Assembly: GCF_944383115.1 (NCBI RefSeq)
Contig: NZ_CALWOJ010000004.1
Span: 1 to 58,735, forward strand
Direction: 5' to 3'
DNA from: an uncultured Flavonifractor sp.
GTDB taxonomy: Bacteria; Bacillota; Clostridia; Oscillospirales; Oscillospiraceae
Length of the DNA: 58,735 bases
The notes beneath the pieces are model-generated. The model made no database searches. It was not told where the DNA came from and saw only the letters and a program-made list of their open reading frames with translations. How positions within the stretch are numbered: position 1 is the stretch's first letter; the number at the start of each line of letters is the position of its first letter. Positions 1-58,735 of this stretch are shown here, one piece after another. Position numbers and translations under genes: made by a program.

Positions 1-27
1 GCGCAGCTGTTGGATAAAGATGAGTAA
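1..27 (+). CDS. 3' end of a gene, probably DUF177/YceD family
   Basis: Nine codons run from the window edge to a TAA at 25-27 and encode AQLLDKDE. Only the tail is visible, so nothing in it identifies the gene. The call rests on context: in Firmicutes the gene directly before rpmF is usually the DUF177 (YceD) protein linked to 23S rRNA metabolism, and an acidic C-terminus is common there. Confidence 0.5.
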   Translation, partial: AQLLDKDE

Positions 28-68
28 GATTTGCCCGGCCAGGGCATGAACCTAAGGAGGTGTCATAG

Positions 69-263
69 ATGGCAGTCCCTAAGAGTAAAGTGTCCAAGCA
101 GCGCCGGAATAAGCGCCGCAGCTCCGTGTGGAAGCTGGAGACTCCCGGCGTCACCACCTGCCCCAAGTGCGGTGCGTTCCGTCTGCCCCACCGGATGTGC
201 AAGAGCTGCATGACCTACAACGGCCATGAGCTGGGCAAGGTGGAAACCGCCGAGGCGAAGTAA
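69..263 (+). CDS. rpmF: 50S ribosomal protein L32
   Basis: This 64-residue protein has the usual L32 length and the conserved start MAVPKSKVSKQRRNKRRS. It keeps two CxxC pairs, CPKC at about residues 31-34 and CKSC at 44-47, so it is the zinc-binding (C+) form of L32 and not a zinc-free paralogue. A textbook ribosome binding site, AAGGAGG, lies at 54-60 with good spacing to the ATG. It sits between the DUF177-type gene and a hairpin terminator, so the pair probably forms one transcript. The identity is secure. Confidence 0.97.
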   Translation: MAVPKSKVSKQRRNKRRSSVWKLETPGVTTCPKCGAFRLPHRMCKSCMTYNGHELGKVETAEAK

Positions 264-270
264 ATAGCCA

Positions 271-306
271 AAAAGAACGAGGGGAGATAGGCCCCTCTTT
301 CTTTTT
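271..306 (+). terminator. Rho-independent terminator after rpmF
   Basis: GAGGGG at 279-284 pairs with CCCCTC at 292-297. The stem extends through AAAGAA and TTCTTT and runs into a T-rich tail at 298-306, directly after the rpmF stop codon. Confidence 0.85.
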
Positions 307-374
307 GCCCGGAAATCGGGTAAAATGAAGTGAAATGACCCATGTGCCGTATCATACCGGAAAGAAGGTCGCCC

Positions 375-1742
375 ATGAGCCTGACGAAAATTGCATCGGT
401 GGACCCCCACAGTCCAGCCCGGAAGGCGGGCGTCAGGCCTGGGGAGAAGCTGACCCACATCAACGGCCACCCCATCGTGGATGTGCTGGACTATAAATTT
501 TATGCCTATGATCCCAGGCTGGAGCTGACCCTGACAGATCCGGAGGGGAACAGCCGTACCCTGCGCCTGCGCAAGGAGGAGGGGGAGGACCTGGGCCTGA
601 ATTTTGAGACCTATCTCATGGACAAGGCCCGTTCCTGCGCCAACAAGTGCATCTTCTGCTTTGTGGATCAGATGCCCCCCGGAATGCGGGACACCCTCTA
701 TTTTAAGGACGACGACGCCCGGCTGTCCTTTTTGATGGGCAACTATATGACCCTGACCAACCTGTCCCGGCGGGAGATCCAGCGGATCATGGACCTGCGG
801 ATCAGCCCTATCAATATCTCGGTCCACGCCACCGATCCTGAGCTGCGCTCCGCCATGCTGAAAAACCCCCGGGCGGGGGAGTGCCTGGAGGTCATGAAAC
901 AATTTGCCCAGGCGGGCATTGAGATGAACTGCCAGATCGTGGCCTGCCCCGGCGTCAACGACGGCCCCGCGCTGGAGCGCACCCTGGACGACCTGTCCGG
1001 CCTCTATCCGGCGGTGACCAGCGTGGCGGTGGTGCCGGTGGGCATCACCAAATTCCGGGAGGGGCTCTGCCGGATCGAGCCCTACACCAGGGAGCAGGCC
1101 GCCGCCCTTCTTGACCAGGTGGAGCAATTTGCCGCCGCCTTCCTGGAGAAACAGGGCACCAGCCTGGCCTGGTGTTCCGATGAATTTTACCTCATCGCAG
1201 GCCGGCCTCTGCCGGAGAAGGCCTATTATGAGGATATGGATCAGCTGGAAAACGGCGTGGGGATGCTGCGGCTGCTCCTCCAACAGGCGGAGCTGGCCCT
1301 GGAGGACGAGGGCCAGACGGAGGTCGCCCCGTTTTCTGTGGCCACCGGTCTGTCCGCAGCCCCCTTTGTGCAGGAAATTGTTGACAAGATCCGGGAAAAG
1401 TGCGGTAATATAAAAGGAATGGTCTATCCTATTGTCAACCGCTTCTTTGGAGAGACCATCACGGTCTCCGGCCTGATCACCGGAACCGACCTCATCGAGC
1501 AGCTGAGAGGCAGGGAACTGGGCAAGCGGCTGCTCATCCCGGACAATATGCTTCGCGCGGGCGAGCGGGTCTTCCTGGACGACGTGACCGTGGAGCAGCT
1601 GGAGGAGGCCCTGGGCGTGGCTGTGATTCCAGTGCCCGCTGACAGCGGCTTTGACCTGGCCGACGCCATCCTGGGCCGGGAAGTGACGGCCAGCTGCCCC
1701 GTACTTCCGCCGGAGGCGGAGTATTACCGCTATAACCCGTAA
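375..1742 (+). CDS. DUF512 family radical SAM protein with N-terminal PDZ-like domain
   Basis: The 455-residue protein begins with a PDZ-like segment (about residues 5-65, with DPHSPARKAGVRPGEKL). A radical SAM core with CANKCIFC follows near residue 90, a CX3CX2C arrangement that would hold a [4Fe-4S] cluster and SAM. The C-terminal half matches the DUF512 family of clostridial Fe-S oxidoreductases. An ATG at 342 is also in frame, but the AGAAGG site at 363-368 fits the ATG at 375. The gene is followed after 17 bases by der, a conserved arrangement in Clostridia. No substrate is established for this family, so the biochemical role stays open. Confidence 0.88.
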   Translation: MSLTKIASVDPHSPARKAGVRPGEKLTHINGHPIVDVLDYKFYAYDPRLELTLTDPEGNSRTLRLRKEEGEDLGLNFETYLMDKARSCANKCIFCFVDQMPPGMRDTLYFKDDDARLSFLMGNYMTLTNLSRREIQRIMDLRISPINISVHATDPELRSAMLKNPRAGECLEVMKQFAQAGIEMNCQIVACPGVNDGPALERTLDDLSGLYPAVTSVAVVPVGITKFREGLCRIEPYTREQAAALLDQVEQFAAAFLEKQGTSLAWCSDEFYLIAGRPLPEKAYYEDMDQLENGVGMLRLLLQQAELALEDEGQTEVAPFSVATGLSAAPFVQEIVDKIREKCGNIKGMVYPIVNRFFGETITVSGLITGTDLIEQLRGRELGKRLLIPDNMLRAGERVFLDDVTVEQLEEALGVAVIPVPADSGFDLADAILGREVTASCPVLPPEAEYYRYNP

Positions 1743-1759
1743 AGGGAGGGAAAACTACC

Positions 1760-3085
1760 ATGAAACCCTTGATTGCCATTGTGGGACGGCCCAACGTGGG
1801 CAAGTCCATGCTCTTTAATAAGCTGGTGGGCCAGCGGCTGTCCATCGTGGAGGACACCCCCGGCGTCACCCGGGACCGGCTGTATGCCGAGGCCGAGTGG
1901 CTGAACCGGAAGTTCGACTTGGTGGATACCGGCGGCATCGAGCCGGGGACCGATAGCGAGATTCTGGCCTTTATGCGCCAGCAGGCCGAGATCGCCATCC
2001 AGAACGCCACCGTCATCATCTTCCTGTGCGACGTCAAGACCGGCCTCACCGCTTCCGACCAGGAAGTGGCCAACATGCTGCTGCGCTCCGGCAAGCCGGT
2101 GGTGCTGGCGGTGAACAAGATGGATCAGGTGGGTACCACCAACCCGGACATCTATGAATTTTACAACCTGGGCCTGGGCGACCCCATCGCGGTGTCCGCC
2201 GTCCACGGCCACGGCACCGGCGACCTGCTGGACGAGTGCTTCAAATACTTCCCCCCGGAAGAGGAGGAGGAAGAGGAGGACGACGTCATCAAGGTGGCCA
2301 TCATCGGCAAGCCCAACGTAGGCAAGTCCTCCCTGGTCAACCGCATCCTGGGGGAGAAACGGGTCATCGTCAGCGATATGGCGGGTACCACCCGGGACGC
2401 GGTGGACAGCTACTTTGAGAACCAGAGGGGCAAGTACCTGCTCATCGACACCGCCGGTATGCGAAAGAAATCCAAGGTGGACGACCCCATCGAGAAGTTC
2501 TCCGTCCTCCGGGCCACGATGGCCATCGAGCGGGCCGATGTATGCCTCATCATGATCGACGCCAACGAGGGAGTTACCGAGCAGGACACCAAGGTGGCCG
2601 GCTTGGCCCATGAGGCGGGCAAGGCCTGCATCATCGTGGTCAACAAGTGGGACGCCATCGAGAAGGACGACAAGACGATGGACAAGATGCGGCAGGACGT
2701 GCGCCGTGACCTGTCCTATATGACCTACGCCCCCATCGTCTTCATCTCCGCCCTGACGGGCCAGCGGGTGGACCGGCTCTTTGACCTCATCAATTATGTC
2801 AACGATCAGGCCTCCCTGCGGATCACCACCGGTATGCTCAACTCGGTGCTGGCCGACGCCACCGCCCGGGTGCAGCCTCCCACGGACAAGGGCCGCCGTC
2901 TGAAGATCTATTATATGACCCAGATCGGCATCAAGCCCCCCCACTTCGTCTGCTTCTGCAACGACGCCAAGCTGTTCCACTTCTCTTACCAGCGCTATCT
3001 GGAAAATCAGATCCGCTCTACCTTCGGCCTGGAGGGCACCCCGGTGCGCCTCACCATCAGGCAGAAGAGCGACAAGGAGGGATAA
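1760..3085 (+). CDS. der: Ribosome biogenesis GTPase Der (EngA)
   Basis: The 441-residue protein has two tandem GTPase domains, which is diagnostic for Der. The first has P-loop GRPNVGKS (residues 8-15), DTPGVTRDR and NKMD. The second has GKPNVGKS (about 180), DTAGMRKK and NKWD. A C-terminal KH-like domain follows from about residue 355. The domains are joined by an acidic run of seven Glu and two Asp at about 167-175. Der binds the 50S subunit and is needed for its late assembly. The site AAAGGGAGG at 1741-1749 serves the start. The gene leads into plsY after three bases. Confidence 0.97.
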   Translation: MKPLIAIVGRPNVGKSMLFNKLVGQRLSIVEDTPGVTRDRLYAEAEWLNRKFDLVDTGGIEPGTDSEILAFMRQQAEIAIQNATVIIFLCDVKTGLTASDQEVANMLLRSGKPVVLAVNKMDQVGTTNPDIYEFYNLGLGDPIAVSAVHGHGTGDLLDECFKYFPPEEEEEEEDDVIKVAIIGKPNVGKSSLVNRILGEKRVIVSDMAGTTRDAVDSYFENQRGKYLLIDTAGMRKKSKVDDPIEKFSVLRATMAIERADVCLIMIDANEGVTEQDTKVAGLAHEAGKACIIVVNKWDAIEKDDKTMDKMRQDVRRDLSYMTYAPIVFISALTGQRVDRLFDLINYVNDQASLRITTGMLNSVLADATARVQPPTDKGRRLKIYYMTQIGIKPPHFVCFCNDAKLFHFSYQRYLENQIRSTFGLEGTPVRLTIRQKSDKEG

Positions 3086-3088
3086 GGC

Positions 3089-3796
3089 ATGCCTGGAATG
3101 ACATGGGCGGATGTGACCCCGTTTTTGCTGTCCAATGTCTGTCTGCCCCTGCTGATTCTGGCGGTGATCGCCTATTTCTGCGGCTGCTTCAACGGGGCGG
3201 TCATTGTCTCCAAGTATATCCTGCGGGACGATGTGCGCACCCACGGCAGCGGCAATGCCGGCCTGACCAACTTCTACCGCACCTTCGGCGGGCCGCTGAC
3301 CTTTGTGGTCATCCTCACTGATGTGATCAAGGCCATCGTCGCCATCTGGGTGGGTATTTTGATGGTCCGCTATTGGGATAACGGCTTCTGGAGTCAGGAG
3401 ACCATTGTGATGGCCTATGCCAAATACTGGGCCGCTCTGTTCTGTCTGTTGGGCCATATGTTCCCTTGTATGTTTCATTTCAAGGGAGGGAAGGGAATCC
3501 TCTCCGGCGGTACCATTGCCATCATGATGGACTGGCGGATCGCTCTGGTGGTGTGGGGCGGCTTCCTTATTCTGGCCGTCATCACCAAGTGGGTCTCCCT
3601 GGGTTCCATCTGGGCGGGAGCCTCGTTCCCCTTTGCCACTTTGTTTGTGTACCAGGACGTGGTACTCTTTGTGATGGCCGTTGTCATCGGGTGGCTCATC
3701 GTATGGAAGCATCGGGGCAATCTGGGGCGTATTTTGAAGGGCACTGAGTCCAAATTCAGCCTGCATCATAAATTGAACGGGGGTTCGTCAAAGTGA
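3089..3796 (+). CDS. plsY: Glycerol-3-phosphate acyltransferase PlsY
   Basis: PlsY is a membrane enzyme that moves an acyl group from acyl phosphate to glycerol 3-phosphate, the first step of phospholipid synthesis. The 235-residue sequence has about five hydrophobic segments and the family motifs GSGNAGLTNFYRTFGG (near residue 51) and FKGGKG (near 130). It is somewhat longer than the usual 190-210 residues, with extra sequence at the N-terminus and in the loop near residue 90. It overlaps the next gene, gpsA, by four bases (GTGA), so the two enzymes that make and use glycerol 3-phosphate are translationally coupled. Confidence 0.93.
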   Translation: MPGMTWADVTPFLLSNVCLPLLILAVIAYFCGCFNGAVIVSKYILRDDVRTHGSGNAGLTNFYRTFGGPLTFVVILTDVIKAIVAIWVGILMVRYWDNGFWSQETIVMAYAKYWAALFCLLGHMFPCMFHFKGGKGILSGGTIAIMMDWRIALVVWGGFLILAVITKWVSLGSIWAGASFPFATLFVYQDVVLFVMAVVIGWLIVWKHRGNLGRILKGTESKFSLHHKLNGGSSK

Positions 3797-4794
3797 AGAT
3801 CGCGGTACTGGGCAGCGGCGGCTGGGGCACGGCTCTGGCCCTGGTGCTGTTGGAAAACGGACATGATGTGACGCTGTGGTCCTATACGGAGGCGGAGTCC
3901 GCTGTTTTGCAGGAGACCAGAGAGAACCCCTTGCTGAAGGGCGTGCCTCTGCCCGAGGGGTTGAAACTGACTTCCGACTTGTCCTGTGTACAGGGCTGCG
4001 GCGTGGTGGTATTGGCCACGCCGTCCTTTGCGGTGCGTAACACCGCCCGGGCTGCCGCGCCTCTGCTGGCGCCGGGGACGGTGCTGGTGTCGGTATCCAA
4101 GGGCATTGAGAAGGATACCTCCCTGACCCTGACCGACGCCATTGGGCAGGAGGTAGGGGAGAACCATCCCATTGTGGCGCTGTCCGGCCCCTCCCACGCC
4201 GAGGAGGTGGGACGGCATATCCCTACTGTGGTGGTGTCTGCATCCAAGGACTGCGGTGCGGCGGAGCTGGTGCAGGATCTGTTTATGAACGAGCGGTTCC
4301 GGGTCTATTCCTCCGATGACGTGGTGGGCGTAGAACTGGGGGCCGCCCTGAAGAACGTGATCGCCCTATGTGCCGGTATCAGCGACGGCATGGGTTACGG
4401 CGACAACACCAAGGCGGCCCTGATGACCCGGGGGCTGACTGAGATTGCCCGGCTGGGTGTGGCCATGGGTGGCCGCCGGGAGACCTTTGCCGGTCTGTCC
4501 GGCGTGGGCGACCTGATCGTGACTTGTACCTCCATGCACTCCCGCAACCGCCGCTGCGGCATCCTGATCGGCAAGGGAACGCCCACCGAGCAGGCGGTGA
4601 AGGAGATCGGCGCGGTGGTAGAGGGCTACTATGCAGCGGCTAATGCCCGTACGCTGGCCCGGAAGGCGGGGGTAGAGATGCCCATCGCTGAGGCTGCCTA
4701 TCAGGTACTCTATGAGGGGAAGGACCCCCATGGTGTGATCGTGGATTTAATGAACCGGGAGCGGAAGCACGAGCTGGAGGACAGCTGGGTGTGA
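3793..4794 (+). CDS. gpsA: Glycerol-3-phosphate dehydrogenase [NAD(P)+]
   Basis: The protein has 333 residues, the usual GpsA size. The N-terminal nucleotide-binding motif is GSGGWGTALA at residues 7-16. Later motifs are SKGIEKDT, LSGPSHAEEV and the substrate-site region GAALKNVIALCAGISDGMGYG. It reduces dihydroxyacetone phosphate to sn-glycerol 3-phosphate for lipid synthesis. The start codon is GTG at 3793, inside the stop of plsY, which implies coupled translation. This biosynthetic enzyme is distinct from the catabolic GlpA-like flavoprotein at 15259-16695. Confidence 0.96.
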   Translation: MKIAVLGSGGWGTALALVLLENGHDVTLWSYTEAESAVLQETRENPLLKGVPLPEGLKLTSDLSCVQGCGVVVLATPSFAVRNTARAAAPLLAPGTVLVSVSKGIEKDTSLTLTDAIGQEVGENHPIVALSGPSHAEEVGRHIPTVVVSASKDCGAAELVQDLFMNERFRVYSSDDVVGVELGAALKNVIALCAGISDGMGYGDNTKAALMTRGLTEIARLGVAMGGRRETFAGLSGVGDLIVTCTSMHSRNRRCGILIGKGTPTEQAVKEIGAVVEGYYAAANARTLARKAGVEMPIAEAAYQVLYEGKDPHGVIVDLMNRERKHELEDSWV

Positions 4795-4830
4795 CCGGCA
4801 GAAAAAAAGAAAAGAAATTCAAAAAAACAC

Positions 4831-4859
4831 TTGCATTCTCCAACGAGGTGTGTTAATAT
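4831..4859 (+). promoter_or_regulatory. Sigma-A promoter for tRNA-Pro
   Basis: TTGCAT at 4831-4836 and TAATAT at 4854-4859 are separated by 17 bases. A TG at 4851-4852 makes it an extended -10. It lies about 30 bases before the tRNA in an AT-rich gap. Confidence 0.75.
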
Positions 4860-4889
4860 AATCAAGCCGTCTGATTCAGGCGGCGATTT

Positions 4890-4966
4890 CCGGGTGTGGC
4901 GAAGTTTGGTATCGCGCTTGAATGGGGTTCAAGAGGCCGCTGGTTCGAATCCAGTCACTCGGACCA
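4890..4966 (+). tRNA. tRNA-Pro (anticodon GGG)
   Basis: The 77-base stretch folds into a full cloverleaf. The acceptor stem is CCGGGTG with CACTCGG, the D stem GCGA with TCGC, and the anticodon stem CTTGA with TCAAG around the loop ATGGGGT. The T arm is GCTGG-TTCGAAT-CCAGT, with discriminator A and an encoded CCA. The anticodon at loop positions 34-36 is GGG, reading proline CCC/CCU codons. All stems pair with only G-U wobbles. A good promoter precedes it and a terminator follows. The gene marks the border between core genes and a patch of accessory genes. Confidence 0.95.
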
Positions 4967-5005
4967 TCGGAGTATCCTTTGGGGTACTCCGATTTTTTTA
5001 TTTTT
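4966..5005 (+). terminator. Terminator after tRNA-Pro
   Basis: ATCGGAGTA pairs with TACTCCGAT around a short loop and is followed by a run of seven T, directly after the tRNA CCA end. Confidence 0.88.
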
Positions 5006-5123
5006 AAAATTTTTTGTAGCAGTTGTGCGGAAACGTGCAACTTTTGGCCTATTTCTCCCCTATTTATGAAGAATGATTTTCTTGTACTTTCAAAAGGGGG
5101 GAATAACTGTTGTACTATAAGCG

Positions 5124-5435
5124 ATGTTTCGGTACAACCCCAAAGGATGCAGGACTACCAAGCTGGGTCCAATGGACGCACCATTCAGAGGGCGAAACCC
5201 ATTGCGAAGAGTGCTTGATGCTGGATGGCTGCAAGCAGAGATAGAGCGGCAGGCGAAGGAACGATATATCGCAGGCAAATATACTCTTGGTAAATTAAAC
5301 TGGAACGGTCAAAGAATTAGTATCCGTGTTATCATTCCAAGAAGAGATGGAACTGGAGAGGTTTCCTTCATTACCGGTTGGATGGTGGAGCCAGGCGGAA
5401 AATTGAGGATGACAACACCATATGGAGGTAAATAA
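5124..5435 (+). CDS. Small DUF6883-like protein, possibly a toxin-like domain or gene remnant
   Basis: The 103-residue frame ends in SFITGWMVEPGGKLRMTTPY, which resembles the C-terminal core of DUF6883 proteins. These often precede DUF4926 genes, as happens here. No convincing ribosome binding site precedes the ATG at 5124; the nearest purine run, AAGGGGGG, is more than 20 bases away. A stop lies two codons upstream, so the gene cannot extend. It may be the surviving C-terminal part of a larger toxin-like protein, or a gene with a weak start. Base composition is AT-richer than the flanking core genes. Family assignment is from remembered pattern only. Confidence 0.45.
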   Translation: MFRYNPKGCRTTKLGPMDAPFRGRNPLRRVLDAGWLQAEIERQAKERYIAGKYTLGKLNWNGQRISIRVIIPRRDGTGEVSFITGWMVEPGGKLRMTTPYGGK

Positions 5436-5436
5436 T

Positions 5437-5745
5437 ATGCAAGAAATGGACAATGTAAGAGTGACCGTTGAAAAAGAAACCTATTCACGAGATGGCGTTC
5501 ATAAAGGTATGTATGGATGGATTTGCTATTCCAAATGCGTCAAAGGCTATTGGCTGGTCAATTTTCCACAGTGCGGCGAGAAGGATGATATTGCCGAAAT
5601 CAGCATCAAAGAAGAAGATTTGGAAGTCGTACGAATCCTTGATGCACGCGTGAACGAGCAAATCAAGGCGCAATTTGAAAAAGAAGCCGATCAGATAAAA
5701 TCATTTGCCGAAAGGATGGAGGATCTTTCTGATTATCGTATCTAA
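5437..5745 (+). CDS. DUF4926-like small protein, possible immunity/antitoxin partner
   Basis: The 102-residue protein starts at 5437, chosen because GGAGGT at 5424-5429 is ideally spaced. An in-frame ATG at 5422 lies before that site. The pattern DNVRVTVEK, KGMYGWICY, GYWLVNF and IKEEDLEVV follows DUF4926, a short beta-rich domain (about 60-70 residues). Here it carries an extra charged helix at the C-terminus (about residues 68-95). It begins one base after the DUF6883-like gene stops, so the two are surely co-transcribed. DUF6883/DUF4926 pairs recur in bacteria, which suggests a partner or immunity role, but this is inference. Confidence 0.55.
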   Translation: MQEMDNVRVTVEKETYSRDGVHKGMYGWICYSKCVKGYWLVNFPQCGEKDDIAEISIKEEDLEVVRILDARVNEQIKAQFEKEADQIKSFAERMEDLSDYRI

Positions 5746-5840
5746 TGGGATTAAAACCTCTTGCCTGCTACGCTAAAACCATTGATATGACCAGATTTTT
5801 CTAAATTGTATCATTACGCTCCGACCAAATAATTTGGTGG

Positions 5841-5875
5841 AAAAGCCTTGAAACGCAAGTTTCAAGGCTTTTTCC
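5841..5875. terminator. Bidirectional terminator between convergent genes
   Basis: AAGCCTTGAAAC at 5843-5854 and GTTTCAAGGCTT at 5859-5870 form a perfect 12-bp stem around GCAA. Flanking A and T runs let it work for the DUF4926-like gene (+) and the SLOG-type gene (-). Confidence 0.85.
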
Positions 5876-6326
5876 TTATCACAGATGGCCCGCTCAGATG
5901 GATGACTTTTTTCTTTTGCCGGGCGGCTTTTGCCACAAACTGAGCGGCCCCACCCCAGGAATGGGTGACGTAGGCCACCACATAGTCGGCCTTGTCCAGC
6001 ATCCACGCATTGCGCCGGGCAATAGCCCAGCGGGGGTGGACAGTTTCCAGTCCCTCGGGCAGCATGGTGTGGGAGGATCCCTCCCCGCTGTGCTGCCCAT
6101 TTTGTTTGCCCGGCAGCCGCTCCAGCACCACCGCATAGCGGATGTGGGGATATTCCGCTGCCAGCTCGTCCAAAACACCCCGTACCAGGGCGTCGAAGGC
6201 CCCCTGGCGGCCCACATAGAACTGCGCTACCCCTTGATGCTCGATCAACGCCACCAGGATCTCCCGCAGCTTGGGCCGGATCGCAGCCGGACAGTCACGA
6301 TGGCCGAAGAAAGTACAGACTAACAT
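5862..6326 (-). CDS. SLOG/YpsA-like (DUF1273-type) nucleotide-binding protein
   Basis: The chosen start gives 154 residues beginning MLVCTFFGHRDCPA. An upstream in-frame ATG at 6398 would place the start inside the operator region, so it is less likely. Motifs such as FFGHRDCP, FYVGRQGAFD and the later WAIARRNAWML plus VAYVTHSWGGAAQF match the SLOG superfamily, a Rossmann-like fold thought to bind nucleotides or nucleotide-derived ligands. It is divergent from a small HTH repressor, with a sigma-A promoter and three operator-like palindromes between them. Its cellular role is unknown. SLOG domains appear in stress and defence settings, but nothing here proves that. Confidence 0.7.
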   Translation of the reverse strand: MLVCTFFGHRDCPAAIRPKLREILVALIEHQGVAQFYVGRQGAFDALVRGVLDELAAEYPHIRYAVVLERLPGKQNGQHSGEGSSHTMLPEGLETVHPRWAIARRNAWMLDKADYVVAYVTHSWGGAAQFVAKAARQKKKVIHLSGPSVIRKKP

Positions 6327-6338
6327 ATGATATGCCCC

Positions 6339-6372
6339 CAATAGAATTACCCGAATTCGGGTAATTCTATTG
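6339..6372. promoter_or_regulatory. 34-bp perfect palindrome, operator 1
   Basis: The stretch is its own reverse complement across 34 bases, centred between 6355 and 6356, with half-site CAATAGAATTACCCGAA. The core is ATTACCCGAATTCGGGTAAT at 6346-6365. It lies just downstream of the -10 of the SLOG gene promoter, a position suited to repression. Confidence 0.85.
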
Positions 6373-6398
6373 TAGGGCAGCAATATTTGAGAAGTCAA
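6369..6398 (-). promoter_or_regulatory. Sigma-A promoter of the SLOG-type gene
   Basis: On the minus strand TTGACT (6398-6393) and TACAAT (6374-6369) are 18 bases apart. Operator 2 overlaps the -35 box and operator 1 lies just past the -10. Confidence 0.75.
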
Positions 6399-6414
6399 CC
6401 CGTATTCGGGTAAT
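6397..6414. promoter_or_regulatory. Operator 2 of the XRE/SLOG region
   Basis: AACCCGTATTCGGGTAAT repeats the ACCCG-N4-CGGGT core of operator 1. It sits between the inverted arms GCAATATT (6380-6387) and AATATTGC (6412-6419). Confidence 0.7.
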
Positions 6415-6432
6415 ATTGCAAGACTTCGCTGT

Positions 6433-6469
6433 TATTATCATGATAACCCATAAACGGGTAATGATAATA
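6433..6469. promoter_or_regulatory. Operator 3 of the XRE/SLOG region
   Basis: ATAACCCATAAACGGGTAAT at 6443-6462 is a weaker copy of the same core. It is embedded between TATTATCAT (6433-6441) and ATGATAATA (6461-6469). It lies 14 bases before the repressor start codon, so it probably mediates autoregulation. Confidence 0.65.
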
Positions 6470-6482
6470 GCGAGGTTGGAAC

Positions 6483-6737
6483 ATGGATTATTCAGAGCTT
6501 TATGTGGCGCGAATCCGCAGGCTTTGTAAAGAGCGTGGGATTGCGGTCAATAAGCTGGCCACTATGAGTGATGTGAAGCAATCTACCTTGGACAACATTG
6601 TGCGTGGACTGACCAAGAATCCGCGGGTAAAAACACTCCATAAAATAGCACTGGCGTTTAATATGACGTTGGCGGAATTTTTGGATTTTAAGGAATTGAA
6701 TGAGTATTCCTTTGAGGATGACACGGACGAATCATAA
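6483..6737 (+). CDS. Cro/CI (XRE)-type helix-turn-helix repressor
   Basis: The 84-residue protein is a single HTH_3-type DNA-binding domain with an acidic tail (FEDDTDES). The helix-turn-helix lies around residues 19-60: IAVNKLATMSDVKQSTLDN, then ALAFNMTLAEFL. GAGG at 6472-6475 serves the start. The gene faces the SLOG-type gene across a 156-base divergent region holding three copies of an ACCCG-N4-CGGGT dyad, the likely binding sites of this protein. It ends in a strong hairpin. Proteins of this size and pattern are widespread in Clostridia as stand-alone regulators. Confidence 0.85.
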   Translation: MDYSELYVARIRRLCKERGIAVNKLATMSDVKQSTLDNIVRGLTKNPRVKTLHKIALAFNMTLAEFLDFKELNEYSFEDDTDES

Positions 6738-6766
6738 CCACCGGCACGGCCGGTGGTTATAATTTT
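6734..6766 (+). terminator. Hairpin terminator after the XRE repressor gene
   Basis: ATAACCACCGGC at 6734-6745 pairs perfectly with GCCGGTGGTTAT at 6749-6760 around a three-base loop, followed by AATTTTA. The stem begins within the stop codon. The T tract is modest. Confidence 0.7.
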
Positions 6767-6795
6767 ATGAAACGGGGAAGGAGTGGAGGACTGAG

Positions 6796-7257
6796 ATGCC
6801 TAACACAAACTGGTCGAAACTTTCACATCTCCAATTGGGGCGGTATGCGGAGTACTATGCAAAGATGGAGTTTGCCTCTTATGGGTATGACGTCTACACC
6901 TCCGAGGTGGATGATCATGGTGTGGACTTTGTAGCCAGGAACCCTGGGGATAGCCAATATTACGAAATTCAGGTAAAAGCGGTGCGTAATATGGACTATG
7001 TCTATATTCGCAAGGATAAAATGGAGATCTCTCCCACACGGCTTGTTTGTCTGCTGCTGTTTAGAGACGGCCTCTTACCGGATTGCTATGTAATCCCGTC
7101 CCAGGCATGGAGCAAGCCAAATGAATTGCTTGTAGAAAGAAATTACGAAAAACCCGGTCAAAAGAGTTCTCCGGAGTGGGGAATCAACCTGTCCAGAAAG
7201 AATATGCCGCTCCTGGAGTGCTATCAAGAGACGCAATACTTTTCAGGAGCGAATTGA
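6796..7257 (+). CDS. PD-(D/E)XK nuclease-like protein (DUF4365-type)
   Basis: The 153-residue protein has the layout of a small PD-(D/E)XK fold: GRYAEYYAKMEF (conserved Glu on the first helix, about residue 18), then GVDFVAR with the catalytic-type Asp (about 47), then EIQVK with Glu and Lys on the next strand (about 62-66). These are the expected metal and catalytic positions, so activity is possible. No methyltransferase or other restriction partner is adjacent. The start is supported by GGAGG a few bases upstream. It follows the repressor gene after a terminator and might be part of a small defence patch. The substrate is unknown. Confidence 0.65.
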   Translation: MPNTNWSKLSHLQLGRYAEYYAKMEFASYGYDVYTSEVDDHGVDFVARNPGDSQYYEIQVKAVRNMDYVYIRKDKMEISPTRLVCLLLFRDGLLPDCYVIPSQAWSKPNELLVERNYEKPGQKSSPEWGINLSRKNMPLLECYQETQYFSGAN

Positions 7258-7460
7258 GTTGTTGTTCGCCTGTATGACAGCACAGGCGGTTTCCTGCGGG
7301 AATTGTGATATCGCCGCTGCTGGAACGTGCTTTCAAGCTTGCCGCTTGCGCAAGTGCAACGTACGCCCCGTAACACCGGGGTGATTTTACCCTTGCAAAG
7401 CAGAAACCCACATGGTAAAATAAATACAAAATTTATGAAATGTTTTTAATGGGGGGCAAG
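7258..7460. other. Intergenic region with a hairpin and the TetR promoter
   Basis: CGCCTGT (7266-7272) and ACAGGCG (7281-7287) form a hairpin with a weak T tract after the nuclease-like gene. TTGCAA at 7393-7398 and TAAAAT at 7416-7421, 17 bases apart and with an extended TG, form a strong promoter for the TetR gene. No operator palindrome stood out. Confidence 0.65.
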
Positions 7461-8087
7461 ATGCCAAAGGTCGCATATTCGGAAGGGGAGCGGGAACAGA
7501 TCCGGGAAGCTCTGATTACCACGGCGCTTGCATTGATGGCAAAGCAGGGCATACAGCATACCACGGTGGAGCAGATCTACAAGGCCGTGGGCATTTCCCG
7601 TACGTTTTTTTACGCTTTCTTTCCCACCAAAGAGGATCTGATCGTGGAGGCCATTTATGTTCAACAGCCCCGGATCCTTGCGTATGCGCGGCGGTTGATG
7701 GAGGAGCCTGCGCTAAGCTGGCAGGACGCCGTCAGACAATTTCTGCATACCTGCTGCTATGGTGAGCAAAACGGGGTTGTCGTCATGACTGTGGAGGAAC
7801 AGCAGATGCTTTTCCGGCGGTTGTCTCAGGAGAGCTATCAGTTGTTTCGTGAGAAACAGGTACGCCTTTTTGGCGGTATTTTGGAGACGTTCGGGATTCG
7901 TGCGAATCGGGAACGGATCGCCCTGTTTACCAACTTGAGCCTGATGGCTATGCTCATCCGCAGGGCCATTCCCGGAACGCTGCCGATGCTCGTTCCGGAA
8001 GCTGCCGAAGAGACGGTCAGGTTCCAACTGGATGCCATAGTGAACTGCCTGGATACATGGAGGCAGGCGCGCAATGAAAACCCATAA
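7461..8087 (+). CDS. TetR/AcrR family transcriptional regulator
   Basis: The 208-residue protein has an N-terminal TetR HTH. ITTALALMAKQGIQHTTVEQIYKAVGISRTFFYAFFPTKEDL spans about residues 14-54, including the typical turn and the FYAFFPTKEDL end. The remaining all-helical part would bind an unknown ligand. The ATG at 7461 was chosen because GGGGGC lies just before it; earlier in-frame ATGs at 7440 and 7449 have no ribosome binding site. A promoter precedes it and a long-loop hairpin follows. It may control itself or the small hypothetical gene downstream. Confidence 0.88.
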   Translation: MPKVAYSEGEREQIREALITTALALMAKQGIQHTTVEQIYKAVGISRTFFYAFFPTKEDLIVEAIYVQQPRILAYARRLMEEPALSWQDAVRQFLHTCCYGEQNGVVVMTVEEQQMLFRRLSQESYQLFREKQVRLFGGILETFGIRANRERIALFTNLSLMAMLIRRAIPGTLPMLVPEAAEETVRFQLDAIVNCLDTWRQARNENP

Positions 8088-8140
8088 CAATCCGTCTGAA
8101 TCAGGCACACTTTGATTTCCGTTCAGACGGATTGCTTTTC
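8088..8140 (+). terminator. Terminator after the TetR gene
   Basis: CAATCCGTCTGAA at 8088-8100 pairs perfectly with TTCAGACGGATTG at 8122-8134 across a 21-base loop. CTTTTC follows. Confidence 0.75.
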
Positions 8141-8232
8141 AGTCAAAATAAAAACATATACTTAAAATCGTCTTTATTTAAGACAGCCCATTTATCAAAG
8201 ACACAAAACACGGATTGAAGGAGGAAAGGATT

Positions 8233-8718
8233 ATGGGCTTTTTCAGTAAGTTGTTTAAGGGACCTGAGGTGGACATGGAGAAGAGCAATGCAAACGCGAA
8301 AAAGATGCGGGTATTGTTCAATCAGGTGGTGGAAAAGGGCGATGATTACAGACTGATTTTCGGCTATACCGAGGATGTAAGTCGGTTTAACTACGGCTTT
8401 GTACACGGCAGCAAGACGAAGATCGGCAATTTGATTGTGGGATGGAATGAGGCCAGCCAGACCATCGTGGTTGTTCCCACAGTTCCCGACCTCTCCGGCT
8501 GCGGCGACCCCACCTATTACCGCCGGTCGGAGATCCTGAAGGCCTACCGGAACAAATATCCCACTGACGCCTTCATCATCTATCCTGATAAGAAGAGCTA
8601 CATCGGGATCAACGCCTATGACTGGCTGGAGGATGAGAGCCTGTACGTCTATGTGTCCCAGGAGGAGGAGCTGGCTGCCTTTACAGAGTTCTTCCTCAAT
8701 CGCTTTGCCACAAAGTGA
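8233..8718 (+). CDS. Conserved-looking hypothetical protein, 161 aa
   Basis: I do not recognise this family. The start at 8233 is fixed by AAGGAGG at 8218-8224; a TTG at 8215 is also in frame but lies before that site. The protein is soluble, with a short amphipathic N-terminus (MGFFSKLFKGPEV) that could touch the membrane. It has mixed alpha/beta character, with notable segments VVVPTVPDLSGCGDPTYYRR and FIIYPDKKSYIGINAYDWL. The next gene, a one-helix membrane protein, starts within about ten bases of its stop, so the two are probably an operon. Confidence 0.7.
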   Translation: MGFFSKLFKGPEVDMEKSNANAKKMRVLFNQVVEKGDDYRLIFGYTEDVSRFNYGFVHGSKTKIGNLIVGWNEASQTIVVVPTVPDLSGCGDPTYYRRSEILKAYRNKYPTDAFIIYPDKKSYIGINAYDWLEDESLYVYVSQEEELAAFTEFFLNRFATK

Positions 8719-8726
8719 GGCGGCCC

Positions 8727-8909
8727 ATGCCCCTAAAGGAAATCGGCGCCATTGTATTGGTGCTTTTAGTCATAGTTATTGTGGGAAATCTGTGGTTTCA
8801 TTTTGTGGAGTCCATTCTGGAGCGAATCCGACAGTTGCTTCACCGGAAAAAGGAGCCGCCGGCGTGGCACCCGCTTCCGCCGGAGGGGGAGGATCAGGAC
8901 CAACCTTAA
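8727..8909 (+). CDS. Small single-pass membrane protein
   Basis: The 60-residue protein has one strong transmembrane helix at about residues 7-26 (IGAIVLVLLVIVIVGNLWF). A basic stretch (RIRQLLHRKK) and a proline-rich acidic tail follow. A GTG at 8715 overlapping the preceding stop is an alternative start, adding four residues. The ATG at 8727 is preferred because AGGCGG precedes it. The function is unknown. Tight linkage to the 161-residue hypothetical gene suggests a joint role. Confidence 0.55.
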   Translation: MPLKEIGAIVLVLLVIVIVGNLWFHFVESILERIRQLLHRKKEPPAWHPLPPEGEDQDQP

Positions 8910-8994
8910 TGTCAATCAGAATCCAGTGCGTGTCTTTTCTCGCGCTTTGTGCTATACTGAAACAAATAGGTGTGAAGCGAGGATAGATACGGGA

Positions 8995-9615
8995 ATGGAA
9001 GGGCAGTTGGAAGTGATCCGCAGCCGACGAAAGACCGTCTCGTTGGAGATCAGGCGGGACCTGACCGTGGTGGTACGGGCTCCGTGGCATATGTCCGACC
9101 AGGCGATCCGGCGCTTTTTGCGGGACAAGCAGACATGGATCGAGGGGCATTTGGCCCAGGCGATGGAACGCAGACGGGAATTGCTGCCGCCCTTCACAGA
9201 GGGACAGCTGCTGGAACTGAAGCAACAGGCTACCCGCGCCATTCCGGCGCGGGTAGCCTGGTTTGCTCCGACGGTGGGAGTCTCTTACGGCAGGGTGGCC
9301 ATTGGCAGGCAGATCTCCCGATGGGGAAGCTGCTCCGCTGTGGGCAACCTCAACTTCAACTGTCTGCTGATGCTTTGTCCGCCGGAAGTTCTGGACTATG
9401 TGGTGGTCCATGAACTTTGCCACAGAAAGCATATGAATCACTCCCGCGCATTTTGGGCGGAGGTGGAACGGGTGCTGCCGGATTATCAGATGCGCCGGAA
9501 CTGGCTGAAGGAACACGGCGGCGCTCTGGTGGAGCGTCTGCGTCCGAAAACCGTGGATGAAAGCCTGAGCTTTCATCCAGATACTTCGGGCTGTAGTAAA
9601 GGTGGCGCGGTATGA
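8995..9615 (+). CDS. YgjP/SprT-like zinc metallopeptidase (DUF45)
   Basis: The 206-residue protein contains HELCHRKHMNHS at about residue 138, a HExxH-type zinc site with a further His, as in the YgjP-like DUF45 family. N-terminal strands (VIRSRRKTVSLEIR, LTVVVRAPWHMS) and RWGSCS before the zinc site also match. The start is an internal ATG at 8995; the frame is open further upstream but overlaps the preceding gene. A possible -10 TATACT lies at 8953-8958. The gene overlaps the SGNH hydrolase by four bases (ATGA), opening a three-gene operon. Physiological substrates of this family are not settled. Confidence 0.82.
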   Translation: MEGQLEVIRSRRKTVSLEIRRDLTVVVRAPWHMSDQAIRRFLRDKQTWIEGHLAQAMERRRELLPPFTEGQLLELKQQATRAIPARVAWFAPTVGVSYGRVAIGRQISRWGSCSAVGNLNFNCLLMLCPPEVLDYVVVHELCHRKHMNHSRAFWAEVERVLPDYQMRRNWLKEHGGALVERLRPKTVDESLSFHPDTSGCSKGGAV

Positions 9616-10163
9616 AAGTGGTCTGCTTCGGCGATTCCAATACCTATGGCTATGATCCCCGTTCCTGGCTGGGCGGGCGCTATGACAAAGAGAGCCGCTG
9701 GGTGGATATTTTGGCGGCTGAAACCGGTTGGACAGTCTGCAACCTGGGCGAAAACGGCAGGGAGATCCCGGTGACGACGCCTGATTTTCCTGCCGATACT
9801 GATTTGCTGATCCTGATGCTGGGCGCCAATGATCTGCTCCAGGGCCGTAGTCCGAAGGAGGCTGCAGACAGGCTGGAAGGGTTGCTTTCCAGCCTGCGGC
9901 TGGCGCCGGAACAAATCCTGCTGATCGCGCCGCCGCCTATGACTCTGGGCGAATGGGTGCCGGGTCAACAGCTTATTGATGCGTCCAAAGCCTTTGCCCA
10001 ATGCTGCCGCGCCCTTGCCCGGCGGCTGGGTATCGGCTTTGCCGATGCCGGAAAATGGGGTGTTGCCCTTGCCCATGACGGCGTTCATTTCACACCGCAG
10101 GGACACAGAACCTTTGCCGCCGGACTTTTGGAAGCACTCAGATCAGGAGGGAACCAGAGATGA
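9612..10163 (+). CDS. SGNH/GDSL-type esterase
   Basis: The 183-residue protein shows the SGNH blocks in order: FGDSNTYG at residues 6-13 with the nucleophile Ser, GENG near 46 with the oxyanion Gly, GAND near 70 with the oxyanion Asn, and DGVHFTPQGH near 154-163 with catalytic Asp and His. There is no signal peptide, so it acts in the cytoplasm, probably on a small ester or acyl group. It is translationally coupled at both ends (four-base overlaps) to the peptidase and flavodoxin genes. The substrate is not predictable. Confidence 0.85.
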   Translation: MKVVCFGDSNTYGYDPRSWLGGRYDKESRWVDILAAETGWTVCNLGENGREIPVTTPDFPADTDLLILMLGANDLLQGRSPKEAADRLEGLLSSLRLAPEQILLIAPPPMTLGEWVPGQQLIDASKAFAQCCRALARRLGIGFADAGKWGVALAHDGVHFTPQGHRTFAAGLLEALRSGGNQR

Positions 10164-10618
10164 AAACCGTCGTATGCTACTACTCCCGCCACCACGGGAA
10201 TACCCTGAAAGTTCTGGAGGCGATGTCCGCCGAGGGCGACATGGATCTGATTGATGTGACCACACGCCAGTCCGTTCGGCTGGAGGGGTATGACTGTATC
10301 GGCTTTGCCTCCGGCATTTATGGGTTTGAATTTCAAAAGGCCGTGGTGGAGTTCGCCCGGCAGTATCTGCCCCAGGGGAAGCCGGTGTTCTTTGTCTATA
10401 CCTATGGCGGGGCCAAAGGCACCGGGGCGAAGGCTGTGGCAGAGATCGCCCGGGAGAAGGACTGCACGGTGCTGGGAGAATTCTCCTGCAAGGGCTACGA
10501 CACGTTCGGCCCATTTAAACTGGTGGGCGGCATTGCAAAGGGCCATCCGGACCGGCAGGATTTGGAGAACGCCCGCGCATTCTACCGGGAACTTCAAGCG
10601 CAAAACGGCGGGGAATGA
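10160..10618 (+). CDS. Flavodoxin family protein
   Basis: The 152-residue protein begins with VVCYYSRHHGNTLKV, the phosphate-binding loop of flavodoxins (pattern S-x-x-G-N-T). IGFASGIYGFEF is a middle loop near the flavin ring. FFVYTYGGAKGTGA near residue 75 and FGPFKLVGGIAKGHPDRQDL are typical of single-domain flavodoxin-like proteins in Clostridia. It probably binds FMN and carries electrons or acts as a small reductase. It is last in the operon with the peptidase and SGNH hydrolase and ends four bases before a convergent macrodomain gene. Confidence 0.85.
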   Translation: MKTVVCYYSRHHGNTLKVLEAMSAEGDMDLIDVTTRQSVRLEGYDCIGFASGIYGFEFQKAVVEFARQYLPQGKPVFFVYTYGGAKGTGAKAVAEIAREKDCTVLGEFSCKGYDTFGPFKLVGGIAKGHPDRQDLENARAFYRELQAQNGGE

Positions 10619-10622
10619 AATG

Positions 10623-11174
10623 TTATAACTGCCCGTCGCTATGTGCCGATACATAGCGGTCGTCGACGTAAGCCGCAATATCGGGAAAGAGCTTACTGGC
10701 GACGGCGTATGCCGCCTGATCGAAGAGGACCAGATAGACCGTCATGGCGTGGGCGCGCAGGAATTCCTCAATGGTGTCTATCGCCACCTTCAGGGCCTGG
10801 TCTTTGGGATATCCGTATACACCGGAGGAAATGAGCGGGAAGGCTATGTTCTCACAGCCGTTTGCCAGGGCCAGTTCCAGAGAAGTGCGGTAGGCGGAGA
10901 CCAGCAACTCCCGTTCCCCATAGCCGCCGCCCCTCCAGACGGGTCCCACAGTGTGGATGACAAATTTGGCGGGCAGGCGGTAACCCTTGGTGATTTTGGC
11001 CTGTCCTGTTTTGCAGCCGCCCAGAGTGCGGCACTCAGAGAGCAGTTCCGGGCCGGCGGCACGATGGATCGCGCCGTCCACACCGCCGCCGCCCAGTAAA
11101 CTTTCGTTGGCGGCATTGACGATGGCGTCCACCTTCATGGTGGTGATGTCGTTTCGGACAATGTGCAGGGGCAT
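10623..11174 (-). CDS. Macrodomain protein, probable O-acetyl-ADP-ribose deacetylase
   Basis: The 183-residue protein is a single macrodomain. Its signature [20 protein letters not shown] (about residues 14-33) forms the ADP-ribose pocket, with the catalytic-type Asn and Asp of the MacroD/YmdB group. [10 protein letters not shown] and [14 protein letters not shown] are the other binding loops. The start at 11174 has an excellent site, GGGAGGTGGGGAA, and gives the family-standard length; the longer frame from 11294 runs through the promoter. It would remove acetyl from O-acetyl-ADP-ribose or ADP-ribose from Glu/Asp. It is a lone gene, convergent with the flavodoxin. Confidence 0.92.
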
Positions 11175-11207
11175 TTCCCCACCTCCCACAGTTCGTTGGA
11201 TATTTTT

Positions 11208-11236
11208 ATGATACCACACAGTTCGCCGGCGTACAA
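11208..11236 (-). promoter_or_regulatory. Sigma-A promoter of the macrodomain gene
   Basis: On the minus strand TTGTAC (11236-11231) and TATCAT (11213-11208) are spaced by 17 bases, about 35 bases before the start codon. Confidence 0.65.
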
Positions 11237-11278
11237 CGTCCGGCATAACAGGTAGGACGAACCGTGGGGTACAGACAT

Positions 11279-11307
11279 TTGCGATTTTACCCAAGCAGTG
11301 ATAAAAT
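11279..11307 (+). promoter_or_regulatory. Sigma-A promoter of the CMD-cupin gene
   Basis: TTGCGA at 11279-11284 and TAAAAT at 11302-11307 are 17 bases apart. Confidence 0.65.
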
Positions 11308-11315
11308 AAAAAAGC

Positions 11316-11352
11316 AAGTTGCCGTACCTTACGGAAACGGCAACTTTATTTT
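11316..11352 (+). terminator. 5'-leader hairpin resembling a terminator (possible attenuator)
   Basis: AAGTTGCCGT at 11316-11325 pairs with ACGGCAACTT at 11337-11346 and is followed by TATTTTAT. It lies after the promoter at 11279-11307 and before the ribosome binding site of the CMD-cupin gene, so it could stop or tune that transcript. Confidence 0.6.
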
Positions 11353-11371
11353 ATAGCCAGGAGGGTTCGAT

Positions 11372-12124
11372 ATGGCAGTGAAACAGACGGCAGGCAGAGA
11401 TGCCTTGGGTGAGTTTGCCCCCAAGTTTGCTCAGCTTAACGACGATGTGCTGTTCGGCGAGGTCTGGAGCCGTGAGGAGCAGCTATCCGCAAGGGACCGC
11501 TCTCTGGTTACAGTGGTGGCCCTGATGGCTCAGGGACTGGTGGATCATTCGTTCCGCTATCATCTGACTTCTGCAAAGCAAAATGGCATCACCCGACAGG
11601 AGATCGCGGAAATTTTGACCCACGCGGCCTTTTACGCCGGCTGGCCCAAAGCCTGGGCGGCGTTCAATATGGCCAAGGAGGTTTGGGCCGAGGACGGCGG
11701 GGAGGACGGCAGAAACCGCCATCAAAAGGAGATGGTATTTCCCATCGGAGCGCCCAACGACGGATTTGCCCAGTATTTTGTGGGTCAAAGCTATCTGCAC
11801 CCCCTCTCCACCAGCCAGGTGGGCGTTTATAACGTAACTTTTGAGCCGGGCTGCCGCAATAACTGGCACATCCACAACGCCGATAAGGGCGGCGGGCAGA
11901 TATTGCTCTGCGTGGCTGGCCGGGGCTACTATCAGGAGTGGGGAGAGAAGGCCCGCGAACTGCATCCGGGTGATGTGGTCAATATTCCTGTGGGCGTAAA
12001 GCACTGGCACGGCGCAGCTCCGGACTGCTGGTTCTCCCACCTGGCGCTGGAGGTGCCGGGCGAGCATTGCTCCAACCAGTGGCTGGAGGCTGTCTCCGAC
12101 GCGGAGTACGGTAAGCTGGGCTGA
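11372..12124 (+). CDS. Carboxymuconolactone decarboxylase-like / cupin fusion protein
   Basis: The 250-residue protein joins two domains. Residues about 15-110 are an AhpD/CMD-like helical domain (ARDRSLVTVVALMAQG, then EIAEILTHAAFYAGWPKAW); the usual redox Cys pair is absent. Residues about 130-235 form a cupin: NNWHIHNADKGGGQILLCV supplies two His, and HPGDVVNIPVGVKHWHGA gives the second cupin block. Such fusions are common in anaerobes and are often annotated as carboxymuconolactone decarboxylase, though the true reaction is unknown. AGGAGGG precedes the ATG. The gene is convergent with glpK and is preceded by a promoter and a terminator-like leader hairpin. Confidence 0.85.
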   Translation: MAVKQTAGRDALGEFAPKFAQLNDDVLFGEVWSREEQLSARDRSLVTVVALMAQGLVDHSFRYHLTSAKQNGITRQEIAEILTHAAFYAGWPKAWAAFNMAKEVWAEDGGEDGRNRHQKEMVFPIGAPNDGFAQYFVGQSYLHPLSTSQVGVYNVTFEPGCRNNWHIHNADKGGGQILLCVAGRGYYQEWGEKARELHPGDVVNIPVGVKHWHGAAPDCWFSHLALEVPGEHCSNQWLEAVSDAEYGKLG

Positions 12125-12145
12125 GTCCTGGCCGATCAAAGGTCC

Positions 12146-13630
<1,485 letters not shown>

Positions 13631-13665
13631 AACGATGCCTCCCGAACTCCGCAGCCTTGCTGCGG

Positions 13666-14010
13666 TCACAGATCGCGTGTGGCTACAAAGGAAACGCCGG
13701 TGCCGCAGACGTCAGGCACCACGATGTCCCCTGTATGGATGGGTGCGGTCAGCTCCACGTCGTCCAGGCAGCGGACAGCCTGGAAAATCAGCGCCTTTGG
13801 AATAGGGGCGTTGGTCTTGACCGGACAGCGGGGATGGGCGCCGCCGGTACAGCGGACGGTGGAGGTGACCACCCTTGTGGGGTGTGTCAACTCCATTTTA
13901 CCATATTCTGCGCCCCGTGGACAGCCATTTCCGCTGACCTGATAGTCCTGGGTTTCATCCACCTGTAAATGGCAGCCTTTGGGACAGACGATGCAGATCA
14001 ATTCTTTCAT
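13666..14010 (-). CDS. DUF1667 protein of the GlpABC-type complex
   Basis: The 114-residue protein is rich in Cys: [10 protein letters not shown] at about residues 6-15, [10 protein letters not shown], then [14 protein letters not shown]. This is the DUF1667 pattern. In Clostridia the gene travels with the two flavoproteins of the anaerobic glycerol-3-phosphate dehydrogenase cluster, and the cysteines may hold metal or an Fe-S cluster. Its start overlaps the stop of the GlpB-like gene by four bases. By position it replaces GlpC, but it is not homologous to classical GlpC. Confidence 0.88.
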
Positions 14011-15266
14011 TGGGTCGCCACCTCCTGGATGGATACGGTGATGTTGGTCCAGGCCTTGTCCAGCAGGGCCCGGGGCAGAACGATATGCTCCATTTCCCCA
14101 GGGGCCAGGTGTTCCCGGGGGAGCCGGGCAATGAGGGTATCACCCGACTGCACCAGAATTTGACTGGCTCCAAAGATGCGATTGACCCGGAAGAAAAGAT
14201 CGCAGGCTTTTTCCACCCGATCCGGGCGGATACGCTGGGGAACGGTGTAGCTCACGCCGTCACATGCCTCCACCTCCAGCACACCGCAATCGGCTGGGGG
14301 TGCGCCCAGTACATAGTCCGCTGCTGCTACGCCTGCCCGCTGGCTTTCGGCGGTGACGAAATCCACCAGGTCGTGGACGTGGGCCACGTTGCCGCAGGCA
14401 AAGACACCGGGCAGGGAAGTTTCCATGTTTTCATAGACCACCGCCCCGTTGGTGCGGGCGTCCATGACGATACCTGCCTGGCGGGTCAGCTCGTTCTCCG
14501 GGATCAGGCCCACCGACAGCAGCAGGGTGTCGCAGTCGAACACCATCTCGGTGCCGGGTATGGGCTGGCGATCTTCGTCCACTTTGGAGACCACCACCTG
14601 CTCCACCCGGTCCCGGCCTCTGATATCGGTGACAGTGTGAGAGAGGTAGAGGGGGATATCGTAGTCCTGGAGGCACTGGACGATATTCCGGTTCAGGCCG
14701 CCGGAGTAGGGCATGACCTCCACGCAGGCCAATACCTTTGCCCCCTCCAGGGTCATGCGGCGGGCCATGATAAGGCCGATGTCGCCGCTGCCCAGGACCA
14801 CCACCCGCCGGCCCGGCATCCAGCCCTCTATGTTGACATAACGCTGGGCCGCGCCGGCGGTAAAGATACCGGCAGGCCGCTGACCGGGGATGGCGATGGC
14901 GCCGCGGGTACGCTCCCGGCAGCCCATAGCCAGAATGATGGCCTTTGCCGCTTCAATGCGGTAGCCGGTGGATTGGCCCACCATATGGACCTGGTGGCTT
15001 GCGGTTACGGTGAGTACCATTGTATCCAGCCGCACCTCCACCCCGGTAGCTGACAGCATTTGAATGAAACGACCGGCATACTCGGGACCGGTCAGCTCCT
15101 CCTTGAAATAGTGCAGGCCGAAGCCGTTGTGGATACATTGGTTGAGGATCCCCCCCAATTCCTTGTCCCTCTCCACAATGAGGATGTGTTTGAGACCCTT
15201 TTCCCAGGCCGCACAGGCGGCAGCCAGCCCTGCCGGGCCGCCACCGATGACGATCAGATCATACAT
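14007..15266 (-). CDS. GlpB-like FAD/NAD(P) oxidoreductase
   Basis: The 419-residue protein opens with the FAD-binding MYDLIVIGGGPAGLAAACAA. A second nucleotide site, VVVLGSGDIGLIMARRM, lies near residue 153. ELGGILNQCIHNGFGLHYF follows the first site, as in clostridial partners of GlpA. TSLPGVFACGNVAHVHDLVD near 280 is the second FAD motif. It probably passes electrons from glycerol 3-phosphate oxidation to NAD(P) or another acceptor. It overlaps both neighbours (eight bases with the GlpA-like gene, four with DUF1667), so the three subunits are made together. Confidence 0.85.
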   Translation of the reverse strand: MYDLIVIGGGPAGLAAACAAWEKGLKHILIVERDKELGGILNQCIHNGFGLHYFKEELTGPEYAGRFIQMLSATGVEVRLDTMVLTVTASHQVHMVGQSTGYRIEAAKAIILAMGCRERTRGAIAIPGQRPAGIFTAGAAQRYVNIEGWMPGRRVVVLGSGDIGLIMARRMTLEGAKVLACVEVMPYSGGLNRNIVQCLQDYDIPLYLSHTVTDIRGRDRVEQVVVSKVDEDRQPIPGTEMVFDCDTLLLSVGLIPENELTRQAGIVMDARTNGAVVYENMETSLPGVFACGNVAHVHDLVDFVTAESQRAGVAAADYVLGAPPADCGVLEVEACDGVSYTVPQRIRPDRVEKACDLFFRVNRIFGASQILVQSGDTLIARLPREHLAPGEMEHIVLPRALLDKAWTNITVSIQEVATQ

Positions 15267-16695
15267 ACGAACTTCCTCCCTTCGTCCGGCCTGCCAGCAG
15301 CCAGCTGCCGGCTCTGTCCTGTACGATGGTTCCGGGACTTACGCCTTGCTCCCGGGACAGGATCTCTACTACCCGGGGACCGCAGAATCCGCCCTGACAT
15401 CGGCCCATACCTGCACCCGCCCGGCGCTTTACACCGTCCACCGAGCGGGGCGGGATGGGACTGCGGAGCGCGTCCAGGATCTCTCCCTCGGTAATGGTCT
15501 CGCACCGGCAGATCACCCGGCCATAGGCGGGATTCTGCGCCACCAGCTGCGCTTTCTCTGCCGGGAGCAGGTCATGAAACCGGATTCGTCGGCGCTGGCA
15601 GTAGAAAACGTCCTTTTCCTCCAGTACCAGGCCGTCTTTCTCCAGCAGCTGGGCTGCATATTCCGCGATGGCGGGGGCGGCGGTCAGGCCGGGAGAACAA
15701 ATGCCTGCCAGATCCAGGAAATGGGGGGCGGACAGCTCGATGATGAAATCTGCCCGGTCTGTAGCGGCCCGAACGCCGGCGAAGTTACGGACAGACTCCC
15801 GGAAGCAGATGGACGGCACCGACTTGAGGGCGGTGCTGCGAACATATGCCAACCCCTCGGTGGTGGTGGACACGTCGTTTCCTTCCACCGGTTCGGCGCT
15901 GGGCCCCACGATCAGGTTGCCGTGAACGGTGGGCGCCACCAGCACACCCTTACCGTCGGGGCCGGGACACTGAAAGATCACATGATTGGCCCGCCGCCGC
16001 TCGCTTTTGTCCAGCAGGAAATACTGGCCTTTGGAGGGGCGGATGGTGAAGGTCCTGGGAGCCGCCATCTCGTGAATGGCCTGGGCGTACAGCCCGGCGG
16101 CGTTGATGACATAGCGGCTTTTGAGATCGCCCTGATTGGTGTGAATCAGCCAGCCTTCCGCCAGCCGCTCCAGGCCGGTAACGGCGGTTTCCAGACGGAG
16201 GTCGGCGCCGTTGCGTACCGCGGTCTCCGCCAGCGCCAGACAGTATTCCCAGGGAGAGCAGATGGCGGCGGTGGGGGCGTAGAGGGCGGAGATGACCTGG
16301 GGGGACAGGTTGGGGTCTATGGTACGGGCCTGGTCGCCGGTGATCACACGCAGCTGAGGCACACCGTTGGCCAACCCGCGCTGACAGAGGGCCTGAAGCA
16401 TGGTTTCCTCCTCCGGGGAGAAGGCCAGTACAAAAGAGCCGCATTGCCAGTAGGGTACGTCCAGCTTGCGGCACAGCTCCTTTGCCAGGGCCGCACCCCG
16501 CACGTTGAGCCGGGCCATGAGGGTGCCGGGCTCCGGATCGTATCCGGCGTGGAGAATGGCGGAGTTGGCCTTTGTGGCGCCGGCAGCCACGTCGTTTTCC
16601 TGCTCCAGCACGGCTACCTTCAGCCGGTAGCGGGAGAGATGGAAGGCGGCTGCCGCGCCGGTGATGCCGCACCCGATGATCAGTACATCATACAT
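15259..16695 (-). CDS. glpA: GlpA-like FAD-dependent glycerol-3-phosphate dehydrogenase
   Basis: The 478-residue protein starts with MYDVLIIGCGITGAAAAFHL (FAD-binding, DAO-type). GATKANSAILHAGYDPEPG near residue 45 and SKGQYFLLDK near 230 are shared with anaerobic GlpA and relatives. The C-terminal 90 residues form a BFD-like [2Fe-2S] domain with CRCE near 397 and CQGGFC near 433. It oxidises glycerol 3-phosphate to dihydroxyacetone phosphate. The start at 16695 is set by AGGAGG. A strong terminator lies 20 bases before the start, downstream of glpP, and is the likely control point. Confidence 0.88.
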   Translation of the reverse strand: MYDVLIIGCGITGAAAAFHLSRYRLKVAVLEQENDVAAGATKANSAILHAGYDPEPGTLMARLNVRGAALAKELCRKLDVPYWQCGSFVLAFSPEEETMLQALCQRGLANGVPQLRVITGDQARTIDPNLSPQVISALYAPTAAICSPWEYCLALAETAVRNGADLRLETAVTGLERLAEGWLIHTNQGDLKSRYVINAAGLYAQAIHEMAAPRTFTIRPSKGQYFLLDKSERRRANHVIFQCPGPDGKGVLVAPTVHGNLIVGPSAEPVEGNDVSTTTEGLAYVRSTALKSVPSICFRESVRNFAGVRAATDRADFIIELSAPHFLDLAGICSPGLTAAPAIAEYAAQLLEKDGLVLEEKDVFYCQRRRIRFHDLLPAEKAQLVAQNPAYGRVICRCETITEGEILDALRSPIPPRSVDGVKRRAGAGMGRCQGGFCGPRVVEILSREQGVSPGTIVQDRAGSWLLAGRTKGGSSYV

Positions 16696-16712
16696 AACAA
16701 GACCTCCTGGTA

Positions 16713-16765
16713 TCCAAAAAAGAGCGAAACAAAACCTCCCCATTGGGGCAGTTTTGTTTCGCTCT
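16713..16765 (-). terminator. Intrinsic terminator in the glpA leader, likely GlpP-controlled
   Basis: AGAGCGAAACAAAAC at 16721-16735 and its exact complement at 16751-16765 form a 15-bp perfect stem. On the minus strand a T run follows (16720-16715). It stands between glpP and the glpA start, where GlpP-type proteins act by antitermination. Confidence 0.9.
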
Positions 16766-16792
16766 CATACTCTGGAAACAAATGATGTGATT

Positions 16793-17362
16793 TTACATGG
16801 CCCAGACAGCGGGGTTGGTGGAGGATACGGCCACCGCGCCGGCCCCCAGTGCGCCGGTCACATCTTCCTTGTCGGAGATCAGTCCGCCGGCAATGACGGG
16901 CTTTCCGGTGGTTCGGCACAGCTGCCGGATGATCTTGGGCATCAGCCCCGGCAGCACCTCCACCAGATCGGCGGACTCCTGGGAAAAATGGCGCTCTACA
17001 TTGTTCAGAGCCATAGAATCCAGCAGGAAGACCCGCTGGATGGAGACCAGACCCAGCTCTCTGGCCCGCTTGGTGAGGGCGGATTTGGTGGAGATCACGC
17101 CGTCGGCGGCGGTGTGCCGGGCGATGAAGTCGGCGGAGATCTCCCGGGCGGAGAGACCGTCGATCAGATCCAAATGGACGAAAGCCCTCTTTCCGGCCTG
17201 ATGGATACGGGCGATTGTTTCGCCTATGGTCAGGATATCTCCGTAGAGGAGAAACAGTACCGCCACGTCGCTTTTCAGGGCTGCCTCCAGTCCGGCGTCG
17301 TCCTTGACTGCGGCAATGACCGGCCCGTCGGCCAGCAGCTCCAGCAGGCTTGCGCGATCCAT
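16793..17362 (-). CDS. glpP: Glycerol uptake operon antiterminator GlpP
   Basis: The 189-residue protein matches GlpP throughout: GPVIAAVKDDAGLEAAL, VAVLFLLYGDILTIGETI, GKRAFVHLDLIDGLS, VFLLDSMALNNVERH, then PGLMPKIIRQL and PVIAGGLISDKEDV. GlpP binds glycerol 3-phosphate and lets RNA polymerase read past a terminator in glp leader RNAs. Such a terminator lies directly after this gene and before glpA. The start at 17362 has GGGGAGGGAG upstream. The gene begins 39 bases after the xdh iron-sulfur subunit gene, so it may also be reached by transcription from the xdh operon. Confidence 0.93.
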   Translation of the reverse strand: MDRASLLELLADGPVIAAVKDDAGLEAALKSDVAVLFLLYGDILTIGETIARIHQAGKRAFVHLDLIDGLSAREISADFIARHTAADGVISTKSALTKRARELGLVSIQRVFLLDSMALNNVERHFSQESADLVEVLPGLMPKIIRQLCRTTGKPVIAGGLISDKEDVTGALGAGAVAVSSTNPAVWAM

Positions 17363-17401
17363 GATCACTCCCTCCCCTCTATGCCCGGCGGCCGGCACGG
17401 A

Positions 17402-17908
17402 TCATACAGCGTCGGCCTCGGCGTTTTTGCCCAGGCGGCGGAGCATGGTCTTTTTCACCGCACGGAAGATGTTCTCATACCCGGTGCAGCGGCACAGGTG
17501 ACCCGACATGAGCTTGCGGATCTCATCGTCGGAGTACTCCCTGCCGGACTCCAGGATCTCGGCGGCGCTCATGATAAAGCCGGGGGTGCAGAAGCCGCAC
17601 TGGACGGCGGCCTCGTCGATGAAGGCCTGCTGGATATCGGAAATCTCGCCGTTGGGGCCGGCCAGCCCCTCCAGGGTGAGGATCTCCTTGCCGTCGGCCC
17701 ACACTGCCAGATAGATGCAGGAGTTGAAGCACTCCCCGTTGACCAGCACGTTGCAGGCACCGCACTCGCCTACCTCGCAGCCCTTTTTGATGCTGGTGAG
17801 TCGGTAGTCGTCCCGCAGCATATCGGTGAGGGAAGCCCGCACGTCGATCATCTTCTCCACCTGCTTGCCGTTGATGGTGCAGCGAACCAGCTTATACTGC
17901 TTACTCAT
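17402..17908 (-). CDS. xdhC: Molybdenum hydroxylase, 2x[2Fe-2S] subunit (XdhC type)
   Basis: The 168-residue protein has the two Fe-S sites of the xanthine dehydrogenase family. GCEVGECGACNVLVNG (about residues 43-58) with a later Cys is the plant-type ferredoxin site. QCGFCTPGF (about 103) with CRCTGY (about 138) is the second, helical site. It carries electrons from the Mo centre to FAD. Its start overlaps the end of the FAD subunit gene by eight bases. It is the last of the three hydroxylase genes. The naming follows the E. coli-style XdhABC layout. Confidence 0.92.
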   Translation of the reverse strand: MSKQYKLVRCTINGKQVEKMIDVRASLTDMLRDDYRLTSIKKGCEVGECGACNVLVNGECFNSCIYLAVWADGKEILTLEGLAGPNGEISDIQQAFIDEAAVQCGFCTPGFIMSAAEILESGREYSDDEIRKLMSGHLCRCTGYENIFRAVKKTMLRRLGKNAEADAV

Positions 17909-18788
17909 GGATCATACCTCCTGCCAGACGGATGGATTCGGTCAGGGCACGCTCCGCCAGAGCCACCGCAATGTGCTGCCGGAAATCCTTGGCGGCACGC
18001 CAGCTGTCTCTGGGGTTGATGTCCTCCAGAACAGTGGCTGCAAAAGCCTTGATCTCCGCTTTGGTGGTGGGCTTGCCTTTGGCATACGCCTCGGCGGTAG
18101 AGGCCCGCATGGGGACCGGGCCCGCCACGCCATAGGCAATACGCACGTCCTCCATGATACTCTTGTCCACCGACAGCTTTACATTGACCGAACAGCCGGT
18201 GGTGGCGATGTCCATTGCGTTGCGCATGGCGTACTTGATGTAGTGGCCTTGATAGCCCTCATAAGCGGCCTTGGGGATGAGAATGGCGGTCTGGAGTTCG
18301 CCGGGACGCAGATCCACCTGGCCGGCCTTGATGTAGAAGTCCTGGATGGGAATGCGGCGCACGCCCTCCGGTCCGGTGATCTCGATGATGGCGTCCCAGG
18401 CGAAGAGGGTGGAGGCCGAGTCGGCGGAGGTGACCCCGTTGCAGGTGTTGCCGCCGATGGTGCCGATATTGCGGATCTGGGGGCCGCCCACCTGGTCCAC
18501 CGCCTGACCCAGTACGTTGATGTGGGCCTGGATGATGGGATCCTTGGTAATGTGGGAGAAGCTGGTGAGGGAGCCGATGCGGATAGCGCCGTCCTCCTCA
18601 AAGGACACGCCCCGCAGCTCGTCCAGGCCGTAGATGCTGACCAGCTCCTTGCCGGCCCGCTTGCCCTCCCGGATCTGAACCAGCACGTCGCTGCCGCCGG
18701 CAATGATCTGGGCCTGGGGGTGTTCCAGCAGCAGCTGGACGGCGTGGGCTACGCTCTGGGCCTCATAAAGGGCTTTGATATCATACAT
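17901..18788 (-). CDS. xdhB: Molybdenum hydroxylase, FAD subunit (XdhB type)
   Basis: The 295-residue protein has the FAD-binding pattern of CoxM/XdhB subunits: AQIIAGGSDVLVQIREGK near residue 27 and the flavin loop TIGGNTCNGVTSADSAS near 110-126. The C-terminal CO-dehydrogenase-flavoprotein domain includes GPVPMRASTAEAYAKGK. It passes electrons from the Fe-S subunit to NAD or another acceptor. It lies between the Mo and Fe-S subunit genes, 16 bases after the first and overlapping the second. Confidence 0.92.
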   Translation of the reverse strand: MYDIKALYEAQSVAHAVQLLLEHPQAQIIAGGSDVLVQIREGKRAGKELVSIYGLDELRGVSFEEDGAIRIGSLTSFSHITKDPIIQAHINVLGQAVDQVGGPQIRNIGTIGGNTCNGVTSADSASTLFAWDAIIEITGPEGVRRIPIQDFYIKAGQVDLRPGELQTAILIPKAAYEGYQGHYIKYAMRNAMDIATTGCSVNVKLSVDKSIMEDVRIAYGVAGPVPMRASTAEAYAKGKPTTKAEIKAFAATVLEDINPRDSWRAAKDFRQHIAVALAERALTESIRLAGGMIHE

Positions 18789-18804
18789 GGCCGGTGGCCT
18801 CCTT

Positions 18805-21090
18805 TCAAATCAGCTCCTCTTCCTTGAAGCGGCGGAAGAGGATATGGGGGTTGACAGGCGCTTCGTCAATGAAAACGCCGGTGGCCTGATAGATGGCGTT
18901 GCGGATGGCGGGAGCCACCGAGCAGGTGGGCGGCTCGCCCAAAGCCTTGGTACCGAAGGCGCTGGTAGGTTCCGCGTTTTCCACGAAGAAGGCCCGCAGG
19001 CGGGGGTGATCCATAAAGGTGGACAGCTTGTAATCCAACAGGTTATTGTTCAGAGCCTTGCCGCTCTTGGGATCGAAGAGCAGCTTCTCCGACAGGCCGT
19101 AGCCGATGCCCATGCTCATGCCGCCGTGGACCTGAGCCTCCGCCAGAGCGGGGTTAATGATGGTGCCGGCGTCGTGAACGTTGACCAGATCCAGCAGCTT
19201 CACCTTGCACAGGGGGATATCCACCTCCACTTCGGCAAAGGTGCAGCCGAAGGAGTAGGCGTTGGACTTGATCTGAGCGGTACTTTCGGCGGTGATGTGC
19301 TGGCTGTGGGTCAGGCTGTAAAGGGCCTCGGTGGCCAGCTCGCCCAGGGTCATCAGTACCCGGCCGTCAGTGGTGCGGACGATGTTGCCGTCCACAATAT
19401 CCAGGTTGTAGGGGGGCATCCGGGTCAGCTCATGAGCGTAGTTGAGGATACGCTCCTTCAGCAGGGAACCGGTCTGGCGAATGGAGAAGCCGGCGGTGTA
19501 GGTCTGGCGGGAGGCGTAGGCGCCGGTGCCGAAGGGGGTAATGTCGGTATCCTGGCAGGACACCACATGGACCTTCTCCATCGGGATGCCCACCACGTCT
19601 GCGGTCATCTGGGCAAAGGCGGTGTCCGCCCCCTGGCCGATCTCGGTCTCGCCCACCTGGACCTGGAGGGAGCCATCCTGATTCAGGACCATCCGGCAGG
19701 AGGAGGTCTCCAGAGAGATGGGCCACACGGCGGTGTTGTACCAGAACACCGCCATGCCGATACCACGGCGGATGTCCCCCGTCTGGTTCTGGTAGGCCTG
19801 GTACTTCCGCAGATAATCGGTGGCCTCCATGCCCTTGTCGATACACTGGTTGAAGGTATCGCTGTACAGCTCGTTTTTGGAGAAGGGATCGGTGTAGCCC
19901 ACCGGCATCAGGTTCTTGCGCCGGAACTGGATGGGGTCCATACCCAGCTTGGCCGCCACCTCCTCGGTGTGGCACTCGGTGGCCCACATGGCCTGGGGAA
20001 TGCCGTAGCCTCGCATAGCGCCGGCCACGGATTTGTTGGTAAACACGGTATAGGCGTCGCACTCCACATTGTCGCAGGGATAGAGCTGGGGGAAGGCGCC
20101 CACGCCCTTGGCGCAGATGCTGTGGCCGTGGGAGGCGTAGGCACCCTGGTCGGAGAAGGCCTCCAGCTTGCGGGCGGCATAGGTGCCGTCGGGCCGTACC
20201 CAGGAAATAATGTGGCTGCGGATGGCGTGGCGGACACGGGTGGAGACGAAGGTGTCCTCCCGGGGCACGTCCAGCTTCACCAGGTGGCCTCCCAGCTGCA
20301 TGCACAGCCAGGCACACAGAGGCTCGTACAGCACGTCCTGCTTGTTGCCGAAGCCGCCGCCTATGTAGGGCTTGATGACCTGAATGCGTCCCCACTCGAT
20401 GCCCAGAGCCTGGCCCACCACCCGGCGGACGATGTGGGGGATCTGGGTGGAGGTGACGATCTTGATCCGGTCGCCGGTCATCTCGGCAAAGCAGATAAAG
20501 TTTTCGATATGGCAGTGCTGGACGGTGGGGGTATCATACCAGCCCTCCACCTTGATGAGGCCGGGCTCTTTGATGGCCTCCTCATAGTTGCCCTTGCGGA
20601 TGGTGGTGTGCTTGAGGATGTTGTTGGGATAGGCCTCATGGAGCTGGGGCGCGCCGTCCTTCATGGCATCCAGCACATCCAGCACAAAGGGATATTCCTC
20701 ATATTCCACTTTAATAGCCCGGATGGCCTGTGCGGCAATCACCTCGTCCTCCGCTACCACCGCGGCAATATCGTCCCCGTAGAAGCGGACACGGTCGGTA
20801 AGTACCAGCCGATCGGCCACATCCTGGTGGCTCTCGTCGGTGGACCAGGGGTGTCCGGCGGTGGGGAAGTAGTGCTTCTCCTTCAGGTCAAAGCAGGTGA
20901 ATACCTTGACCACGCCGGGGATGGCCTCCGCCGCGGAAGTGTCAATGGACTTCACCCGGCCGTTGGCGATGGTGGCGTGCAGGATCTGGGCGATATAAGC
21001 TCCCTTGTCGCACAGATCGTCCGTATATTTGGTACGGCCCATGACCTTGTCATAGGCGTCCACCCGCGTGGCTTTCTTTCCTACATACAT
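18805..21090 (-). CDS. xdhA: Molybdenum hydroxylase, Mo-pterin catalytic subunit (XdhA type)
   Basis: The 761-residue protein starts RVDAYDKVMGRTKYTDDL, as in XdhA. It has the cofactor motifs GGGFGNKQD (near residue 238), AMRGYGIP (near 353) and GETEIGQGAD (near 485), and GEPP near the C-terminus with the catalytic Glu. The segment DTDITPFGTGAYASRQTY is like XdhA-type purine hydroxylases. Hypoxanthine or xanthine is therefore the best substrate guess, but related N-heterocycles and aldehydes are also oxidised by this family. AGGAGG precedes the start. A Crp/Fnr-type regulator gene lies immediately upstream. Confidence 0.88.
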   Translation of the reverse strand: MYVGKKATRVDAYDKVMGRTKYTDDLCDKGAYIAQILHATIANGRVKSIDTSAAEAIPGVVKVFTCFDLKEKHYFPTAGHPWSTDESHQDVADRLVLTDRVRFYGDDIAAVVAEDEVIAAQAIRAIKVEYEEYPFVLDVLDAMKDGAPQLHEAYPNNILKHTTIRKGNYEEAIKEPGLIKVEGWYDTPTVQHCHIENFICFAEMTGDRIKIVTSTQIPHIVRRVVGQALGIEWGRIQVIKPYIGGGFGNKQDVLYEPLCAWLCMQLGGHLVKLDVPREDTFVSTRVRHAIRSHIISWVRPDGTYAARKLEAFSDQGAYASHGHSICAKGVGAFPQLYPCDNVECDAYTVFTNKSVAGAMRGYGIPQAMWATECHTEEVAAKLGMDPIQFRRKNLMPVGYTDPFSKNELYSDTFNQCIDKGMEATDYLRKYQAYQNQTGDIRRGIGMAVFWYNTAVWPISLETSSCRMVLNQDGSLQVQVGETEIGQGADTAFAQMTADVVGIPMEKVHVVSCQDTDITPFGTGAYASRQTYTAGFSIRQTGSLLKERILNYAHELTRMPPYNLDIVDGNIVRTTDGRVLMTLGELATEALYSLTHSQHITAESTAQIKSNAYSFGCTFAEVEVDIPLCKVKLLDLVNVHDAGTIINPALAEAQVHGGMSMGIGYGLSEKLLFDPKSGKALNNNLLDYKLSTFMDHPRLRAFFVENAEPTSAFGTKALGEPPTCSVAPAIRNAIYQATGVFIDEAPVNPHILFRRFKEEELI

Positions 21091-21135
21091 GGCGCGTTCC
21101 TCCTGTCGTCAGAATTGAATTGGAGCAATGGCCTA

Positions 21136-21837
21136 TCAGCCGTTGATATGATGTTCGATATGAGCTTTCATTTGCCGGTATCCCTGGTCTGTTAGAACGA
21201 TCTTGCCCTTTTGGACCCGGAGCAGCCCCAGTTCTTCCAGCTTCTGCACACTGCGATTAAGGGTTTTGACCGAGAAGCCGATTTCCTCCGACATCTGGGC
21301 TCTGGTCTGCCGCAGTTCCAGCAGCTGAGGCATGGGATTGCGTTGCTCAAATTTCCGGATCAGATGGACCATCAGCCGGTCTTTGCCCTCCATAAAGAGG
21401 TATTTTCTGGCCTCGGCAGTCTGGGTGATGAGGCGGCGCATATTCTCCTGTGTGCGGAGAAAGAGCGCGTCCACATCCATGCGCATCCACTCCATATAGA
21501 CGTCCGCCGGTATGGAGAGTACCCGGCATCTGGTGGAGGCCACAATGCTGATGCGGTATTGCGCCAGGCCGGCAAAGCACTCGATCTCACCAAAAAAGTC
21601 GCCCGGCCCAAAATCCTTGAAGGAATAGGGCCGCTCGTGCATGGGCCATTCCACGCCGGTCACCTTTCCTGAGAGAATGATGAAAATATGAGTGCAGTCT
21701 GTGCCGGCTTTGATAAAGGTCCGGTCGGCTTCGATGTCGATCAGGGTCATATAATACTTGACTTCTTCGGTACAATTACGAAACAGAAGCTCCAGGTAGC
21801 GCCGCTTCTGCAAAGGAAGTTCCTTGAAAAGATCCAC
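21136..21837 (-). CDS. Crp/Fnr family transcriptional regulator
   Basis: The 233-residue protein has an N-terminal cyclic-nucleotide-type beta barrel (about residues 25-125, with KDFGPGDFFGEIECFAG). A long helix and a C-terminal winged HTH follow (about 175-225: TRAQMSEEIGFSVKTLNRSV). No N-terminal cysteine cluster of Fnr type is present, so a bound small molecule is more likely than direct oxygen sensing. The start codon is GTG at 21837 with AAGGAGGTG correctly spaced; TATAAT lies a little upstream on the minus strand. It precedes xdhA by 45 bases on the same strand and probably controls the xdh operon. Confidence 0.88.
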   Translation of the reverse strand: MDLFKELPLQKRRYLELLFRNCTEEVKYYMTLIDIEADRTFIKAGTDCTHIFIILSGKVTGVEWPMHERPYSFKDFGPGDFFGEIECFAGLAQYRISIVASTRCRVLSIPADVYMEWMRMDVDALFLRTQENMRRLITQTAEARKYLFMEGKDRLMVHLIRKFEQRNPMPQLLELRQTRAQMSEEIGFSVKTLNRSVQKLEELGLLRVQKGKIVLTDQGYRQMKAHIEHHING

Positions 21838-21941
21838 AAGACTGCACCTCCTTATTCCTTATTATATCGTCTGATTCCCACAAAAGAAAAGGTCATATGT
21901 CTCTTTTTTTATTTTTTTCTTTTTAGCTGGGTTGGGCGGGC

Positions 21942-21978
21942 AAAAAAAGGAGCGCCCCGCCGCAGGGCGGGGCACTCC
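21942..21978 (-). terminator. Terminator after the 3-hydroxyacyl dehydrogenase gene
   Basis: On the minus strand a GC-rich 13-bp stem (21978-21966 with 21961-21949) is followed by seven T (21948-21942). It closes the unit at 22009-22914 and insulates the Crp/Fnr gene. Confidence 0.9.
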
Positions 21979-22008
21979 AGATGAGAGATGAGGTGGAAAT
22001 CCTTTTGG

Positions 22009-22914
22009 TCAGAGCAGTTTGTGAAGGCGAAGCAGTTCGGCGAAAGCGTGATCCCGGAATTTGCAGACGCCTTCAATGGTGTTGCCCATATCCGGATCGC
22101 GGTTGGCAATTTCCTGATCCACGCCCTGGGCGTACAGCTCGTTGTAGGGGGAGGGTTCCTCACCGTATTTCTCCGCAATGGTGCGGAAGCCGCCATCCAC
22201 GCCAAGGCTGATGGTAAGCAGCTGGCCGGTGACCGCCATGCGCATACCGGGGCCGAACATGATAGCCTTGTCCATATCCTCCACTGAACACACGCCGTCC
22301 CGCACGCATTCCTTGGCGGCATCCAGAGCGGCCCAGGACAGACGGTTGACGATAAAGCCGTAGATCTCCTTGCGGCATACCACGGCCACCTTGCCCATGC
22401 CGGTGTAGATCTCCTTGGCCCGCTGGACCGCTTCTTCGGAGGTCTGCTCGCCGCCGCACAGCTCGATCAGGGGCAGCAGGTAGGAGGGGTTGTAGGGATG
22501 GCCTACCAGGATGGACTGGGGGTAGAGAGCGCCCTCCTGCAGTTTGGTGGGGAACAGCTTGGAAGTGGAACTACAGATAATAGCGTTGGGCCCGGTGACC
22601 TTTTGAATGGTGGCGTAGGTGGATTTTTTCAGCTCCAGCCGCTCAGGAATGCACTCCTGGATAAAGTCGGCGCCCGCCACTGCTTGTTCCAAATCGTTGG
22701 AAATTTGGCAGGCATCCAGGGCAGCGTCGGCCTGGGCGCGGGTGGCAGCGCCTGCCTCCACCAGAATATCCAGAATACTGCTGATATTTTGACGAATTTT
22801 TTCAGGGGGCACCACGTCGTACAGTACGGTATCATAGCCCTTCAGCATGGCGTTGGCAGCCAGACCGGCGCCGATCATGCCGGTGCCCACAAAAACTGCT
22901 TTGATCTTTCCCAT
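22009..22914 (-). CDS. 3-hydroxyacyl(-CoA) dehydrogenase family, carnitine-dehydrogenase-like
   Basis: The 301-residue protein has an N-terminal Rossmann site, VFVGTGMIGAGLAANAM, followed by ADFIQECIPERLELK (about residue 92) and CSSTSKLFP. GHPYNPSYLLPLIELCGG near 148 carries the catalytic His region. This last form is typical of carnitine dehydrogenase and lambda-crystallin-like enzymes that oxidise free 3-hydroxy acids, rather than of beta-oxidation HADH. It would give a 3-keto acid. It is a one-gene unit from a sigma-54 promoter at 23000-23015, divergent from the sigma-54 activator gene. A beta-keto acid cleavage enzyme in the same regulon fits this product. Confidence 0.8.
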   Translation of the reverse strand: MGKIKAVFVGTGMIGAGLAANAMLKGYDTVLYDVVPPEKIRQNISSILDILVEAGAATRAQADAALDACQISNDLEQAVAGADFIQECIPERLELKKSTYATIQKVTGPNAIICSSTSKLFPTKLQEGALYPQSILVGHPYNPSYLLPLIELCGGEQTSEEAVQRAKEIYTGMGKVAVVCRKEIYGFIVNRLSWAALDAAKECVRDGVCSVEDMDKAIMFGPGMRMAVTGQLLTISLGVDGGFRTIAEKYGEEPSPYNELYAQGVDQEIANRDPDMGNTIEGVCKFRDHAFAELLRLHKLL

Positions 22915-22999
22915 AATATCTTCCTCGTTTCTTTGTGGTGTGCAGGATCCGGACAAAGCGGAATTGCCCAGGCCGGCCATATCCTTGCTTCAAAGAAGC

Positions 23000-23015
23000 A
23001 GCAAATTTCATGCCA
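23000..23015 (-). promoter_or_regulatory. Sigma-54 promoter for the 3-hydroxyacyl dehydrogenase gene
   Basis: On the minus strand TGGCATGAAATTTGCT keeps the -24 GG and -12 GC with exactly ten bases between them. It lies about 85 bases before the start codon. Confidence 0.82.
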
Positions 23016-23063
23016 GAAATTCCGTCGGATTTGAGGCCTGGATCCGGGTAAAAGGGCGGGTAA

Positions 23064-23079
23064 GTTGCAAAACGGAAAC
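23064..23079. promoter_or_regulatory. Activator-binding dyad A1
   Basis: GTTGCAAAACGGAAAC; its reverse complement GTTTCCGTTTTGCAAC matches the dyads in front of the other sigma-54 promoters. It lies 49 bases upstream of the -24 element. Confidence 0.7.
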
Positions 23080-23105
23080 GATGATCTTGTTAAAAATGGA
23101 AGATA

Positions 23106-23121
23106 GTTTCCAAAATGCAAC
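23106..23121. promoter_or_regulatory. Activator-binding dyad A2
   Basis: GTTTCCAAAATGCAAC is an inverted copy of dyad A1, 42 bases away centre to centre (about four helical turns). Confidence 0.7.
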
Positions 23122-23267
23122 AGAGATATAGGGCAAATCCATCAAAAAAGTTGAAAAAGTTGGATGGGGAAAGTAGTCGAAATTGGAGGAAAGCTATGGT
23201 ATAATAAATCCAATTGGTATATAAGATCTTCCGATGTACGCTCAAATTCCCGAAGGAGGAAGATGTC

Positions 23268-24845
23268 ATGGATCAATATCTGTCCATTCGTGCAGTGCAG
23301 GCGATACTGCGGAATGTGATTCCCCAGGTGGAACAACCGGAACTGGCTGCTCAGTTGAGGGAAGTGGATGCCCGCTTGGAGACCTTTCACGACCGGGGCA
23401 TTGATTTCAAAGAGGTGGTGGACAATCTGGACGACAGCGTCCTGATTACCGATGCCGACGGCCTGGTGCTGTACATCAACCCTGCCTATACGCGCAATAC
23501 CGGCATCACGGAGGGGGATATCCTGAACCGTGATATCCACAGTGTGATCGGCGAGGATAAACTGTTTACCGGTGGCGCGGTTACCAGCGTGCTGGAGAGT
23601 AAAAAAAGCGCCTTCCGCCTCTCTACAACCTATAAGACGGAGGAGCCGTTGGTAGGCTATGTAGTGGGAACACCCATTCTCAAGCAGGATGGCAGTCTGC
23701 GGCAGGTGATTGCATGCAGCCGTCCCATTGTGACCCTGAACTCACTCCAGGAGGACTTTGAGGCTTTCGTCAAGGAGGTCAACGCCATTCGCCCCGGTTA
23801 CATCAGCAAAGACTCGGATAAGCACTTGTCGGAGGGAATGGTGGGAAAATACGGCTCCCTGGAGAAGATCAGCACCCTCATCGACCATGTGGCGCCCACC
23901 GACGCTTCCGTATTGATTACCGGCGAATCAGGCGTGGGCAAAGAGGTGGTGGCGGATGAGATCTATCGCCGCAGCCTGAGACGGGACAAGCCTTACGTCA
24001 AGATCAACTGTGCCTCCATTCCGGGGCATCTGTTGGAGTCGGAGCTGTTTGGCTACGAGAAAGGCGCCTTTACCGGCGCCAATGCCAAGGGCAAGATCGG
24101 CCTGTTTGAGTACGCAAACCACGGCACGCTGATGCTGGATGAGATCGGGGATATGCCGATGGATCTCCAGGTAAAGCTGCTGCGGGCCATCCAGTCCCAG
24201 GAGATTACCCGGATCGGCGGGACCAAGCCCATTAAGCTGGATATCCGCTTCCTGGCTCTTACCAATGCGGATTTGAAGAAAAAAGTGGCGGAAGGGGCGT
24301 TCCGCCAGGATCTGTATTACCGCCTCAACGTGATCCCCATGTCGGTGCCTCCGCTGCGGCAGCGGCTGGAGGACTTTGAGGCGCTGTGCGACCATTTTAT
24401 TGAGCGATTCACCAAGAAGTATAATCGTACCTTTGGCCTTACGGATTGGCAGATCGCATATATGAAGCGGTATCCGTGGCCGGGGAATATCCGGGAGCTG
24501 GAAAATGTGATGGAATACCTCATTCTGTGCAGTTCCGGCATCGGGCGCATTGCGGACGACGTGCTGCGAGGGCTGTTGAACGTGCCGGAAGAGACGCCGG
24601 TCTCCCAACTGCCTGCGGAGGAACCCTGTCAGATGGAGACCCTCGGGGAGGCGGCGCCGGAACCGCCGGCGGAGGAACTGGATTTCAATACGGCGGTAGC
24701 CGACTTTGAAAAACGCCTGCTGGAGCAGGTGCTGAGCGAGTCGTCCAATCTGCGGGAGGCAAGCCGGAAGCTGAACATCAACGCATCCACCATCAGCAGG
24801 AAGATCAAACAGTATCAGATTGAGTATGAGAATCGGAGGAGTTGA
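23268..24845 (+). CDS. Sigma-54-dependent transcriptional activator (PAS-AAA+-Fis)
   Basis: The 525-residue protein has a PAS-type sensor (about residues 55-170: DSVLITDADGLVLYINPAYT). Its AAA+ domain has Walker A GESGVGKE (about 220), the sigma-54-contacting loop GAFTGA (about 268) and Walker B GTLMLDEIGD. A C-terminal Fis-type HTH (about 485-520: NLREASRKLNINASTISRKI) completes it. It opens complexes at sigma-54 promoters in response to an unknown signal. The ATG at 23268 follows GAAGGAGGAAG. Four sigma-54 promoters and three pairs of matching dyads lie within 7.7 kb, so it very likely runs this local fermentation regulon. Confidence 0.93.
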   Translation: MDQYLSIRAVQAILRNVIPQVEQPELAAQLREVDARLETFHDRGIDFKEVVDNLDDSVLITDADGLVLYINPAYTRNTGITEGDILNRDIHSVIGEDKLFTGGAVTSVLESKKSAFRLSTTYKTEEPLVGYVVGTPILKQDGSLRQVIACSRPIVTLNSLQEDFEAFVKEVNAIRPGYISKDSDKHLSEGMVGKYGSLEKISTLIDHVAPTDASVLITGESGVGKEVVADEIYRRSLRRDKPYVKINCASIPGHLLESELFGYEKGAFTGANAKGKIGLFEYANHGTLMLDEIGDMPMDLQVKLLRAIQSQEITRIGGTKPIKLDIRFLALTNADLKKKVAEGAFRQDLYYRLNVIPMSVPPLRQRLEDFEALCDHFIERFTKKYNRTFGLTDWQIAYMKRYPWPGNIRELENVMEYLILCSSGIGRIADDVLRGLLNVPEETPVSQLPAEEPCQMETLGEAAPEPPAEELDFNTAVADFEKRLLEQVLSESSNLREASRKLNINASTISRKIKQYQIEYENRRS

Positions 24846-24892
24846 CCCATGCCTGCGGGGCAGATGGAGAGGACAGAGCTTTCCCCATGAAA

Positions 24893-24941
24893 CGCCGGCG
24901 GCCGCCGAACATCAAGTTCGACGGCCGCCGGCGCTTTTTAG
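24893..24941 (+). terminator. Terminator after the sigma-54 activator gene
   Basis: CGCCGGCGGCCG at 24893-24904 pairs with CGGCCGCCGGCG at 24922-24933, followed by CTTTTTAG. Confidence 0.9.
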
Positions 24942-25001
24942 AGAGAGGGTTGGGTTGGGGGGAGAAGGCTGAAAAATAAGAGAGGCGGTGCGCCTGCTTT
25001 T

Positions 25002-26168
25002 TCAACCGCAGGCCAATTGTAACCAGCTGAGTACGTCCTCATACCGCATGGGCCGGAAATTTCCGCCCAACGCGCCGGAACCGCCGGGCAGGGCCCGTTG
25101 CGCCAAACGTTCCACCGATACCTCGCCCAGACCGGCCTCCCGCAGAGTGACGGGCAGACCCGCGGAGCAGAGGAAGTCCTGAAAGGCCGAGATGCCGTTT
25201 TGGGCTGTCTGGATCTGGCTGGGGGAGGGCGGGATCTGCCATACCAGCGCGGAGAAATCGGCGATGGCCTCCGGCTCGTCGGTAAGCATGAATTTGCACC
25301 AGGCGGCCATCAGAATGCCCAGCGCCATGCCGTGCGGCAGTCCCAGTTCGGTGGTCAGGACATGGGAGAGCGCGTGACAGGCAAAGTCGCCTTCAAAGCC
25401 CAGCATGTCGCTGTGGGCCACGGCGGCGGCCCACATCAGCTGGCTGCGTGCGTCATAACAGTCCGGGTGGTCCAGGGTCCTGGGCAGTTCCTGTATCACA
25501 GTGCGCATGACGGCGGCGCACATCTGGTTGCGCAGGGCGCCCTGCTGGGTTTTGTGAAAATAGCGTTCAAAGGCGTGGGAGAAGAGATCCACCGCGCAGC
25601 AGGCGGTCTGCCTGGGCGGCAGGGAGAAGGTCAGCGTCGGGTCCATCAGCGCAAAACGGGGGCGGGTGAGTGGTTCCTCCAGAGCGGCCTTTTTGTGCTG
25701 CTGGTTGTGACAGAGGACCGAGATGCAGTTGACCTCGCTGGCGGTGGCGGCGGTGGTGGGGATGGCGCCGATGGGCAGGGCGGAGCGTACTTTGGATTTA
25801 CCTGAGTACAGATCCCACAGCGGGCCGCTGTACCGCCTGCCTACGCTGACGGCCTTGGCGGTGTCGATCACGCTGCCGCCGCCCAGGGCCAGGAGCAGAG
25901 AGATCTTCCTTTCCCGGGCCAGGCGACGGCCTTCCTCCGCTTTGGAGAGCAGCGCGTTTTCCTGGATACCGCCAAAGGGCGTCACAGTCAGGCCGTGGCG
26001 TTCCAGATCGGCCACGATCCGGTCCAGCAGGCCGTTGCGGCAGACCCGCTGACTGCCATAGAGGATCATGACGTTGGGGCCGTATCTGCGGGAGAATTCC
26101 CCCGCCCGGTTTTCTGCGTCCCGGCCGAAGACCACCTGGGTGGGAAAGGAAAAGGTGAAGTCTTTCAT
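25002..26168 (-). CDS. Iron-containing alcohol dehydrogenase, possibly 4-hydroxybutyrate dehydrogenase
   Basis: The 388-residue protein belongs to the Fe-ADH family. It has LALGGGSVIDTAKAVSVG near residue 95 for NAD binding. Likely iron ligands are Asp and His in DLFSHAFE (near 192), plus His residues in CHALSHVLTTELGLPHGMAL (near 260-275). In a cluster with 4-hydroxybutyryl-CoA dehydratase, interconversion of 4-hydroxybutyrate and succinate semialdehyde is a reasonable guess, but the family is broad. It begins 14 bases after the thiolase stop and shares its sigma-54 transcript. Its ribosome binding site is weak, so coupling to the thiolase gene is likely. Confidence 0.8.
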   Translation of the reverse strand: MKDFTFSFPTQVVFGRDAENRAGEFSRRYGPNVMILYGSQRVCRNGLLDRIVADLERHGLTVTPFGGIQENALLSKAEEGRRLARERKISLLLALGGGSVIDTAKAVSVGRRYSGPLWDLYSGKSKVRSALPIGAIPTTAATASEVNCISVLCHNQQHKKAALEEPLTRPRFALMDPTLTFSLPPRQTACCAVDLFSHAFERYFHKTQQGALRNQMCAAVMRTVIQELPRTLDHPDCYDARSQLMWAAAVAHSDMLGFEGDFACHALSHVLTTELGLPHGMALGILMAAWCKFMLTDEPEAIADFSALVWQIPPSPSQIQTAQNGISAFQDFLCSAGLPVTLREAGLGEVSVERLAQRALPGGSGALGGNFRPMRYEDVLSWLQLACG

Positions 26169-26182
26169 GGGCGCTGCCCGGG

Positions 26183-27361
26183 TCAGACTCGTTCGATGAG
26201 GACCGCGGTGCCCATGCCGCCCCCGGCGCAGAGGGTGGCCAGGCCATAACGGCCGCCCCTGCGTTTGAGTTCGTAGAGCAGCGTCACCACCAGCCGGCTG
26301 CCGGTGGCGCCTACAGGGTGGCCCAGAGAGATGCCGCCGCCGTTGACGTTGAGCTTGTCCTCGTCGATCCCCAGGGTGCGCTGGCAGGCCACACACTGGG
26401 CGGCAAAGGCCTCGTTGATTTCGAAGAGGTCGATGTCGCCTACGGTGAGGTCGGCTTTCTCCAGGGTTTTCTGGGCGGCGCTGATGGGGCCGATGCCCAT
26501 CAGGTCGGGGGAGACGCCGGTGGTGGCGGTGGCCACCACCCGGGCCAGGATGGGCAGACCCAGGCTGCGGGCGTAGTCCTCGTCCATCAGCAGTACGCCG
26601 GAGGCGGCGTCATTCATGCCGGAGGAGTTGCCGGCGGTGACCCGGCCGTCGGCCTTGAAGGTGGGCTTCAGTTTAGCCAGCTTCTCCAGGGTGGTGTCCC
26701 GGCGCACATGCTCGTCGGTGGTCACTACCACGTCACCCTTCTTGCCGTGAACGGTGATGGGGATGATCTCCTCTTCAAACTTGCCCCCGTCAATGGCGGC
26801 GGCTGCCCTCTGCTGGGAGCGGAGGGCGTAGTTGTCCATGTCCTCCCGGGTAACGCCGTAGGCGTCGGCCACATTCTCGGCGGTAATGCCCATGGCGGGC
26901 CCCACGCCCAGGTTGGTGAGGGAGTCCCACATGGAGTCCCGCAGTTCCATATGGCCGTATTTCTTGCCGTAGCGGGCGTCAAAGACCATGAAGGGGGCGG
27001 CGCTCATACAGTCGGCCCCGCCGGCCATGATGCACTTGGCCTCCCCGGCCATGATCTGATAAAAGCCCAGCTGGATGGAGGACATGGAGGAGGTGCAGTT
27101 GCGGTGAATGGTAATGCCGGGTACCGTGTCGGGCAGACCGGCCTTGACGGCGGCTACCCGGGCCAGATTGTTCTCCAGATAGGTGCGCTGGTAGTTGCAG
27201 CCCCAGATCACGTCGTCAATCTGCGCGGGATCTGCGCCGGAACGCTGGACCAGAGCCTGCATCACCGGAATGGACAGGTCCAGGGCCGTAAGGGTTTTGA
27301 ACTGGCCGCCGATGGTGCCGATGGGGGTGCGGCAGGCGGCAATGATTGCAACATGTTTCAT
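26183..27361 (-). CDS. Thiolase family protein (acetyl-CoA acetyltransferase-like)
   Basis: The 392-residue protein shows the thiolase signature blocks: the nucleophilic Cys in HRNCTSSMSSIQLG (near residue 88), NEAFAAQCVACQ (near 345), GGGISLGHPVGATGSRL with the catalytic His, and CAGGGMGTA with the second Cys. The first block (NCTSSM) departs from the common VCGSG form, which hints at a substrate other than plain acetoacetyl-CoA. The start at 27361 has GAGGAG seven bases upstream. A sigma-54 promoter at 27409-27424 drives it, divergent from the keto-acid cleavage operon. Confidence 0.9.
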   Translation of the reverse strand: MKHVAIIAACRTPIGTIGGQFKTLTALDLSIPVMQALVQRSGADPAQIDDVIWGCNYQRTYLENNLARVAAVKAGLPDTVPGITIHRNCTSSMSSIQLGFYQIMAGEAKCIMAGGADCMSAAPFMVFDARYGKKYGHMELRDSMWDSLTNLGVGPAMGITAENVADAYGVTREDMDNYALRSQQRAAAAIDGGKFEEEIIPITVHGKKGDVVVTTDEHVRRDTTLEKLAKLKPTFKADGRVTAGNSSGMNDAASGVLLMDEDYARSLGLPILARVVATATTGVSPDLMGIGPISAAQKTLEKADLTVGDIDLFEINEAFAAQCVACQRTLGIDEDKLNVNGGGISLGHPVGATGSRLVVTLLYELKRRGGRYGLATLCAGGGMGTAVLIERV

Positions 27362-27408
27362 AATGAGACTCCTCTCTGAGTGGTGAAATTGGTTCTGAAA
27401 GACACATA

Positions 27409-27424
27409 TGCAATCGGTGTGCCA
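27409..27424 (-). promoter_or_regulatory. Sigma-54 promoter for thiolase and Fe-ADH
   Basis: On the minus strand TGGCACACCGATTGCA has GG and GC spaced by ten bases, close to the full consensus. It lies about 48 bases before the thiolase start. Confidence 0.88.
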
Positions 27425-27462
27425 AAAAATATGCCATGGAATGCCGGGCTGGGATGCCGGAA

Positions 27463-27478
27463 GCTGCAATTTTGCAAC
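27463..27478. promoter_or_regulatory. Activator-binding dyad B1
   Basis: GCTGCAATTTTGCAAC is nearly the ideal palindrome GTTGCA-N4-TGCAAC. It lies 38 bases upstream of the minus-strand promoter. Confidence 0.68.
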
Positions 27479-27506
27479 AGATGGAAGGGGGAAATGGGCA
27501 GGCTCT

Positions 27507-27522
27507 GTTTCCGGATTGCAAC
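27507..27522. promoter_or_regulatory. Activator-binding dyad B2
   Basis: GTTTCCGGATTGCAAC matches dyad A2 except in the spacer. It is 44 bases from B1 and 48 bases upstream of the plus-strand promoter. Confidence 0.7.
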
Positions 27523-27570
27523 GCAAGCTTCGAAAGGGGAGAAAACCACCGCAAAATCGGGAGACAGATT

Positions 27571-27586
27571 TGGCATGGAATTTGCA
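27571..27586 (+). promoter_or_regulatory. Sigma-54 promoter for the keto-acid cleavage operon
   Basis: TGGCATGGAATTTGCA has the -24 GG and -12 GC ten bases apart. It lies about 68 bases before the start codon at 27655. Confidence 0.86.
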
Positions 27587-27654
27587 AGTTAAATTCTGTG
27601 GTACAAGGCCCCCGATTTTGCAAACGGGCCTCAGCTTTGAAGGAGGAACGGAAC

Positions 27655-28500
27655 ATGAGTCAGGAAAAGACCATTATTACGGTAGCCACCACCGGCGCGT
27701 GGCCCAAGAAAGAAAATAACCCCAACGTCCCCATGACCCCCGCCGAGATCGCCGAGGATATCTACGCCTGTTGGAAGGCGGGCGCGGCCATTGCCCATAT
27801 GCACATGCGGGACGATGAGGGCAACGGCACAATGGATAAGGATAAATTCCGCCAGACGGTGGAACTGCTGCGGGGTAACCACCCTGACTGCGACATTATT
27901 TTAAATATGACCACTTCGGGCGCCGCCTTTTTCCCCAATGAGGAATGCCGCTACGAGCATATCGTGGAGTTGCATCCGGAAATGGCGTCCTACGACTGCG
28001 GCTCCATGAACTGGATGCACTCCGGCCTCTTTCTCAATCCACCGGCCTTTTTGGAGAAGCTGGGCAAGATCATGCAGGACAACCACATCAAGCCGGAGAT
28101 CGAGGCCTTTGATCCCGGCATGATCGCCAACGCCCAATACTACTTAAAAAAAGGCGTGCTGAAAGCGCCCCTGCATTTCCAGTTCTGCATGGGCTGCGCC
28201 AACGGCATTCCGGGTACCATGAAAAACCTGATCTTTATGAAGGAAACGATGGAGTCTCTGTGCCCCGGCTCCACCTGGAGCTGTTTCGGCGTGGGCCACT
28301 CCGCCATGACTATGCTGTACGGCGCGGTGGCTCTGGGCGGACATATCCGGGTGGGTATGGAGGACAATGTGATGTACGCCAAGGGCGTGCTGGCAGAGAG
28401 CAATGTGCAGTTCGTGGAACGGGCCCGCCGGGTCATTGAGGAGTTCGGCAAGAAGGCGGCCATCCCCGACGAGGCCCGTGAGATCCTGGGCCTGAAGTAA
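27655..28500 (+). CDS. Beta-keto acid cleavage enzyme (BKACE, DUF849 family)
   Basis: The 281-residue protein has TVATTGAWP near the N-terminus, the metal-binding HMHMRDDEG near residue 46, and the later SWSCFGVGH-like segment (TWSCFGVGHSAM near 210) plus GGHIRVGMEDN near 230. All are typical of BKACE proteins. These enzymes condense a 3-keto acid with acetyl-CoA and split it into acetoacetate and a new acyl-CoA; the founding member, Kce, works in lysine fermentation. Paired with a 3-hydroxy acid dehydrogenase and 4-hydroxybutyryl-CoA dehydratase, it could make an acyl-CoA without a separate CoA-transferase. GGAGGAAC precedes the ATG. Confidence 0.9.
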   Translation: MSQEKTIITVATTGAWPKKENNPNVPMTPAEIAEDIYACWKAGAAIAHMHMRDDEGNGTMDKDKFRQTVELLRGNHPDCDIILNMTTSGAAFFPNEECRYEHIVELHPEMASYDCGSMNWMHSGLFLNPPAFLEKLGKIMQDNHIKPEIEAFDPGMIANAQYYLKKGVLKAPLHFQFCMGCANGIPGTMKNLIFMKETMESLCPGSTWSCFGVGHSAMTMLYGAVALGGHIRVGMEDNVMYAKGVLAESNVQFVERARRVIEEFGKKAAIPDEAREILGLK

Positions 28501-28519
28501 GAGAAAGGAAGGGAACAAC

Positions 28520-29971
28520 ATGGCACTGATGACAGGGGAACAGTACATTGAGAGCATACGGAAGATGAAGATGCAGGTCTATATGTTCGGCAAGAAGGTG
28601 GAAAGCCCTGTGGACGATCCCATCCTCCGCCCCTCGCTGAACAGCGTGCGCATGACCTACGACCTGGCCCAGAAGCCGGAGTACCAGGATCTGATGACCG
28701 CCACCTCCAACCTGACCGGCCAGCGGGTCAACCGCTTCACCCACATCCACCAGTCCGCTCAGGACCTGGTGAAGAAGGTGAAGATGCAGCGGCTGCTGGG
28801 CCAGCAGACCGCCGCCTGCTTCCAGCGGTGCGTGGGCATGGACGCCTTCAACGCGGTGTACTCCACCACCTATGAGATCGACCAGAAGTATGGCACAAGC
28901 TACCACGAGAACTTTAAGAAGTTTGCCGCCTACGTCCAGGAGAATGACCTGACGGTGGACGGGGCCATGACCGACCCCAAGGGGGACCGGTCCAAGGCGC
29001 CCCATGAACAGGAGGATCCCGATCTGTTCCTGCGGGTGGTGGAGCGCCGCTCCGACGGCATTGTGGTGCGTGGCGCCAAGGCTCACCAGACCGGCGCGCT
29101 GAACAGCCATGAGATCATCATCATGCCCACCATCTCCATGGGACCGGAGGACAAGGACTACGCCGTGTCTTTCGCCGTGCCCATGGACGCCGAGGGTATC
29201 TTCATGATCATCGGCCGGCAGAGCTGCGATACCCGGAAGCTGGAGGGCAGCGAGCTGGACGTGGGCAACGCCGAGTTTGGCGGCGTGGAGGCCCTGGTGG
29301 TGTTCGACGACGTGTTTGTGCCCAACGACCGTATCTTCATGTGCGGTGAGACCGAGTTCGCCGGTATGCTGGTGGAGCGGTTTGCCGGCTATCACCGCCA
29401 GAGCTACGGCGGGTGCAAGGTAGGCGTGGGCGATGTGCTGATCGGCGCGGCGGCGGTAGCCGCCGACTACAACGGCTGCGCCAAGGCCTCCCACATCAAG
29501 GACAAGCTCATTGAGATGACCCACCTGAACGAGACGCTGTATTGCTGCGGCATCGCCTGCTCCGCCGAGGGCCATGCCACCGCCAGCGGCAACTATATCA
29601 TCGATCTGCTGCTGGCCAACGTGTGCAAGCAGAACGTGACCCGGTTCCCCTATGAGATTGCCCGGCTGGCCGAGGATATTGCCGGCGGCGTGGTGGTCAC
29701 CGCCCCCGCTGAGGCGGATCTGCGGGATCCCAAGCTGGGGCCCTATGTGGAGAAATACTTCAAGGCGGCCCCCGGGGTGTCGGTGGAGAACCGCTTCCGC
29801 ATCCTGCGCCTCATTGAGAACCTGACCCTGGGCACTGCTGCGGTGGGCTACCGCACCGAGTCCCTCCACGGCGCCGGTTCTCCCCAGGCCCAGCGCATCA
29901 TGATCGCCCGCCAGGGCAATCTGCCCATGAAGAAAGAATTGGCCAAGAAGATCGCCCATGTGAAGGAGTGA
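28520..29971 (+). CDS. abfD: 4-hydroxybutyryl-CoA dehydratase / vinylacetyl-CoA isomerase
   Basis: The 483-residue flavoprotein closely follows the known clostridial AbfD pattern. Cluster ligands are in place: Cys in CFQRCVGMDAFNA (near residues 99 and 103), and the His and Cys of HRQSYGGCKVG (near 292 and 299). GDVLIGAAAVAADYNG and YRTESLHGAGSPQAQR are also characteristic. The enzyme uses a [4Fe-4S] cluster and FAD to convert 4-hydroxybutyryl-CoA to crotonyl-CoA by a radical route. It is very oxygen sensitive, which supports an anaerobic host. It follows the BKACE gene by 19 bases and precedes a NifU-like gene. Confidence 0.93.
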   Translation: MALMTGEQYIESIRKMKMQVYMFGKKVESPVDDPILRPSLNSVRMTYDLAQKPEYQDLMTATSNLTGQRVNRFTHIHQSAQDLVKKVKMQRLLGQQTAACFQRCVGMDAFNAVYSTTYEIDQKYGTSYHENFKKFAAYVQENDLTVDGAMTDPKGDRSKAPHEQEDPDLFLRVVERRSDGIVVRGAKAHQTGALNSHEIIIMPTISMGPEDKDYAVSFAVPMDAEGIFMIIGRQSCDTRKLEGSELDVGNAEFGGVEALVVFDDVFVPNDRIFMCGETEFAGMLVERFAGYHRQSYGGCKVGVGDVLIGAAAVAADYNGCAKASHIKDKLIEMTHLNETLYCCGIACSAEGHATASGNYIIDLLLANVCKQNVTRFPYEIARLAEDIAGGVVVTAPAEADLRDPKLGPYVEKYFKAAPGVSVENRFRILRLIENLTLGTAAVGYRTESLHGAGSPQAQRIMIARQGNLPMKKELAKKIAHVKE

Positions 29972-29976
29972 CCAAT

Positions 29977-30285
29977 ATGACCCAGTGCAGCAGCGTACCG
30001 CTGGAACAGATTGAAGAGGTGCTTGACCGGGAGGTGCGTCCCAAGTTGGCCCTTCACGGCGGGAACATCCGCAGCCTGGACTGCCGGGACGGCCTGTACC
30101 GCTTCCAGCTGACCGGTCAATGCGCCGGCTGCCCCTCCGCTATGTTGACCACGGAGAGTTTGATCCGCACCACCCTGTTAGAAGCATTGCCCCAGCTGAA
30201 AAATGTGGTGCTGGTGCGCGGCGTGAATCAGGAACTGCTGGATCAGGCAAAAGCCATCCTGCGGGGTGAGCGCCCATGCGGATAG
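29977..30285 (+). CDS. NifU-like Fe-S scaffold domain protein
   Basis: The 102-residue protein is a NifU C-terminal domain: VRPKLALHGGNIRSLD near residue 18 and GQCAGCPSAMLTTESLI near 46, where the CxxC can hold a [4Fe-4S] cluster. The ATG at 29977 was chosen with AAGGAG at 29963-29968; a GTG at 29968 overlapping abfD is also in frame. Its place straight after the 4-hydroxybutyryl-CoA dehydratase suggests it supplies or repairs the cluster of that enzyme. It overlaps the next small Cys-rich gene by ten bases. Confidence 0.85.
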   Translation: MTQCSSVPLEQIEEVLDREVRPKLALHGGNIRSLDCRDGLYRFQLTGQCAGCPSAMLTTESLIRTTLLEALPQLKNVVLVRGVNQELLDQAKAILRGERPCG

Positions 30286-30524
30286 GCGTCAAGTATTGCG
30301 GAGGCTGCAACCCGCGCTATGATCGGACTGCTCTGGTGGCCCGGCTGAAACAGAAACGGCCGGACGACTGGGTGGAACCGGCAAGCCCCGGCGTTTGCTA
30401 TGATGAACTCTGGGTGGCATGCGGCTGCCCGGTACAATGCGCCGATCTGGAAGGACTGGAAGGGCGCACCGTGCTGCGCCTGTGGGAGCTGTGTTGCGAT
30501 TCTGCAAAATGTTGCGAAAATTAG
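30276..30524 (+). CDS. Small Cys-rich protein (CGGCNPRYDR type)
   Basis: I cannot assign a function to this 82-residue protein. It begins MRIGVKYCGGCNPRYDR, a motif I recall from small proteins of anaerobes. It carries nine cysteines, including CGGC, CGC and a terminal CC...CC pattern, so metal or thiol chemistry is likely. It overlaps the NifU-like gene and is last in the operon that starts with the BKACE gene. One of the activator dyads of the next promoter (30493-30508) lies inside its last codons. Confidence 0.7.
   Translation: MRIGVKYCGGCNPRYDRTALVARLKQKRPDDWVEPASPGVCYDELWVACGCPVQCADLEGLEGRTVLRLWELCCDSAKCCEN
30493..30508. promoter_or_regulatory. Activator-binding dyad C1, inside a coding region
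   Basis: GTTGCGATTCTGCAAA differs at two positions from GTTGCA-N4-TGCAAC. It lies within the 3' end of the small Cys-rich gene. Confidence 0.6.
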
Positions 30525-30532
30525 GAAGGATT

Positions 30533-30548
30533 ATTTCCATCCTGCAAC
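30533..30548. promoter_or_regulatory. Activator-binding dyad C2
   Basis: ATTTCCATCCTGCAAC matches the GTTTCC-N4-TGCAAC form at all but one fixed position. It is 40 bases from C1 and 87 bases upstream of the sigma-54 promoter. Confidence 0.68.
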
Positions 30549-30635
30549 AGAAATCACTGGGACCTGGCCTGCGACAAAGCAACAAACGGGCCTGTGGCCT
30601 TGAAAAAGAAAGAATAGAAAGGCAATATCCAAATT

Positions 30636-30651
30636 TGGCACGATACTTGCT
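30636..30651 (+). promoter_or_regulatory. Sigma-54 promoter for cyclase copy 1 and the TRAP genes
   Basis: TGGCACGATACTTGCT fits the sigma-54 consensus almost perfectly, with GG-N10-GC. It lies 68 bases before the start codon at 30719. Confidence 0.92.
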
Positions 30652-30718
30652 CTTTTTACAGGGCAAGAGAATTCTTCTGCAGAGGGATTTCAAATCAGAG
30701 AAAAAGGAGAGATCATTT

Positions 30719-31537
30719 ATGAGCAAGACCGTACTGGTAGACCTGTCTCATCCCTTTGGCCGCGGCAATCCCCTGTGGCCCTCCAACGGAGACTTCCATA
30801 TCGACCGCGTGCAGCACATGCCCATGCACTACCGCCTGCTGCAGACCTTTAACGACTTCCATATGCACAACTCCACCCACGCCGACTCCCCGTCCCATGT
30901 GATTCCCGAAGGGGCCTTCACCCATGAGCTGCCCCTGGAGAACTACTACGGCCCCGCCGTGTGTCTGGACATCCCCAAGAAGCACTGGGAACTGATTACG
31001 GTGGAGGACATTGAGAAGGCGGCCGCCAAGGTGGAAGGCGGCATCCAGGAAGGGGACTGGGTCCTGATCTGCACCGGCATGAACAAGCGCTGGGGCGAGA
31101 ACGACGACTACTTCATGTACTCTCCCGGCATGTCCATTGAGGGCGCCCACTGGCTGGTGGATCACAAGGTGAAGGGCGTTGGTTTCGACCTGCAGGCCCT
31201 GGACCACATTCTGTACACCTACGCGGCCCAGCACGGCCCCGGGCCCTATGTACCCCGGATCGTGGACGAGTACAAGAAGGAGTTCGGCCACGAGCCTCTG
31301 GAGGACTTCCCGGAGTGGGAGCCCGTCCACACCATCCTGCTGAGCAACAACGTGATGGGCATTGAGAACCTGGGCGGCGACATTGAGAAGGTGAAGGGCC
31401 AGCGGTTCACGTTCTGCGCCTTCCCGCTGCGCTGGTACATGGGCGACGGCACCATCGTCCGGGCCGTGGCCATGATCGACGAGGACAAGATCAACAAGGA
31501 CGTGCCCGACCGCGTCTACAAGTACGGCGTGTATTGA
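30719..31537 (+). CDS. Cyclase/arylformamidase-family metal hydrolase, copy 1
   Basis: The 272-residue protein belongs to the cyclase family (kynurenine formamidase-like). The metal-binding HMHNSTHADSPSH near residue 48 follows the HxxTHxDxPxH pattern. VDLSHPFGRGNP at the start and GWVLICTGM-like GDWVLICTGMN near 113 also fit. Members hydrolyse small amides, formamides or cyclic compounds. The frame is open upstream to 30419, but AAAAAGGAGAG and the sigma-54 promoter fix the start at 30719. A second gene at 34721-35539 encodes the same protein exactly. The substrate is unknown; linkage to a TRAP importer suggests it acts on the imported compound. Confidence 0.88.
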   Translation: MSKTVLVDLSHPFGRGNPLWPSNGDFHIDRVQHMPMHYRLLQTFNDFHMHNSTHADSPSHVIPEGAFTHELPLENYYGPAVCLDIPKKHWELITVEDIEKAAAKVEGGIQEGDWVLICTGMNKRWGENDDYFMYSPGMSIEGAHWLVDHKVKGVGFDLQALDHILYTYAAQHGPGPYVPRIVDEYKKEFGHEPLEDFPEWEPVHTILLSNNVMGIENLGGDIEKVKGQRFTFCAFPLRWYMGDGTIVRAVAMIDEDKINKDVPDRVYKYGVY

Positions 31538-31541
31538 TCCA
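30719..31541 (+). repeat. Long direct repeat, left copy (cyclase gene)
   Basis: These 823 bases match 34721-35543 by eye, except T at 30748 against C at 34750 (synonymous Ser codon). The match begins at the start codon and ends four bases past the stop. Confidence 0.93.
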
Positions 31542-31588
31542 CCCGTTCCGGTGTAAACCCAAAATAAATTGGGAGGGATACCTGTACC

Positions 31589-32695
31589 ATGAAGAAAAGA
31601 ATTGCCTGTTCTGTGTTGAGCGCGCTGCTTTTGGGCCTGACGCTGAGCGCGTGCGGGGAGACCGGCGGAGTGACCGGCGAGATCCATGAATCCGGCTATC
31701 CGAAGATGGAACTGATCGTTTCCGCCATTGACTCCCATGACAAGACCTCCGCTCATGAGATTGAGATCTTTACCGAATTGGTCACAGAGCGTTCTGGAGG
31801 CGCCATTACCTTCAAGGTGTTTTACGACAACCTGCTGGGAAAGGCTACCGACAATCTGAACACCCTGAGTTCCGGCATTGCCGACCTGGGCACCGTCTGT
31901 ACGCTGTATACGCCCAGTAACCTGCCTCTGTCCCAGATCACCTACTGCATCCCCTTTGCGCCCAGTGATCCTACCCTGGCCGCCGAGCTGATGTACAAGG
32001 TGTCGGAGGAGTACCCGGAGTTTTATGAGGAATATGAGAAAAACAACGTGGTCTGCCTGGGCTGGAAGGGCAACGAGCCCTATAAGCTGTACTCCAAGGC
32101 GCCCATTACGGAACTGTCTCAGATGTCCGGAATGAAGCTGACTCTGGGCGGCGTGTATTATATCCCCTGGTTCCAGTCCATCAATGCCGTGCCGGTGAAT
32201 GCGCCTGCCGCCGACCTGTATCAGACCATCAAGACCGGCGTAGCCTCCGGCTCCTTCGTGTACGACAGTATCTACTGTAACTACAAGCTCTACGAAGTGG
32301 AGGACTACTGCCTGGAGGTGGGCCTGGGCGCCCGCAACAACAACGTCCTCTGCTTCAACAAGAATATGTGGGATTCCTTTGACGAGAAGACCCAGCAGCT
32401 GTTCCAGGAGTGCGCCGACGAAGCTATGGCCCAGTTCCAGGAGTGGCAGCAGAGCGAGATGGACGGCTGGGAGCAGGAGATGCTGGACAACGGCGTCACC
32501 TTCAATACGCTCTCGGATGAAGCCAAGGAGGAGTGGGCTGCAACGGCCCTGGCTTACCAGGATACCCTTCAGATGTGGATCGACGATGTTACCGCACTGG
32601 GGTATGACGGCGCGGGTATCATGTCTGCCTATCTGAAAGCCGGTGAGGAACTGGGGTACGAATGGCACTTTGATACGACTCCCTATATTCAATAA
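31589..32695 (+). CDS. dctP: TRAP transporter substrate-binding lipoprotein DctP
   Basis: The 368-residue protein has a lipoprotein signal ending in LTLSAC (about residues 17-22), so it is anchored outside the membrane. The mature part has the TRAP solute-binding order: AHEIEIFTELVTERSGGAITF, LSSGIADLGTVC, and a long C-terminal helical region. The residues around MKLTLGGVYYIPWFQ and CNYKLYEVEDYC fall where binding residues usually lie. It delivers an unknown, probably carboxylated, ligand to the DctQM channel. GGGAGGG precedes the ATG. It sits between the cyclase gene and dctQ on one transcript. Confidence 0.93.
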   Translation: MKKRIACSVLSALLLGLTLSACGETGGVTGEIHESGYPKMELIVSAIDSHDKTSAHEIEIFTELVTERSGGAITFKVFYDNLLGKATDNLNTLSSGIADLGTVCTLYTPSNLPLSQITYCIPFAPSDPTLAAELMYKVSEEYPEFYEEYEKNNVVCLGWKGNEPYKLYSKAPITELSQMSGMKLTLGGVYYIPWFQSINAVPVNAPAADLYQTIKTGVASGSFVYDSIYCNYKLYEVEDYCLEVGLGARNNNVLCFNKNMWDSFDEKTQQLFQECADEAMAQFQEWQQSEMDGWEQEMLDNGVTFNTLSDEAKEEWAATALAYQDTLQMWIDDVTALGYDGAGIMSAYLKAGEELGYEWHFDTTPYIQ

Positions 32696-32759
32696 TACGC
32701 TTCCCATCTGACCGCTTGAAATGCGGCTGCGGAAAGAAGCTGAATTGAGGAGGAACAGT

Positions 32760-33371
32760 ATGTCAAAATCTACAAAGATAGCGGCTTTTTATGAGAAGCC
32801 GGAACTTTTAATGAAATTTTTTGGCTGGGTCTCCGCCGGCGTGATGCTCTTTAACATGGTGCTGATCTGCTGCGACGTATTTATGCGCTATGTGTTCAAC
32901 TCCCCCATTCAGGGCGCCACGGAGATCGTGACCATGCTGATGGCGTGGGTGGCTTACGCCGGCATGGCGTATACCCTGCTGAAGGGCCAGCACATGCAGC
33001 TGGGCGCTATCTATGACAAGCTGCAAGGCCGCACCAAGCATGTGATCAGCTTTGTGATCTATCTGCTGGCCACCATCCTGTTTGTTGTGATGATCAAGGC
33101 CTCCTGGGATCAGTTCTGGGCGTCCTGGCTGATCAAGGAAAAATCTGTGGCTGCCGTTACGGTGTATGTATTTATCGGAAAGTTTGGCGCTTTCCTGGGC
33201 TGGCTGCTTCTCGCCATCCAGGGTGCCTTTATGACGGTGTACTGCGCAGTCGGCATCGCCATGCCCAACCGTGTGGACCATATCCTGATCAACTCCGAGC
33301 TTCCCACCGAGGCGGAACTGAGCGCCTTCAGCGGGGAAGATGAGAAGAAGAAAAAGGAGGGTGGCAACTGA
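32760..33371 (+). CDS. dctQ: TRAP transporter small permease DctQ
   Basis: The 203-residue protein has four hydrophobic segments and the DctQ pattern FMRYVFNSPIQGATEIVTMLMAWVAYAGMAYTLLKGQHM around residues 40-80. The start at 32760 has GAGGAGGAAC just before it; an in-frame ATG at 32721 lacks a site. The C-terminus is charged (EDEKKKKEGGN) and cytoplasmic. The stop codon shares a base with the dctM start, so the two permease subunits are translationally coupled. Confidence 0.92.
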   Translation: MSKSTKIAAFYEKPELLMKFFGWVSAGVMLFNMVLICCDVFMRYVFNSPIQGATEIVTMLMAWVAYAGMAYTLLKGQHMQLGAIYDKLQGRTKHVISFVIYLLATILFVVMIKASWDQFWASWLIKEKSVAAVTVYVFIGKFGAFLGWLLLAIQGAFMTVYCAVGIAMPNRVDHILINSELPTEAELSAFSGEDEKKKKEGGN

Positions 33372-34681
33372 TGGAAGGCGGAATCATTTTAGCACTGGTC
33401 GGTATCGTTGCCTTGATTATTCTGGTGCTGATGGGCGTACATATTGCAGTTGCCCTGGGTACCGTCGGATTCTTCGGCCTGGTAGCCTGCCTGAATTTCC
33501 CCAAGGCGGTGGCAATGGTAGGCATCCAGGCGTACAGCAACATCGCCACCTTCGATTACGCGGTCATCCCGCTGTTTATCCTGATGGGAATGTTGGCCAC
33601 GGGAATCGGAATCAGTACGGAATGCTATGATACGCTGGCCAAGTGGCTGGGCCGTATCCCCGGTGGCCTGGGCGTGGCGACCACGCTGGGCTGTACCGCA
33701 TTCGGTACCCTGAACGGCTCCGCGCTGGTGACCGGCTCCGTGTTTGCCAAGATCGCTGCCCCGGAAATGCGCCGGTACGGTTATGACACCAACCTGACTT
33801 ACGGCATGATCGCCGCGTCGGGCAACATCGGACAGTTCATTCCCCCCAGCATCCTCATTGTTATCTTCGGCGCGCTGTCCGGCGACTCCATCGGCCGCCT
33901 GCTGATGGCGGCTATTGCCCCCGGCCTGGCTCTGGCCATCGGTTTCTCCCTGTTTACCGTAATTACCGCCATTGTAAAACCCAATCTCTTCCCCCGTGTA
34001 GAGCAGCACTTTACCTGGCATGAGAAACTGGTCTCCCTGAAGAACCTGATTCCCATCGCCATTGTGGCCGTAGTCATCATCGGCGGCATCTTCTTCGGTA
34101 TCTGCAGCTCTGCCGAGGCCGGCGCCATCGGCTGCCTGGTGTTCTTCATCATGGGCTTCATCAAGCGCACCCCCTTCAAGAAGATCTGGGGCGCCATCAT
34201 GGAGACGGTGGAGAACATGACCATGCTGTTCCTGATCCTGGCCTGCTCCGGTATGTTTGCCAAGTTCATGACGGTGTCCGGCCTGGCCCAGGCGCTGACC
34301 AATATGGTAACCGAGGCTCAGCTCAGCCCCGTGGTATTCATGATCGCCGCTGTGGTGGTGTTCCTGATCCTGGGCTGCTTCCTGGACGCCTACTCCAGCA
34401 TCGCCCTTACCATCCCCGTGTTCTATCCCGCCGCTGTTGCTCTGGGCATTGACCCCATGCAGTTCGACCTGGTGGCCATCCTTGCCCTCCACATGGGCGG
34501 CCTGACTCCTCCCGTGGGCCTGTGCGTCTACTCCGTCAAGGCGGTGGCGCCCAAAAATGTGGATGTCATGGGTATCTTCAAGGGTTCCATGCCATATCTG
34601 GCAGTTATGATCCTGATCACATTGCTCTTCATCTTTATTCCCGGCCTGTCTACCTTTATCCCCAACGCCATGTTCTCGTAA
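33371..34681 (+). CDS. dctM: TRAP transporter large permease DctM
   Basis: The 436-residue protein has around twelve hydrophobic helices and typical DctM sequences: FGLVACLNFPKAVAM near the N-terminus, GSALVTGSVFAKIAAPEM, GNIGQFIPPSILIVIFG near residue 155, and MGGLTPPVGLCVYSVKAVAP near 378. It forms the ion-coupled import channel with DctQ. Together with DctP it makes a complete TRAP system. The system is enclosed by two identical cyclase genes. There is no terminator between dctM and the second cyclase gene, only a 39-base gap, so that copy is also on this transcript. Confidence 0.94.
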   Translation: MEGGIILALVGIVALIILVLMGVHIAVALGTVGFFGLVACLNFPKAVAMVGIQAYSNIATFDYAVIPLFILMGMLATGIGISTECYDTLAKWLGRIPGGLGVATTLGCTAFGTLNGSALVTGSVFAKIAAPEMRRYGYDTNLTYGMIAASGNIGQFIPPSILIVIFGALSGDSIGRLLMAAIAPGLALAIGFSLFTVITAIVKPNLFPRVEQHFTWHEKLVSLKNLIPIAIVAVVIIGGIFFGICSSAEAGAIGCLVFFIMGFIKRTPFKKIWGAIMETVENMTMLFLILACSGMFAKFMTVSGLAQALTNMVTEAQLSPVVFMIAAVVVFLILGCFLDAYSSIALTIPVFYPAAVALGIDPMQFDLVAILALHMGGLTPPVGLCVYSVKAVAPKNVDVMGIFKGSMPYLAVMILITLLFIFIPGLSTFIPNAMFS

Positions 34682-34720
34682 GACAGCCGGTATGACCCAA
34701 TCAGAAAGGAGCCTTTTTCC

Positions 34721-35539
34721 ATGAGCAAGACCGTACTGGTAGACCTGTCCCATCCCTTTGGCCGCGGCAATCCCCTGTGGCCCTCCAACGGAGACTTCCA
34801 TATCGACCGCGTGCAGCACATGCCCATGCACTACCGCCTGCTGCAGACCTTTAACGACTTCCATATGCACAACTCCACCCACGCCGACTCCCCGTCCCAT
34901 GTGATTCCCGAAGGGGCCTTCACCCATGAGCTGCCCCTGGAGAACTACTACGGCCCCGCCGTGTGTCTGGACATCCCCAAGAAGCACTGGGAACTGATTA
35001 CGGTGGAGGACATTGAGAAGGCGGCCGCCAAGGTGGAAGGCGGCATCCAGGAAGGGGACTGGGTCCTGATCTGCACCGGCATGAACAAGCGCTGGGGCGA
35101 GAACGACGACTACTTCATGTACTCTCCCGGCATGTCCATTGAGGGCGCCCACTGGCTGGTGGATCACAAGGTGAAGGGCGTTGGTTTCGACCTGCAGGCC
35201 CTGGACCACATTCTGTACACCTACGCGGCCCAGCACGGCCCCGGGCCCTATGTACCCCGGATCGTGGACGAGTACAAGAAGGAGTTCGGCCACGAGCCTC
35301 TGGAGGACTTCCCGGAGTGGGAGCCCGTCCACACCATCCTGCTGAGCAACAACGTGATGGGCATTGAGAACCTGGGCGGCGACATTGAGAAGGTGAAGGG
35401 CCAGCGGTTCACGTTCTGCGCCTTCCCGCTGCGCTGGTACATGGGCGACGGCACCATCGTCCGGGCCGTGGCCATGATCGACGAGGACAAGATCAACAAG
35501 GACGTGCCCGACCGCGTCTACAAGTACGGCGTGTATTGA
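34721..35539 (+). CDS. Cyclase/arylformamidase-family metal hydrolase, copy 2
   Basis: It encodes the same 272 residues as the gene at 30719-31537, with the same metal motif HMHNSTHADSPSH. The DNA differs by one synonymous base. The upstream sequence is different: AGAAAGGAG at 34703-34711 is the ribosome binding site and no sigma-54 promoter is present. It is therefore expressed, if at all, by readthrough from the TRAP genes. A strong hairpin follows at 35567-35600. The near-identity implies a recent duplication or ongoing gene conversion. Confidence 0.88.
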   Translation: MSKTVLVDLSHPFGRGNPLWPSNGDFHIDRVQHMPMHYRLLQTFNDFHMHNSTHADSPSHVIPEGAFTHELPLENYYGPAVCLDIPKKHWELITVEDIEKAAAKVEGGIQEGDWVLICTGMNKRWGENDDYFMYSPGMSIEGAHWLVDHKVKGVGFDLQALDHILYTYAAQHGPGPYVPRIVDEYKKEFGHEPLEDFPEWEPVHTILLSNNVMGIENLGGDIEKVKGQRFTFCAFPLRWYMGDGTIVRAVAMIDEDKINKDVPDRVYKYGVY

Positions 35540-35543
35540 TCGC
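34721..35543 (+). repeat. Long direct repeat, right copy (cyclase gene)
   Basis: This is the partner of 30719-31541, 4002 bases downstream in the same orientation. The sequences on both outer sides are unrelated. Confidence 0.93.
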
Positions 35544-35566
35544 CGAGAACGGAACCTGTAAGAGGC

Positions 35567-35600
35567 AAAGCCCCCCTGATGGATTCATCAGGGGGGCTTT
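35567..35600 (+). terminator. Hairpin after cyclase copy 2, joined to the broken regulator gene
   Basis: AAAGCCCCCCTGATG at 35567-35581 pairs exactly with CATCAGGGGGGCTTT at 35586-35600 around GATT. The T tract is cut short (TTTCTATCC), and regulator coding sequence starts at once. Confidence 0.82.
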
Positions 35601-36550
35601 CTATCCTGCTTACCGACATTAAGATGCCCCGGATCGACGGTCTGGAGCTGCTTCAGGAACTTTCAGAGCGGGGCGTGTCACCCACCACCATTATTTTCAG
35701 CGGCTTTTCCGATTTCCACTATGCCCAGCGGGCGATCCGCTACGGGGTGCTGAACTATCTGCTCAAGCCCATCCGTATGGGGGAACTGACCGAGACCCTG
35801 CGCCGGGCGGCGGACAGCCTGCGCCAGGAGCGGGGGCCGGAACCTCTGGACGCCGAGGAATACGCCCGGTTCCGGACGGAGTGCAGCGCCGAGGCGGAGG
35901 AGCTGACCCGGGAACTGGCCCGGCAGATCTGTCGGGGGGACAGCGGCGCGGTACAAAAACTGTGCGGGGAAATCCAGGCGTTTTTCCAGCAGCGGGGATA
36001 CAGCGCGGCGGTATTCCGGAAGTTTGCCTTCCAGTGCGTCTATACCCTTGTGGGAGAGGTCAACCAGTTTACCGGGGCGGAGACCGCTCTGCTGGAGGAT
36101 ACGGACCGGCTGGCGCTGCTGTCGGTGGCCAGGACCATCCAGGACGCGTCGGCCCTGCTCACCGCCTGCGCCGATGATCTGTGCGCCTATGTCTATGAGC
36201 TGCGCCGATCAGGGAAACGCCGTATCATTGGGGATGTACTGACCATCCTGCAGCACCGCTATGCCGATGAAAATCTCAGCCTGAACACGCTGGCCGATCA
36301 GTTGGGCGTGACCCCCAACTACCTCAGCGCCCTCTTCCGCCGGGAGATGGGACAGACCTTTTCCACCTACCTGGAAAACTTCCGGATCGAGCGGGCCAAG
36401 GAACTGCTGCGGGACGTGCGCCATAAGGTCTATGAGGTGGCCTCGGCGGTGGGCTATGGAGACGCCAGGCACTTTGGCAAGGTGTTTAAGGCCCATACGG
36501 GCCGGACGCCGCTGGAGTTCCGGAACATGGTGCCGGAGCATGAGGGGTGA
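35579..36550 (+). pseudogene. 5'-truncated AraC-type response regulator
   Basis: The open frame codes 323 residues, but the homologous part begins with ILLTDIKMPRIDGLELL, the phosphoacceptor strand of a receiver domain that normally lies near residue 50. The first strand, the acidic pair and helix 1 are missing. The only upstream ATG (35579) lies in the stem of a terminator and has no ribosome binding site. The rest is intact: a receiver remainder with FSGFSDFHYAQRAI and YLLKPI, a linker, and an AraC HTH at about residues 220-318 (LADQLGVTPNYLSALFRREMG). It is of the YesN type that pairs with a sensor kinase; none is in the window. It is probably inactive. Confidence 0.75.
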
Positions 36551-36555
36551 GCGCG

Positions 36556-36602
36556 GAGGCCCGGCTTTGCACAGCGTGTAAAGCCGGGCCTCTGTTTGTT
36601 TG
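36556..36602 (+). terminator. Terminator after the truncated regulator
   Basis: GAGGCCCGGCTTT at 36556-36568 pairs with AAAGCCGGGCCTC at 36580-36592, followed by TGTTTGTTTG. Confidence 0.85.
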
Positions 36603-36672
36603 AGAACGCAAGAGTGTAGTTTTTGACCATAAATCGTAGGGCCGACACGTTTTATCTTGTCGATTTTTGCCC

Positions 36673-36678
36673 TATACT
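36673..36678 (+). promoter_or_regulatory. Possible -10 box of the ABC importer operon
   Basis: TATACT lies 47 bases before the start codon at 36726. No clear -35 is seen at the right distance, so an activator, perhaps the intact form of the truncated regulator, may once have been needed. Confidence 0.4.
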
Positions 36679-36725
36679 GAGTGCAGCGAAACACAAAAGC
36701 CAACAAACGTGAAGGAGGCGGTAAA

Positions 36726-37928
36726 ATGAAACGGTTTCTTGCGCTTATCCTGACCCTTAGCATGGTACTTCTCTGTGTTGCCGGTTGCTCCAATCAGTCC
36801 GGCGGGAACGACGATCCTGCCGGGAGCCAGGGCAGCGAAACTCCCGTGACGGAAAACAAGGATCCCATCCGCATCGGACTGTCCACCCCCATCACCGGCA
36901 GCCAGGCGGAGAACGGCGTGGGTACCCAGGCCGCTGTTGAGATCGCAGTGGAAGAGATCAACGCCGCCGGCGGTATCAACGGCCGTCCGGTGGAGCTGGT
37001 GATCCAGGACAGCAAGAGCGACCCCACCCAGGCCGCCCAGATCGCCACCATGTTCACCGAGGATGAGACCATTCTGGCCGAGATCGGCGACTTCGCCAGC
37101 GGCGCCTGCATGGCGGCTGCCCCCATCTACGAGGAGGCCGGTATGGTCCAGCTTTCGCCCACCGCGTCCAACCCCGACTACACCCTGCTGGGCGAGTATA
37201 TGTTCTCCATCTTCGGCAAGACCACCGACGAGGGCAAGTTCATTGCCGACTATCTGCTCAAAAAGTATCTGAAAGCTGAAAATGTGGCTGTGATCTATGT
37301 CAACAGCGACTGGGGCGTAGAGGCTTACGACATCCTCTCCGGCTACTGCGAGGAGAACGGCGTGAACATCGTGGCCAGCGAGACCTTCTTTGAAGGGGAG
37401 AAGGACTTCAACGCCATCCTCACCAAGGTCCGCCAGACCAATCCCGACACCGTGATGCTCATGATGAGCTATGACAGCGGCGCCGTGGCCATCAAGCAGA
37501 TCCGTCAGATGGACTGGGACGTGCAGGTAGCCATTTCCGGCCTGGCCTACTCCGAGCAGCTCATTACCCTGGCCGGCGAGGACTGCGAAGGCGTATACAG
37601 CGAGATTGGCTTTGTGATCGACGACAGCAATCCTGAGATCATGGAATTTGCCACCGAGTTTGAAAGCCGCACCGGCTTTGCCCCCAATATGATGATGACC
37701 TGTGCCTATGACGCTATGAATATGCTGGCCAAGGCCATTGAGAACTGCGGCGACAATGTGACCCGCGCCGCCATCCGGGACCAGCTGTTCGAGCTGGAAG
37801 GGTTCGAGGGGCTGACCGGTCCCAAGGTCTTCAACGAGGATCGCACCATCACGCAGCGTAACTTCAAGATCGTCACCATTGAGAACGGCGCCTGGAAGAC
37901 GCTTACCGATTCCGATTATATCGACTGA
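36726..37928 (+). CDS. livK: Branched-chain amino acid-type ABC substrate-binding lipoprotein
   Basis: The 400-residue protein has a lipoprotein signal ending LLCVAGC (about residues 14-20). A Ser/Gly/Asp-rich linker follows, then a type I periplasmic-binding fold: IRIGLSTPITGSQAENGVGTQAAVEIAVEEINAAGGINGR near 58-98, then VQLSPTASNPDYTLL near 140. This is the LivK/Peripla_BP_6 family, which binds amino acids and also many other amides and acids. GAAGGAGGCGG precedes the ATG. It is the first gene of the long importer and catabolic operon. A hairpin follows, as is common for strongly expressed binding proteins. Confidence 0.92.
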   Translation: MKRFLALILTLSMVLLCVAGCSNQSGGNDDPAGSQGSETPVTENKDPIRIGLSTPITGSQAENGVGTQAAVEIAVEEINAAGGINGRPVELVIQDSKSDPTQAAQIATMFTEDETILAEIGDFASGACMAAAPIYEEAGMVQLSPTASNPDYTLLGEYMFSIFGKTTDEGKFIADYLLKKYLKAENVAVIYVNSDWGVEAYDILSGYCEENGVNIVASETFFEGEKDFNAILTKVRQTNPDTVMLMMSYDSGAVAIKQIRQMDWDVQVAISGLAYSEQLITLAGEDCEGVYSEIGFVIDDSNPEIMEFATEFESRTGFAPNMMMTCAYDAMNMLAKAIENCGDNVTRAAIRDQLFELEGFEGLTGPKVFNEDRTITQRNFKIVTIENGAWKTLTDSDYID

Positions 37929-37945
37929 TTTTCATAAGGCTCGAA

Positions 37946-37981
37946 GGGGCAAGGCGGTGACCGCACTGCCTTGCCCTTTTT
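37946..37981 (+). terminator. Intercistronic terminator-like hairpin after the binding-protein gene
   Basis: GGGCAAGGC at 37947-37955 pairs with GCCTTGCCC at 37968-37976, followed by five T. It probably lets only part of the transcription reach the permease genes, raising the ratio of binding protein to channel. Confidence 0.82.
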
Positions 37982-38021
37982 GACCCTTTTTCAGCCTACT
38001 TTACGCAAAGGAGTGACGAAA

Positions 38022-38885
38022 TTGATCCTGGAGCAGCTTATGAACGGCCTGGGCCAGGGCGCCATCTATGCCCTGATGTCCATTGGTTACGCCCTGATCT
38101 TCGGTGTGGTGGGCCTGGTCACCTTCGTACACGGCGACGTCATCATGCTGGGTGCCTTTACCGCTTACTACAGCTTTGTGCTTCTAGGCGGGAACCTGCT
38201 GCTGGCCATCCTGTTGGGCTTTGCGGTGAGCGGAGCGATGGGCTTTTTCATCCACCGTATCTGCTATAACCGCTTTTTCAACTCCCCCCGTCAGATCTCC
38301 CTGATCTGTACCATTGGTATGGGTATGTTCCTGCGCAATCTGGTTCAGGTGGTGGCAGGTACCGAGTCCAAACCCATTCCCAATCTGTTCGGCTCCGGTT
38401 CCGTTACCCTGGCCGGGCTGCGGATCACCTATATGCAGCTCTTCATTTTTGCTGTGGTGATGGCCCTGGTGCTGGTGCTGACCATCTTCCTCAACAAGAC
38501 CAGGGTGGGCATGTCCCTTAAGTCGGTGTCAATGGACAAGACGGCCTCCGCCCTGGTGGGGATCGACACCAAGCGGACCACTACCGTGGGCAATATGATC
38601 GGCTGCGGCCTGGCCGGTGTGGCGGGCGTGCTGCTGGCCATGTATTACGGCACCATCACCCCCATGATGGGCGGGAATATCGGCATGAAGGCCTTCTGCT
38701 GCGCCGTGCTGGGCGGTGCGTCCAGCGTGGGCGGCGCGGCGGTAGGCGGACTGCTCATCGGCGTGTGTGAAAATCTGGGCATCATGGTTTTCTCCGCCGG
38801 CATGCGGGACACCGTATCTTTCCTGCTGCTTATCCTTATCCTCCTGGTGAAGCCGGAGGGCCTGTTTACAAGGAGGAGCCGTTGA
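38022..38885 (+). CDS. livH: ABC transporter permease LivH type
   Basis: The 287-residue membrane protein has about eight helices and LivH features: MNGLGQGAIYALMSIGYALIFG at the N-terminus, VTFVHGDVIMLGAF, and the ABC-contact region SMDKTASALVGIDTKRT near residue 168. GGASSVGGAAVGGLLIG comes near the end. The best start is TTG at 38022, with AAAGGAG seven bases upstream. A GTG at 38013 and an ATG at 38040 are alternatives. LivH forms the channel with LivM, encoded one base further on. Confidence 0.88.
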   Translation: MILEQLMNGLGQGAIYALMSIGYALIFGVVGLVTFVHGDVIMLGAFTAYYSFVLLGGNLLLAILLGFAVSGAMGFFIHRICYNRFFNSPRQISLICTIGMGMFLRNLVQVVAGTESKPIPNLFGSGSVTLAGLRITYMQLFIFAVVMALVLVLTIFLNKTRVGMSLKSVSMDKTASALVGIDTKRTTTVGNMIGCGLAGVAGVLLAMYYGTITPMMGGNIGMKAFCCAVLGGASSVGGAAVGGLLIGVCENLGIMVFSAGMRDTVSFLLLILILLVKPEGLFTRRSR

Positions 38886-38886
38886 T

Positions 38887-39918
38887 ATGAAAGAGAAGAT
38901 AAAAGATCTCCGCGGGGTCCGCTTCGATCTTCTGCGCCATGAGAACAAAGTCATCGTAGCCATTATGGCGGTGCTGTTTCTGCTGCCGCTCGTCATCAGC
39001 AGCAAGGTGACTATCAACACCCTGACGCTGATCCTTTTGTACATCCTTCTGGTCAGTTCCCTCAACGTGGTCAACGGCTATTCCAGCCAGTTCAACGTGG
39101 GCCAGGCCGGGTTCTACTGCGTGGGCGCCTATACCGCCGCCATATTGTCCACCCGGTTCGGCATCAGCTTCTGGCTGCTGCTGCCCATCAGCGGCCTGAT
39201 GGCCGCCCTGGTGAGCCTGCTGCTCTCGGCGCCCACCGCCAAGCTCAAGGGAATGTATTTTACCATCGTCACCCTGGGCTTTTCCGAGATCGTCCGGCAG
39301 CTCTGCCTCAACTGGACCGACCTGACCCAGGGCCCCCGGGGCATTTCCGGCATTCCGTCCCCGGAGTTCTTTGGAATCGACTACCCCCGCAGCACCTTTT
39401 TCTACTATGTGGTCTTTGCCCTGGCTGCCATCATGATCTTCTGCACCAACCGGGTGCTGGCATCCCGGGTGGGCCGGGCCTGGCGCTCCATCCGGGAGGA
39501 TGACGCGGCGGCGGCCTCCCTGGGTGTGGAGACGGCCCGGTATAAGATGCTCAACCTGGCCTACAGCGCCTTCTGGGCCGGTGTGGCCGGCTGCGTGTAC
39601 GTATTCTTCCAGCGGTTTGTCAGCCCCGATACCTTTACACTGGACGAGAGCTTCAATATCCTGGCCATGAACATCATCGGCGGCCAGGGAACCTTGCTGG
39701 GGCCCATTGTGGGTGCGCTGGCGGCTAATATCATTACCGAGATCTTCCGCTCGGCCCTTCAGTACCGTATGCTCATCTATTCCGCCCTCATCATTGTCAT
39801 GATGTGGCTGCGTCCCCAGGGCCTGGTGGGCGCCATCAACCGGGGCGGCGGCGGAAGAACTGCCCGCCGGGAATCGAAAAAGGCGTCTGACGCCGGGAAG
39901 GGAGGACAGCAGGCATGA
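38887..39918 (+). CDS. livM: ABC transporter permease LivM type
   Basis: The 343-residue membrane protein shows LivM patterns: [27 protein letters not shown] near residue 58, [25 protein letters not shown] near 138, and the coupling-loop segment [19 protein letters not shown] near 198. It ends in a charged cytoplasmic tail ([17 protein letters not shown]). AGGAGGAG lies before the start, inside the end of livH. The stop overlaps the next ATPase gene by four bases. Confidence 0.92.
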
Positions 39919-40718
39919 GTGGGGATGTGATTCTGGAGACCAAAAAGGCCTCCAAGCATTTCGGCGGCCTCAAGGCCGTAAATGAAGTGACCATGCAGGT
40001 CCGTCCGGGGGAGATCCTGGGGATCATCGGCCCCAACGGAGCGGGCAAGACCACCTTTTTCAATCTCATTACCGCCACCTACCGGCTGACTTCCGGACAG
40101 GTCCTTTTTGAAGGGAAGGACATCAGCCATCTCTCCGCCGAGAAGGTGGCCCGGCTGGGGATCGCCCGCACCTTCCAGAACATCAAGCTCTTCAAATTCC
40201 TCTCCGTGCTGGAGAATGTGAAGGTGGGCTTTCATACCCGGACCCAGACCAGCCTGTTTGACAGCATTCTGCACACAGGGCGCTACAAGCGGGACGAGGC
40301 CCTGGCCAACCAGGAGGGCATGGCCATCCTGGAACGGGTGGGGTTGGGAGACCGGGCGGGTCTGATGGCGGGCAACCTGCCCTACGGCCTCCAGCGTCGG
40401 CTGGAGATCGCCCGGGCCCTTGCCCTCTCGCCCAAAGTGCTGCTGCTGGACGAGCCGGCGGCGGGCATGAATCCCAGCGAGACCGCCGACCTGATGGAGT
40501 TCATCCGGCAGCTCAATCAGGACGGTATCACCATCGTGGTCATTGAACACGACATGAAATTTGTCATGAACCTCTGCCACCGTATTGTGGTCATCAATTA
40601 CGGCCAGAAGCTGGCCGAGGGTACGCCTGAGGAGGTCACCTCCAATCCCCAGGTGATCGAGGCCTATCTGGGCGCAGGGCTTACCATTGACCGGAGAAAA
40701 GGAGGGGAGCCCGCATGA
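39915..40718 (+). CDS. livG: ABC transporter ATP-binding protein LivG type
   Basis: The 267-residue ATPase has Walker [10 protein letters not shown] near residue 38, a LivG-type insert near residues 85-125 ([17 protein letters not shown]), and signature region [15 protein letters not shown] near 154. In place of the usual LSGGQ there is NLPYGLQ, which is normal for LivG. Walker B is [11 protein letters not shown] near 177. It powers import together with LivF. Four-base overlaps on both sides tie its translation to livM and livF. Confidence 0.94.
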
Positions 40719-41437
40719 GTCATTTCCTGGACGTACAAGATATGGCGGTGCGCTACGGCAGCGTCAACGCGCTGCGTGGCATCAGCTTTCATGTGGAGCG
40801 GGGGGAGATCGTCACCCTCATCGGGTCCAACGGCGCGGGCAAGACCTCCAGCCTGATGGCCATCAGCAACCTGATCCAGGGGACCCGCACCGGCCGCGTG
40901 ATGTTTGAGGAGGAGGACAATACCCATTTCTCGCCCAGCAAGATCGTAAAGCGGGGCATCTCCCACGTACCCGAAGGACGGCATATTTTCCCCAAGCTGA
41001 CGGTGGAGGAGAACCTGCTGATGGGTACCTTTGGCGCGGTGAAATACGACAAGGCCAAAACCGCCGGACTGCTGGAGGAGATCTACGGTATGTTCCCGCG
41101 GCTGCGGGAGCGCCGCAACCAGCTGGGCGGCACCCTCTCCGGCGGTGAGCAGCAGATGCTGGCCATTGGCCGGGGCCTGATGTTCTCCCCCAAGGTACTG
41201 ATGCTGGACGAGCCCAGCCTGGGCCTGGCGCCCCTGGTGGTCAAGGAGATCTTTGAGCTGATCCTGGATATCCGGGACCGGGGCACCACGGTGCTGCTCA
41301 TCGAGCAGAACGCCGGCCTGGCGCTCCAGATCGCCGACCGGGGCTATGTGCTGGAGAACGGAAACATCACCCTGACCGACACCGGAGAGAATCTGCTCCA
41401 CAACGATCAGGTCATCAAAGCCTATTTGGGCATTTAG
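40715..41437 (+). CDS. livF: ABC transporter ATP-binding protein LivF type
   Basis: The 240-residue ATPase has Walker A GSNGAGKTS near residue 37, LVPEGR-type VPEGRHIFPKLTVEENLLMG near 88, signature LSGGEQQMLAIGRGL near 140, and Walker B MLDEPSLGLAP near 164. These are standard LivF features. With livKHMG it completes a five-part importer. The catabolic genes begin 11 bases later on the same strand. Confidence 0.94.
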   Translation: MSHFLDVQDMAVRYGSVNALRGISFHVERGEIVTLIGSNGAGKTSSLMAISNLIQGTRTGRVMFEEEDNTHFSPSKIVKRGISHVPEGRHIFPKLTVEENLLMGTFGAVKYDKAKTAGLLEEIYGMFPRLRERRNQLGGTLSGGEQQMLAIGRGLMFSPKVLMLDEPSLGLAPLVVKEIFELILDIRDRGTTVLLIEQNAGLALQIADRGYVLENGNITLTDTGENLLHNDQVIKAYLGI

Positions 41438-41448
41438 GAGGGAACACG

Positions 41449-41955
41449 ATGCTGGAGATCAAAAAGCAGCCCCGCAGTCGGGAGATTGAAGTCATGCGGG
41501 GCCTGATCAAAGACCGGGGCAGCTATCTGTATTATCTGGTCCAGGCCGCCCGAGAGCGGGGCGTGGCCTGGGAGGACATTGCGCGCTGCGGCATGGCCGC
41601 CTTCGGATGCATGAAATTCCGGGCCAGATTCAGCCAGATCCAGGGCCTGGACGATTTCCTGGAGACCTATCTCTCCGAGGAGACCAAACAGATTTTTGAC
41701 AGCTACCTCATCGAGCGGGACGAAAACCACGCCGTCATCCGGGCCGGATACTGCCCGCTGATGCACGCCTGGGTGGAGTGCGGCGGAGACGAGGCCCAGG
41801 TGGCCAAGCTCTGCGACATCGCGATGGACGCGGATCGGGCCCAGGTCAACTCCATCCCCGCCCTGTCCTTCTCCCTGCGCAAGTCTCTGGCGGAAGGGGA
41901 CGACCAGTGCGAGTTTTTGGTGGAGCTGTGCAAACAAGAGGAGGAATCGAAATGA
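41449..41955 (+). CDS. Stand-alone ATC-hydrolase-like protein
   Basis: The 168-residue protein resembles short members of the L-2-amino-thiazoline-4-carboxylate (ATC) hydrolase family. Features are GMAAFGCMKFRARF near residue 48, RAGYCPLMHAWVECG near 100, LCDIAMDADRAQVN near 124, and the closing DDQCEFLVE. ATC hydrolases open a cysteine-derived thiazoline ring. Clear catalytic residues are not established, so the match is by pattern only. GAGG precedes the ATG. It overlaps the next gene by four bases, and that gene carries a second domain of the same family. Confidence 0.65.
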   Translation: MLEIKKQPRSREIEVMRGLIKDRGSYLYYLVQAARERGVAWEDIARCGMAAFGCMKFRARFSQIQGLDDFLETYLSEETKQIFDSYLIERDENHAVIRAGYCPLMHAWVECGGDEAQVAKLCDIAMDADRAQVNSIPALSFSLRKSLAEGDDQCEFLVELCKQEEESK

Positions 41956-43787
41956 AACCGCTGTCTCAGGCAAAGGTGACCATCATCGGGTTAGGATTTC
42001 TGATGGAGTACATTTTCCCCTGCTTCCGCCAGGCCAAAGGAGAGCGGACGGCGGCGGAACTCAACGCGGTGACCGCTGACGCCGGCGATCTAAACGGCAA
42101 GCGGCAGCGGCTGGGCATTCCTGTGGTGCTGGACGACAACGCCGGGGCCCTTCGGACGCTGGAACCGGACTGCATCTTCTTCGCGCCGCCCCCCTCGGTA
42201 GCGCCCGGCCTGGTAGAGGACTGCCTGGTACCTTACTTTGCCGAACTGCGCGCCGCCGGGAAACCCATTCCCGCCCTGGTGGCCTTCCCGCCCAGCCCGG
42301 CGGGGGCCTATTATCAGGAGAAGCTGGGTCTGGATCTGAAGGTGGTCAATATTATCCCCAACATGATCTCGCGGGTGGGGGAGGAGGACGTGTCCAGCGA
42401 GGCCTGCCACCTCATTACCTACCCGGCCAGAGACAACTGGACGGCGGAGGAGAAGGAGGATCTGGGACGGTTCCTGGCGCCTATGGGCCGACGGCTGGAA
42501 TTGACGCCGGAGCTGACCCTCCATGTTCTCTCTGCCGAGATCGCCACCCATCCGCTGACGGAACTGGCCGATGTGGCGGCCTGCTGCCTGACTAAGCGTG
42601 GGATTGCCTGCACTTACCGCGAGGCCGCCTCCTGCCTGCGTGCCTGCCACCAGCGGGCCAGAGGATACACCGCCCCCGGTACCAACCACTGCGCGCTGGA
42701 AGCCATCAGCGACCCGGAGGCCCGCAGGTTGCTGGAGCGGGTGACCTGCGCCTGGTACGACGGACTGCACGGCTACCTGACCGCCCAGGGCTTTGCCCCG
42801 GAGCGGGCGGCCCGTCTGCTGGACCCGCTGTTTGACCTCTACTATCACGAGGCGCAGCTGGAGGACCGGGACACCATTTTGGCCAAGGCCCGGAAGGACG
42901 CCACCCCCGGCGGTATGCTGGAGCTGTGTCTGGAACGCTACCGGGATGTGGTGGAGCCCCGGCTGACCGCCCTCTTCTCCCAGACCGGGGAACCGGCCCA
43001 GGAGGAGGTGGATGAGATCGGAGCCCTGATGGCCATTGTCACCGGCGCGGTGGTGGAGCGGGGCAGGGGCCTCACTGCGGTGAAGGCGCCCGCCTTCGGG
43101 CCCCGGCAGCACGCGGTGATGTTCGGCGTACTGGCCCGGGCCGTCCTGGACGTCTTCGGCGGACAGGCGGGTGACGACCTGCTGTGGGAGGCTGTATCCC
43201 AATACGGCCAGGAGCGTGGCCGGCGGATGGCTTTGCGCTGCCAGGCCGACGGAGCGGAGACGGACATGGCGGCCTACTTCGCGTACGGCGAGTGGGCGGC
43301 AACCGAAGGATTTGAAAAGACCCCGCTGATGGAAGAGACCTATCGGCACTACCATGTGCTTCAGTGCCCCTGGTGTACCGCCTGGGCGGAAGCGGGGCTG
43401 GCGGAGTATGGACAGTATTACTGCCGGACTGTGGATCGCTCCATCCTGCGGGGATTCAACCCTGCTCTGGAGCTGGATCTGCCGGCTTGGCACAGCATGC
43501 CCGGCGGGGAGTGCTGCGACTTCCACTGGAAGGACGCGCCTCATACCGAGGCGTTTGACCAGCGCGTTGCCGCCCTGGCCGCCAAGAGAAGCGAGGGCTG
43601 CGTCAAGGACTTCCTCTACCACACCGCCCACCTCTACCAGACTATGACCCGGGTGGCCCGGACACGGGACGCCGGGAAGGGCAGGGCTGTGGAGGCCCGG
43701 GCCTGCCGGGACTTTGCCGGGCTGTGCAGCCATCAGGAGCTGCTGCGCATCCTGGCCCACACAGAGGACGACTTTACCAAAGCATAA
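41952..43787 (+). CDS. ProC-like reductase fused to an ATC hydrolase domain
   Basis: The 611-residue protein joins two families. Residues 1-275 look like a pyrroline-5-carboxylate reductase-type oxidoreductase: a Rossmann start KVTIIGLGFLMEYIFPCF, then VVNIIPNMISRVGEED near 137 (compare the conserved MPN of ProC), and a helical half. Residues about 370-560 look like ATC hydrolase: YFAYGEWAA, LQCPWCTAWAEAGLAEYGQYYC near 475, RGFNPALELDLP and GGECCDFHW near 522. A cyclic-imine reductase and a thiazoline hydrolase in one chain suggests successive steps on a cyclic C=N compound, but no activity is proven. Four-base overlap with the stand-alone ATC-like gene implies joint function. Confidence 0.72.
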   Translation: MKPLSQAKVTIIGLGFLMEYIFPCFRQAKGERTAAELNAVTADAGDLNGKRQRLGIPVVLDDNAGALRTLEPDCIFFAPPPSVAPGLVEDCLVPYFAELRAAGKPIPALVAFPPSPAGAYYQEKLGLDLKVVNIIPNMISRVGEEDVSSEACHLITYPARDNWTAEEKEDLGRFLAPMGRRLELTPELTLHVLSAEIATHPLTELADVAACCLTKRGIACTYREAASCLRACHQRARGYTAPGTNHCALEAISDPEARRLLERVTCAWYDGLHGYLTAQGFAPERAARLLDPLFDLYYHEAQLEDRDTILAKARKDATPGGMLELCLERYRDVVEPRLTALFSQTGEPAQEEVDEIGALMAIVTGAVVERGRGLTAVKAPAFGPRQHAVMFGVLARAVLDVFGGQAGDDLLWEAVSQYGQERGRRMALRCQADGAETDMAAYFAYGEWAATEGFEKTPLMEETYRHYHVLQCPWCTAWAEAGLAEYGQYYCRTVDRSILRGFNPALELDLPAWHSMPGGECCDFHWKDAPHTEAFDQRVAALAAKRSEGCVKDFLYHTAHLYQTMTRVARTRDAGKGRAVEARACRDFAGLCSHQELLRILAHTEDDFTKA

Positions 43788-43799
43788 GGAGGCCGGGTC

Positions 43800-45065
43800 A
43801 TGACACAGCGGGATCAGGAGTATCTGGAGGCCCTGCGCAAGGAACTGGTGCCGGCCCTGGGCTGTACCGAGCCCATCGCCATCGCCTATGGGGCGGCCAG
43901 AGCCAGGGCTTTGCTGGGCTGTTTTCCGGAGCATATGACGGTCTCATGCAGTGGCAATATCATCAAAAATGTGAAGGGGGTCATTGTCCCCACCACCGGC
44001 GACTTGCGGGGGATTGACGTCAGCGCCCTGCTGGGCGCCCTGGCGGGAGACCCGGAGCGGAAGATGGAGGTACTCAGTACGGTGCAGCCATCGGATGTGG
44101 AGCGGGTTCGGGCCCTGCGGGGAACCGGCCTGTGCCAGGTAAAACCCCTGCTGGGCAGCGCCAACCTCCATATCATTGTGGAGATGGAGGGGGAGGGCCA
44201 CACCGCCCTGGTGGAGATCGTGGACGCCCATACCAACATTATCCGGGAGGAGCGGGACGGCCAGATCCTGTTTTGCAGCGAGGGTTCCTCCGTGCAGAGA
44301 GCCCAGCGGCGGCGGCAGCAGATGACGGTGGCACAAATCTATGAATTTGCCCGGACCGCGCCCCTGGAGGAGCTGAAGTCCGTCCTGAAAGAGCAGGTGG
44401 CCTGCAATCTGACCATTGCCGAGGAGGGGCTGCGGCACGACTACGGCGTGGGCGTGGGCCGCACCCTGATGGACGGCGGGGAGCAGAGTGCCCGCCGCAA
44501 GGCGGTGGCCTATGCCGCCGCCGGCAGCGACGCCAGGATGAGCGGCTGCGTGCTGCCTGTGGTGGTCAACTCAGGCAGCGGGAACCAGGGCATGACGGTC
44601 TCTCTGCCCGTCATCGTCTATGCCCGGGAGATGGGCATGGGAGAGGAACCCCTCTACCGCGCCCTGGCCCTGTCCAACCTGGTGGCCATCTATCAGAAAT
44701 CGTTCCTGGGGGAACTGTCCGCCTATTGCGGAGCGGTCAGCGCCGCCTGCGGCAGCGCCGCGGGTTTGGCCTACCTCTGCGGGGAGTGTCTGGAGGTCAT
44801 CTCGGACACTATTATCAATACCATCGCCAATGTCTCCGGTATGGTATGCGACGGGGCCAAGCCCTCCTGCGCCGCCAAGATCGCCACCGCCGTGGAGGCC
44901 GGTTTTCTGGGCCTGGACATGGCCCGCCGGGGACATGTATTCCACGACGGAGAGGGACTGGTCAAGCGGGATGTGGACTCCACCATTGCCGCCTTCGGCC
45001 GCATGGGCCGGGAGGGAATGCGGAGTACCGACCGGGAGATTTTAAGTATCATGGTGGGGGAGTGA
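43800..45065 (+). CDS. L-cysteine desulfidase / UPF0597 (YhaM, CyuA) family protein
   Basis: The 421-residue protein begins LVPALGCTEPIAIAYGAARA, the signature of the UPF0597/CyuA family. It carries the three further cysteines expected to hold a [4Fe-4S] cluster in NTIANVSGMVCDGAKPSCAAKI near residue 340. GSGNQGMTVSLPVI near 258 is another family block. Characterised relatives split L-cysteine into pyruvate, ammonia and sulfide, or act on related amino acids. After two ATC-hydrolase-type genes, whose family pathway ends in cysteine, the cysteine assignment is attractive. AAGGAGG precedes the ATG. Confidence 0.83.
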   Translation: MTQRDQEYLEALRKELVPALGCTEPIAIAYGAARARALLGCFPEHMTVSCSGNIIKNVKGVIVPTTGDLRGIDVSALLGALAGDPERKMEVLSTVQPSDVERVRALRGTGLCQVKPLLGSANLHIIVEMEGEGHTALVEIVDAHTNIIREERDGQILFCSEGSSVQRAQRRRQQMTVAQIYEFARTAPLEELKSVLKEQVACNLTIAEEGLRHDYGVGVGRTLMDGGEQSARRKAVAYAAAGSDARMSGCVLPVVVNSGSGNQGMTVSLPVIVYAREMGMGEEPLYRALALSNLVAIYQKSFLGELSAYCGAVSAACGSAAGLAYLCGECLEVISDTIINTIANVSGMVCDGAKPSCAAKIATAVEAGFLGLDMARRGHVFHDGEGLVKRDVDSTIAAFGRMGREGMRSTDREILSIMVGE

Positions 45066-45069
45066 CGGA

Positions 45070-46260
45070 ATGGACGGTTATCTTGCATCCGCGCAGGCGT
45101 TGACCGATCAGCTGGTCCGGCTGCGCCGCACCCTCCACCGCTGCCCGGAACTGGGCTTTGACCTGGACGAGACCCGGCGGGTGGTGGCGGCGGAACTGGC
45201 GGACATAGGCTGCCGGGAGATCCGGCCCTGCGGCGGCGGACTTACGGCCAGGCTGGGCCGGGCCGGAGGGAAAACCATTCTGCTGCGGGCGGATATGGAC
45301 GCCCTGCCCATGACGGAGGAGAGCGGCCTTCCTTTTGCCGCCTCCGGCGGCGCGGCCCACACCTGCGGCCACGACCTGCATACCGCCATGCTGCTGGGGG
45401 CTGCCCGACTGCTGAAAGAGAGAGAGGGACAGCTGGAAGGTCAGGTGGTGCTGATGTTCCAGGCTGCCGAGGAGACTGCCTCGGGCGCGGAGGCTATGGT
45501 GAAGGAGGGCGTGCTGGACGGTGTGGACGCCGCCCTGGCCCTCCATGTGGCCACCCAGCGCCCGGTGGGGTGGCTCAACTGCACCGGCGGTGCAAAGACC
45601 GCCTCCTTTGACCGCTTTGCCATCCACATCCGGGGAAAGGGTGGTCATGGGGCCGCGCCCCAGAACAACATCGACCCCATCAACGCGGGGGTCCATCTCT
45701 ATCTGGCCCTCCAGGAGCTGATCAGCCACGAGTGTCCGCCGGATGAGACGGCGGTACTCACCATCGGGGCCTTCCAGGCGGGAGTGGCGGGGAATGTGAT
45801 CCCGTCCCAGGCACGGCTGGAGGGGACCGCCCGGGCCCACAGCAAGGCGGTGCGGGCCTTGCTGATGCGGCGCCTGGAGGAACTGACCGGCGGAATCTGC
45901 GCCGCCTTTGGCGCGGAGGGGCAGGTGGAAGGGCTGGGGGGCGTGCCGGCTCTCTGGAACGATCCGGCCCTCACCGCGCAGATGGCGGCCTATGCCCGGT
46001 CAGTCCTGGGCCAGGAGTTGGTCAGCGAGACCCCGGAGCGGCTGACCGCGTCGGAGGACTTTGCGCTGGTGGCCCAAAAGGTGCCTTCCGCCTATCTGAC
46101 CATCGGCACCGGCATGGCGGAGGACGGCTACCGCTATGGCAATCACCACCCCAAGGTGCTTTATGACGAGTCCGTGCTGCCCATGGGTGCCGCCGTGCTG
46201 GCAGGCTGCGGGGCGCGGTTCCTGGCAGGCGCGGCGCAGGCAACGGGAACGTTGCCGTGA
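45070..46260 (+). CDS. M20 family amidohydrolase (hippurate hydrolase type)
   Basis: The 396-residue protein has the M20D metal-site motifs: LLRADMDALPM near residue 74, HTCGHDLHTAMLLG near 97, FQAAEETASGAEAM near 131, and GNHHPKVLYDES near 357. A dimerisation domain with HIRGKGGHGAAP near 190 lies in between. Such enzymes remove acyl or carbamoyl groups from amino acids. In this operon it could free cysteine or another amino acid from an N-substituted intermediate. It begins four bases after the desulfidase-family gene, with GGGGAGTG as its site. Confidence 0.9.
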   Translation: MDGYLASAQALTDQLVRLRRTLHRCPELGFDLDETRRVVAAELADIGCREIRPCGGGLTARLGRAGGKTILLRADMDALPMTEESGLPFAASGGAAHTCGHDLHTAMLLGAARLLKEREGQLEGQVVLMFQAAEETASGAEAMVKEGVLDGVDAALALHVATQRPVGWLNCTGGAKTASFDRFAIHIRGKGGHGAAPQNNIDPINAGVHLYLALQELISHECPPDETAVLTIGAFQAGVAGNVIPSQARLEGTARAHSKAVRALLMRRLEELTGGICAAFGAEGQVEGLGGVPALWNDPALTAQMAAYARSVLGQELVSETPERLTASEDFALVAQKVPSAYLTIGTGMAEDGYRYGNHHPKVLYDESVLPMGAAVLAGCGARFLAGAAQATGTLP

Positions 46261-46290
46261 CAAAGGTTGAGAAAAAAGGGGATGAGAGCT

Positions 46291-47250
46291 GTGGATTCGG
46301 TCATCAAAGAACTGTCTCTCATTGGCATTGTGCCTGTCATTGCCATTGACGACGCAGATCAAGCGGTGCCTCTGGCCCGCGCCCTGGCGGCGGGTGGGCT
46401 GCCTGCCGCCGAAGTTACCTTCCGTACCGCCGCCGGTGAGGAGGCCATCCGCCGCATTGCCGACCAGGTGCCTGAAATGCTGGTGGGAGCCGGTACGGTG
46501 CTGACCACCGACCAGGCCGACCGGGCGGTGGAAGCGGGAGCCCGGTTTATTGTCAGCCCCGGGTTTAACCCTGACGTTACCCGCCATGTGATCCGCATGG
46601 GGGTGCCCATGATGCCGGGCACCGCCAGCCCCGGCGAGATGGAGCAGGCAATGAGCATGGGCCTGGACGTGGTGAAATTCTTTCCCGCCGAGCAGAACGG
46701 CGGCGTTGCCAAGCTGAAGGCCCTGGCCGGCCCCTACGCCAATCTGCGCTGGATGCCCACCGGCGGGGTAAATACGGAAAATATGATGGACTATCTGAAC
46801 TTTGACCGGGTGGTGGCCTGCGGCGGCACCTGGATGGTGAAGAAGCAGCTCATCGCCGAGGGTCGCTGGGAGGAGATCACCGCCCTCAGCAGGCAGGCGG
46901 TCCAGACCATGTTGGGCTTTTCCCTCCATCATGTGGGCGTTCCCTGTGGTGACGCCGATGAGGCGGACCGGATCGCCAACGCCCTGTGCGGCATGTTCGG
47001 CTTTGCGGGCAAGGCCGGGCGTTCCTCCCACTTTGCCGGGCCTGTGGAGTGCTGCAAGGGGACCGCGCCGGGCAGGCGGGGGCATATCGCTATCGGCACA
47101 AACAGCGTGGAGCGGGCCATCTATCACTTGAGCCGCCGGGGTGTGACCTTTGAGGAGGCCACCCCCAGAAGGGACGGCAGCGGCCGCACCGTGTCCATCT
47201 ATCTCCAGGGCGACTTCGGCGGCTTTGCCATCCACCTGGTTCAAACGTGA
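46291..47250 (+). CDS. KDPG/KHG aldolase with C-terminal VOC-like domain
   Basis: The 319-residue protein has an Eda-type aldolase over residues 1-205: GIVPVIAIDDADQAVPLA, the catalytic Glu in AAEVTFRT, PGFNPDVTRH, and the Schiff-base Lys in VVKFFPAE near 130. The remaining 110 residues (LHHVGVPC, then GRRGHIAIGTNSVERAI) look like a glyoxalase/VOC fold, an extension I know from some clostridial homologues. GTG at 46291 was chosen because AAGGGGA lies eight bases upstream and the start then matches the family; an ATG at 46282 sits too close to that site. It cleaves 2-keto-3-deoxy-type acids to pyruvate and an aldehyde. Confidence 0.85.
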   Translation: MDSVIKELSLIGIVPVIAIDDADQAVPLARALAAGGLPAAEVTFRTAAGEEAIRRIADQVPEMLVGAGTVLTTDQADRAVEAGARFIVSPGFNPDVTRHVIRMGVPMMPGTASPGEMEQAMSMGLDVVKFFPAEQNGGVAKLKALAGPYANLRWMPTGGVNTENMMDYLNFDRVVACGGTWMVKKQLIAEGRWEEITALSRQAVQTMLGFSLHHVGVPCGDADEADRIANALCGMFGFAGKAGRSSHFAGPVECCKGTAPGRRGHIAIGTNSVERAIYHLSRRGVTFEEATPRRDGSGRTVSIYLQGDFGGFAIHLVQT

Positions 47251-47267
47251 GAAAGGAGCAGAGGCCA

Positions 47268-48296
47268 ATGGCCAGAATCGTAACCTTCGGCGAACTGATG
47301 ATCCGCCTTCAGCCCTATGATTATGAGCGATTTGTACAGGCAAGCTGCCTGGAATTCTCCTTTGGCGGGGGCGAGGCCAACGTGGCTGTTTCCCTGGCCA
47401 ACTACGGCCTGGATGCCGCCTTTGTAACCAAATTGCCCGCCCACGCCATCGGCCAGTGCGCCGTCAATTCCCTGCGCCGCTATGGCGTGGATACGAGCGG
47501 GATCGTCCGGGGCGGCAGCCGGGTAGGGATCTACTTTAATGAGAAAGGGGCCTCCCAGAGAAGTTCCGTGTGTATCTATGACCGGGCCCATTCCGCCATT
47601 GCCGAGGCCGGGAGCGGCGACTTTGACTGGGACGCAATCTTTGAGGGGGCTGACTGGTTCCATTTTACCGGCATTACCCCCGCCCTGGGTCCCAATGTGG
47701 CCGACCTCTGCCGGGCGGCTTGCCAGGCCGCCAAGGCCCGGGGAGCAAAGATCTCCTGTGACCTGAACTACCGGGGCAAGCTGTGGAGCCGGGAGCAGGC
47801 CGGAGCGGTGATGGCCGACCTGTGCCGGTATGTGGACGTGTGCATCGCCAACGAGGAGGATGCCAAGGACGTGTTCGGCATCGAAGCGGAGGCCACCGAC
47901 ATCTGCGCCGGCGAGATCAGCAGGGAGGGCTACCAGTCGGTGGCCAGGCAGCTGGCCCAGCGGTTCGGCTTTGAAAAGGTGGCCATTACCCTGCGGGAGT
48001 CCCGGTCCGCCTCCGACAACGGCTGGAGCGCCATGCTGTACGATGGGGCGTCCGGCCAGTGCAGTTTTTCCAAACAGTATCAGCTCCACATCGTGGATCG
48101 GGTGGGCGGCGGGGACAGCTTCGCCGGGGGCCTGATCTATGCCCTGGTGACTGGCAAGACGGACCGGCAGGCCGTGGAATTCGCGGCGGCCGCCTCAGCC
48201 CTCAAGCACTCGGTTCCGGGAGACTACAACATGGTCTCCGTGGCGGAAGTGGAGAAGCTGGCCGGCGGGGACGGTTCCGGCCGCATCCAGAGGTAG
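47268..48296 (+). CDS. kdgK: PfkB-family sugar kinase, 2-keto-3-deoxygluconate kinase-like
   Basis: The 342-residue kinase has VTFGELMIRL at the N-terminus, FSFGGGEANVAVSLANYG near residue 31, and the anion hole plus catalytic Asp in RVGGGDSFAGGLIYAL near 280. It belongs to the KdgK branch of PfkB kinases, which phosphorylate 2-keto-3-deoxygluconate for the aldolase encoded just upstream. The ATG at 47268 follows AAAGGAG. It is the last gene of the operon that starts with the ABC importer. A deoxy-keto-sugar step in an operon with ATC hydrolases is odd and hints at a sugar-amino acid conjugate. Confidence 0.85.
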   Translation: MARIVTFGELMIRLQPYDYERFVQASCLEFSFGGGEANVAVSLANYGLDAAFVTKLPAHAIGQCAVNSLRRYGVDTSGIVRGGSRVGIYFNEKGASQRSSVCIYDRAHSAIAEAGSGDFDWDAIFEGADWFHFTGITPALGPNVADLCRAACQAAKARGAKISCDLNYRGKLWSREQAGAVMADLCRYVDVCIANEEDAKDVFGIEAEATDICAGEISREGYQSVARQLAQRFGFEKVAITLRESRSASDNGWSAMLYDGASGQCSFSKQYQLHIVDRVGGGDSFAGGLIYALVTGKTDRQAVEFAAAASALKHSVPGDYNMVSVAEVEKLAGGDGSGRIQR

Positions 48297-48304
48297 AGAG
48301 AGTA

Positions 48305-48346
48305 TGAAACAAAAGAGGAGCGCACCATATGGCGCGCTCCTCTTGC
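48305..48346. terminator. Convergent terminator, strongest on the minus strand
   Basis: AAGAGGAGCGC at 48313-48323 pairs with GCGCTCCTCTT at 48334-48344. On the minus strand it runs into TTTTGTTT, closing the flavoprotein operon. On the plus strand the T tract is weak. Confidence 0.82.
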
Positions 48347-48352
48347 TGTGCT

Positions 48353-50320
48353 TCAGGGGTCGATATTGCCGCTCTCCCGGTAGGAGCGCCAGACGTTTTC
48401 AAAGAAGTCGTCGTCCTCGGGGATGGGACGCACCTTCCGCCAACGGCAGAGGCATTTGCCCTGCTGCCACTCCACTTCCTGTACCAGGCCGGCCCGATGC
48501 CCGTCGTCCACCGTGAAGGTGAAGACGTCGGGCAGGCTTTCATAGGGCTTCACTCCGCCGGGATCGGTATACAGGGCGCTGCCCCGGCTTTTTCCGTCCC
48601 TGGCGATATAGTCCAGCATGGCGGAGAGATAGACCTGCTGGGCGATCAGGGTGTCCCGCAGACGATAGACCTTCCAGAGGTCCCTGTGGGAACCGGCCCG
48701 GACAGTGTCGGGGAAGGCGGACAGGCGCTGTGCCACCTCAGCCCGCAGCATTTCCAGGTCGGCCTTGCTGCGGATGCAGGCGCCGAAGCGGCTCATACGG
48801 GCGGCCGCCTCGTCCCAGATGGCCTGGACGTTTCCAACATCCCCCTGGAGGGCGGCGTCCGCCACGGCGGTATGCCGCTCAATCAGGGCCTGGGATCGCT
48901 GGACAAACACGGACTCATCGGGGGACTGGCCGCTCCGGCGGGCGGCAATGTACTGCGCGGCCCGGGTGGAACCCACCTGGGTCTCGTTGAGGGCGCTGCC
49001 TCCGGGCCGGTAGACGCCATGACTGCCCGAGACCTCGCCGCAGGCAAAAAGCCCCTCCACATTGGTCTGCCACCACTTGTTGACAGCCAGGCCGCCGTTG
49101 TTGTGCTGGGCGCACAGGGCGATCTCCAGAGGCTGCTTGGCCAGATCCACCCCTCTGTCCAGATAAAAGTCCACGGCGGGCTTGTTCATGTGGAGCAGGC
49201 GCTCCAGAGGGGTACCGAAGCAGGCGCCGGCCTGCTCCAGGTAGGTCCTGGCCTCAGGGGACAGGGCGGCATAGTCGATCTCCGCCCCGCCGCAGGGGTT
49301 CCTGCGGAAATCCAGATAGACTTTCCGGCCCTTGCAGCTCTCCAGGTACACCAGAATATCCACAATGGAGGACCCGCCGGCCACCTTCCGCACGTCAAAG
49401 GGCCACTGATAGCCTTTTAAAAAGACCTGAGTGAGCATCTCCCCCCGGTTGGAGAAGAAGTCCATCAGAAATTCCCGTGGATCGCCGCCGTTCTGGTCGG
49501 TGGAGAAGAAGCAGGGCAGCACCTGCATATAGGTGCCGGATACGTTCCAGCGAGGGTTGACCGAGGCCAGGCCGTACTGCCACTCGGTCAGGTTCTGCCC
49601 TTTTGCGCCCGCCTCAAAGGCGGCGCCGGAGGCGCCGTAGTGGCCTCTGGGGAATACGCTGTCGGCATACATGCCGGCGGGGCCGCCGGTGGCATAGATG
49701 ATGTTCTTGCAGTTGAAGGCCACAAACCGCCGCTCCGGGTCGTCGGCAGCCTTCAGATCCAGGCAGAGCAGGCCCCAGGCCTGCTGGCCGTCGGAGAGGA
49801 TGGAGATCACCTGGAGGTTTTCCAGCACCGGGATGCCTTTGGCTTCCACCGCCTGCTGGAGACACTCGGTCATCCGCTTGGAGGTGTAAGGCCCCACGGA
49901 GGTGGCACGGCGGCGGGGGTCGTGATCGGTCTTATAGCCCACATACTCGCCGTAAGCGTTGCGGGGGAAGGGTACGCCCAGCTCCACCAGCCGCAGAAAG
50001 CTCTGGGCCGAGAGGGCGGCCTCGCACAGGGCGTTGTCCCCGTCCATACACTGGCCGTCGAAGAGGGTCTGGGCCATGTCCCGGACGCTGTCCGGATCGC
50101 CGCCGGAGAGGGTGAGCTTATAATAGGTCTGCTTGTCCGAGCCGGTATTGCGGGAAGTGCCGGCGTTGATGTGTTCCGTGACAATGGCGATGTCCCGCTG
50201 GCCGAAGCTCCACAGCCGGTCCGCTGCATTGTAGCCCGCCGCGCCGGTTCCCACCACCACGGTGTTCAGCGAATAGACCGCCATCCGGCGTCCGGCTGGG
50301 GTGAGGGTGGATCGGATCAT
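48353..50320 (-). CDS. Fumarate-reductase-like FAD flavoprotein
   Basis: The 655-residue protein has an FAD site NTVVVGTGAAGYNAADRL near residue 19, YATGGPAGMYADSVFP near 210 and AQHNNGGLAVNKWWQTNVEGLFACGEVSG near 400, then GSTRAAQYIAARR. This is the fumarate reductase / L-aspartate oxidase / AprA superfamily. It has no signal peptide and no covalent-haem partner gene nearby. It probably reduces a double bond of a specific substrate in the cytosol. AAAGGAG precedes the ATG. It is the last gene of the LacI-controlled operon, 21 bases after the SDR gene. Confidence 0.85.
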   Translation of the reverse strand: MIRSTLTPAGRRMAVYSLNTVVVGTGAAGYNAADRLWSFGQRDIAIVTEHINAGTSRNTGSDKQTYYKLTLSGGDPDSVRDMAQTLFDGQCMDGDNALCEAALSAQSFLRLVELGVPFPRNAYGEYVGYKTDHDPRRRATSVGPYTSKRMTECLQQAVEAKGIPVLENLQVISILSDGQQAWGLLCLDLKAADDPERRFVAFNCKNIIYATGGPAGMYADSVFPRGHYGASGAAFEAGAKGQNLTEWQYGLASVNPRWNVSGTYMQVLPCFFSTDQNGGDPREFLMDFFSNRGEMLTQVFLKGYQWPFDVRKVAGGSSIVDILVYLESCKGRKVYLDFRRNPCGGAEIDYAALSPEARTYLEQAGACFGTPLERLLHMNKPAVDFYLDRGVDLAKQPLEIALCAQHNNGGLAVNKWWQTNVEGLFACGEVSGSHGVYRPGGSALNETQVGSTRAAQYIAARRSGQSPDESVFVQRSQALIERHTAVADAALQGDVGNVQAIWDEAAARMSRFGACIRSKADLEMLRAEVAQRLSAFPDTVRAGSHRDLWKVYRLRDTLIAQQVYLSAMLDYIARDGKSRGSALYTDPGGVKPYESLPDVFTFTVDDGHRAGLVQEVEWQQGKCLCRWRKVRPIPEDDDFFENVWRSYRESGNIDP

Positions 50321-50341
50321 AAGCCGCGCTCCTTTCCCGCC

Positions 50342-51109
50342 TTACAGCCGCTGGATGTGGAAGCCGCCGTCCACATCCACATAGTTGCCGGTGGTGTAGG
50401 CAAACTTGTCGCTGCAAAATGCGGAGACCACCCCTGCAATGTCCTCGGGGGTACCCCAGCGGGCAATGGGGAAGGCGCCGGAAGCAAAGAGCTTGTCGTA
50501 TTTTTCCTGGACGCCGGCGGTCATGTCGGTGGCAATGACGCCGGGCCGCACCTCATGGACCAGGATACCATCGGGGGCCAGCCGGTCGGCGTACAGGGTG
50601 GTCAGCATGGATACCCCAGCCTTGGATACGCAGTATTCCCCCCGGCTGGTGGAGGAGACCACGGCGGAGCAGGAGGAGATATTGACGATGGTGCCCCGCT
50701 TTTTACCCACAAAGTCCTGCTGGAGCATCTGCTTGGCAACGGCCTGGGTAAGAAACATGTTGCCCTTGGTGTTGACTCCGATTACCCGGTCAAAACTCTC
50801 CTCGGTCATCTCCAGCAGATCCGCCCGGACCTTGGGGGCCACGCCGGCGTTGTTGACCAGCACATGGATGCCCCCAAATTTGGCTACGGTCTCCTGAACG
50901 AGCCGCCGGCGGTCGTCGGCATTGCAGATGTTGCCTTTGACGTAGAGATATTCGGTACCCTGAGCGGCCAGCAGATCCAGATTCTCCTGATAGGCCGCCT
51001 GGTCGTTCATATCCAGAATGGCGATGTTGAACCCATCCTGGCCCAGCTGCCGGGCAATGGCAAAGCCGATGCCGCGGCTGCCTCCGGTGACGATGGCTGT
51101 CTGTTTCAT
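50342..51109 (-). CDS. Short-chain dehydrogenase/reductase (FabG-like)
   Basis: The 255-residue protein has VTGGSRGIGFAIA (residues 7-19) for NAD(P), NNAGVAP near 87, NISSCSAVVSS with the catalytic Ser near 143, and EYCVSK with Tyr and Lys near 157-161. The C-terminus GGFHIQRL is a usual SDR end. It interconverts an alcohol and ketone on an unknown substrate. It lies between an Old Yellow Enzyme gene and a fumarate-reductase-like gene, so the operon can reduce both C=O and C=C groups. Proximity to the FabG family does not imply fatty acid synthesis here. Confidence 0.9.
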   Translation of the reverse strand: MKQTAIVTGGSRGIGFAIARQLGQDGFNIAILDMNDQAAYQENLDLLAAQGTEYLYVKGNICNADDRRRLVQETVAKFGGIHVLVNNAGVAPKVRADLLEMTEESFDRVIGVNTKGNMFLTQAVAKQMLQQDFVGKKRGTIVNISSCSAVVSSTSRGEYCVSKAGVSMLTTLYADRLAPDGILVHEVRPGVIATDMTAGVQEKYDKLFASGAFPIARWGTPEDIAGVVSAFCSDKFAYTTGNYVDVDGGFHIQRL

Positions 51110-51154
51110 GGTACATTCCTCCTACGATGGTATTTGATCTCCCTTCAGGGAGCG

Positions 51155-52528
51155 TTAGCCGTGTGTTTCCCGGCGCTGGGCGTCGGCCCGGGCCTGGCGG
51201 TACAGGGGCGCATATAGGTCTGCGTCCCGCACCACGCAGCCGGTGCGGCCGTGATCCCGCATGATCTGCGTACACTTGGAACAGGTAATGCAGCACTTGC
51301 CCGGGTCCATAAAACCTCTGGTAAGGACATCCCGGGGGGCGTCGGGATAGGCGAAGCTGGAGCGGCCCAGCCCCATAAAGGCGCAGCTGCCGTCGGCCAG
51401 ATTGGCGGCTCCCGCGTGGGGAGCGAACTGCCGCAGCCAGGAGTAGCCGTTGCCCACCACGGGGACGCTGCCGGCGGCAGCCTGGATCTGGCGGGTAAAG
51501 TCAAACAGCCGGGCGCAGCTCTCCAGCGGATGTTCCTCCGGGGTGGGGATGCCCATGCTGGACAGGTCAAAAGGCCGGGTGACCTGGGGATAGATGTAGT
51601 AGGGGTTGCCCGCGGAATTGCTGAGTAGGTCGATCCCGTTTTCACACAGCATCTTCACCAGAGCCATAGGCTCGGCAGGATCGAACTTCCACATGTCCTG
51701 GTGGTCACAGCCAAACCCATAGGGATAGGGATGGGCGTCAAACACGTTGAAGCGGCAGGCGATGATAAAGTCCGGGCCTACCGCGGAGCGCACCGCTTTC
51801 AAAGTTTCCCGCAAGAAACGGGTGCGGTTTTCAAAGCTGCCGCCGTACCTGCCCGGCCGGGTGTGGCTGGCAAGCAGCTCGCTGACCAGATAGCGGTGGC
51901 AGGCTTTCAGATCCACGCCGTCAAACCCCGCCTCCCTGGCCAGCAGAGCGGACTGGACGTACTTGCCGATCAGGTCGTCCAGATAGCCGTCGGTGATCAC
52001 CGGCGCGTCGGGGGACAGCCCCACCCGGGGATCCAGGATGGGGTCATGCTGGGGGACGATGGGGGCGGGGCTGTGGCCCACCGGGCGGGAATAGCGGCCC
52101 GAATGGGTGAGCTGGAGGATGTGCAGCGGCTTGTGGTCGGCGCCGTTTGCATCGCTGGCCGCTTTGCGGGCGGTATCCACCAGCCGGGCAAAGGCACCCA
52201 CGTTATCTTTGGTGAGCATCATGGACAGCTCGTTGGCACGACCCTCGTCGGTTACGGCGCAGGCCTCCCACCAGAGCAGGCCGGAACCGCCGGCGGCAAA
52301 GCGGGTATACCGGCGGGTCACCAGTTCCGACGGGGAGCCGTCGGGGTTGGAGTCACAGCCCTCCATCGGCAGCACGGCAAAGGAATTGGGTGCGGTCTTG
52401 CTCCCGACTTTGACGGGCCTGGCCAGGGGGGAGAGGTCGGAGGCAAAGTTCAGATCTGTGTGGAGGGCCCGGGCCTGGGCCTGGATCTCCTCCAGCGATT
52501 GGTAGTGAAATCTCTCATGGGCGGCCAT
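51155..52528 (-). CDS. NADH:flavin oxidoreductase, Old Yellow Enzyme family
   Basis: The 457-residue protein is a TIM-barrel OYE: NSFAVLPMEGCDSNPDG near residue 48, LQLTHSGRYSRP near 137, and the substrate-binding region FDGVDLKACHRYLVSELLA near 200. The C-terminus has CCITCSKCTQIMRDHGRTGC near 417-436, a cysteine pattern that could hold a [4Fe-4S] cluster as in 2-enoate reductases. The second FAD/NAD domains of those larger enzymes are absent, so electrons must come from a partner. It is the first structural gene after the LacI regulator, with an operator in its promoter region. Confidence 0.88.
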   Translation of the reverse strand: MAAHERFHYQSLEEIQAQARALHTDLNFASDLSPLARPVKVGSKTAPNSFAVLPMEGCDSNPDGSPSELVTRRYTRFAAGGSGLLWWEACAVTDEGRANELSMMLTKDNVGAFARLVDTARKAASDANGADHKPLHILQLTHSGRYSRPVGHSPAPIVPQHDPILDPRVGLSPDAPVITDGYLDDLIGKYVQSALLAREAGFDGVDLKACHRYLVSELLASHTRPGRYGGSFENRTRFLRETLKAVRSAVGPDFIIACRFNVFDAHPYPYGFGCDHQDMWKFDPAEPMALVKMLCENGIDLLSNSAGNPYYIYPQVTRPFDLSSMGIPTPEEHPLESCARLFDFTRQIQAAAGSVPVVGNGYSWLRQFAPHAGAANLADGSCAFMGLGRSSFAYPDAPRDVLTRGFMDPGKCCITCSKCTQIMRDHGRTGCVVRDADLYAPLYRQARADAQRRETHG

Positions 52529-52559
52529 AAAATCACCTTTCTTTTCCGATTTGGAGATA

Positions 52560-52573
52560 TGAAAACGTTTGCA
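52560..52573. promoter_or_regulatory. LacI-type operator before the Old Yellow Enzyme gene
   Basis: TGAAAACGTTTGCA is a near palindrome that differs at one base from the operator at 53676-53689. It lies 32 bases before the start codon at 52528. Confidence 0.78.
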
Positions 52574-52627
52574 AAAACAAGCAAAAAATAAATTGGGTAC
52601 AAAAGACCGCTTTACGGCCCACCGGCC

Positions 52628-53632
52628 CTATCGGGTGGATCTGCGGATGATCAGGTCGGTGGGCATGACCTCGACGGAAGGGGGCTCAGCCGGAGTTTTG
52701 TCCTCTCTGGAGCGGATGCGGCGGATCAGGCGTTTGGCCGCGGCCACTCCCATCTCGTACAGGGGCTGGGAGACGGTGGACAGGGGAGGCTCGATCATGG
52801 AGCTGATGTAGGCATTATCAAAGCCGATGACCGATATGTCGCCCGGGATGCGCAGGCCGCAGTCGTGCAGGGCGCGCATGACCACGACGGCCTTGGGATC
52901 GCTGGTGGCGAAGATGGCGTCGGGCCTGAGGTCACTCTTCACCAGCTCTTTGGTGAGGTGATAAAAGCTGTTGGTGCCGTTGGTCTCGTGGAGTACCAGC
53001 CGCTCATCGTAGGGCAGGCCGTTGTCGGCCAGCGCGGCCCGGTATCCTGCCCAGCGGTCGGCATAGAAGGGCAATTCCTTGCGGCCCAGCGCCAGCGCGA
53101 TCCGCTTATGGCCGCCCCGGATCAAATAGTTCACCGCATCGTAGGCCGCCTGAACGTTGTCCACAATGACGGCGTCCACCGGGTCGCCGTAATAGCGGGA
53201 GAGCAGCACCACGGGAAAGCCGTCCTCCCAGAGGGAGCGGATGTGGTCGGAATTGGGCAGCATGGAAGCCACGATGAACCCGTCGATCCAGCGGGTGCGC
53301 AGCTTATTGATATAGGCCTGTTCAACGGCCACATCTTCGTAAGTATTGCAGAGGATCACGGTATATCCGCTTTTCCGGGCTGTATCCTCCACACCGCGGG
53401 CGATGGTGGGGAAGATCTCGTTTTCAATGCTGGGTACCATCAGGGCAATGGTATTGCTGCGTCCCATTTTTAAACCCTTGGCCAGTACATTGGGGCTGTA
53501 GTCCAGGGCGCGGGCGGCCTCCAGGACCTTGCGGCGGGTCTCCCGGTTAACGCAGTTTTTGCCGGAGAGGACGCGGGACACCGTGCTGGCAGAGACCCCT
53601 GCCTGCTTGGCAACATCTTTGATATTTGTCAT
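52628..53632 (-). CDS. LacI family transcriptional regulator
   Basis: The 334-residue protein begins with the LacI HTH (MTNIKDVAKQAGVSASTVSR, then VLSGKNCVNRETRRKV) and hinge helix (SPNVLAKGLKMGRSNTI). The ligand-binding domain is of the periplasmic type, with IGFDNAYISSMIEPPLSTVSQ near residue 275. The start at 53632 has GGGAGAT upstream. Two operators of the same type flank the gene: a perfect one upstream (autoregulation) and one in front of the Old Yellow Enzyme gene. The effector is probably a sugar or glycoside, as is usual for the family. Confidence 0.93.
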   Translation of the reverse strand: MTNIKDVAKQAGVSASTVSRVLSGKNCVNRETRRKVLEAARALDYSPNVLAKGLKMGRSNTIALMVPSIENEIFPTIARGVEDTARKSGYTVILCNTYEDVAVEQAYINKLRTRWIDGFIVASMLPNSDHIRSLWEDGFPVVLLSRYYGDPVDAVIVDNVQAAYDAVNYLIRGGHKRIALALGRKELPFYADRWAGYRAALADNGLPYDERLVLHETNGTNSFYHLTKELVKSDLRPDAIFATSDPKAVVVMRALHDCGLRIPGDISVIGFDNAYISSMIEPPLSTVSQPLYEMGVAAAKRLIRRIRSREDKTPAEPPSVEVMPTDLIIRRSTR

Positions 53633-53675
53633 AAGATCTCCCACCCTCCAGTAAATTTCAAAATGCCGAGTGCTA

Positions 53676-53689
53676 TGAAAACGTTTTCA
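53676..53689. promoter_or_regulatory. Perfect LacI-type operator upstream of the lacI-family gene
   Basis: TGAAAACGTTTTCA is an exact 14-bp palindrome with the central CG typical of LacI/CcpA-class sites. It could also be read by CcpA. Confidence 0.82.
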
Positions 53690-53765
53690 AAGCGGCTTAT
53701 AAAAAATTCCAGCAACAGGAATCACAGCAGACCTGGCCAGAAAGATACAATACCCTACCTAAATA

Positions 53766-54404
53766 TTATAGGCTTTCAAAGGGTTTGTCAAGCAGTTCCT
53801 GCAATTCGTTGACCAGCCGGCAGAGATGAAACCCGTCGCATACGGCATGGTGGACCTGTACTGCCAGGGGCAGCAGAATGTTGTCGCCCTCCCGGTAGAA
53901 TTTGCCCATCGTAAAGATAGGGGGCAGGTAATCATATCCCTTTTGCAAATTCAGGTTGAAGGACTGAAAGCTTGCCCACGGGAGCATGGAGACAGGGAAG
54001 GTGTTTTCGGGGGTATCAGGCCGGGCCAGCAGGCCGTGGCAGTTTCCATAGAGGGCGGCGTCCTGCTCGTATGCCGCGCAAAAGGCCTTATAATCGGGCG
54101 TATATGCGGTCCATAAGTTGGAAAAGGTTTCGGTGTCCCTGTGGAAGATGGTGTAACAGGGATGTACCACATCATAAATGCCCACTTCGCCGGCCTGGTT
54201 ACAGGCCATGCGGAACTCCTGGTGGCGGTTGACCACTGTGGAGAGGAGGTACAGCATGGTGGGATACAGCTTTGCCCCCCGCTGTCGGAGGACGGTGATA
54301 TCCAGGTTGAATACGGCGCTATAGGTGCAGGGCACCTGGGTGAAATAGTGGTTGAAGCATTCTTTTCTGGGCCAGGTCTCCTGGTCTACTTTGGTAAAGG
54401 TCAT
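53766..54404 (-). CDS. Chloramphenicol acetyltransferase-like protein
   Basis: The 212-residue protein has the CAT fold signature near the C-terminus, VQVHHAVCDGFHLCRLVNEL, with the HHxxxDG catalytic motif (His near residue 188). FNHYFTQVPCTYS near residue 18 matches the usual start region. Length and motifs fit CatA-type enzymes, but many gut Firmicutes carry distant CAT-like proteins with no role in resistance, so resistance should not be assumed. The start at 54404 overlaps the stop of the double-flavodoxin gene (ATGA). AAGGAAGG is the likely site. Confidence 0.8.
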   Translation of the reverse strand: MTFTKVDQETWPRKECFNHYFTQVPCTYSAVFNLDITVLRQRGAKLYPTMLYLLSTVVNRHQEFRMACNQAGEVGIYDVVHPCYTIFHRDTETFSNLWTAYTPDYKAFCAAYEQDAALYGNCHGLLARPDTPENTFPVSMLPWASFQSFNLNLQKGYDYLPPIFTMGKFYREGDNILLPLAVQVHHAVCDGFHLCRLVNELQELLDKPFESL

Positions 54405-55759
54405 TGTACAGCGCCTTCCTTCGCCTGGGCCACCACTTTCTGATAGGGGCCGATGATAGCCTCGGTCATTTTGCCTTTGGCCTTTTTCTGGATCGACGGG
54501 ACGGCCATTAAGGCGCCCACCAGACGCATCTGCCAAATCCGCTTTTTCTGCTTTTGGGGAAAATCGTAGATGCCGTGCTGCTTGTAAAACTTGTGGTCGG
54601 CCTTCATCAGGCCCTGCATCACATAGATGAGGTCCCGGAAGATCTTCATTCCGCCCACGCCGTAGAAGTTGGCTGGGCGGACAAGGCCTTTCTCCATCGC
54701 ATATGCCAAATGTTCCGCCACAGCGCGGATGGAGGCCGCCGTGTCGGCCTCGTCGGTAGCCACGCCGCACAGATAATTGCCCCCTACCTCCGCCCGGCCC
54801 TCCACGATCATACGCAGGTTGGACTCGTATTGGTAGTCCCCGCTGATGAGGTAAGCGATAGGGGTACCGTGGGTGACGGTACGATGACCGTTACAGAATT
54901 GCCGGTCGTCAAAGCATTTGAAGCTGGAGTGGGTGTAGTGGTCTGAAACGGTGAAGGCGTACACAAAGCCGTGGGCGGTTTGAATGGTCTCCCGCAAAAA
55001 TGTGTCGAACCCGTCCTTGTAGACGCATTTGCCGGTGACGGCGCATCCAAAGCAGCCCAGACATCCGCCGCCGAAGGGGAATTGGCGCAGGTTGACCACC
55101 CGGCTTTCGTAGGGCAGGGCGGCGCGGAAATCGTCGATCATATGCTGGAGGTTTGTGTCGTCGGAGGCGCAGTTGGTGACGATGACCACATCTTTCTCGC
55201 TGCTCTTTGGCACATCGGGCAGGGAGGGCTGATATACGGATCTGTCCCGGGCCGGCGCCTTGGCGGGCGGCGTAACGAACAGGTCATGTTCACAGGCAAA
55301 GAGCAGAGCGTCAAAGAACATGCGGGCCTCCTTCCGGCCCTGGGGGCACAGCAGATCCTCCATATCCGCAGACAGACCCCGCACCACCTTCATGCCCAGA
55401 TCGAAGCAGTTTTCTTCCACATACCGGTGGGCCGTTACGTCATAAAAGTGCTTGGAAGTGGTGATCTGGGAGGCGAATTTGCTGGAGAGATCCACCCCGT
55501 CGGCTTTGATCAGCTCGATCAGCCGGTGAAGCTGGTAAGGGGCGATAAACGTATAAACTGGATAGCAGAACAGAATCAGATCAGCCCCGGCCAGCGCGGT
55601 GCGCACCGGGCCGAAGTCGGTTTCATAGCTTTTGATCCGCTGACCCACCGGGAGAAAGGTAAAGGTATGCTCCGGATGGAGCGCCTGCAGATAGAGAGCC
55701 GTGTGGACGGTGGTGGAGTTTTTCCCCTTGGGGCTGGCGTTTAATACAAGAATGTTCAT
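54401..55759 (-). CDS. Double-flavodoxin NAD(P)H-dependent oxidoreductase-like protein
   Basis: The 452-residue protein carries two flavodoxin-like halves. The first starts MNILVLNASPKGKNSTT and has FCYPVYTFIAPYQLHRLI near residue 70. The second starts near residue 195 (DVVIVTNCASDDTNLQHMI) and has FGGGCLGCFGCAVTGKC near 235, a Cys-rich segment like that of iron-sulfur flavoproteins. The last 80 residues are basic. It may shuttle electrons between FMN and an Fe-S cluster. GGGAGGA precedes the ATG at 55759. It is coupled by overlap to the CAT-like gene. Confidence 0.78.
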   Translation of the reverse strand: MNILVLNASPKGKNSTTVHTALYLQALHPEHTFTFLPVGQRIKSYETDFGPVRTALAGADLILFCYPVYTFIAPYQLHRLIELIKADGVDLSSKFASQITTSKHFYDVTAHRYVEENCFDLGMKVVRGLSADMEDLLCPQGRKEARMFFDALLFACEHDLFVTPPAKAPARDRSVYQPSLPDVPKSSEKDVVIVTNCASDDTNLQHMIDDFRAALPYESRVVNLRQFPFGGGCLGCFGCAVTGKCVYKDGFDTFLRETIQTAHGFVYAFTVSDHYTHSSFKCFDDRQFCNGHRTVTHGTPIAYLISGDYQYESNLRMIVEGRAEVGGNYLCGVATDEADTAASIRAVAEHLAYAMEKGLVRPANFYGVGGMKIFRDLIYVMQGLMKADHKFYKQHGIYDFPQKQKKRIWQMRLVGALMAVPSIQKKAKGKMTEAIIGPYQKVVAQAKEGAVQ

Positions 55760-55790
55760 ACCGGGTCCTCCCATGCAGCTTGCTGAAGGG

Positions 55791-56288
55791 TCAGTTGTCG
55801 GCAGCTCGGGTGAGATCCAGACCCTGAGTGCCGATGTCCACTGAGCCGTCCCTCAGCGAAATAAAGGGGGAAAATTCCGCCTTTGTGTCCTGGTAGGTGA
55901 GGCGGATGGTGGCGTCTGCAAAGATGTCGCTGGCATTGCATTGCAGGATAAAGGGCCTGCAGTCCGGGTCCTCATAGATCAGGATGGGCTGGGAAGTGTC
56001 CAGATCGTTGCGGTACAGGGCCAGTTCCATGCCGGAATACCTGGGTATGATCAGATAGTAATCTCCGGCAGAGAGGTAATGGATGGGAAGCTGGTCGCTG
56101 TCCAGATAGTGTTCCACATAGTAGTCCAGATCGTTGATCTGCTGATAGCCCAGATAGGCCACGGCGTAGTATTGCCCCTCTGCAAAGGGGATATCGTCCC
56201 GTTTGCCGGCCTGGGGCTGTGGGGCGCATCCTGCCAGCAAACTCCCGCAGACCAGCAGCGTCAGGGCGCAAGAAAGAATTCTTTTCAT
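55791..56288 (-). CDS. Hypothetical lipoprotein
   Basis: The 165-residue protein has a lipoprotein signal: basic MKRIL, a hydrophobic stretch, then lipobox LLAGC near residues 17-21. The mature part is acidic and Tyr-rich (YYAVAYLGYQQINDLDYYVEHYLDSD) and has no family I recognise. Two adjacent ATGs (56291, 56288) follow GAGGTG; the second is chosen for spacing. A TATGAT is seen about 65 bases upstream on the minus strand. It lies 32 bases before the double-flavodoxin gene on the same strand, so they may share a transcript. Confidence 0.68.
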   Translation of the reverse strand: MKRILSCALTLLVCGSLLAGCAPQPQAGKRDDIPFAEGQYYAVAYLGYQQINDLDYYVEHYLDSDQLPIHYLSAGDYYLIIPRYSGMELALYRNDLDTSQPILIYEDPDCRPFILQCNASDIFADATIRLTYQDTKAEFSPFISLRDGSVDIGTQGLDLTRAADN

Positions 56289-56407
56289 CATGCACCTCAC
56301 GATCCACTTCAGATCCTGCCGTACAAAAGAATCCTCGGTGATACGACATCCGTTATGCCTATATCATAGCAGAGAAGCCGACAAAAAGAAACGACAAGTT
56401 TTCACCT

Positions 56408-58735
56408 TTACCGTTTGCTCAGCTTGAGGACCAGCGCGGTGCGGTCGTCCGCCCCGCCGGCCTGTTTGTCGCTCTCGTCGATCAGCTCCTGGGCCAGTTC
56501 CCGGGGGCTCTGGCCGTCAAAAGCGGCCAGCTTGTCCCGCACCCATTGGTCGCCCTCGCCCCCCGTCACTCCGTCGGTGACCAGCAGCACGCAGTCTCCC
56601 GCCTCCAGTTTCAGGTGGGTCATGTCAGGAGCGCCGCCCTCGCCCCCCGCCAGTCCGGCAGGGAGGGCGCAGCCGGTGACCCGGCTGACGGCGGCGCCCT
56701 TCTTGACGTAGCTGGGGGCCGCGCCGTATTTGTAGATATCGCCCTCGCCGGTGAAGAGGTCCACCCGCAAAAGGTCGATGGTGGTGAAGCCGATCTCCTC
56801 CTCCCCCCTCAGTGCCAGTGCGGCGCTGAGGGTCCGCAGAGCGTTTTCCGGCCGCACCCCGGCCCGGAGAAACTGCTCCAGCAGCCGCACCGCCAAAGAA
56901 CTCTCCCGCTCGGCCAGACGGCCGGAACCCATACCGTCGCACAGCAGCACATAGAGGGCACCGTCGTCGTGCTTGAACCAGGCTCCCGTGTCTCCAGACA
57001 CGGTCTGCCCGTCCTTTTTCCGGGCGGCCACTCCGGCTACCGCCATCAGCGGCTCGCTCTGCACCAGGACCAGCTTGTCCCGCCTGCTCTGTTCCACCAG
57101 GCGCAGAGGGAAGTTCATCAGTTGGGACAGCTTTTCTACCTGACTGTTCTGCCGCAGGGGGGACAAGCCCGCGCCCTCCAGCTCCAGCCGCAGGTGGCCC
57201 GCCTCGTCGTAGTAGACTGCCAGTTCGCACTCCACCCCCTGGGCGGTGAGATACTGCCGCAGCCGCTTTTCCCGCACCGGGTCGGGGACCAGTTCGGCGC
57301 TCAGCTCCGCTGCCGCAGTACCCAACACCTCGGCCAGTTCGCCGTATTGCCGGCATACCGCTGCCCGATTCTCCTTCAGACGGTTCTGATACTGCCGCCG
57401 GCAGAGCAGCCCGGCCAGTTCCTCATTGACGGCCGACAGGAATGGCTCGAACTTCATGCACCGATTGGAGAAGTAGGCGGGGAAGTCCCCGCCTTCACCC
57501 CTGCCGCGCTCCAGCATGGCGGGCAGGGCGTCGTTGAGGGCGTTGTAGGTGGACACATAGTCCCGCTGCCAGCAGGCTGTCTGAAGGGGGCAGCGTTTGC
57601 ATACCCTGGTCGCCGCCCGGTCAAAGACCGAGGCGGCGTCGTTGTCGTTGGGCTGATTGATGCGCAGGGTACCCCGCATGGATTCATAGAGGCTTTTGAA
57701 GGCCGCCGCCGTATCCTCCATCCGGCCCTTTACATAGGCCATAGCCCGTTCCTGGGTGGCGTGCTTCGGTTCCCGCGCCACCAGGGCCCCCACCTGCCGC
57801 AACAGCTTGTCCGGCAGCAGAAGAAAGACCACCGAGGCGGCAAATACTTCATAGAGCAGGGGGATGTGCAGCCCGTCCTTCCAGGTCCACAGTACCGCCA
57901 GGGCATTGGACAGCACATAGGCCAGGGTGGTCGCCAGCTTGCCCTGCCGGTGGAACACGCCGGACATGACCCCGGACAGGGCGTAGGCCATCGCGTAGAA
58001 AGGCATCCCTCCGGTGGACAAGTCCATACCGAGCCCCACCGCGATCCCGGCGGTGGCCCCTGCACTGACCCCTCCTTTGTAAGCCACCGCCATCACCGCC
58101 ACCGCGGCGGCAAAACGACCGATGGACAGATCCCCCAGCAGGGTCAGCTTGGACAGGGTGAGCAGCAGGGTACCCAACAGCAGCAGCAGGCTGATGGTCT
58201 GCCGGGCGGTCAATCCCTCCTCCTCCCGCTTTTCGGTCCAGGGGGTGAAGGCAATGCGGTAGAAGTAAACCGACGCCCCGCACAGCAGCAGCTCAGTGCC
58301 GAAGAAGATTAGGCTCTCCGGCGTCCAGCCCTGGTCGGACAGATAGATGAAGCCGGTGACCCCGTCAATGGCCGCGGCGGCCAGAGGCATGAACCAGCTC
58401 TTCCGGTAAGTGCCTATATCAAAAAAGGCAAAGGCCACCGAAAAGACCAGCACACAGGCTGCCGCGTACCGCAGCCCCTCCACAAAGCCTTCCATAGTCA
58501 GGTAGCCGAAGCAGGCCCCCAACAGGGCGCAGAAGCCATCCAGTCCCGAGCCGGAGGCCCCTACCAGGCCCAGTCCAAACGGGGCGTATCCGCCAAAAAT
58601 TTCCGCGCCAGCCAGCAGGGCTCCCAGCAGAAAGCGAATGACACACTCGGCCAGACGTACCAGCGCCGGAGCACGGAATACCACCTTTCCCGTCTCCCGG
58701 GCCTCCTCCCGCAGCCGCGCCGCCTTGGTTTTCAG
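56408..58735 (-). CDS. spoIIE: Stage II sporulation protein E (5' end beyond the window)
   Basis: The visible 775 residues match SpoIIE. There is an N-terminal block of about ten transmembrane helices (roughly residues 25-310 of the visible part), a cytoplasmic middle with CKRCPLQTACWQRDY, and a C-terminal PP2C-type phosphatase. The phosphatase motifs are LLCDGMGSGRLAERES near 600, LLVTDGVTGGEG and GADDRTALVL. SpoIIE dephosphorylates SpoIIAA to activate sigma-F in the forespore. The frame stays open to the last base of the window, and the GTG at 58684 has no ribosome binding site, so the true start lies outside. This gene marks the host as an endospore former. Confidence 0.95.
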   Translation of the reverse strand: MKTKAARLREEARETGKVVFRAPALVRLAECVIRFLLGALLAGAEIFGGYAPFGLGLVGASGSGLDGFCALLGACFGYLTMEGFVEGLRYAAACVLVFSVAFAFFDIGTYRKSWFMPLAAAAIDGVTGFIYLSDQGWTPESLIFFGTELLLCGASVYFYRIAFTPWTEKREEEGLTARQTISLLLLLGTLLLTLSKLTLLGDLSIGRFAAAVAVMAVAYKGGVSAGATAGIAVGLGMDLSTGGMPFYAMAYALSGVMSGVFHRQGKLATTLAYVLSNALAVLWTWKDGLHIPLLYEVFAASVVFLLLPDKLLRQVGALVAREPKHATQERAMAYVKGRMEDTAAAFKSLYESMRGTLRINQPNDNDAASVFDRAATRVCKRCPLQTACWQRDYVSTYNALNDALPAMLERGRGEGGDFPAYFSNRCMKFEPFLSAVNEELAGLLCRRQYQNRLKENRAAVCRQYGELAEVLGTAAAELSAELVPDPVREKRLRQYLTAQGVECELAVYYDEAGHLRLELEGAGLSPLRQNSQVEKLSQLMNFPLRLVEQSRRDKLVLVQSEPLMAVAGVAARKKDGQTVSGDTGAWFKHDDGALYVLLCDGMGSGRLAERESSLAVRLLEQFLRAGVRPENALRTLSAALALRGEEEIGFTTIDLLRVDLFTGEGDIYKYGAAPSYVKKGAAVSRVTGCALPAGLAGGEGGAPDMTHLKLEAGDCVLLVTDGVTGGEGDQWVRDKLAAFDGQSPRELAQELIDESDKQAGGADDRTALVLKLSKR

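Follow-up and report, generated by a model that had tools for sequence, protein, structure and literature searches.

A conserved sigma-54 regulon in Flavonifractor with a predicted role in anaerobic ring cleavage

4-Hydroxybutyryl-CoA dehydratase (AbfD) is known as a radical dehydratase of 4-hydroxybutyrate metabolism, and the ligands of its [4Fe-4S] cluster are three cysteines and one histidine. In Clostridium, the XanR sigma-54 regulon comprises abfD-nifU-hyp-ach-golB, where ach encodes a CoA-transferase (Table 1 of PMC6615313). A second described system, the phloroglucinol ring-cleavage cluster of Clostridium scatologenes, encodes PGR, DPGC, TfD, and TAL (PMC10470551). Here, we describe a locus from an uncultured Flavonifractor sp. 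that shares genes or gene families with both systems. It lies within a 58,735-nucleotide stretch of DNA that we refer to as “the window”. We describe a conserved sigma-54 regulon tied to predicted anaerobic ring cleavage, separate from known phloroglucinol genes but coexisting with them, and we propose a side-chain-processing role for AbfD.

Promoters, activator, and palindromes

A first-pass annotation of the window had proposed four sigma-54 promoters, and all four were found, in place and on the expected strands (Table 1). Each lies upstream of a start codon, at distances of 85, 47, 68, and 67 bases; the shortest falls below the 48–90 bases originally given. The bare GG-N10-GC layout is uninformative as evidence, with 1097 matches in the window. 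By contrast, the full consensus TGGCAY-N5-TTGCW matches in the window at these four places only, with no additional matches when one mismatch is allowed. Across 500 dinucleotide-shuffled versions of the window, the number of matches averaged 0.156 and never exceeded 2. Genome-wide (2,414,415 bases), there are eight exact matches, and none to a reversed control pattern. Four of the eight are in the window, one is next to a sigma-54 activator gene on C3, two flank an activator gene on C41, and one, on C10, falls within an open reading frame. The absence of rpoN had been named as evidence that would count against the regulon; the genome has rpoN once, on C65 (E 1.8e-57).

Table 1. Features of the regulon and their positions in the window
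Feature	Position	Strand	Details
3-Hydroxyacyl-CoA dehydrogenase family protein, 301 aa	22009–22914	−	Pfam 3HCDH_N/3HCDH; proposed 3-hydroxy-5-oxo-acid dehydrogenase
Sigma-54 promoter of the 22009–22914 gene	23000–23015	−	TGGCATGAAATTTGCT; exact consensus match; 85 bases to start codon
Palindrome, weaker	23063–23080		3 mismatches
Palindrome	23105–23122		2 mismatches to TGTTGC-N6-GCAACA
Sigma-A-like promoter before activator gene	23177–23205	+	10/12 match, TG ahead of second hexamer; weak
Sigma-54 activator, 525 aa	23268–24845	+	PAS, AAA+ with GAFTGA, Fis-type HTH; Pfam
Iron-containing alcohol dehydrogenase (Fe-ADH), 388 aa	25002–26168	−	Pfam Fe-ADH
Thiolase, 392 aa	26183–27361	−	Pfam; TIGR01930 above cut-off
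Sigma-54 promoter of thiolase and Fe-ADH	27409–27424	−	TGGCACACCGATTGCA; exact consensus match; block kept in 5 genomes
Palindrome common to two divergent promoters	27462–27479		Pattern match; conserved in aligned genomes
Second palindrome common to two divergent promoters	27506–27523		Pattern match; conserved in aligned genomes
Sigma-54 promoter of BKACE-abfD-nifU-hyp	27571–27586	+	TGGCATGGAATTTGCA; exact consensus match; conserved block
BKACE, 281 aa, with Trp16	27655–28500	+	Pfam; 84.6% identity to TAL of the genus phloroglucinol cluster
AbfD-type 4-hydroxyacyl-CoA dehydratase, 483 aa	28520–29971	+	821 bits to 1u8v
NifU-like protein, 102 aa	29977–30285	+	Pfam
Small cysteine-rich protein, 82 aa, abfD/nifU partner	30276–30524	+	CGGCN motif; similar proteins adjoin other abfD genes
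Palindrome within end of 82-aa gene	30492–30509		1 mismatch
Palindrome	30532–30549		2 mismatches
Sigma-54 promoter of cyclase-TRAP-cyclase operon	30636–30651	+	TGGCACGATACTTGCT; exact consensus match
Cyclase copy 1 (PF04199), DPGC-like ring-opening hydrolase	30719–31537	+	Pfam
TRAP solute-binding protein DctP	31589–32695	+	Family match
TRAP small membrane subunit DctQ	32760–33371	+	Family match
TRAP large membrane subunit DctM	33371–34681	+	Family match
Cyclase copy 2	34721–35539	+	Differs from copy 1 by one base
Stem-loop, likely operon end	35567–35600	+	Read off sequence; absent from terminator scan output

As claimed earlier, the window encodes a single sigma-54 activator, whose gene is the only Sigma54_activat match on the contig; elsewhere in the genome, two further matches are strong (217 and 126 bits) and five are weak (20–33 bits). 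The protein has a Walker A motif at residue 219, GAFTGA at 266, and the helix-turn-helix sequence LNINASTISRKIKQY at 502. PrdR is the best NCBIfam match, but was rejected as the identity of the activator, with a score of 364 versus a cut-off of 795. We consider the sigma-A-like promoter ahead of the activator gene weak because the frequency of such matches resembles that in shuffled sequence (8 versus a mean of 6.3).

Upstream of each of the four promoters are one or two copies of a palindrome, TGTTGC-N6-GCAACA, starting 55–144 bases away. In five genomes of the genus, the palindrome accompanies 26/26 sigma-54 sites, including the window's 4/4, although these counts are not all independent because the palindrome was first spotted in the window and because divergent promoters have palindromes in common. 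It is also found at four of four sites in L019/L021 and four of four in G690, as compared to 21/2000 random stretches outside the regulon. None of the other four sigma-54 sites in the window's genome has it. In L020, a distant relative, it is missing from all four sites, although the recognition helix of the activator is identical. The spacing of the half-sites is specific: a 6-base spacer gives 49 matches, spacers of 3–5 and 7–10 bases give 0–10, and letter shuffles give 0.3. The blocks that stand out as conserved in a five-genome alignment of the divergent region are the two promoters, the two palindromes, and the ribosome sites. In relatives with a different gene order, promoters and palindromes still accompany the regulon genes.

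The palindrome is likely to be the binding site of the activator. A single protein with PAS, AAA+, and Fis-type HTH domains would bind these sites and turn on the four operons together; judging from the sequence patterns, such joint control is very probable. The proposal of a local regulon with one activator is thus supported by a palindrome that is common to all four promoters and absent from the genome's other sites.

The last operon does not end at 31537; as cyclase-dctP-dctQ-dctM-second cyclase, it extends to 35539. The duplicated cyclase is unlikely to be an assembly error because G118 repeats the cyclase-TRAP-cyclase order with two copies of its own. There are 21 differences between the two G118 copies, and 79–81 between window and G118 copies. 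TRAP genes are found within the operon in the window and in G118; no dctP match was seen in the compared stretches from seven other genomes with the regulon. The 82-aa cysteine-rich protein has neither a Pfam nor an NCBIfam match.

Comparison with AbfD operons and phloroglucinol clusters

The window AbfD is a close homolog of 1u8v, the 4-hydroxybutyryl-CoA dehydratase from Clostridium aminobutyricum, and has the same cluster-ligand pattern. The signature stretches CFQRC (at 100) and YHRQSYGGC (at 291) are present, as are all the putative [4Fe-4S] ligands, i.e., C100, C104, H292, and C299. Unlike the 1u8v dehydratase, the window AbfD is without a CoA-transferase partner and is placed among ring-cleavage genes. 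A CoA-transferase accompanies the regulon in none of 12 stretches, which come from nine genomes; in eight of these genomes, the stretch includes abfD. At other abfD loci, one lies nearby in 14/16 cases. The best CoA-transferase match in the window's own genome scores only 24 bits.

The first-pass annotation knew of no described regulon of this composition, and this holds only in part. Sigma-54 control of abfD-nifU-hyp, which the window and the XanR regulon have in common, is already published (PMC6615313). Their combination with cyclase, BKACE, and dehydrogenase is not in Table 1 of that study. The window regulon has no CoA-transferase, and BKACE, thiolase, cyclase, 3HCDH, and TRAP genes are present in addition. 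In other Clostridia, too, abfD adjoins sigma-54 sites or activators. Comparable abfD operons are accompanied by local activators and, in many cases, by a palindrome of similar form. The window activator is 33–38% identical to activators beside abfD elsewhere, and its recognition helix differs from those of the six compared.

The remaining enzymes resemble those of the C. scatologenes cluster (PMC10470551). Both loci have a cyclase, a 3HCDH-family dehydrogenase, a BKACE with Trp16, and a thiolase; the window regulon additionally has the AbfD module and sigma-54 control, and it contains no PGR. Trp16, as in CsTAL, is the residue diagnostic of TAL, and lysine KCE has Glu (Glu14) there. KCE is the best NCBIfam model for the window BKACE, but we rejected this identity given a score of 296 versus a cut-off of 382 and the change of Glu to Trp; the genus TAL scores similarly (299). 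The cyclase is 36% identical to the genus DPGC and, relative to CsDPGC, retains Trp20 and has Ser in place of Tyr22. The dehydrogenase is 27% identical to TfD of the genus phloroglucinol cluster; dehydrogenases in L019, L020, and L021 are 45–49% identical to TfD. Ordinary phloroglucinol genes are found elsewhere in the window's genome, without sigma-54 sites. They include a cyclase-BKACE pair on C105 that follows the terminal part of a PGR-like gene, a part recognized by eye. No ring reductase was recognized among the regulon genes. A DUF362 protein was considered for this role and rejected, with matches of only 27% in the window's genome and 25% in G118. In relatives, a DUF362 protein sits under a sigma-54 site.

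Proposed pathway and alternative readings

The first-pass annotation had treated the controlled genes as one pathway, a reasonable inference because four of the enzymes belong to the families of the published ring-cleavage cluster. We infer that the regulon encodes a paralogous pathway for a substituted trihydroxybenzene. The cyclase would open a reduced 1,3,5-trioxygenated ring, the 3HCDH-family enzyme would oxidize a 3-hydroxy-5-oxo acid, the TAL-like BKACE would split off acetoacetate using acetyl-CoA, and the thiolase would release the side chain as an acyl-CoA. A side chain yielding a 4-hydroxyacyl-CoA would then be dehydrated by AbfD, which would provide an electron sink. The substrate is probably a phloroglucinol with a C-substituent, and its import would depend on TRAP in the window and on MFS in relatives; we rate these predicted reactions and this substrate at about an even chance. 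This estimate was lowered slightly on rechecking because no BKACE turned up in the stretches from L019 and L020. In L021, BKACE is 50% identical and has Val at the Trp16 position. The G690 locus and the L019 stretch lack abfD, indicating that AbfD is not essential to the gene set. The Fe-ADH has no step in the proposed pathway.

The sites, the palindromes, the gene families, the diagnostic residues, and the absence of a CoA-transferase partner are directly observed, whereas binding, co-regulation, reactions, and substrate are predicted. One alternative is an ordinary XanR-type regulon for conversion of 4-hydroxybutyrate to butyrate, in which AbfD would act on 4-hydroxybutyryl-CoA, Fe-ADH would be the 4-hydroxybutyrate dehydrogenase, and the neighbors would be only loosely attached. 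The published sigma-54 control of abfD-nifU-hyp (PMC6615313, Table 1) and the closeness of AbfD to 1u8v speak for this reading. A similar palindrome also lies ≤230 bases from 10/13 sigma-54 sites in other abfD stretches, versus 43/2000 random stretches. Of these ten sites, two have a single palindrome in common, and one, in L207, does not precede abfD. Nevertheless, we consider this reading unlikely: all 12 stretches are without a CoA-transferase and the genome offers no good match, the other enzymes are of ring-cleavage families and include the TAL residue, and G690 retains the other regulon genes although its locus has no abfD.

We regard as improbable a second, sigma-54-controlled enzyme set for plain phloroglucinol, with AbfD in an unrelated side reaction. 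The enzyme families match the published pathway (PMC10470551) and the BKACE is close to the genus TAL, but the cyclase is far less similar to the genus DPGC and has lost Tyr22, C105 already supplies a cyclase-BKACE pair, and AbfD is left without a role. There is a similarly small chance that the regulon serves a different pathway, for a beta-keto acid or lactone and with no aromatic ring, the cyclase being a lactonase or amidase. Arylformamidase and isatin hydrolase are among the relatives of the cyclase, the top-scoring models for the 3HCDH protein, none of which reaches its cut-off, include those of carnitine dehydrogenase, and the L019 and L020 stretches have no detected BKACE. Against this, the combination of four families is that of the phloroglucinol cluster, the BKACE has Trp16, and a TfD-like enzyme is present at the corresponding L019–L021 loci.

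A possible link to catechin

Under the proposed ring-cleavage pathway, the regulon may serve the breakdown of a plant polyphenol fragment, and a catechin-derived substrate would be compatible with it. Specifically, 1-aryl-3-(2,4,6-trihydroxyphenyl)propan-2-ol would be reduced and opened, and BKACE and thiolase would trim it to 4-hydroxy-5-arylvaleryl-CoA, which would lactonize to an aryl-gamma-valerolactone. AbfD would dehydrate the same CoA ester on the way to arylvalerate. The regulon would then be the missing gene set for cleavage of the catechin A-ring by gut bacteria, with AbfD in a new substrate role; we put this forward tentatively, as unlikely. According to a 2021 review, the whole gene set for catechin catabolism is still to be identified (PMC8276758), and therefore the hypothesis renders an open question testable. 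The excerpted text of a survey of flavonoid enzymes (PMC12940152) has 0 occurrences of “valerolactone” and 0 of “dehydratase”, and among the matches listed for CC-licensed PMC literature on the regulon or valerolactone genes, there was no announcement of the gene set.

A window-type cyclase (93% identity or more) is present in 7/20 genomes of the genus and in none of G182, G688, G691, and G692, each of which is 3.7 Mb or more. If F. plautii is among these four, this would be a point against the catechin reading. The gene content of the regulon differs between relatives.

Sigma-54 promoters and a shared palindrome

The first-pass annotation had proposed four sigma-54 promoters, and a sequence scan of the window recovers all of them at exactly the positions proposed. 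The informative form of the pattern, TGGCAY-N5-TTGCW, has four matches in the 58,735-base window, with no fifth even at one mismatch, and a mean of 0.156 (maximum 2) in 500 dinucleotide shuffles of the window. The sites lie 47–85 bases from start codons. The whole genome (2.41 Mb, 89% complete, with the window as contig C4) contains eight exact matches, and none to a reversed control pattern. The four outside the window comprise one by an activator gene on contig C3, two flanking an activator gene on C41, and one within an open reading frame on C10. The rpoN gene, on which such a regulon depends, is present on C65.

A palindrome, TGTTGC-N6-GCAACA, was first spotted by eye upstream of the promoters and tested afterwards. 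A set of 34 upstream sequences, 230 bases each, contains 49 copies with up to two mismatches; in the same stretches, other spacers (3–5 and 7–10) give 0–10 occurrences, and 20 letter shuffles give a mean of 0.3. It accompanies 26/26 promoters across the window, genomes G022, G118, and G271, and stretch L018 (G701), 4/4 in genome G690, and 4/4 in stretches L019 and L021, where the L019 site is a promoter with a mismatch, picked by hand. The palindrome is absent from the four sigma-54 sites of stretch L020, an exception to the regulon pattern, from the four sites elsewhere in the window genome, and at loci with ~40%-identical activators (0/8). Random stretches contain it in 21/2000 cases outside the regulon and 114/2000 within loci that include the regulon. 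Because the window sites helped define the motif, and because divergent promoter pairs share palindromes, the main weight lies on the relatives' palindromes. In a five-genome alignment of the divergent thiolase/BKACE region, the clear conserved blocks are two promoters, two palindromes, and ribosome sites. Gene order varies among relatives, yet promoters move with their genes. A single activator, the protein encoded at 23268-24845, very probably controls all four window promoters. Relatives also have an additional sigma-54 operon of this regulon, encoding a DUF362 protein and a ~90-residue protein; neither the window genome nor G118 yielded a close DUF362 match.

Coordinates of features in the window and in stretches from relatives (L numbers)
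Feature	Location	Observation
Activator gene	23268-24845	Protein with PAS, Sigma54_activat, and Fis-type HTH domains, plus GAFTGA motif
CGGCN protein gene	30276-30524	Small, cysteine-rich; no Pfam or NCBIfam match
Cyclase copies	30719-31537 and 34721-35539	Single-base difference; identity ends at gene boundaries
Response-regulator/AraC gene	35579-36550	Receiver domain lacks its first part; profile match starts at position 44
ABC transporter-like gene set	36726-41437	By eye, looks like branched-chain amino-acid type
ATC_hydrolase-domain gene	41952-43787	611 residues; domain in C-terminal half
G698 phloroglucinol-like cluster	L223:3931-11741	
DUF362 operon in relatives	L162:1623-3184, L165:9380-10933, L221:5478-7033	

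Relation to phloroglucinol ring cleavage

The cyclase, 3HCDH-family dehydrogenase, BKACE, and thiolase families of the published phloroglucinol pathway (PMC10470551) are all represented in the window regulon; no PGR was recognised among its genes. Contig C105 of the same genome carries a row of four genes: a PGR-like one (only its end, recognised by eye), one of the 3HCDH family, a cyclase, and a BKACE, the last two being 36% and 86% identical to their window counterparts. Fuller phloroglucinol clusters occur in G022, G118, G182, G232 (cut by a contig end), and G688; the G182 SDR matches 5g4k, which we take to be a phloroglucinol reductase structure, at 498.6 bits. No exact sigma-54 site was found in the cluster stretches of C105 or these five genomes, and no palindrome near those checked (C105, G022, and G118). 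Since separate phloroglucinol clusters without sigma-54 sites exist, the window set is a paralogue rather than the known cluster itself.

Two diagnostic positions were compared. Trp16 of the Clostridium scatologenes TAL occupies the position of Glu14 in the lysine enzyme; the window BKACE, 84.6% identical to the G118 TAL, likewise has Trp16 aligned with that Glu. The C. scatologenes DPGC carries Trp20 and Tyr22; the aligned window-type cyclases (n = 5) have Trp and Ser throughout, and DPGCs of the genus (n = 3) Trp and Tyr. This Tyr-to-Ser change might make space for a ring substituent.

We put at even chances that the regulon encodes a ring-cleavage pathway paralogous to that of phloroglucinol, with a C-substituted phloroglucinol as the probable substrate. 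A 2-substituted dihydrophloroglucinol ring would be opened to R-CH2-CO-CH2-CH(OH)-CH2-COOH; oxidation, followed by BKACE and thiolase, would yield R-CH2-CO-SCoA. A search for BKACE in stretches L019 and L020 came up empty, which lowers these odds a little, with a slight gain for the rival readings. These absences, together with the L021 BKACE (50% identical to that of the window, with Val in place of Trp16), speak against a uniform gene set. With a catechin-derived diphenylpropan-2-ol as substrate, the product would be 4-hydroxy-5-arylvaleryl-CoA, a 4-hydroxyacyl-CoA. A review (PMC8276758) describes use of diphenylpropan-2-ols by F. plautii strains, leading to valerolactones, and states that the gene set is still to be identified. 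The window-type cyclase occurs in 7/20 genomes of the genus and in none of the four of 3.7 Mb or larger. F. plautii, whose genome is about that size, may be among these four, in which case the cyclase distribution counts against the catechin reading.

A related phloroglucinol-like cluster in G698 comprises two cyclases, an SDR, BKACE, a TfD-like gene, thiolase, and two further genes that by eye look like B12-dependent mutase subunits; it suggests ring-cleavage versions for different side chains. In L112, L113, L114, and L119, from other genera, a 39–41% related activator adjoins a sigma-54 site, TAL, and TfD (identities of 76–90% and 76–86%, respectively), and some TAL-TfD sets may likewise be under sigma-54 control.

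AbfD and the XanR regulon

The window AbfD is closely related to 1u8v (match of 821 bits) and shows the cluster-ligand pattern. Matches at E <= 1e-150 occur in 21/391 genomes of the class, its own included, and 14-kb abfD stretches were taken from 16 of the 20 others. A CoA-transferase of the acetyl-CoA hydrolase/transferase family is found in 14 of these 16. Nine genomes carrying the window-type regulon, eight of them with abfD in the stretch, contributed 12 stretches, none with such an enzyme; the best match in the window's own genome scores only 24 bits. Since no CoA-transferase accompanies the window-type regulon, the CoA-thioester substrate of AbfD is probably supplied by another enzyme here, the simplest source being the thiolase. 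A central role for AbfD is argued against by G690, where the remaining regulon is present and abfD was not found at that locus, and by the L019 stretch, which has no abfD. Proteins similar to the CGGCN protein adjoin abfD and nifU in other Clostridia, and it is possibly an iron-sulfur helper for AbfD.

The first-pass annotation named no described regulon of this composition; the abfD-nifU-hyp part is in print: Table 1 of PMC6615313 gives sigma-54 control of abfD-nifU-hyp-ach-golB by XanR. In the other abfD stretches, the palindrome lies within 230 bases of 10/13 sigma-54 sites (two of the ten share one), compared with 43/2000 random stretches. The recognition helices of six activators beside other abfD genes differ from that of the window activator; despite this, the common palindrome suggests that the two regulon types may share ancestry.

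Cyclase duplicates and downstream genes

The last operon reads cyclase, dctP, dctQ, dctM, and second cyclase copy, ending at 35539, an order identical in G118. The G118 copies differ from each other at 21 positions and from the window copies at 79–81; judged from these comparisons, the pattern looks like gene conversion. The window, G118 copy 1, G022, and L022 all encode one and the same cyclase protein, even though the relatives' genes depart from the window's by 54–81 silent differences. The open frame of the response-regulator/AraC gene starts within a stem-loop behind the cyclase operon, which points to truncation of the gene or to a deletion at this junction. The ATC_hydrolase-domain gene is 3' of the ABC transporter-like set.
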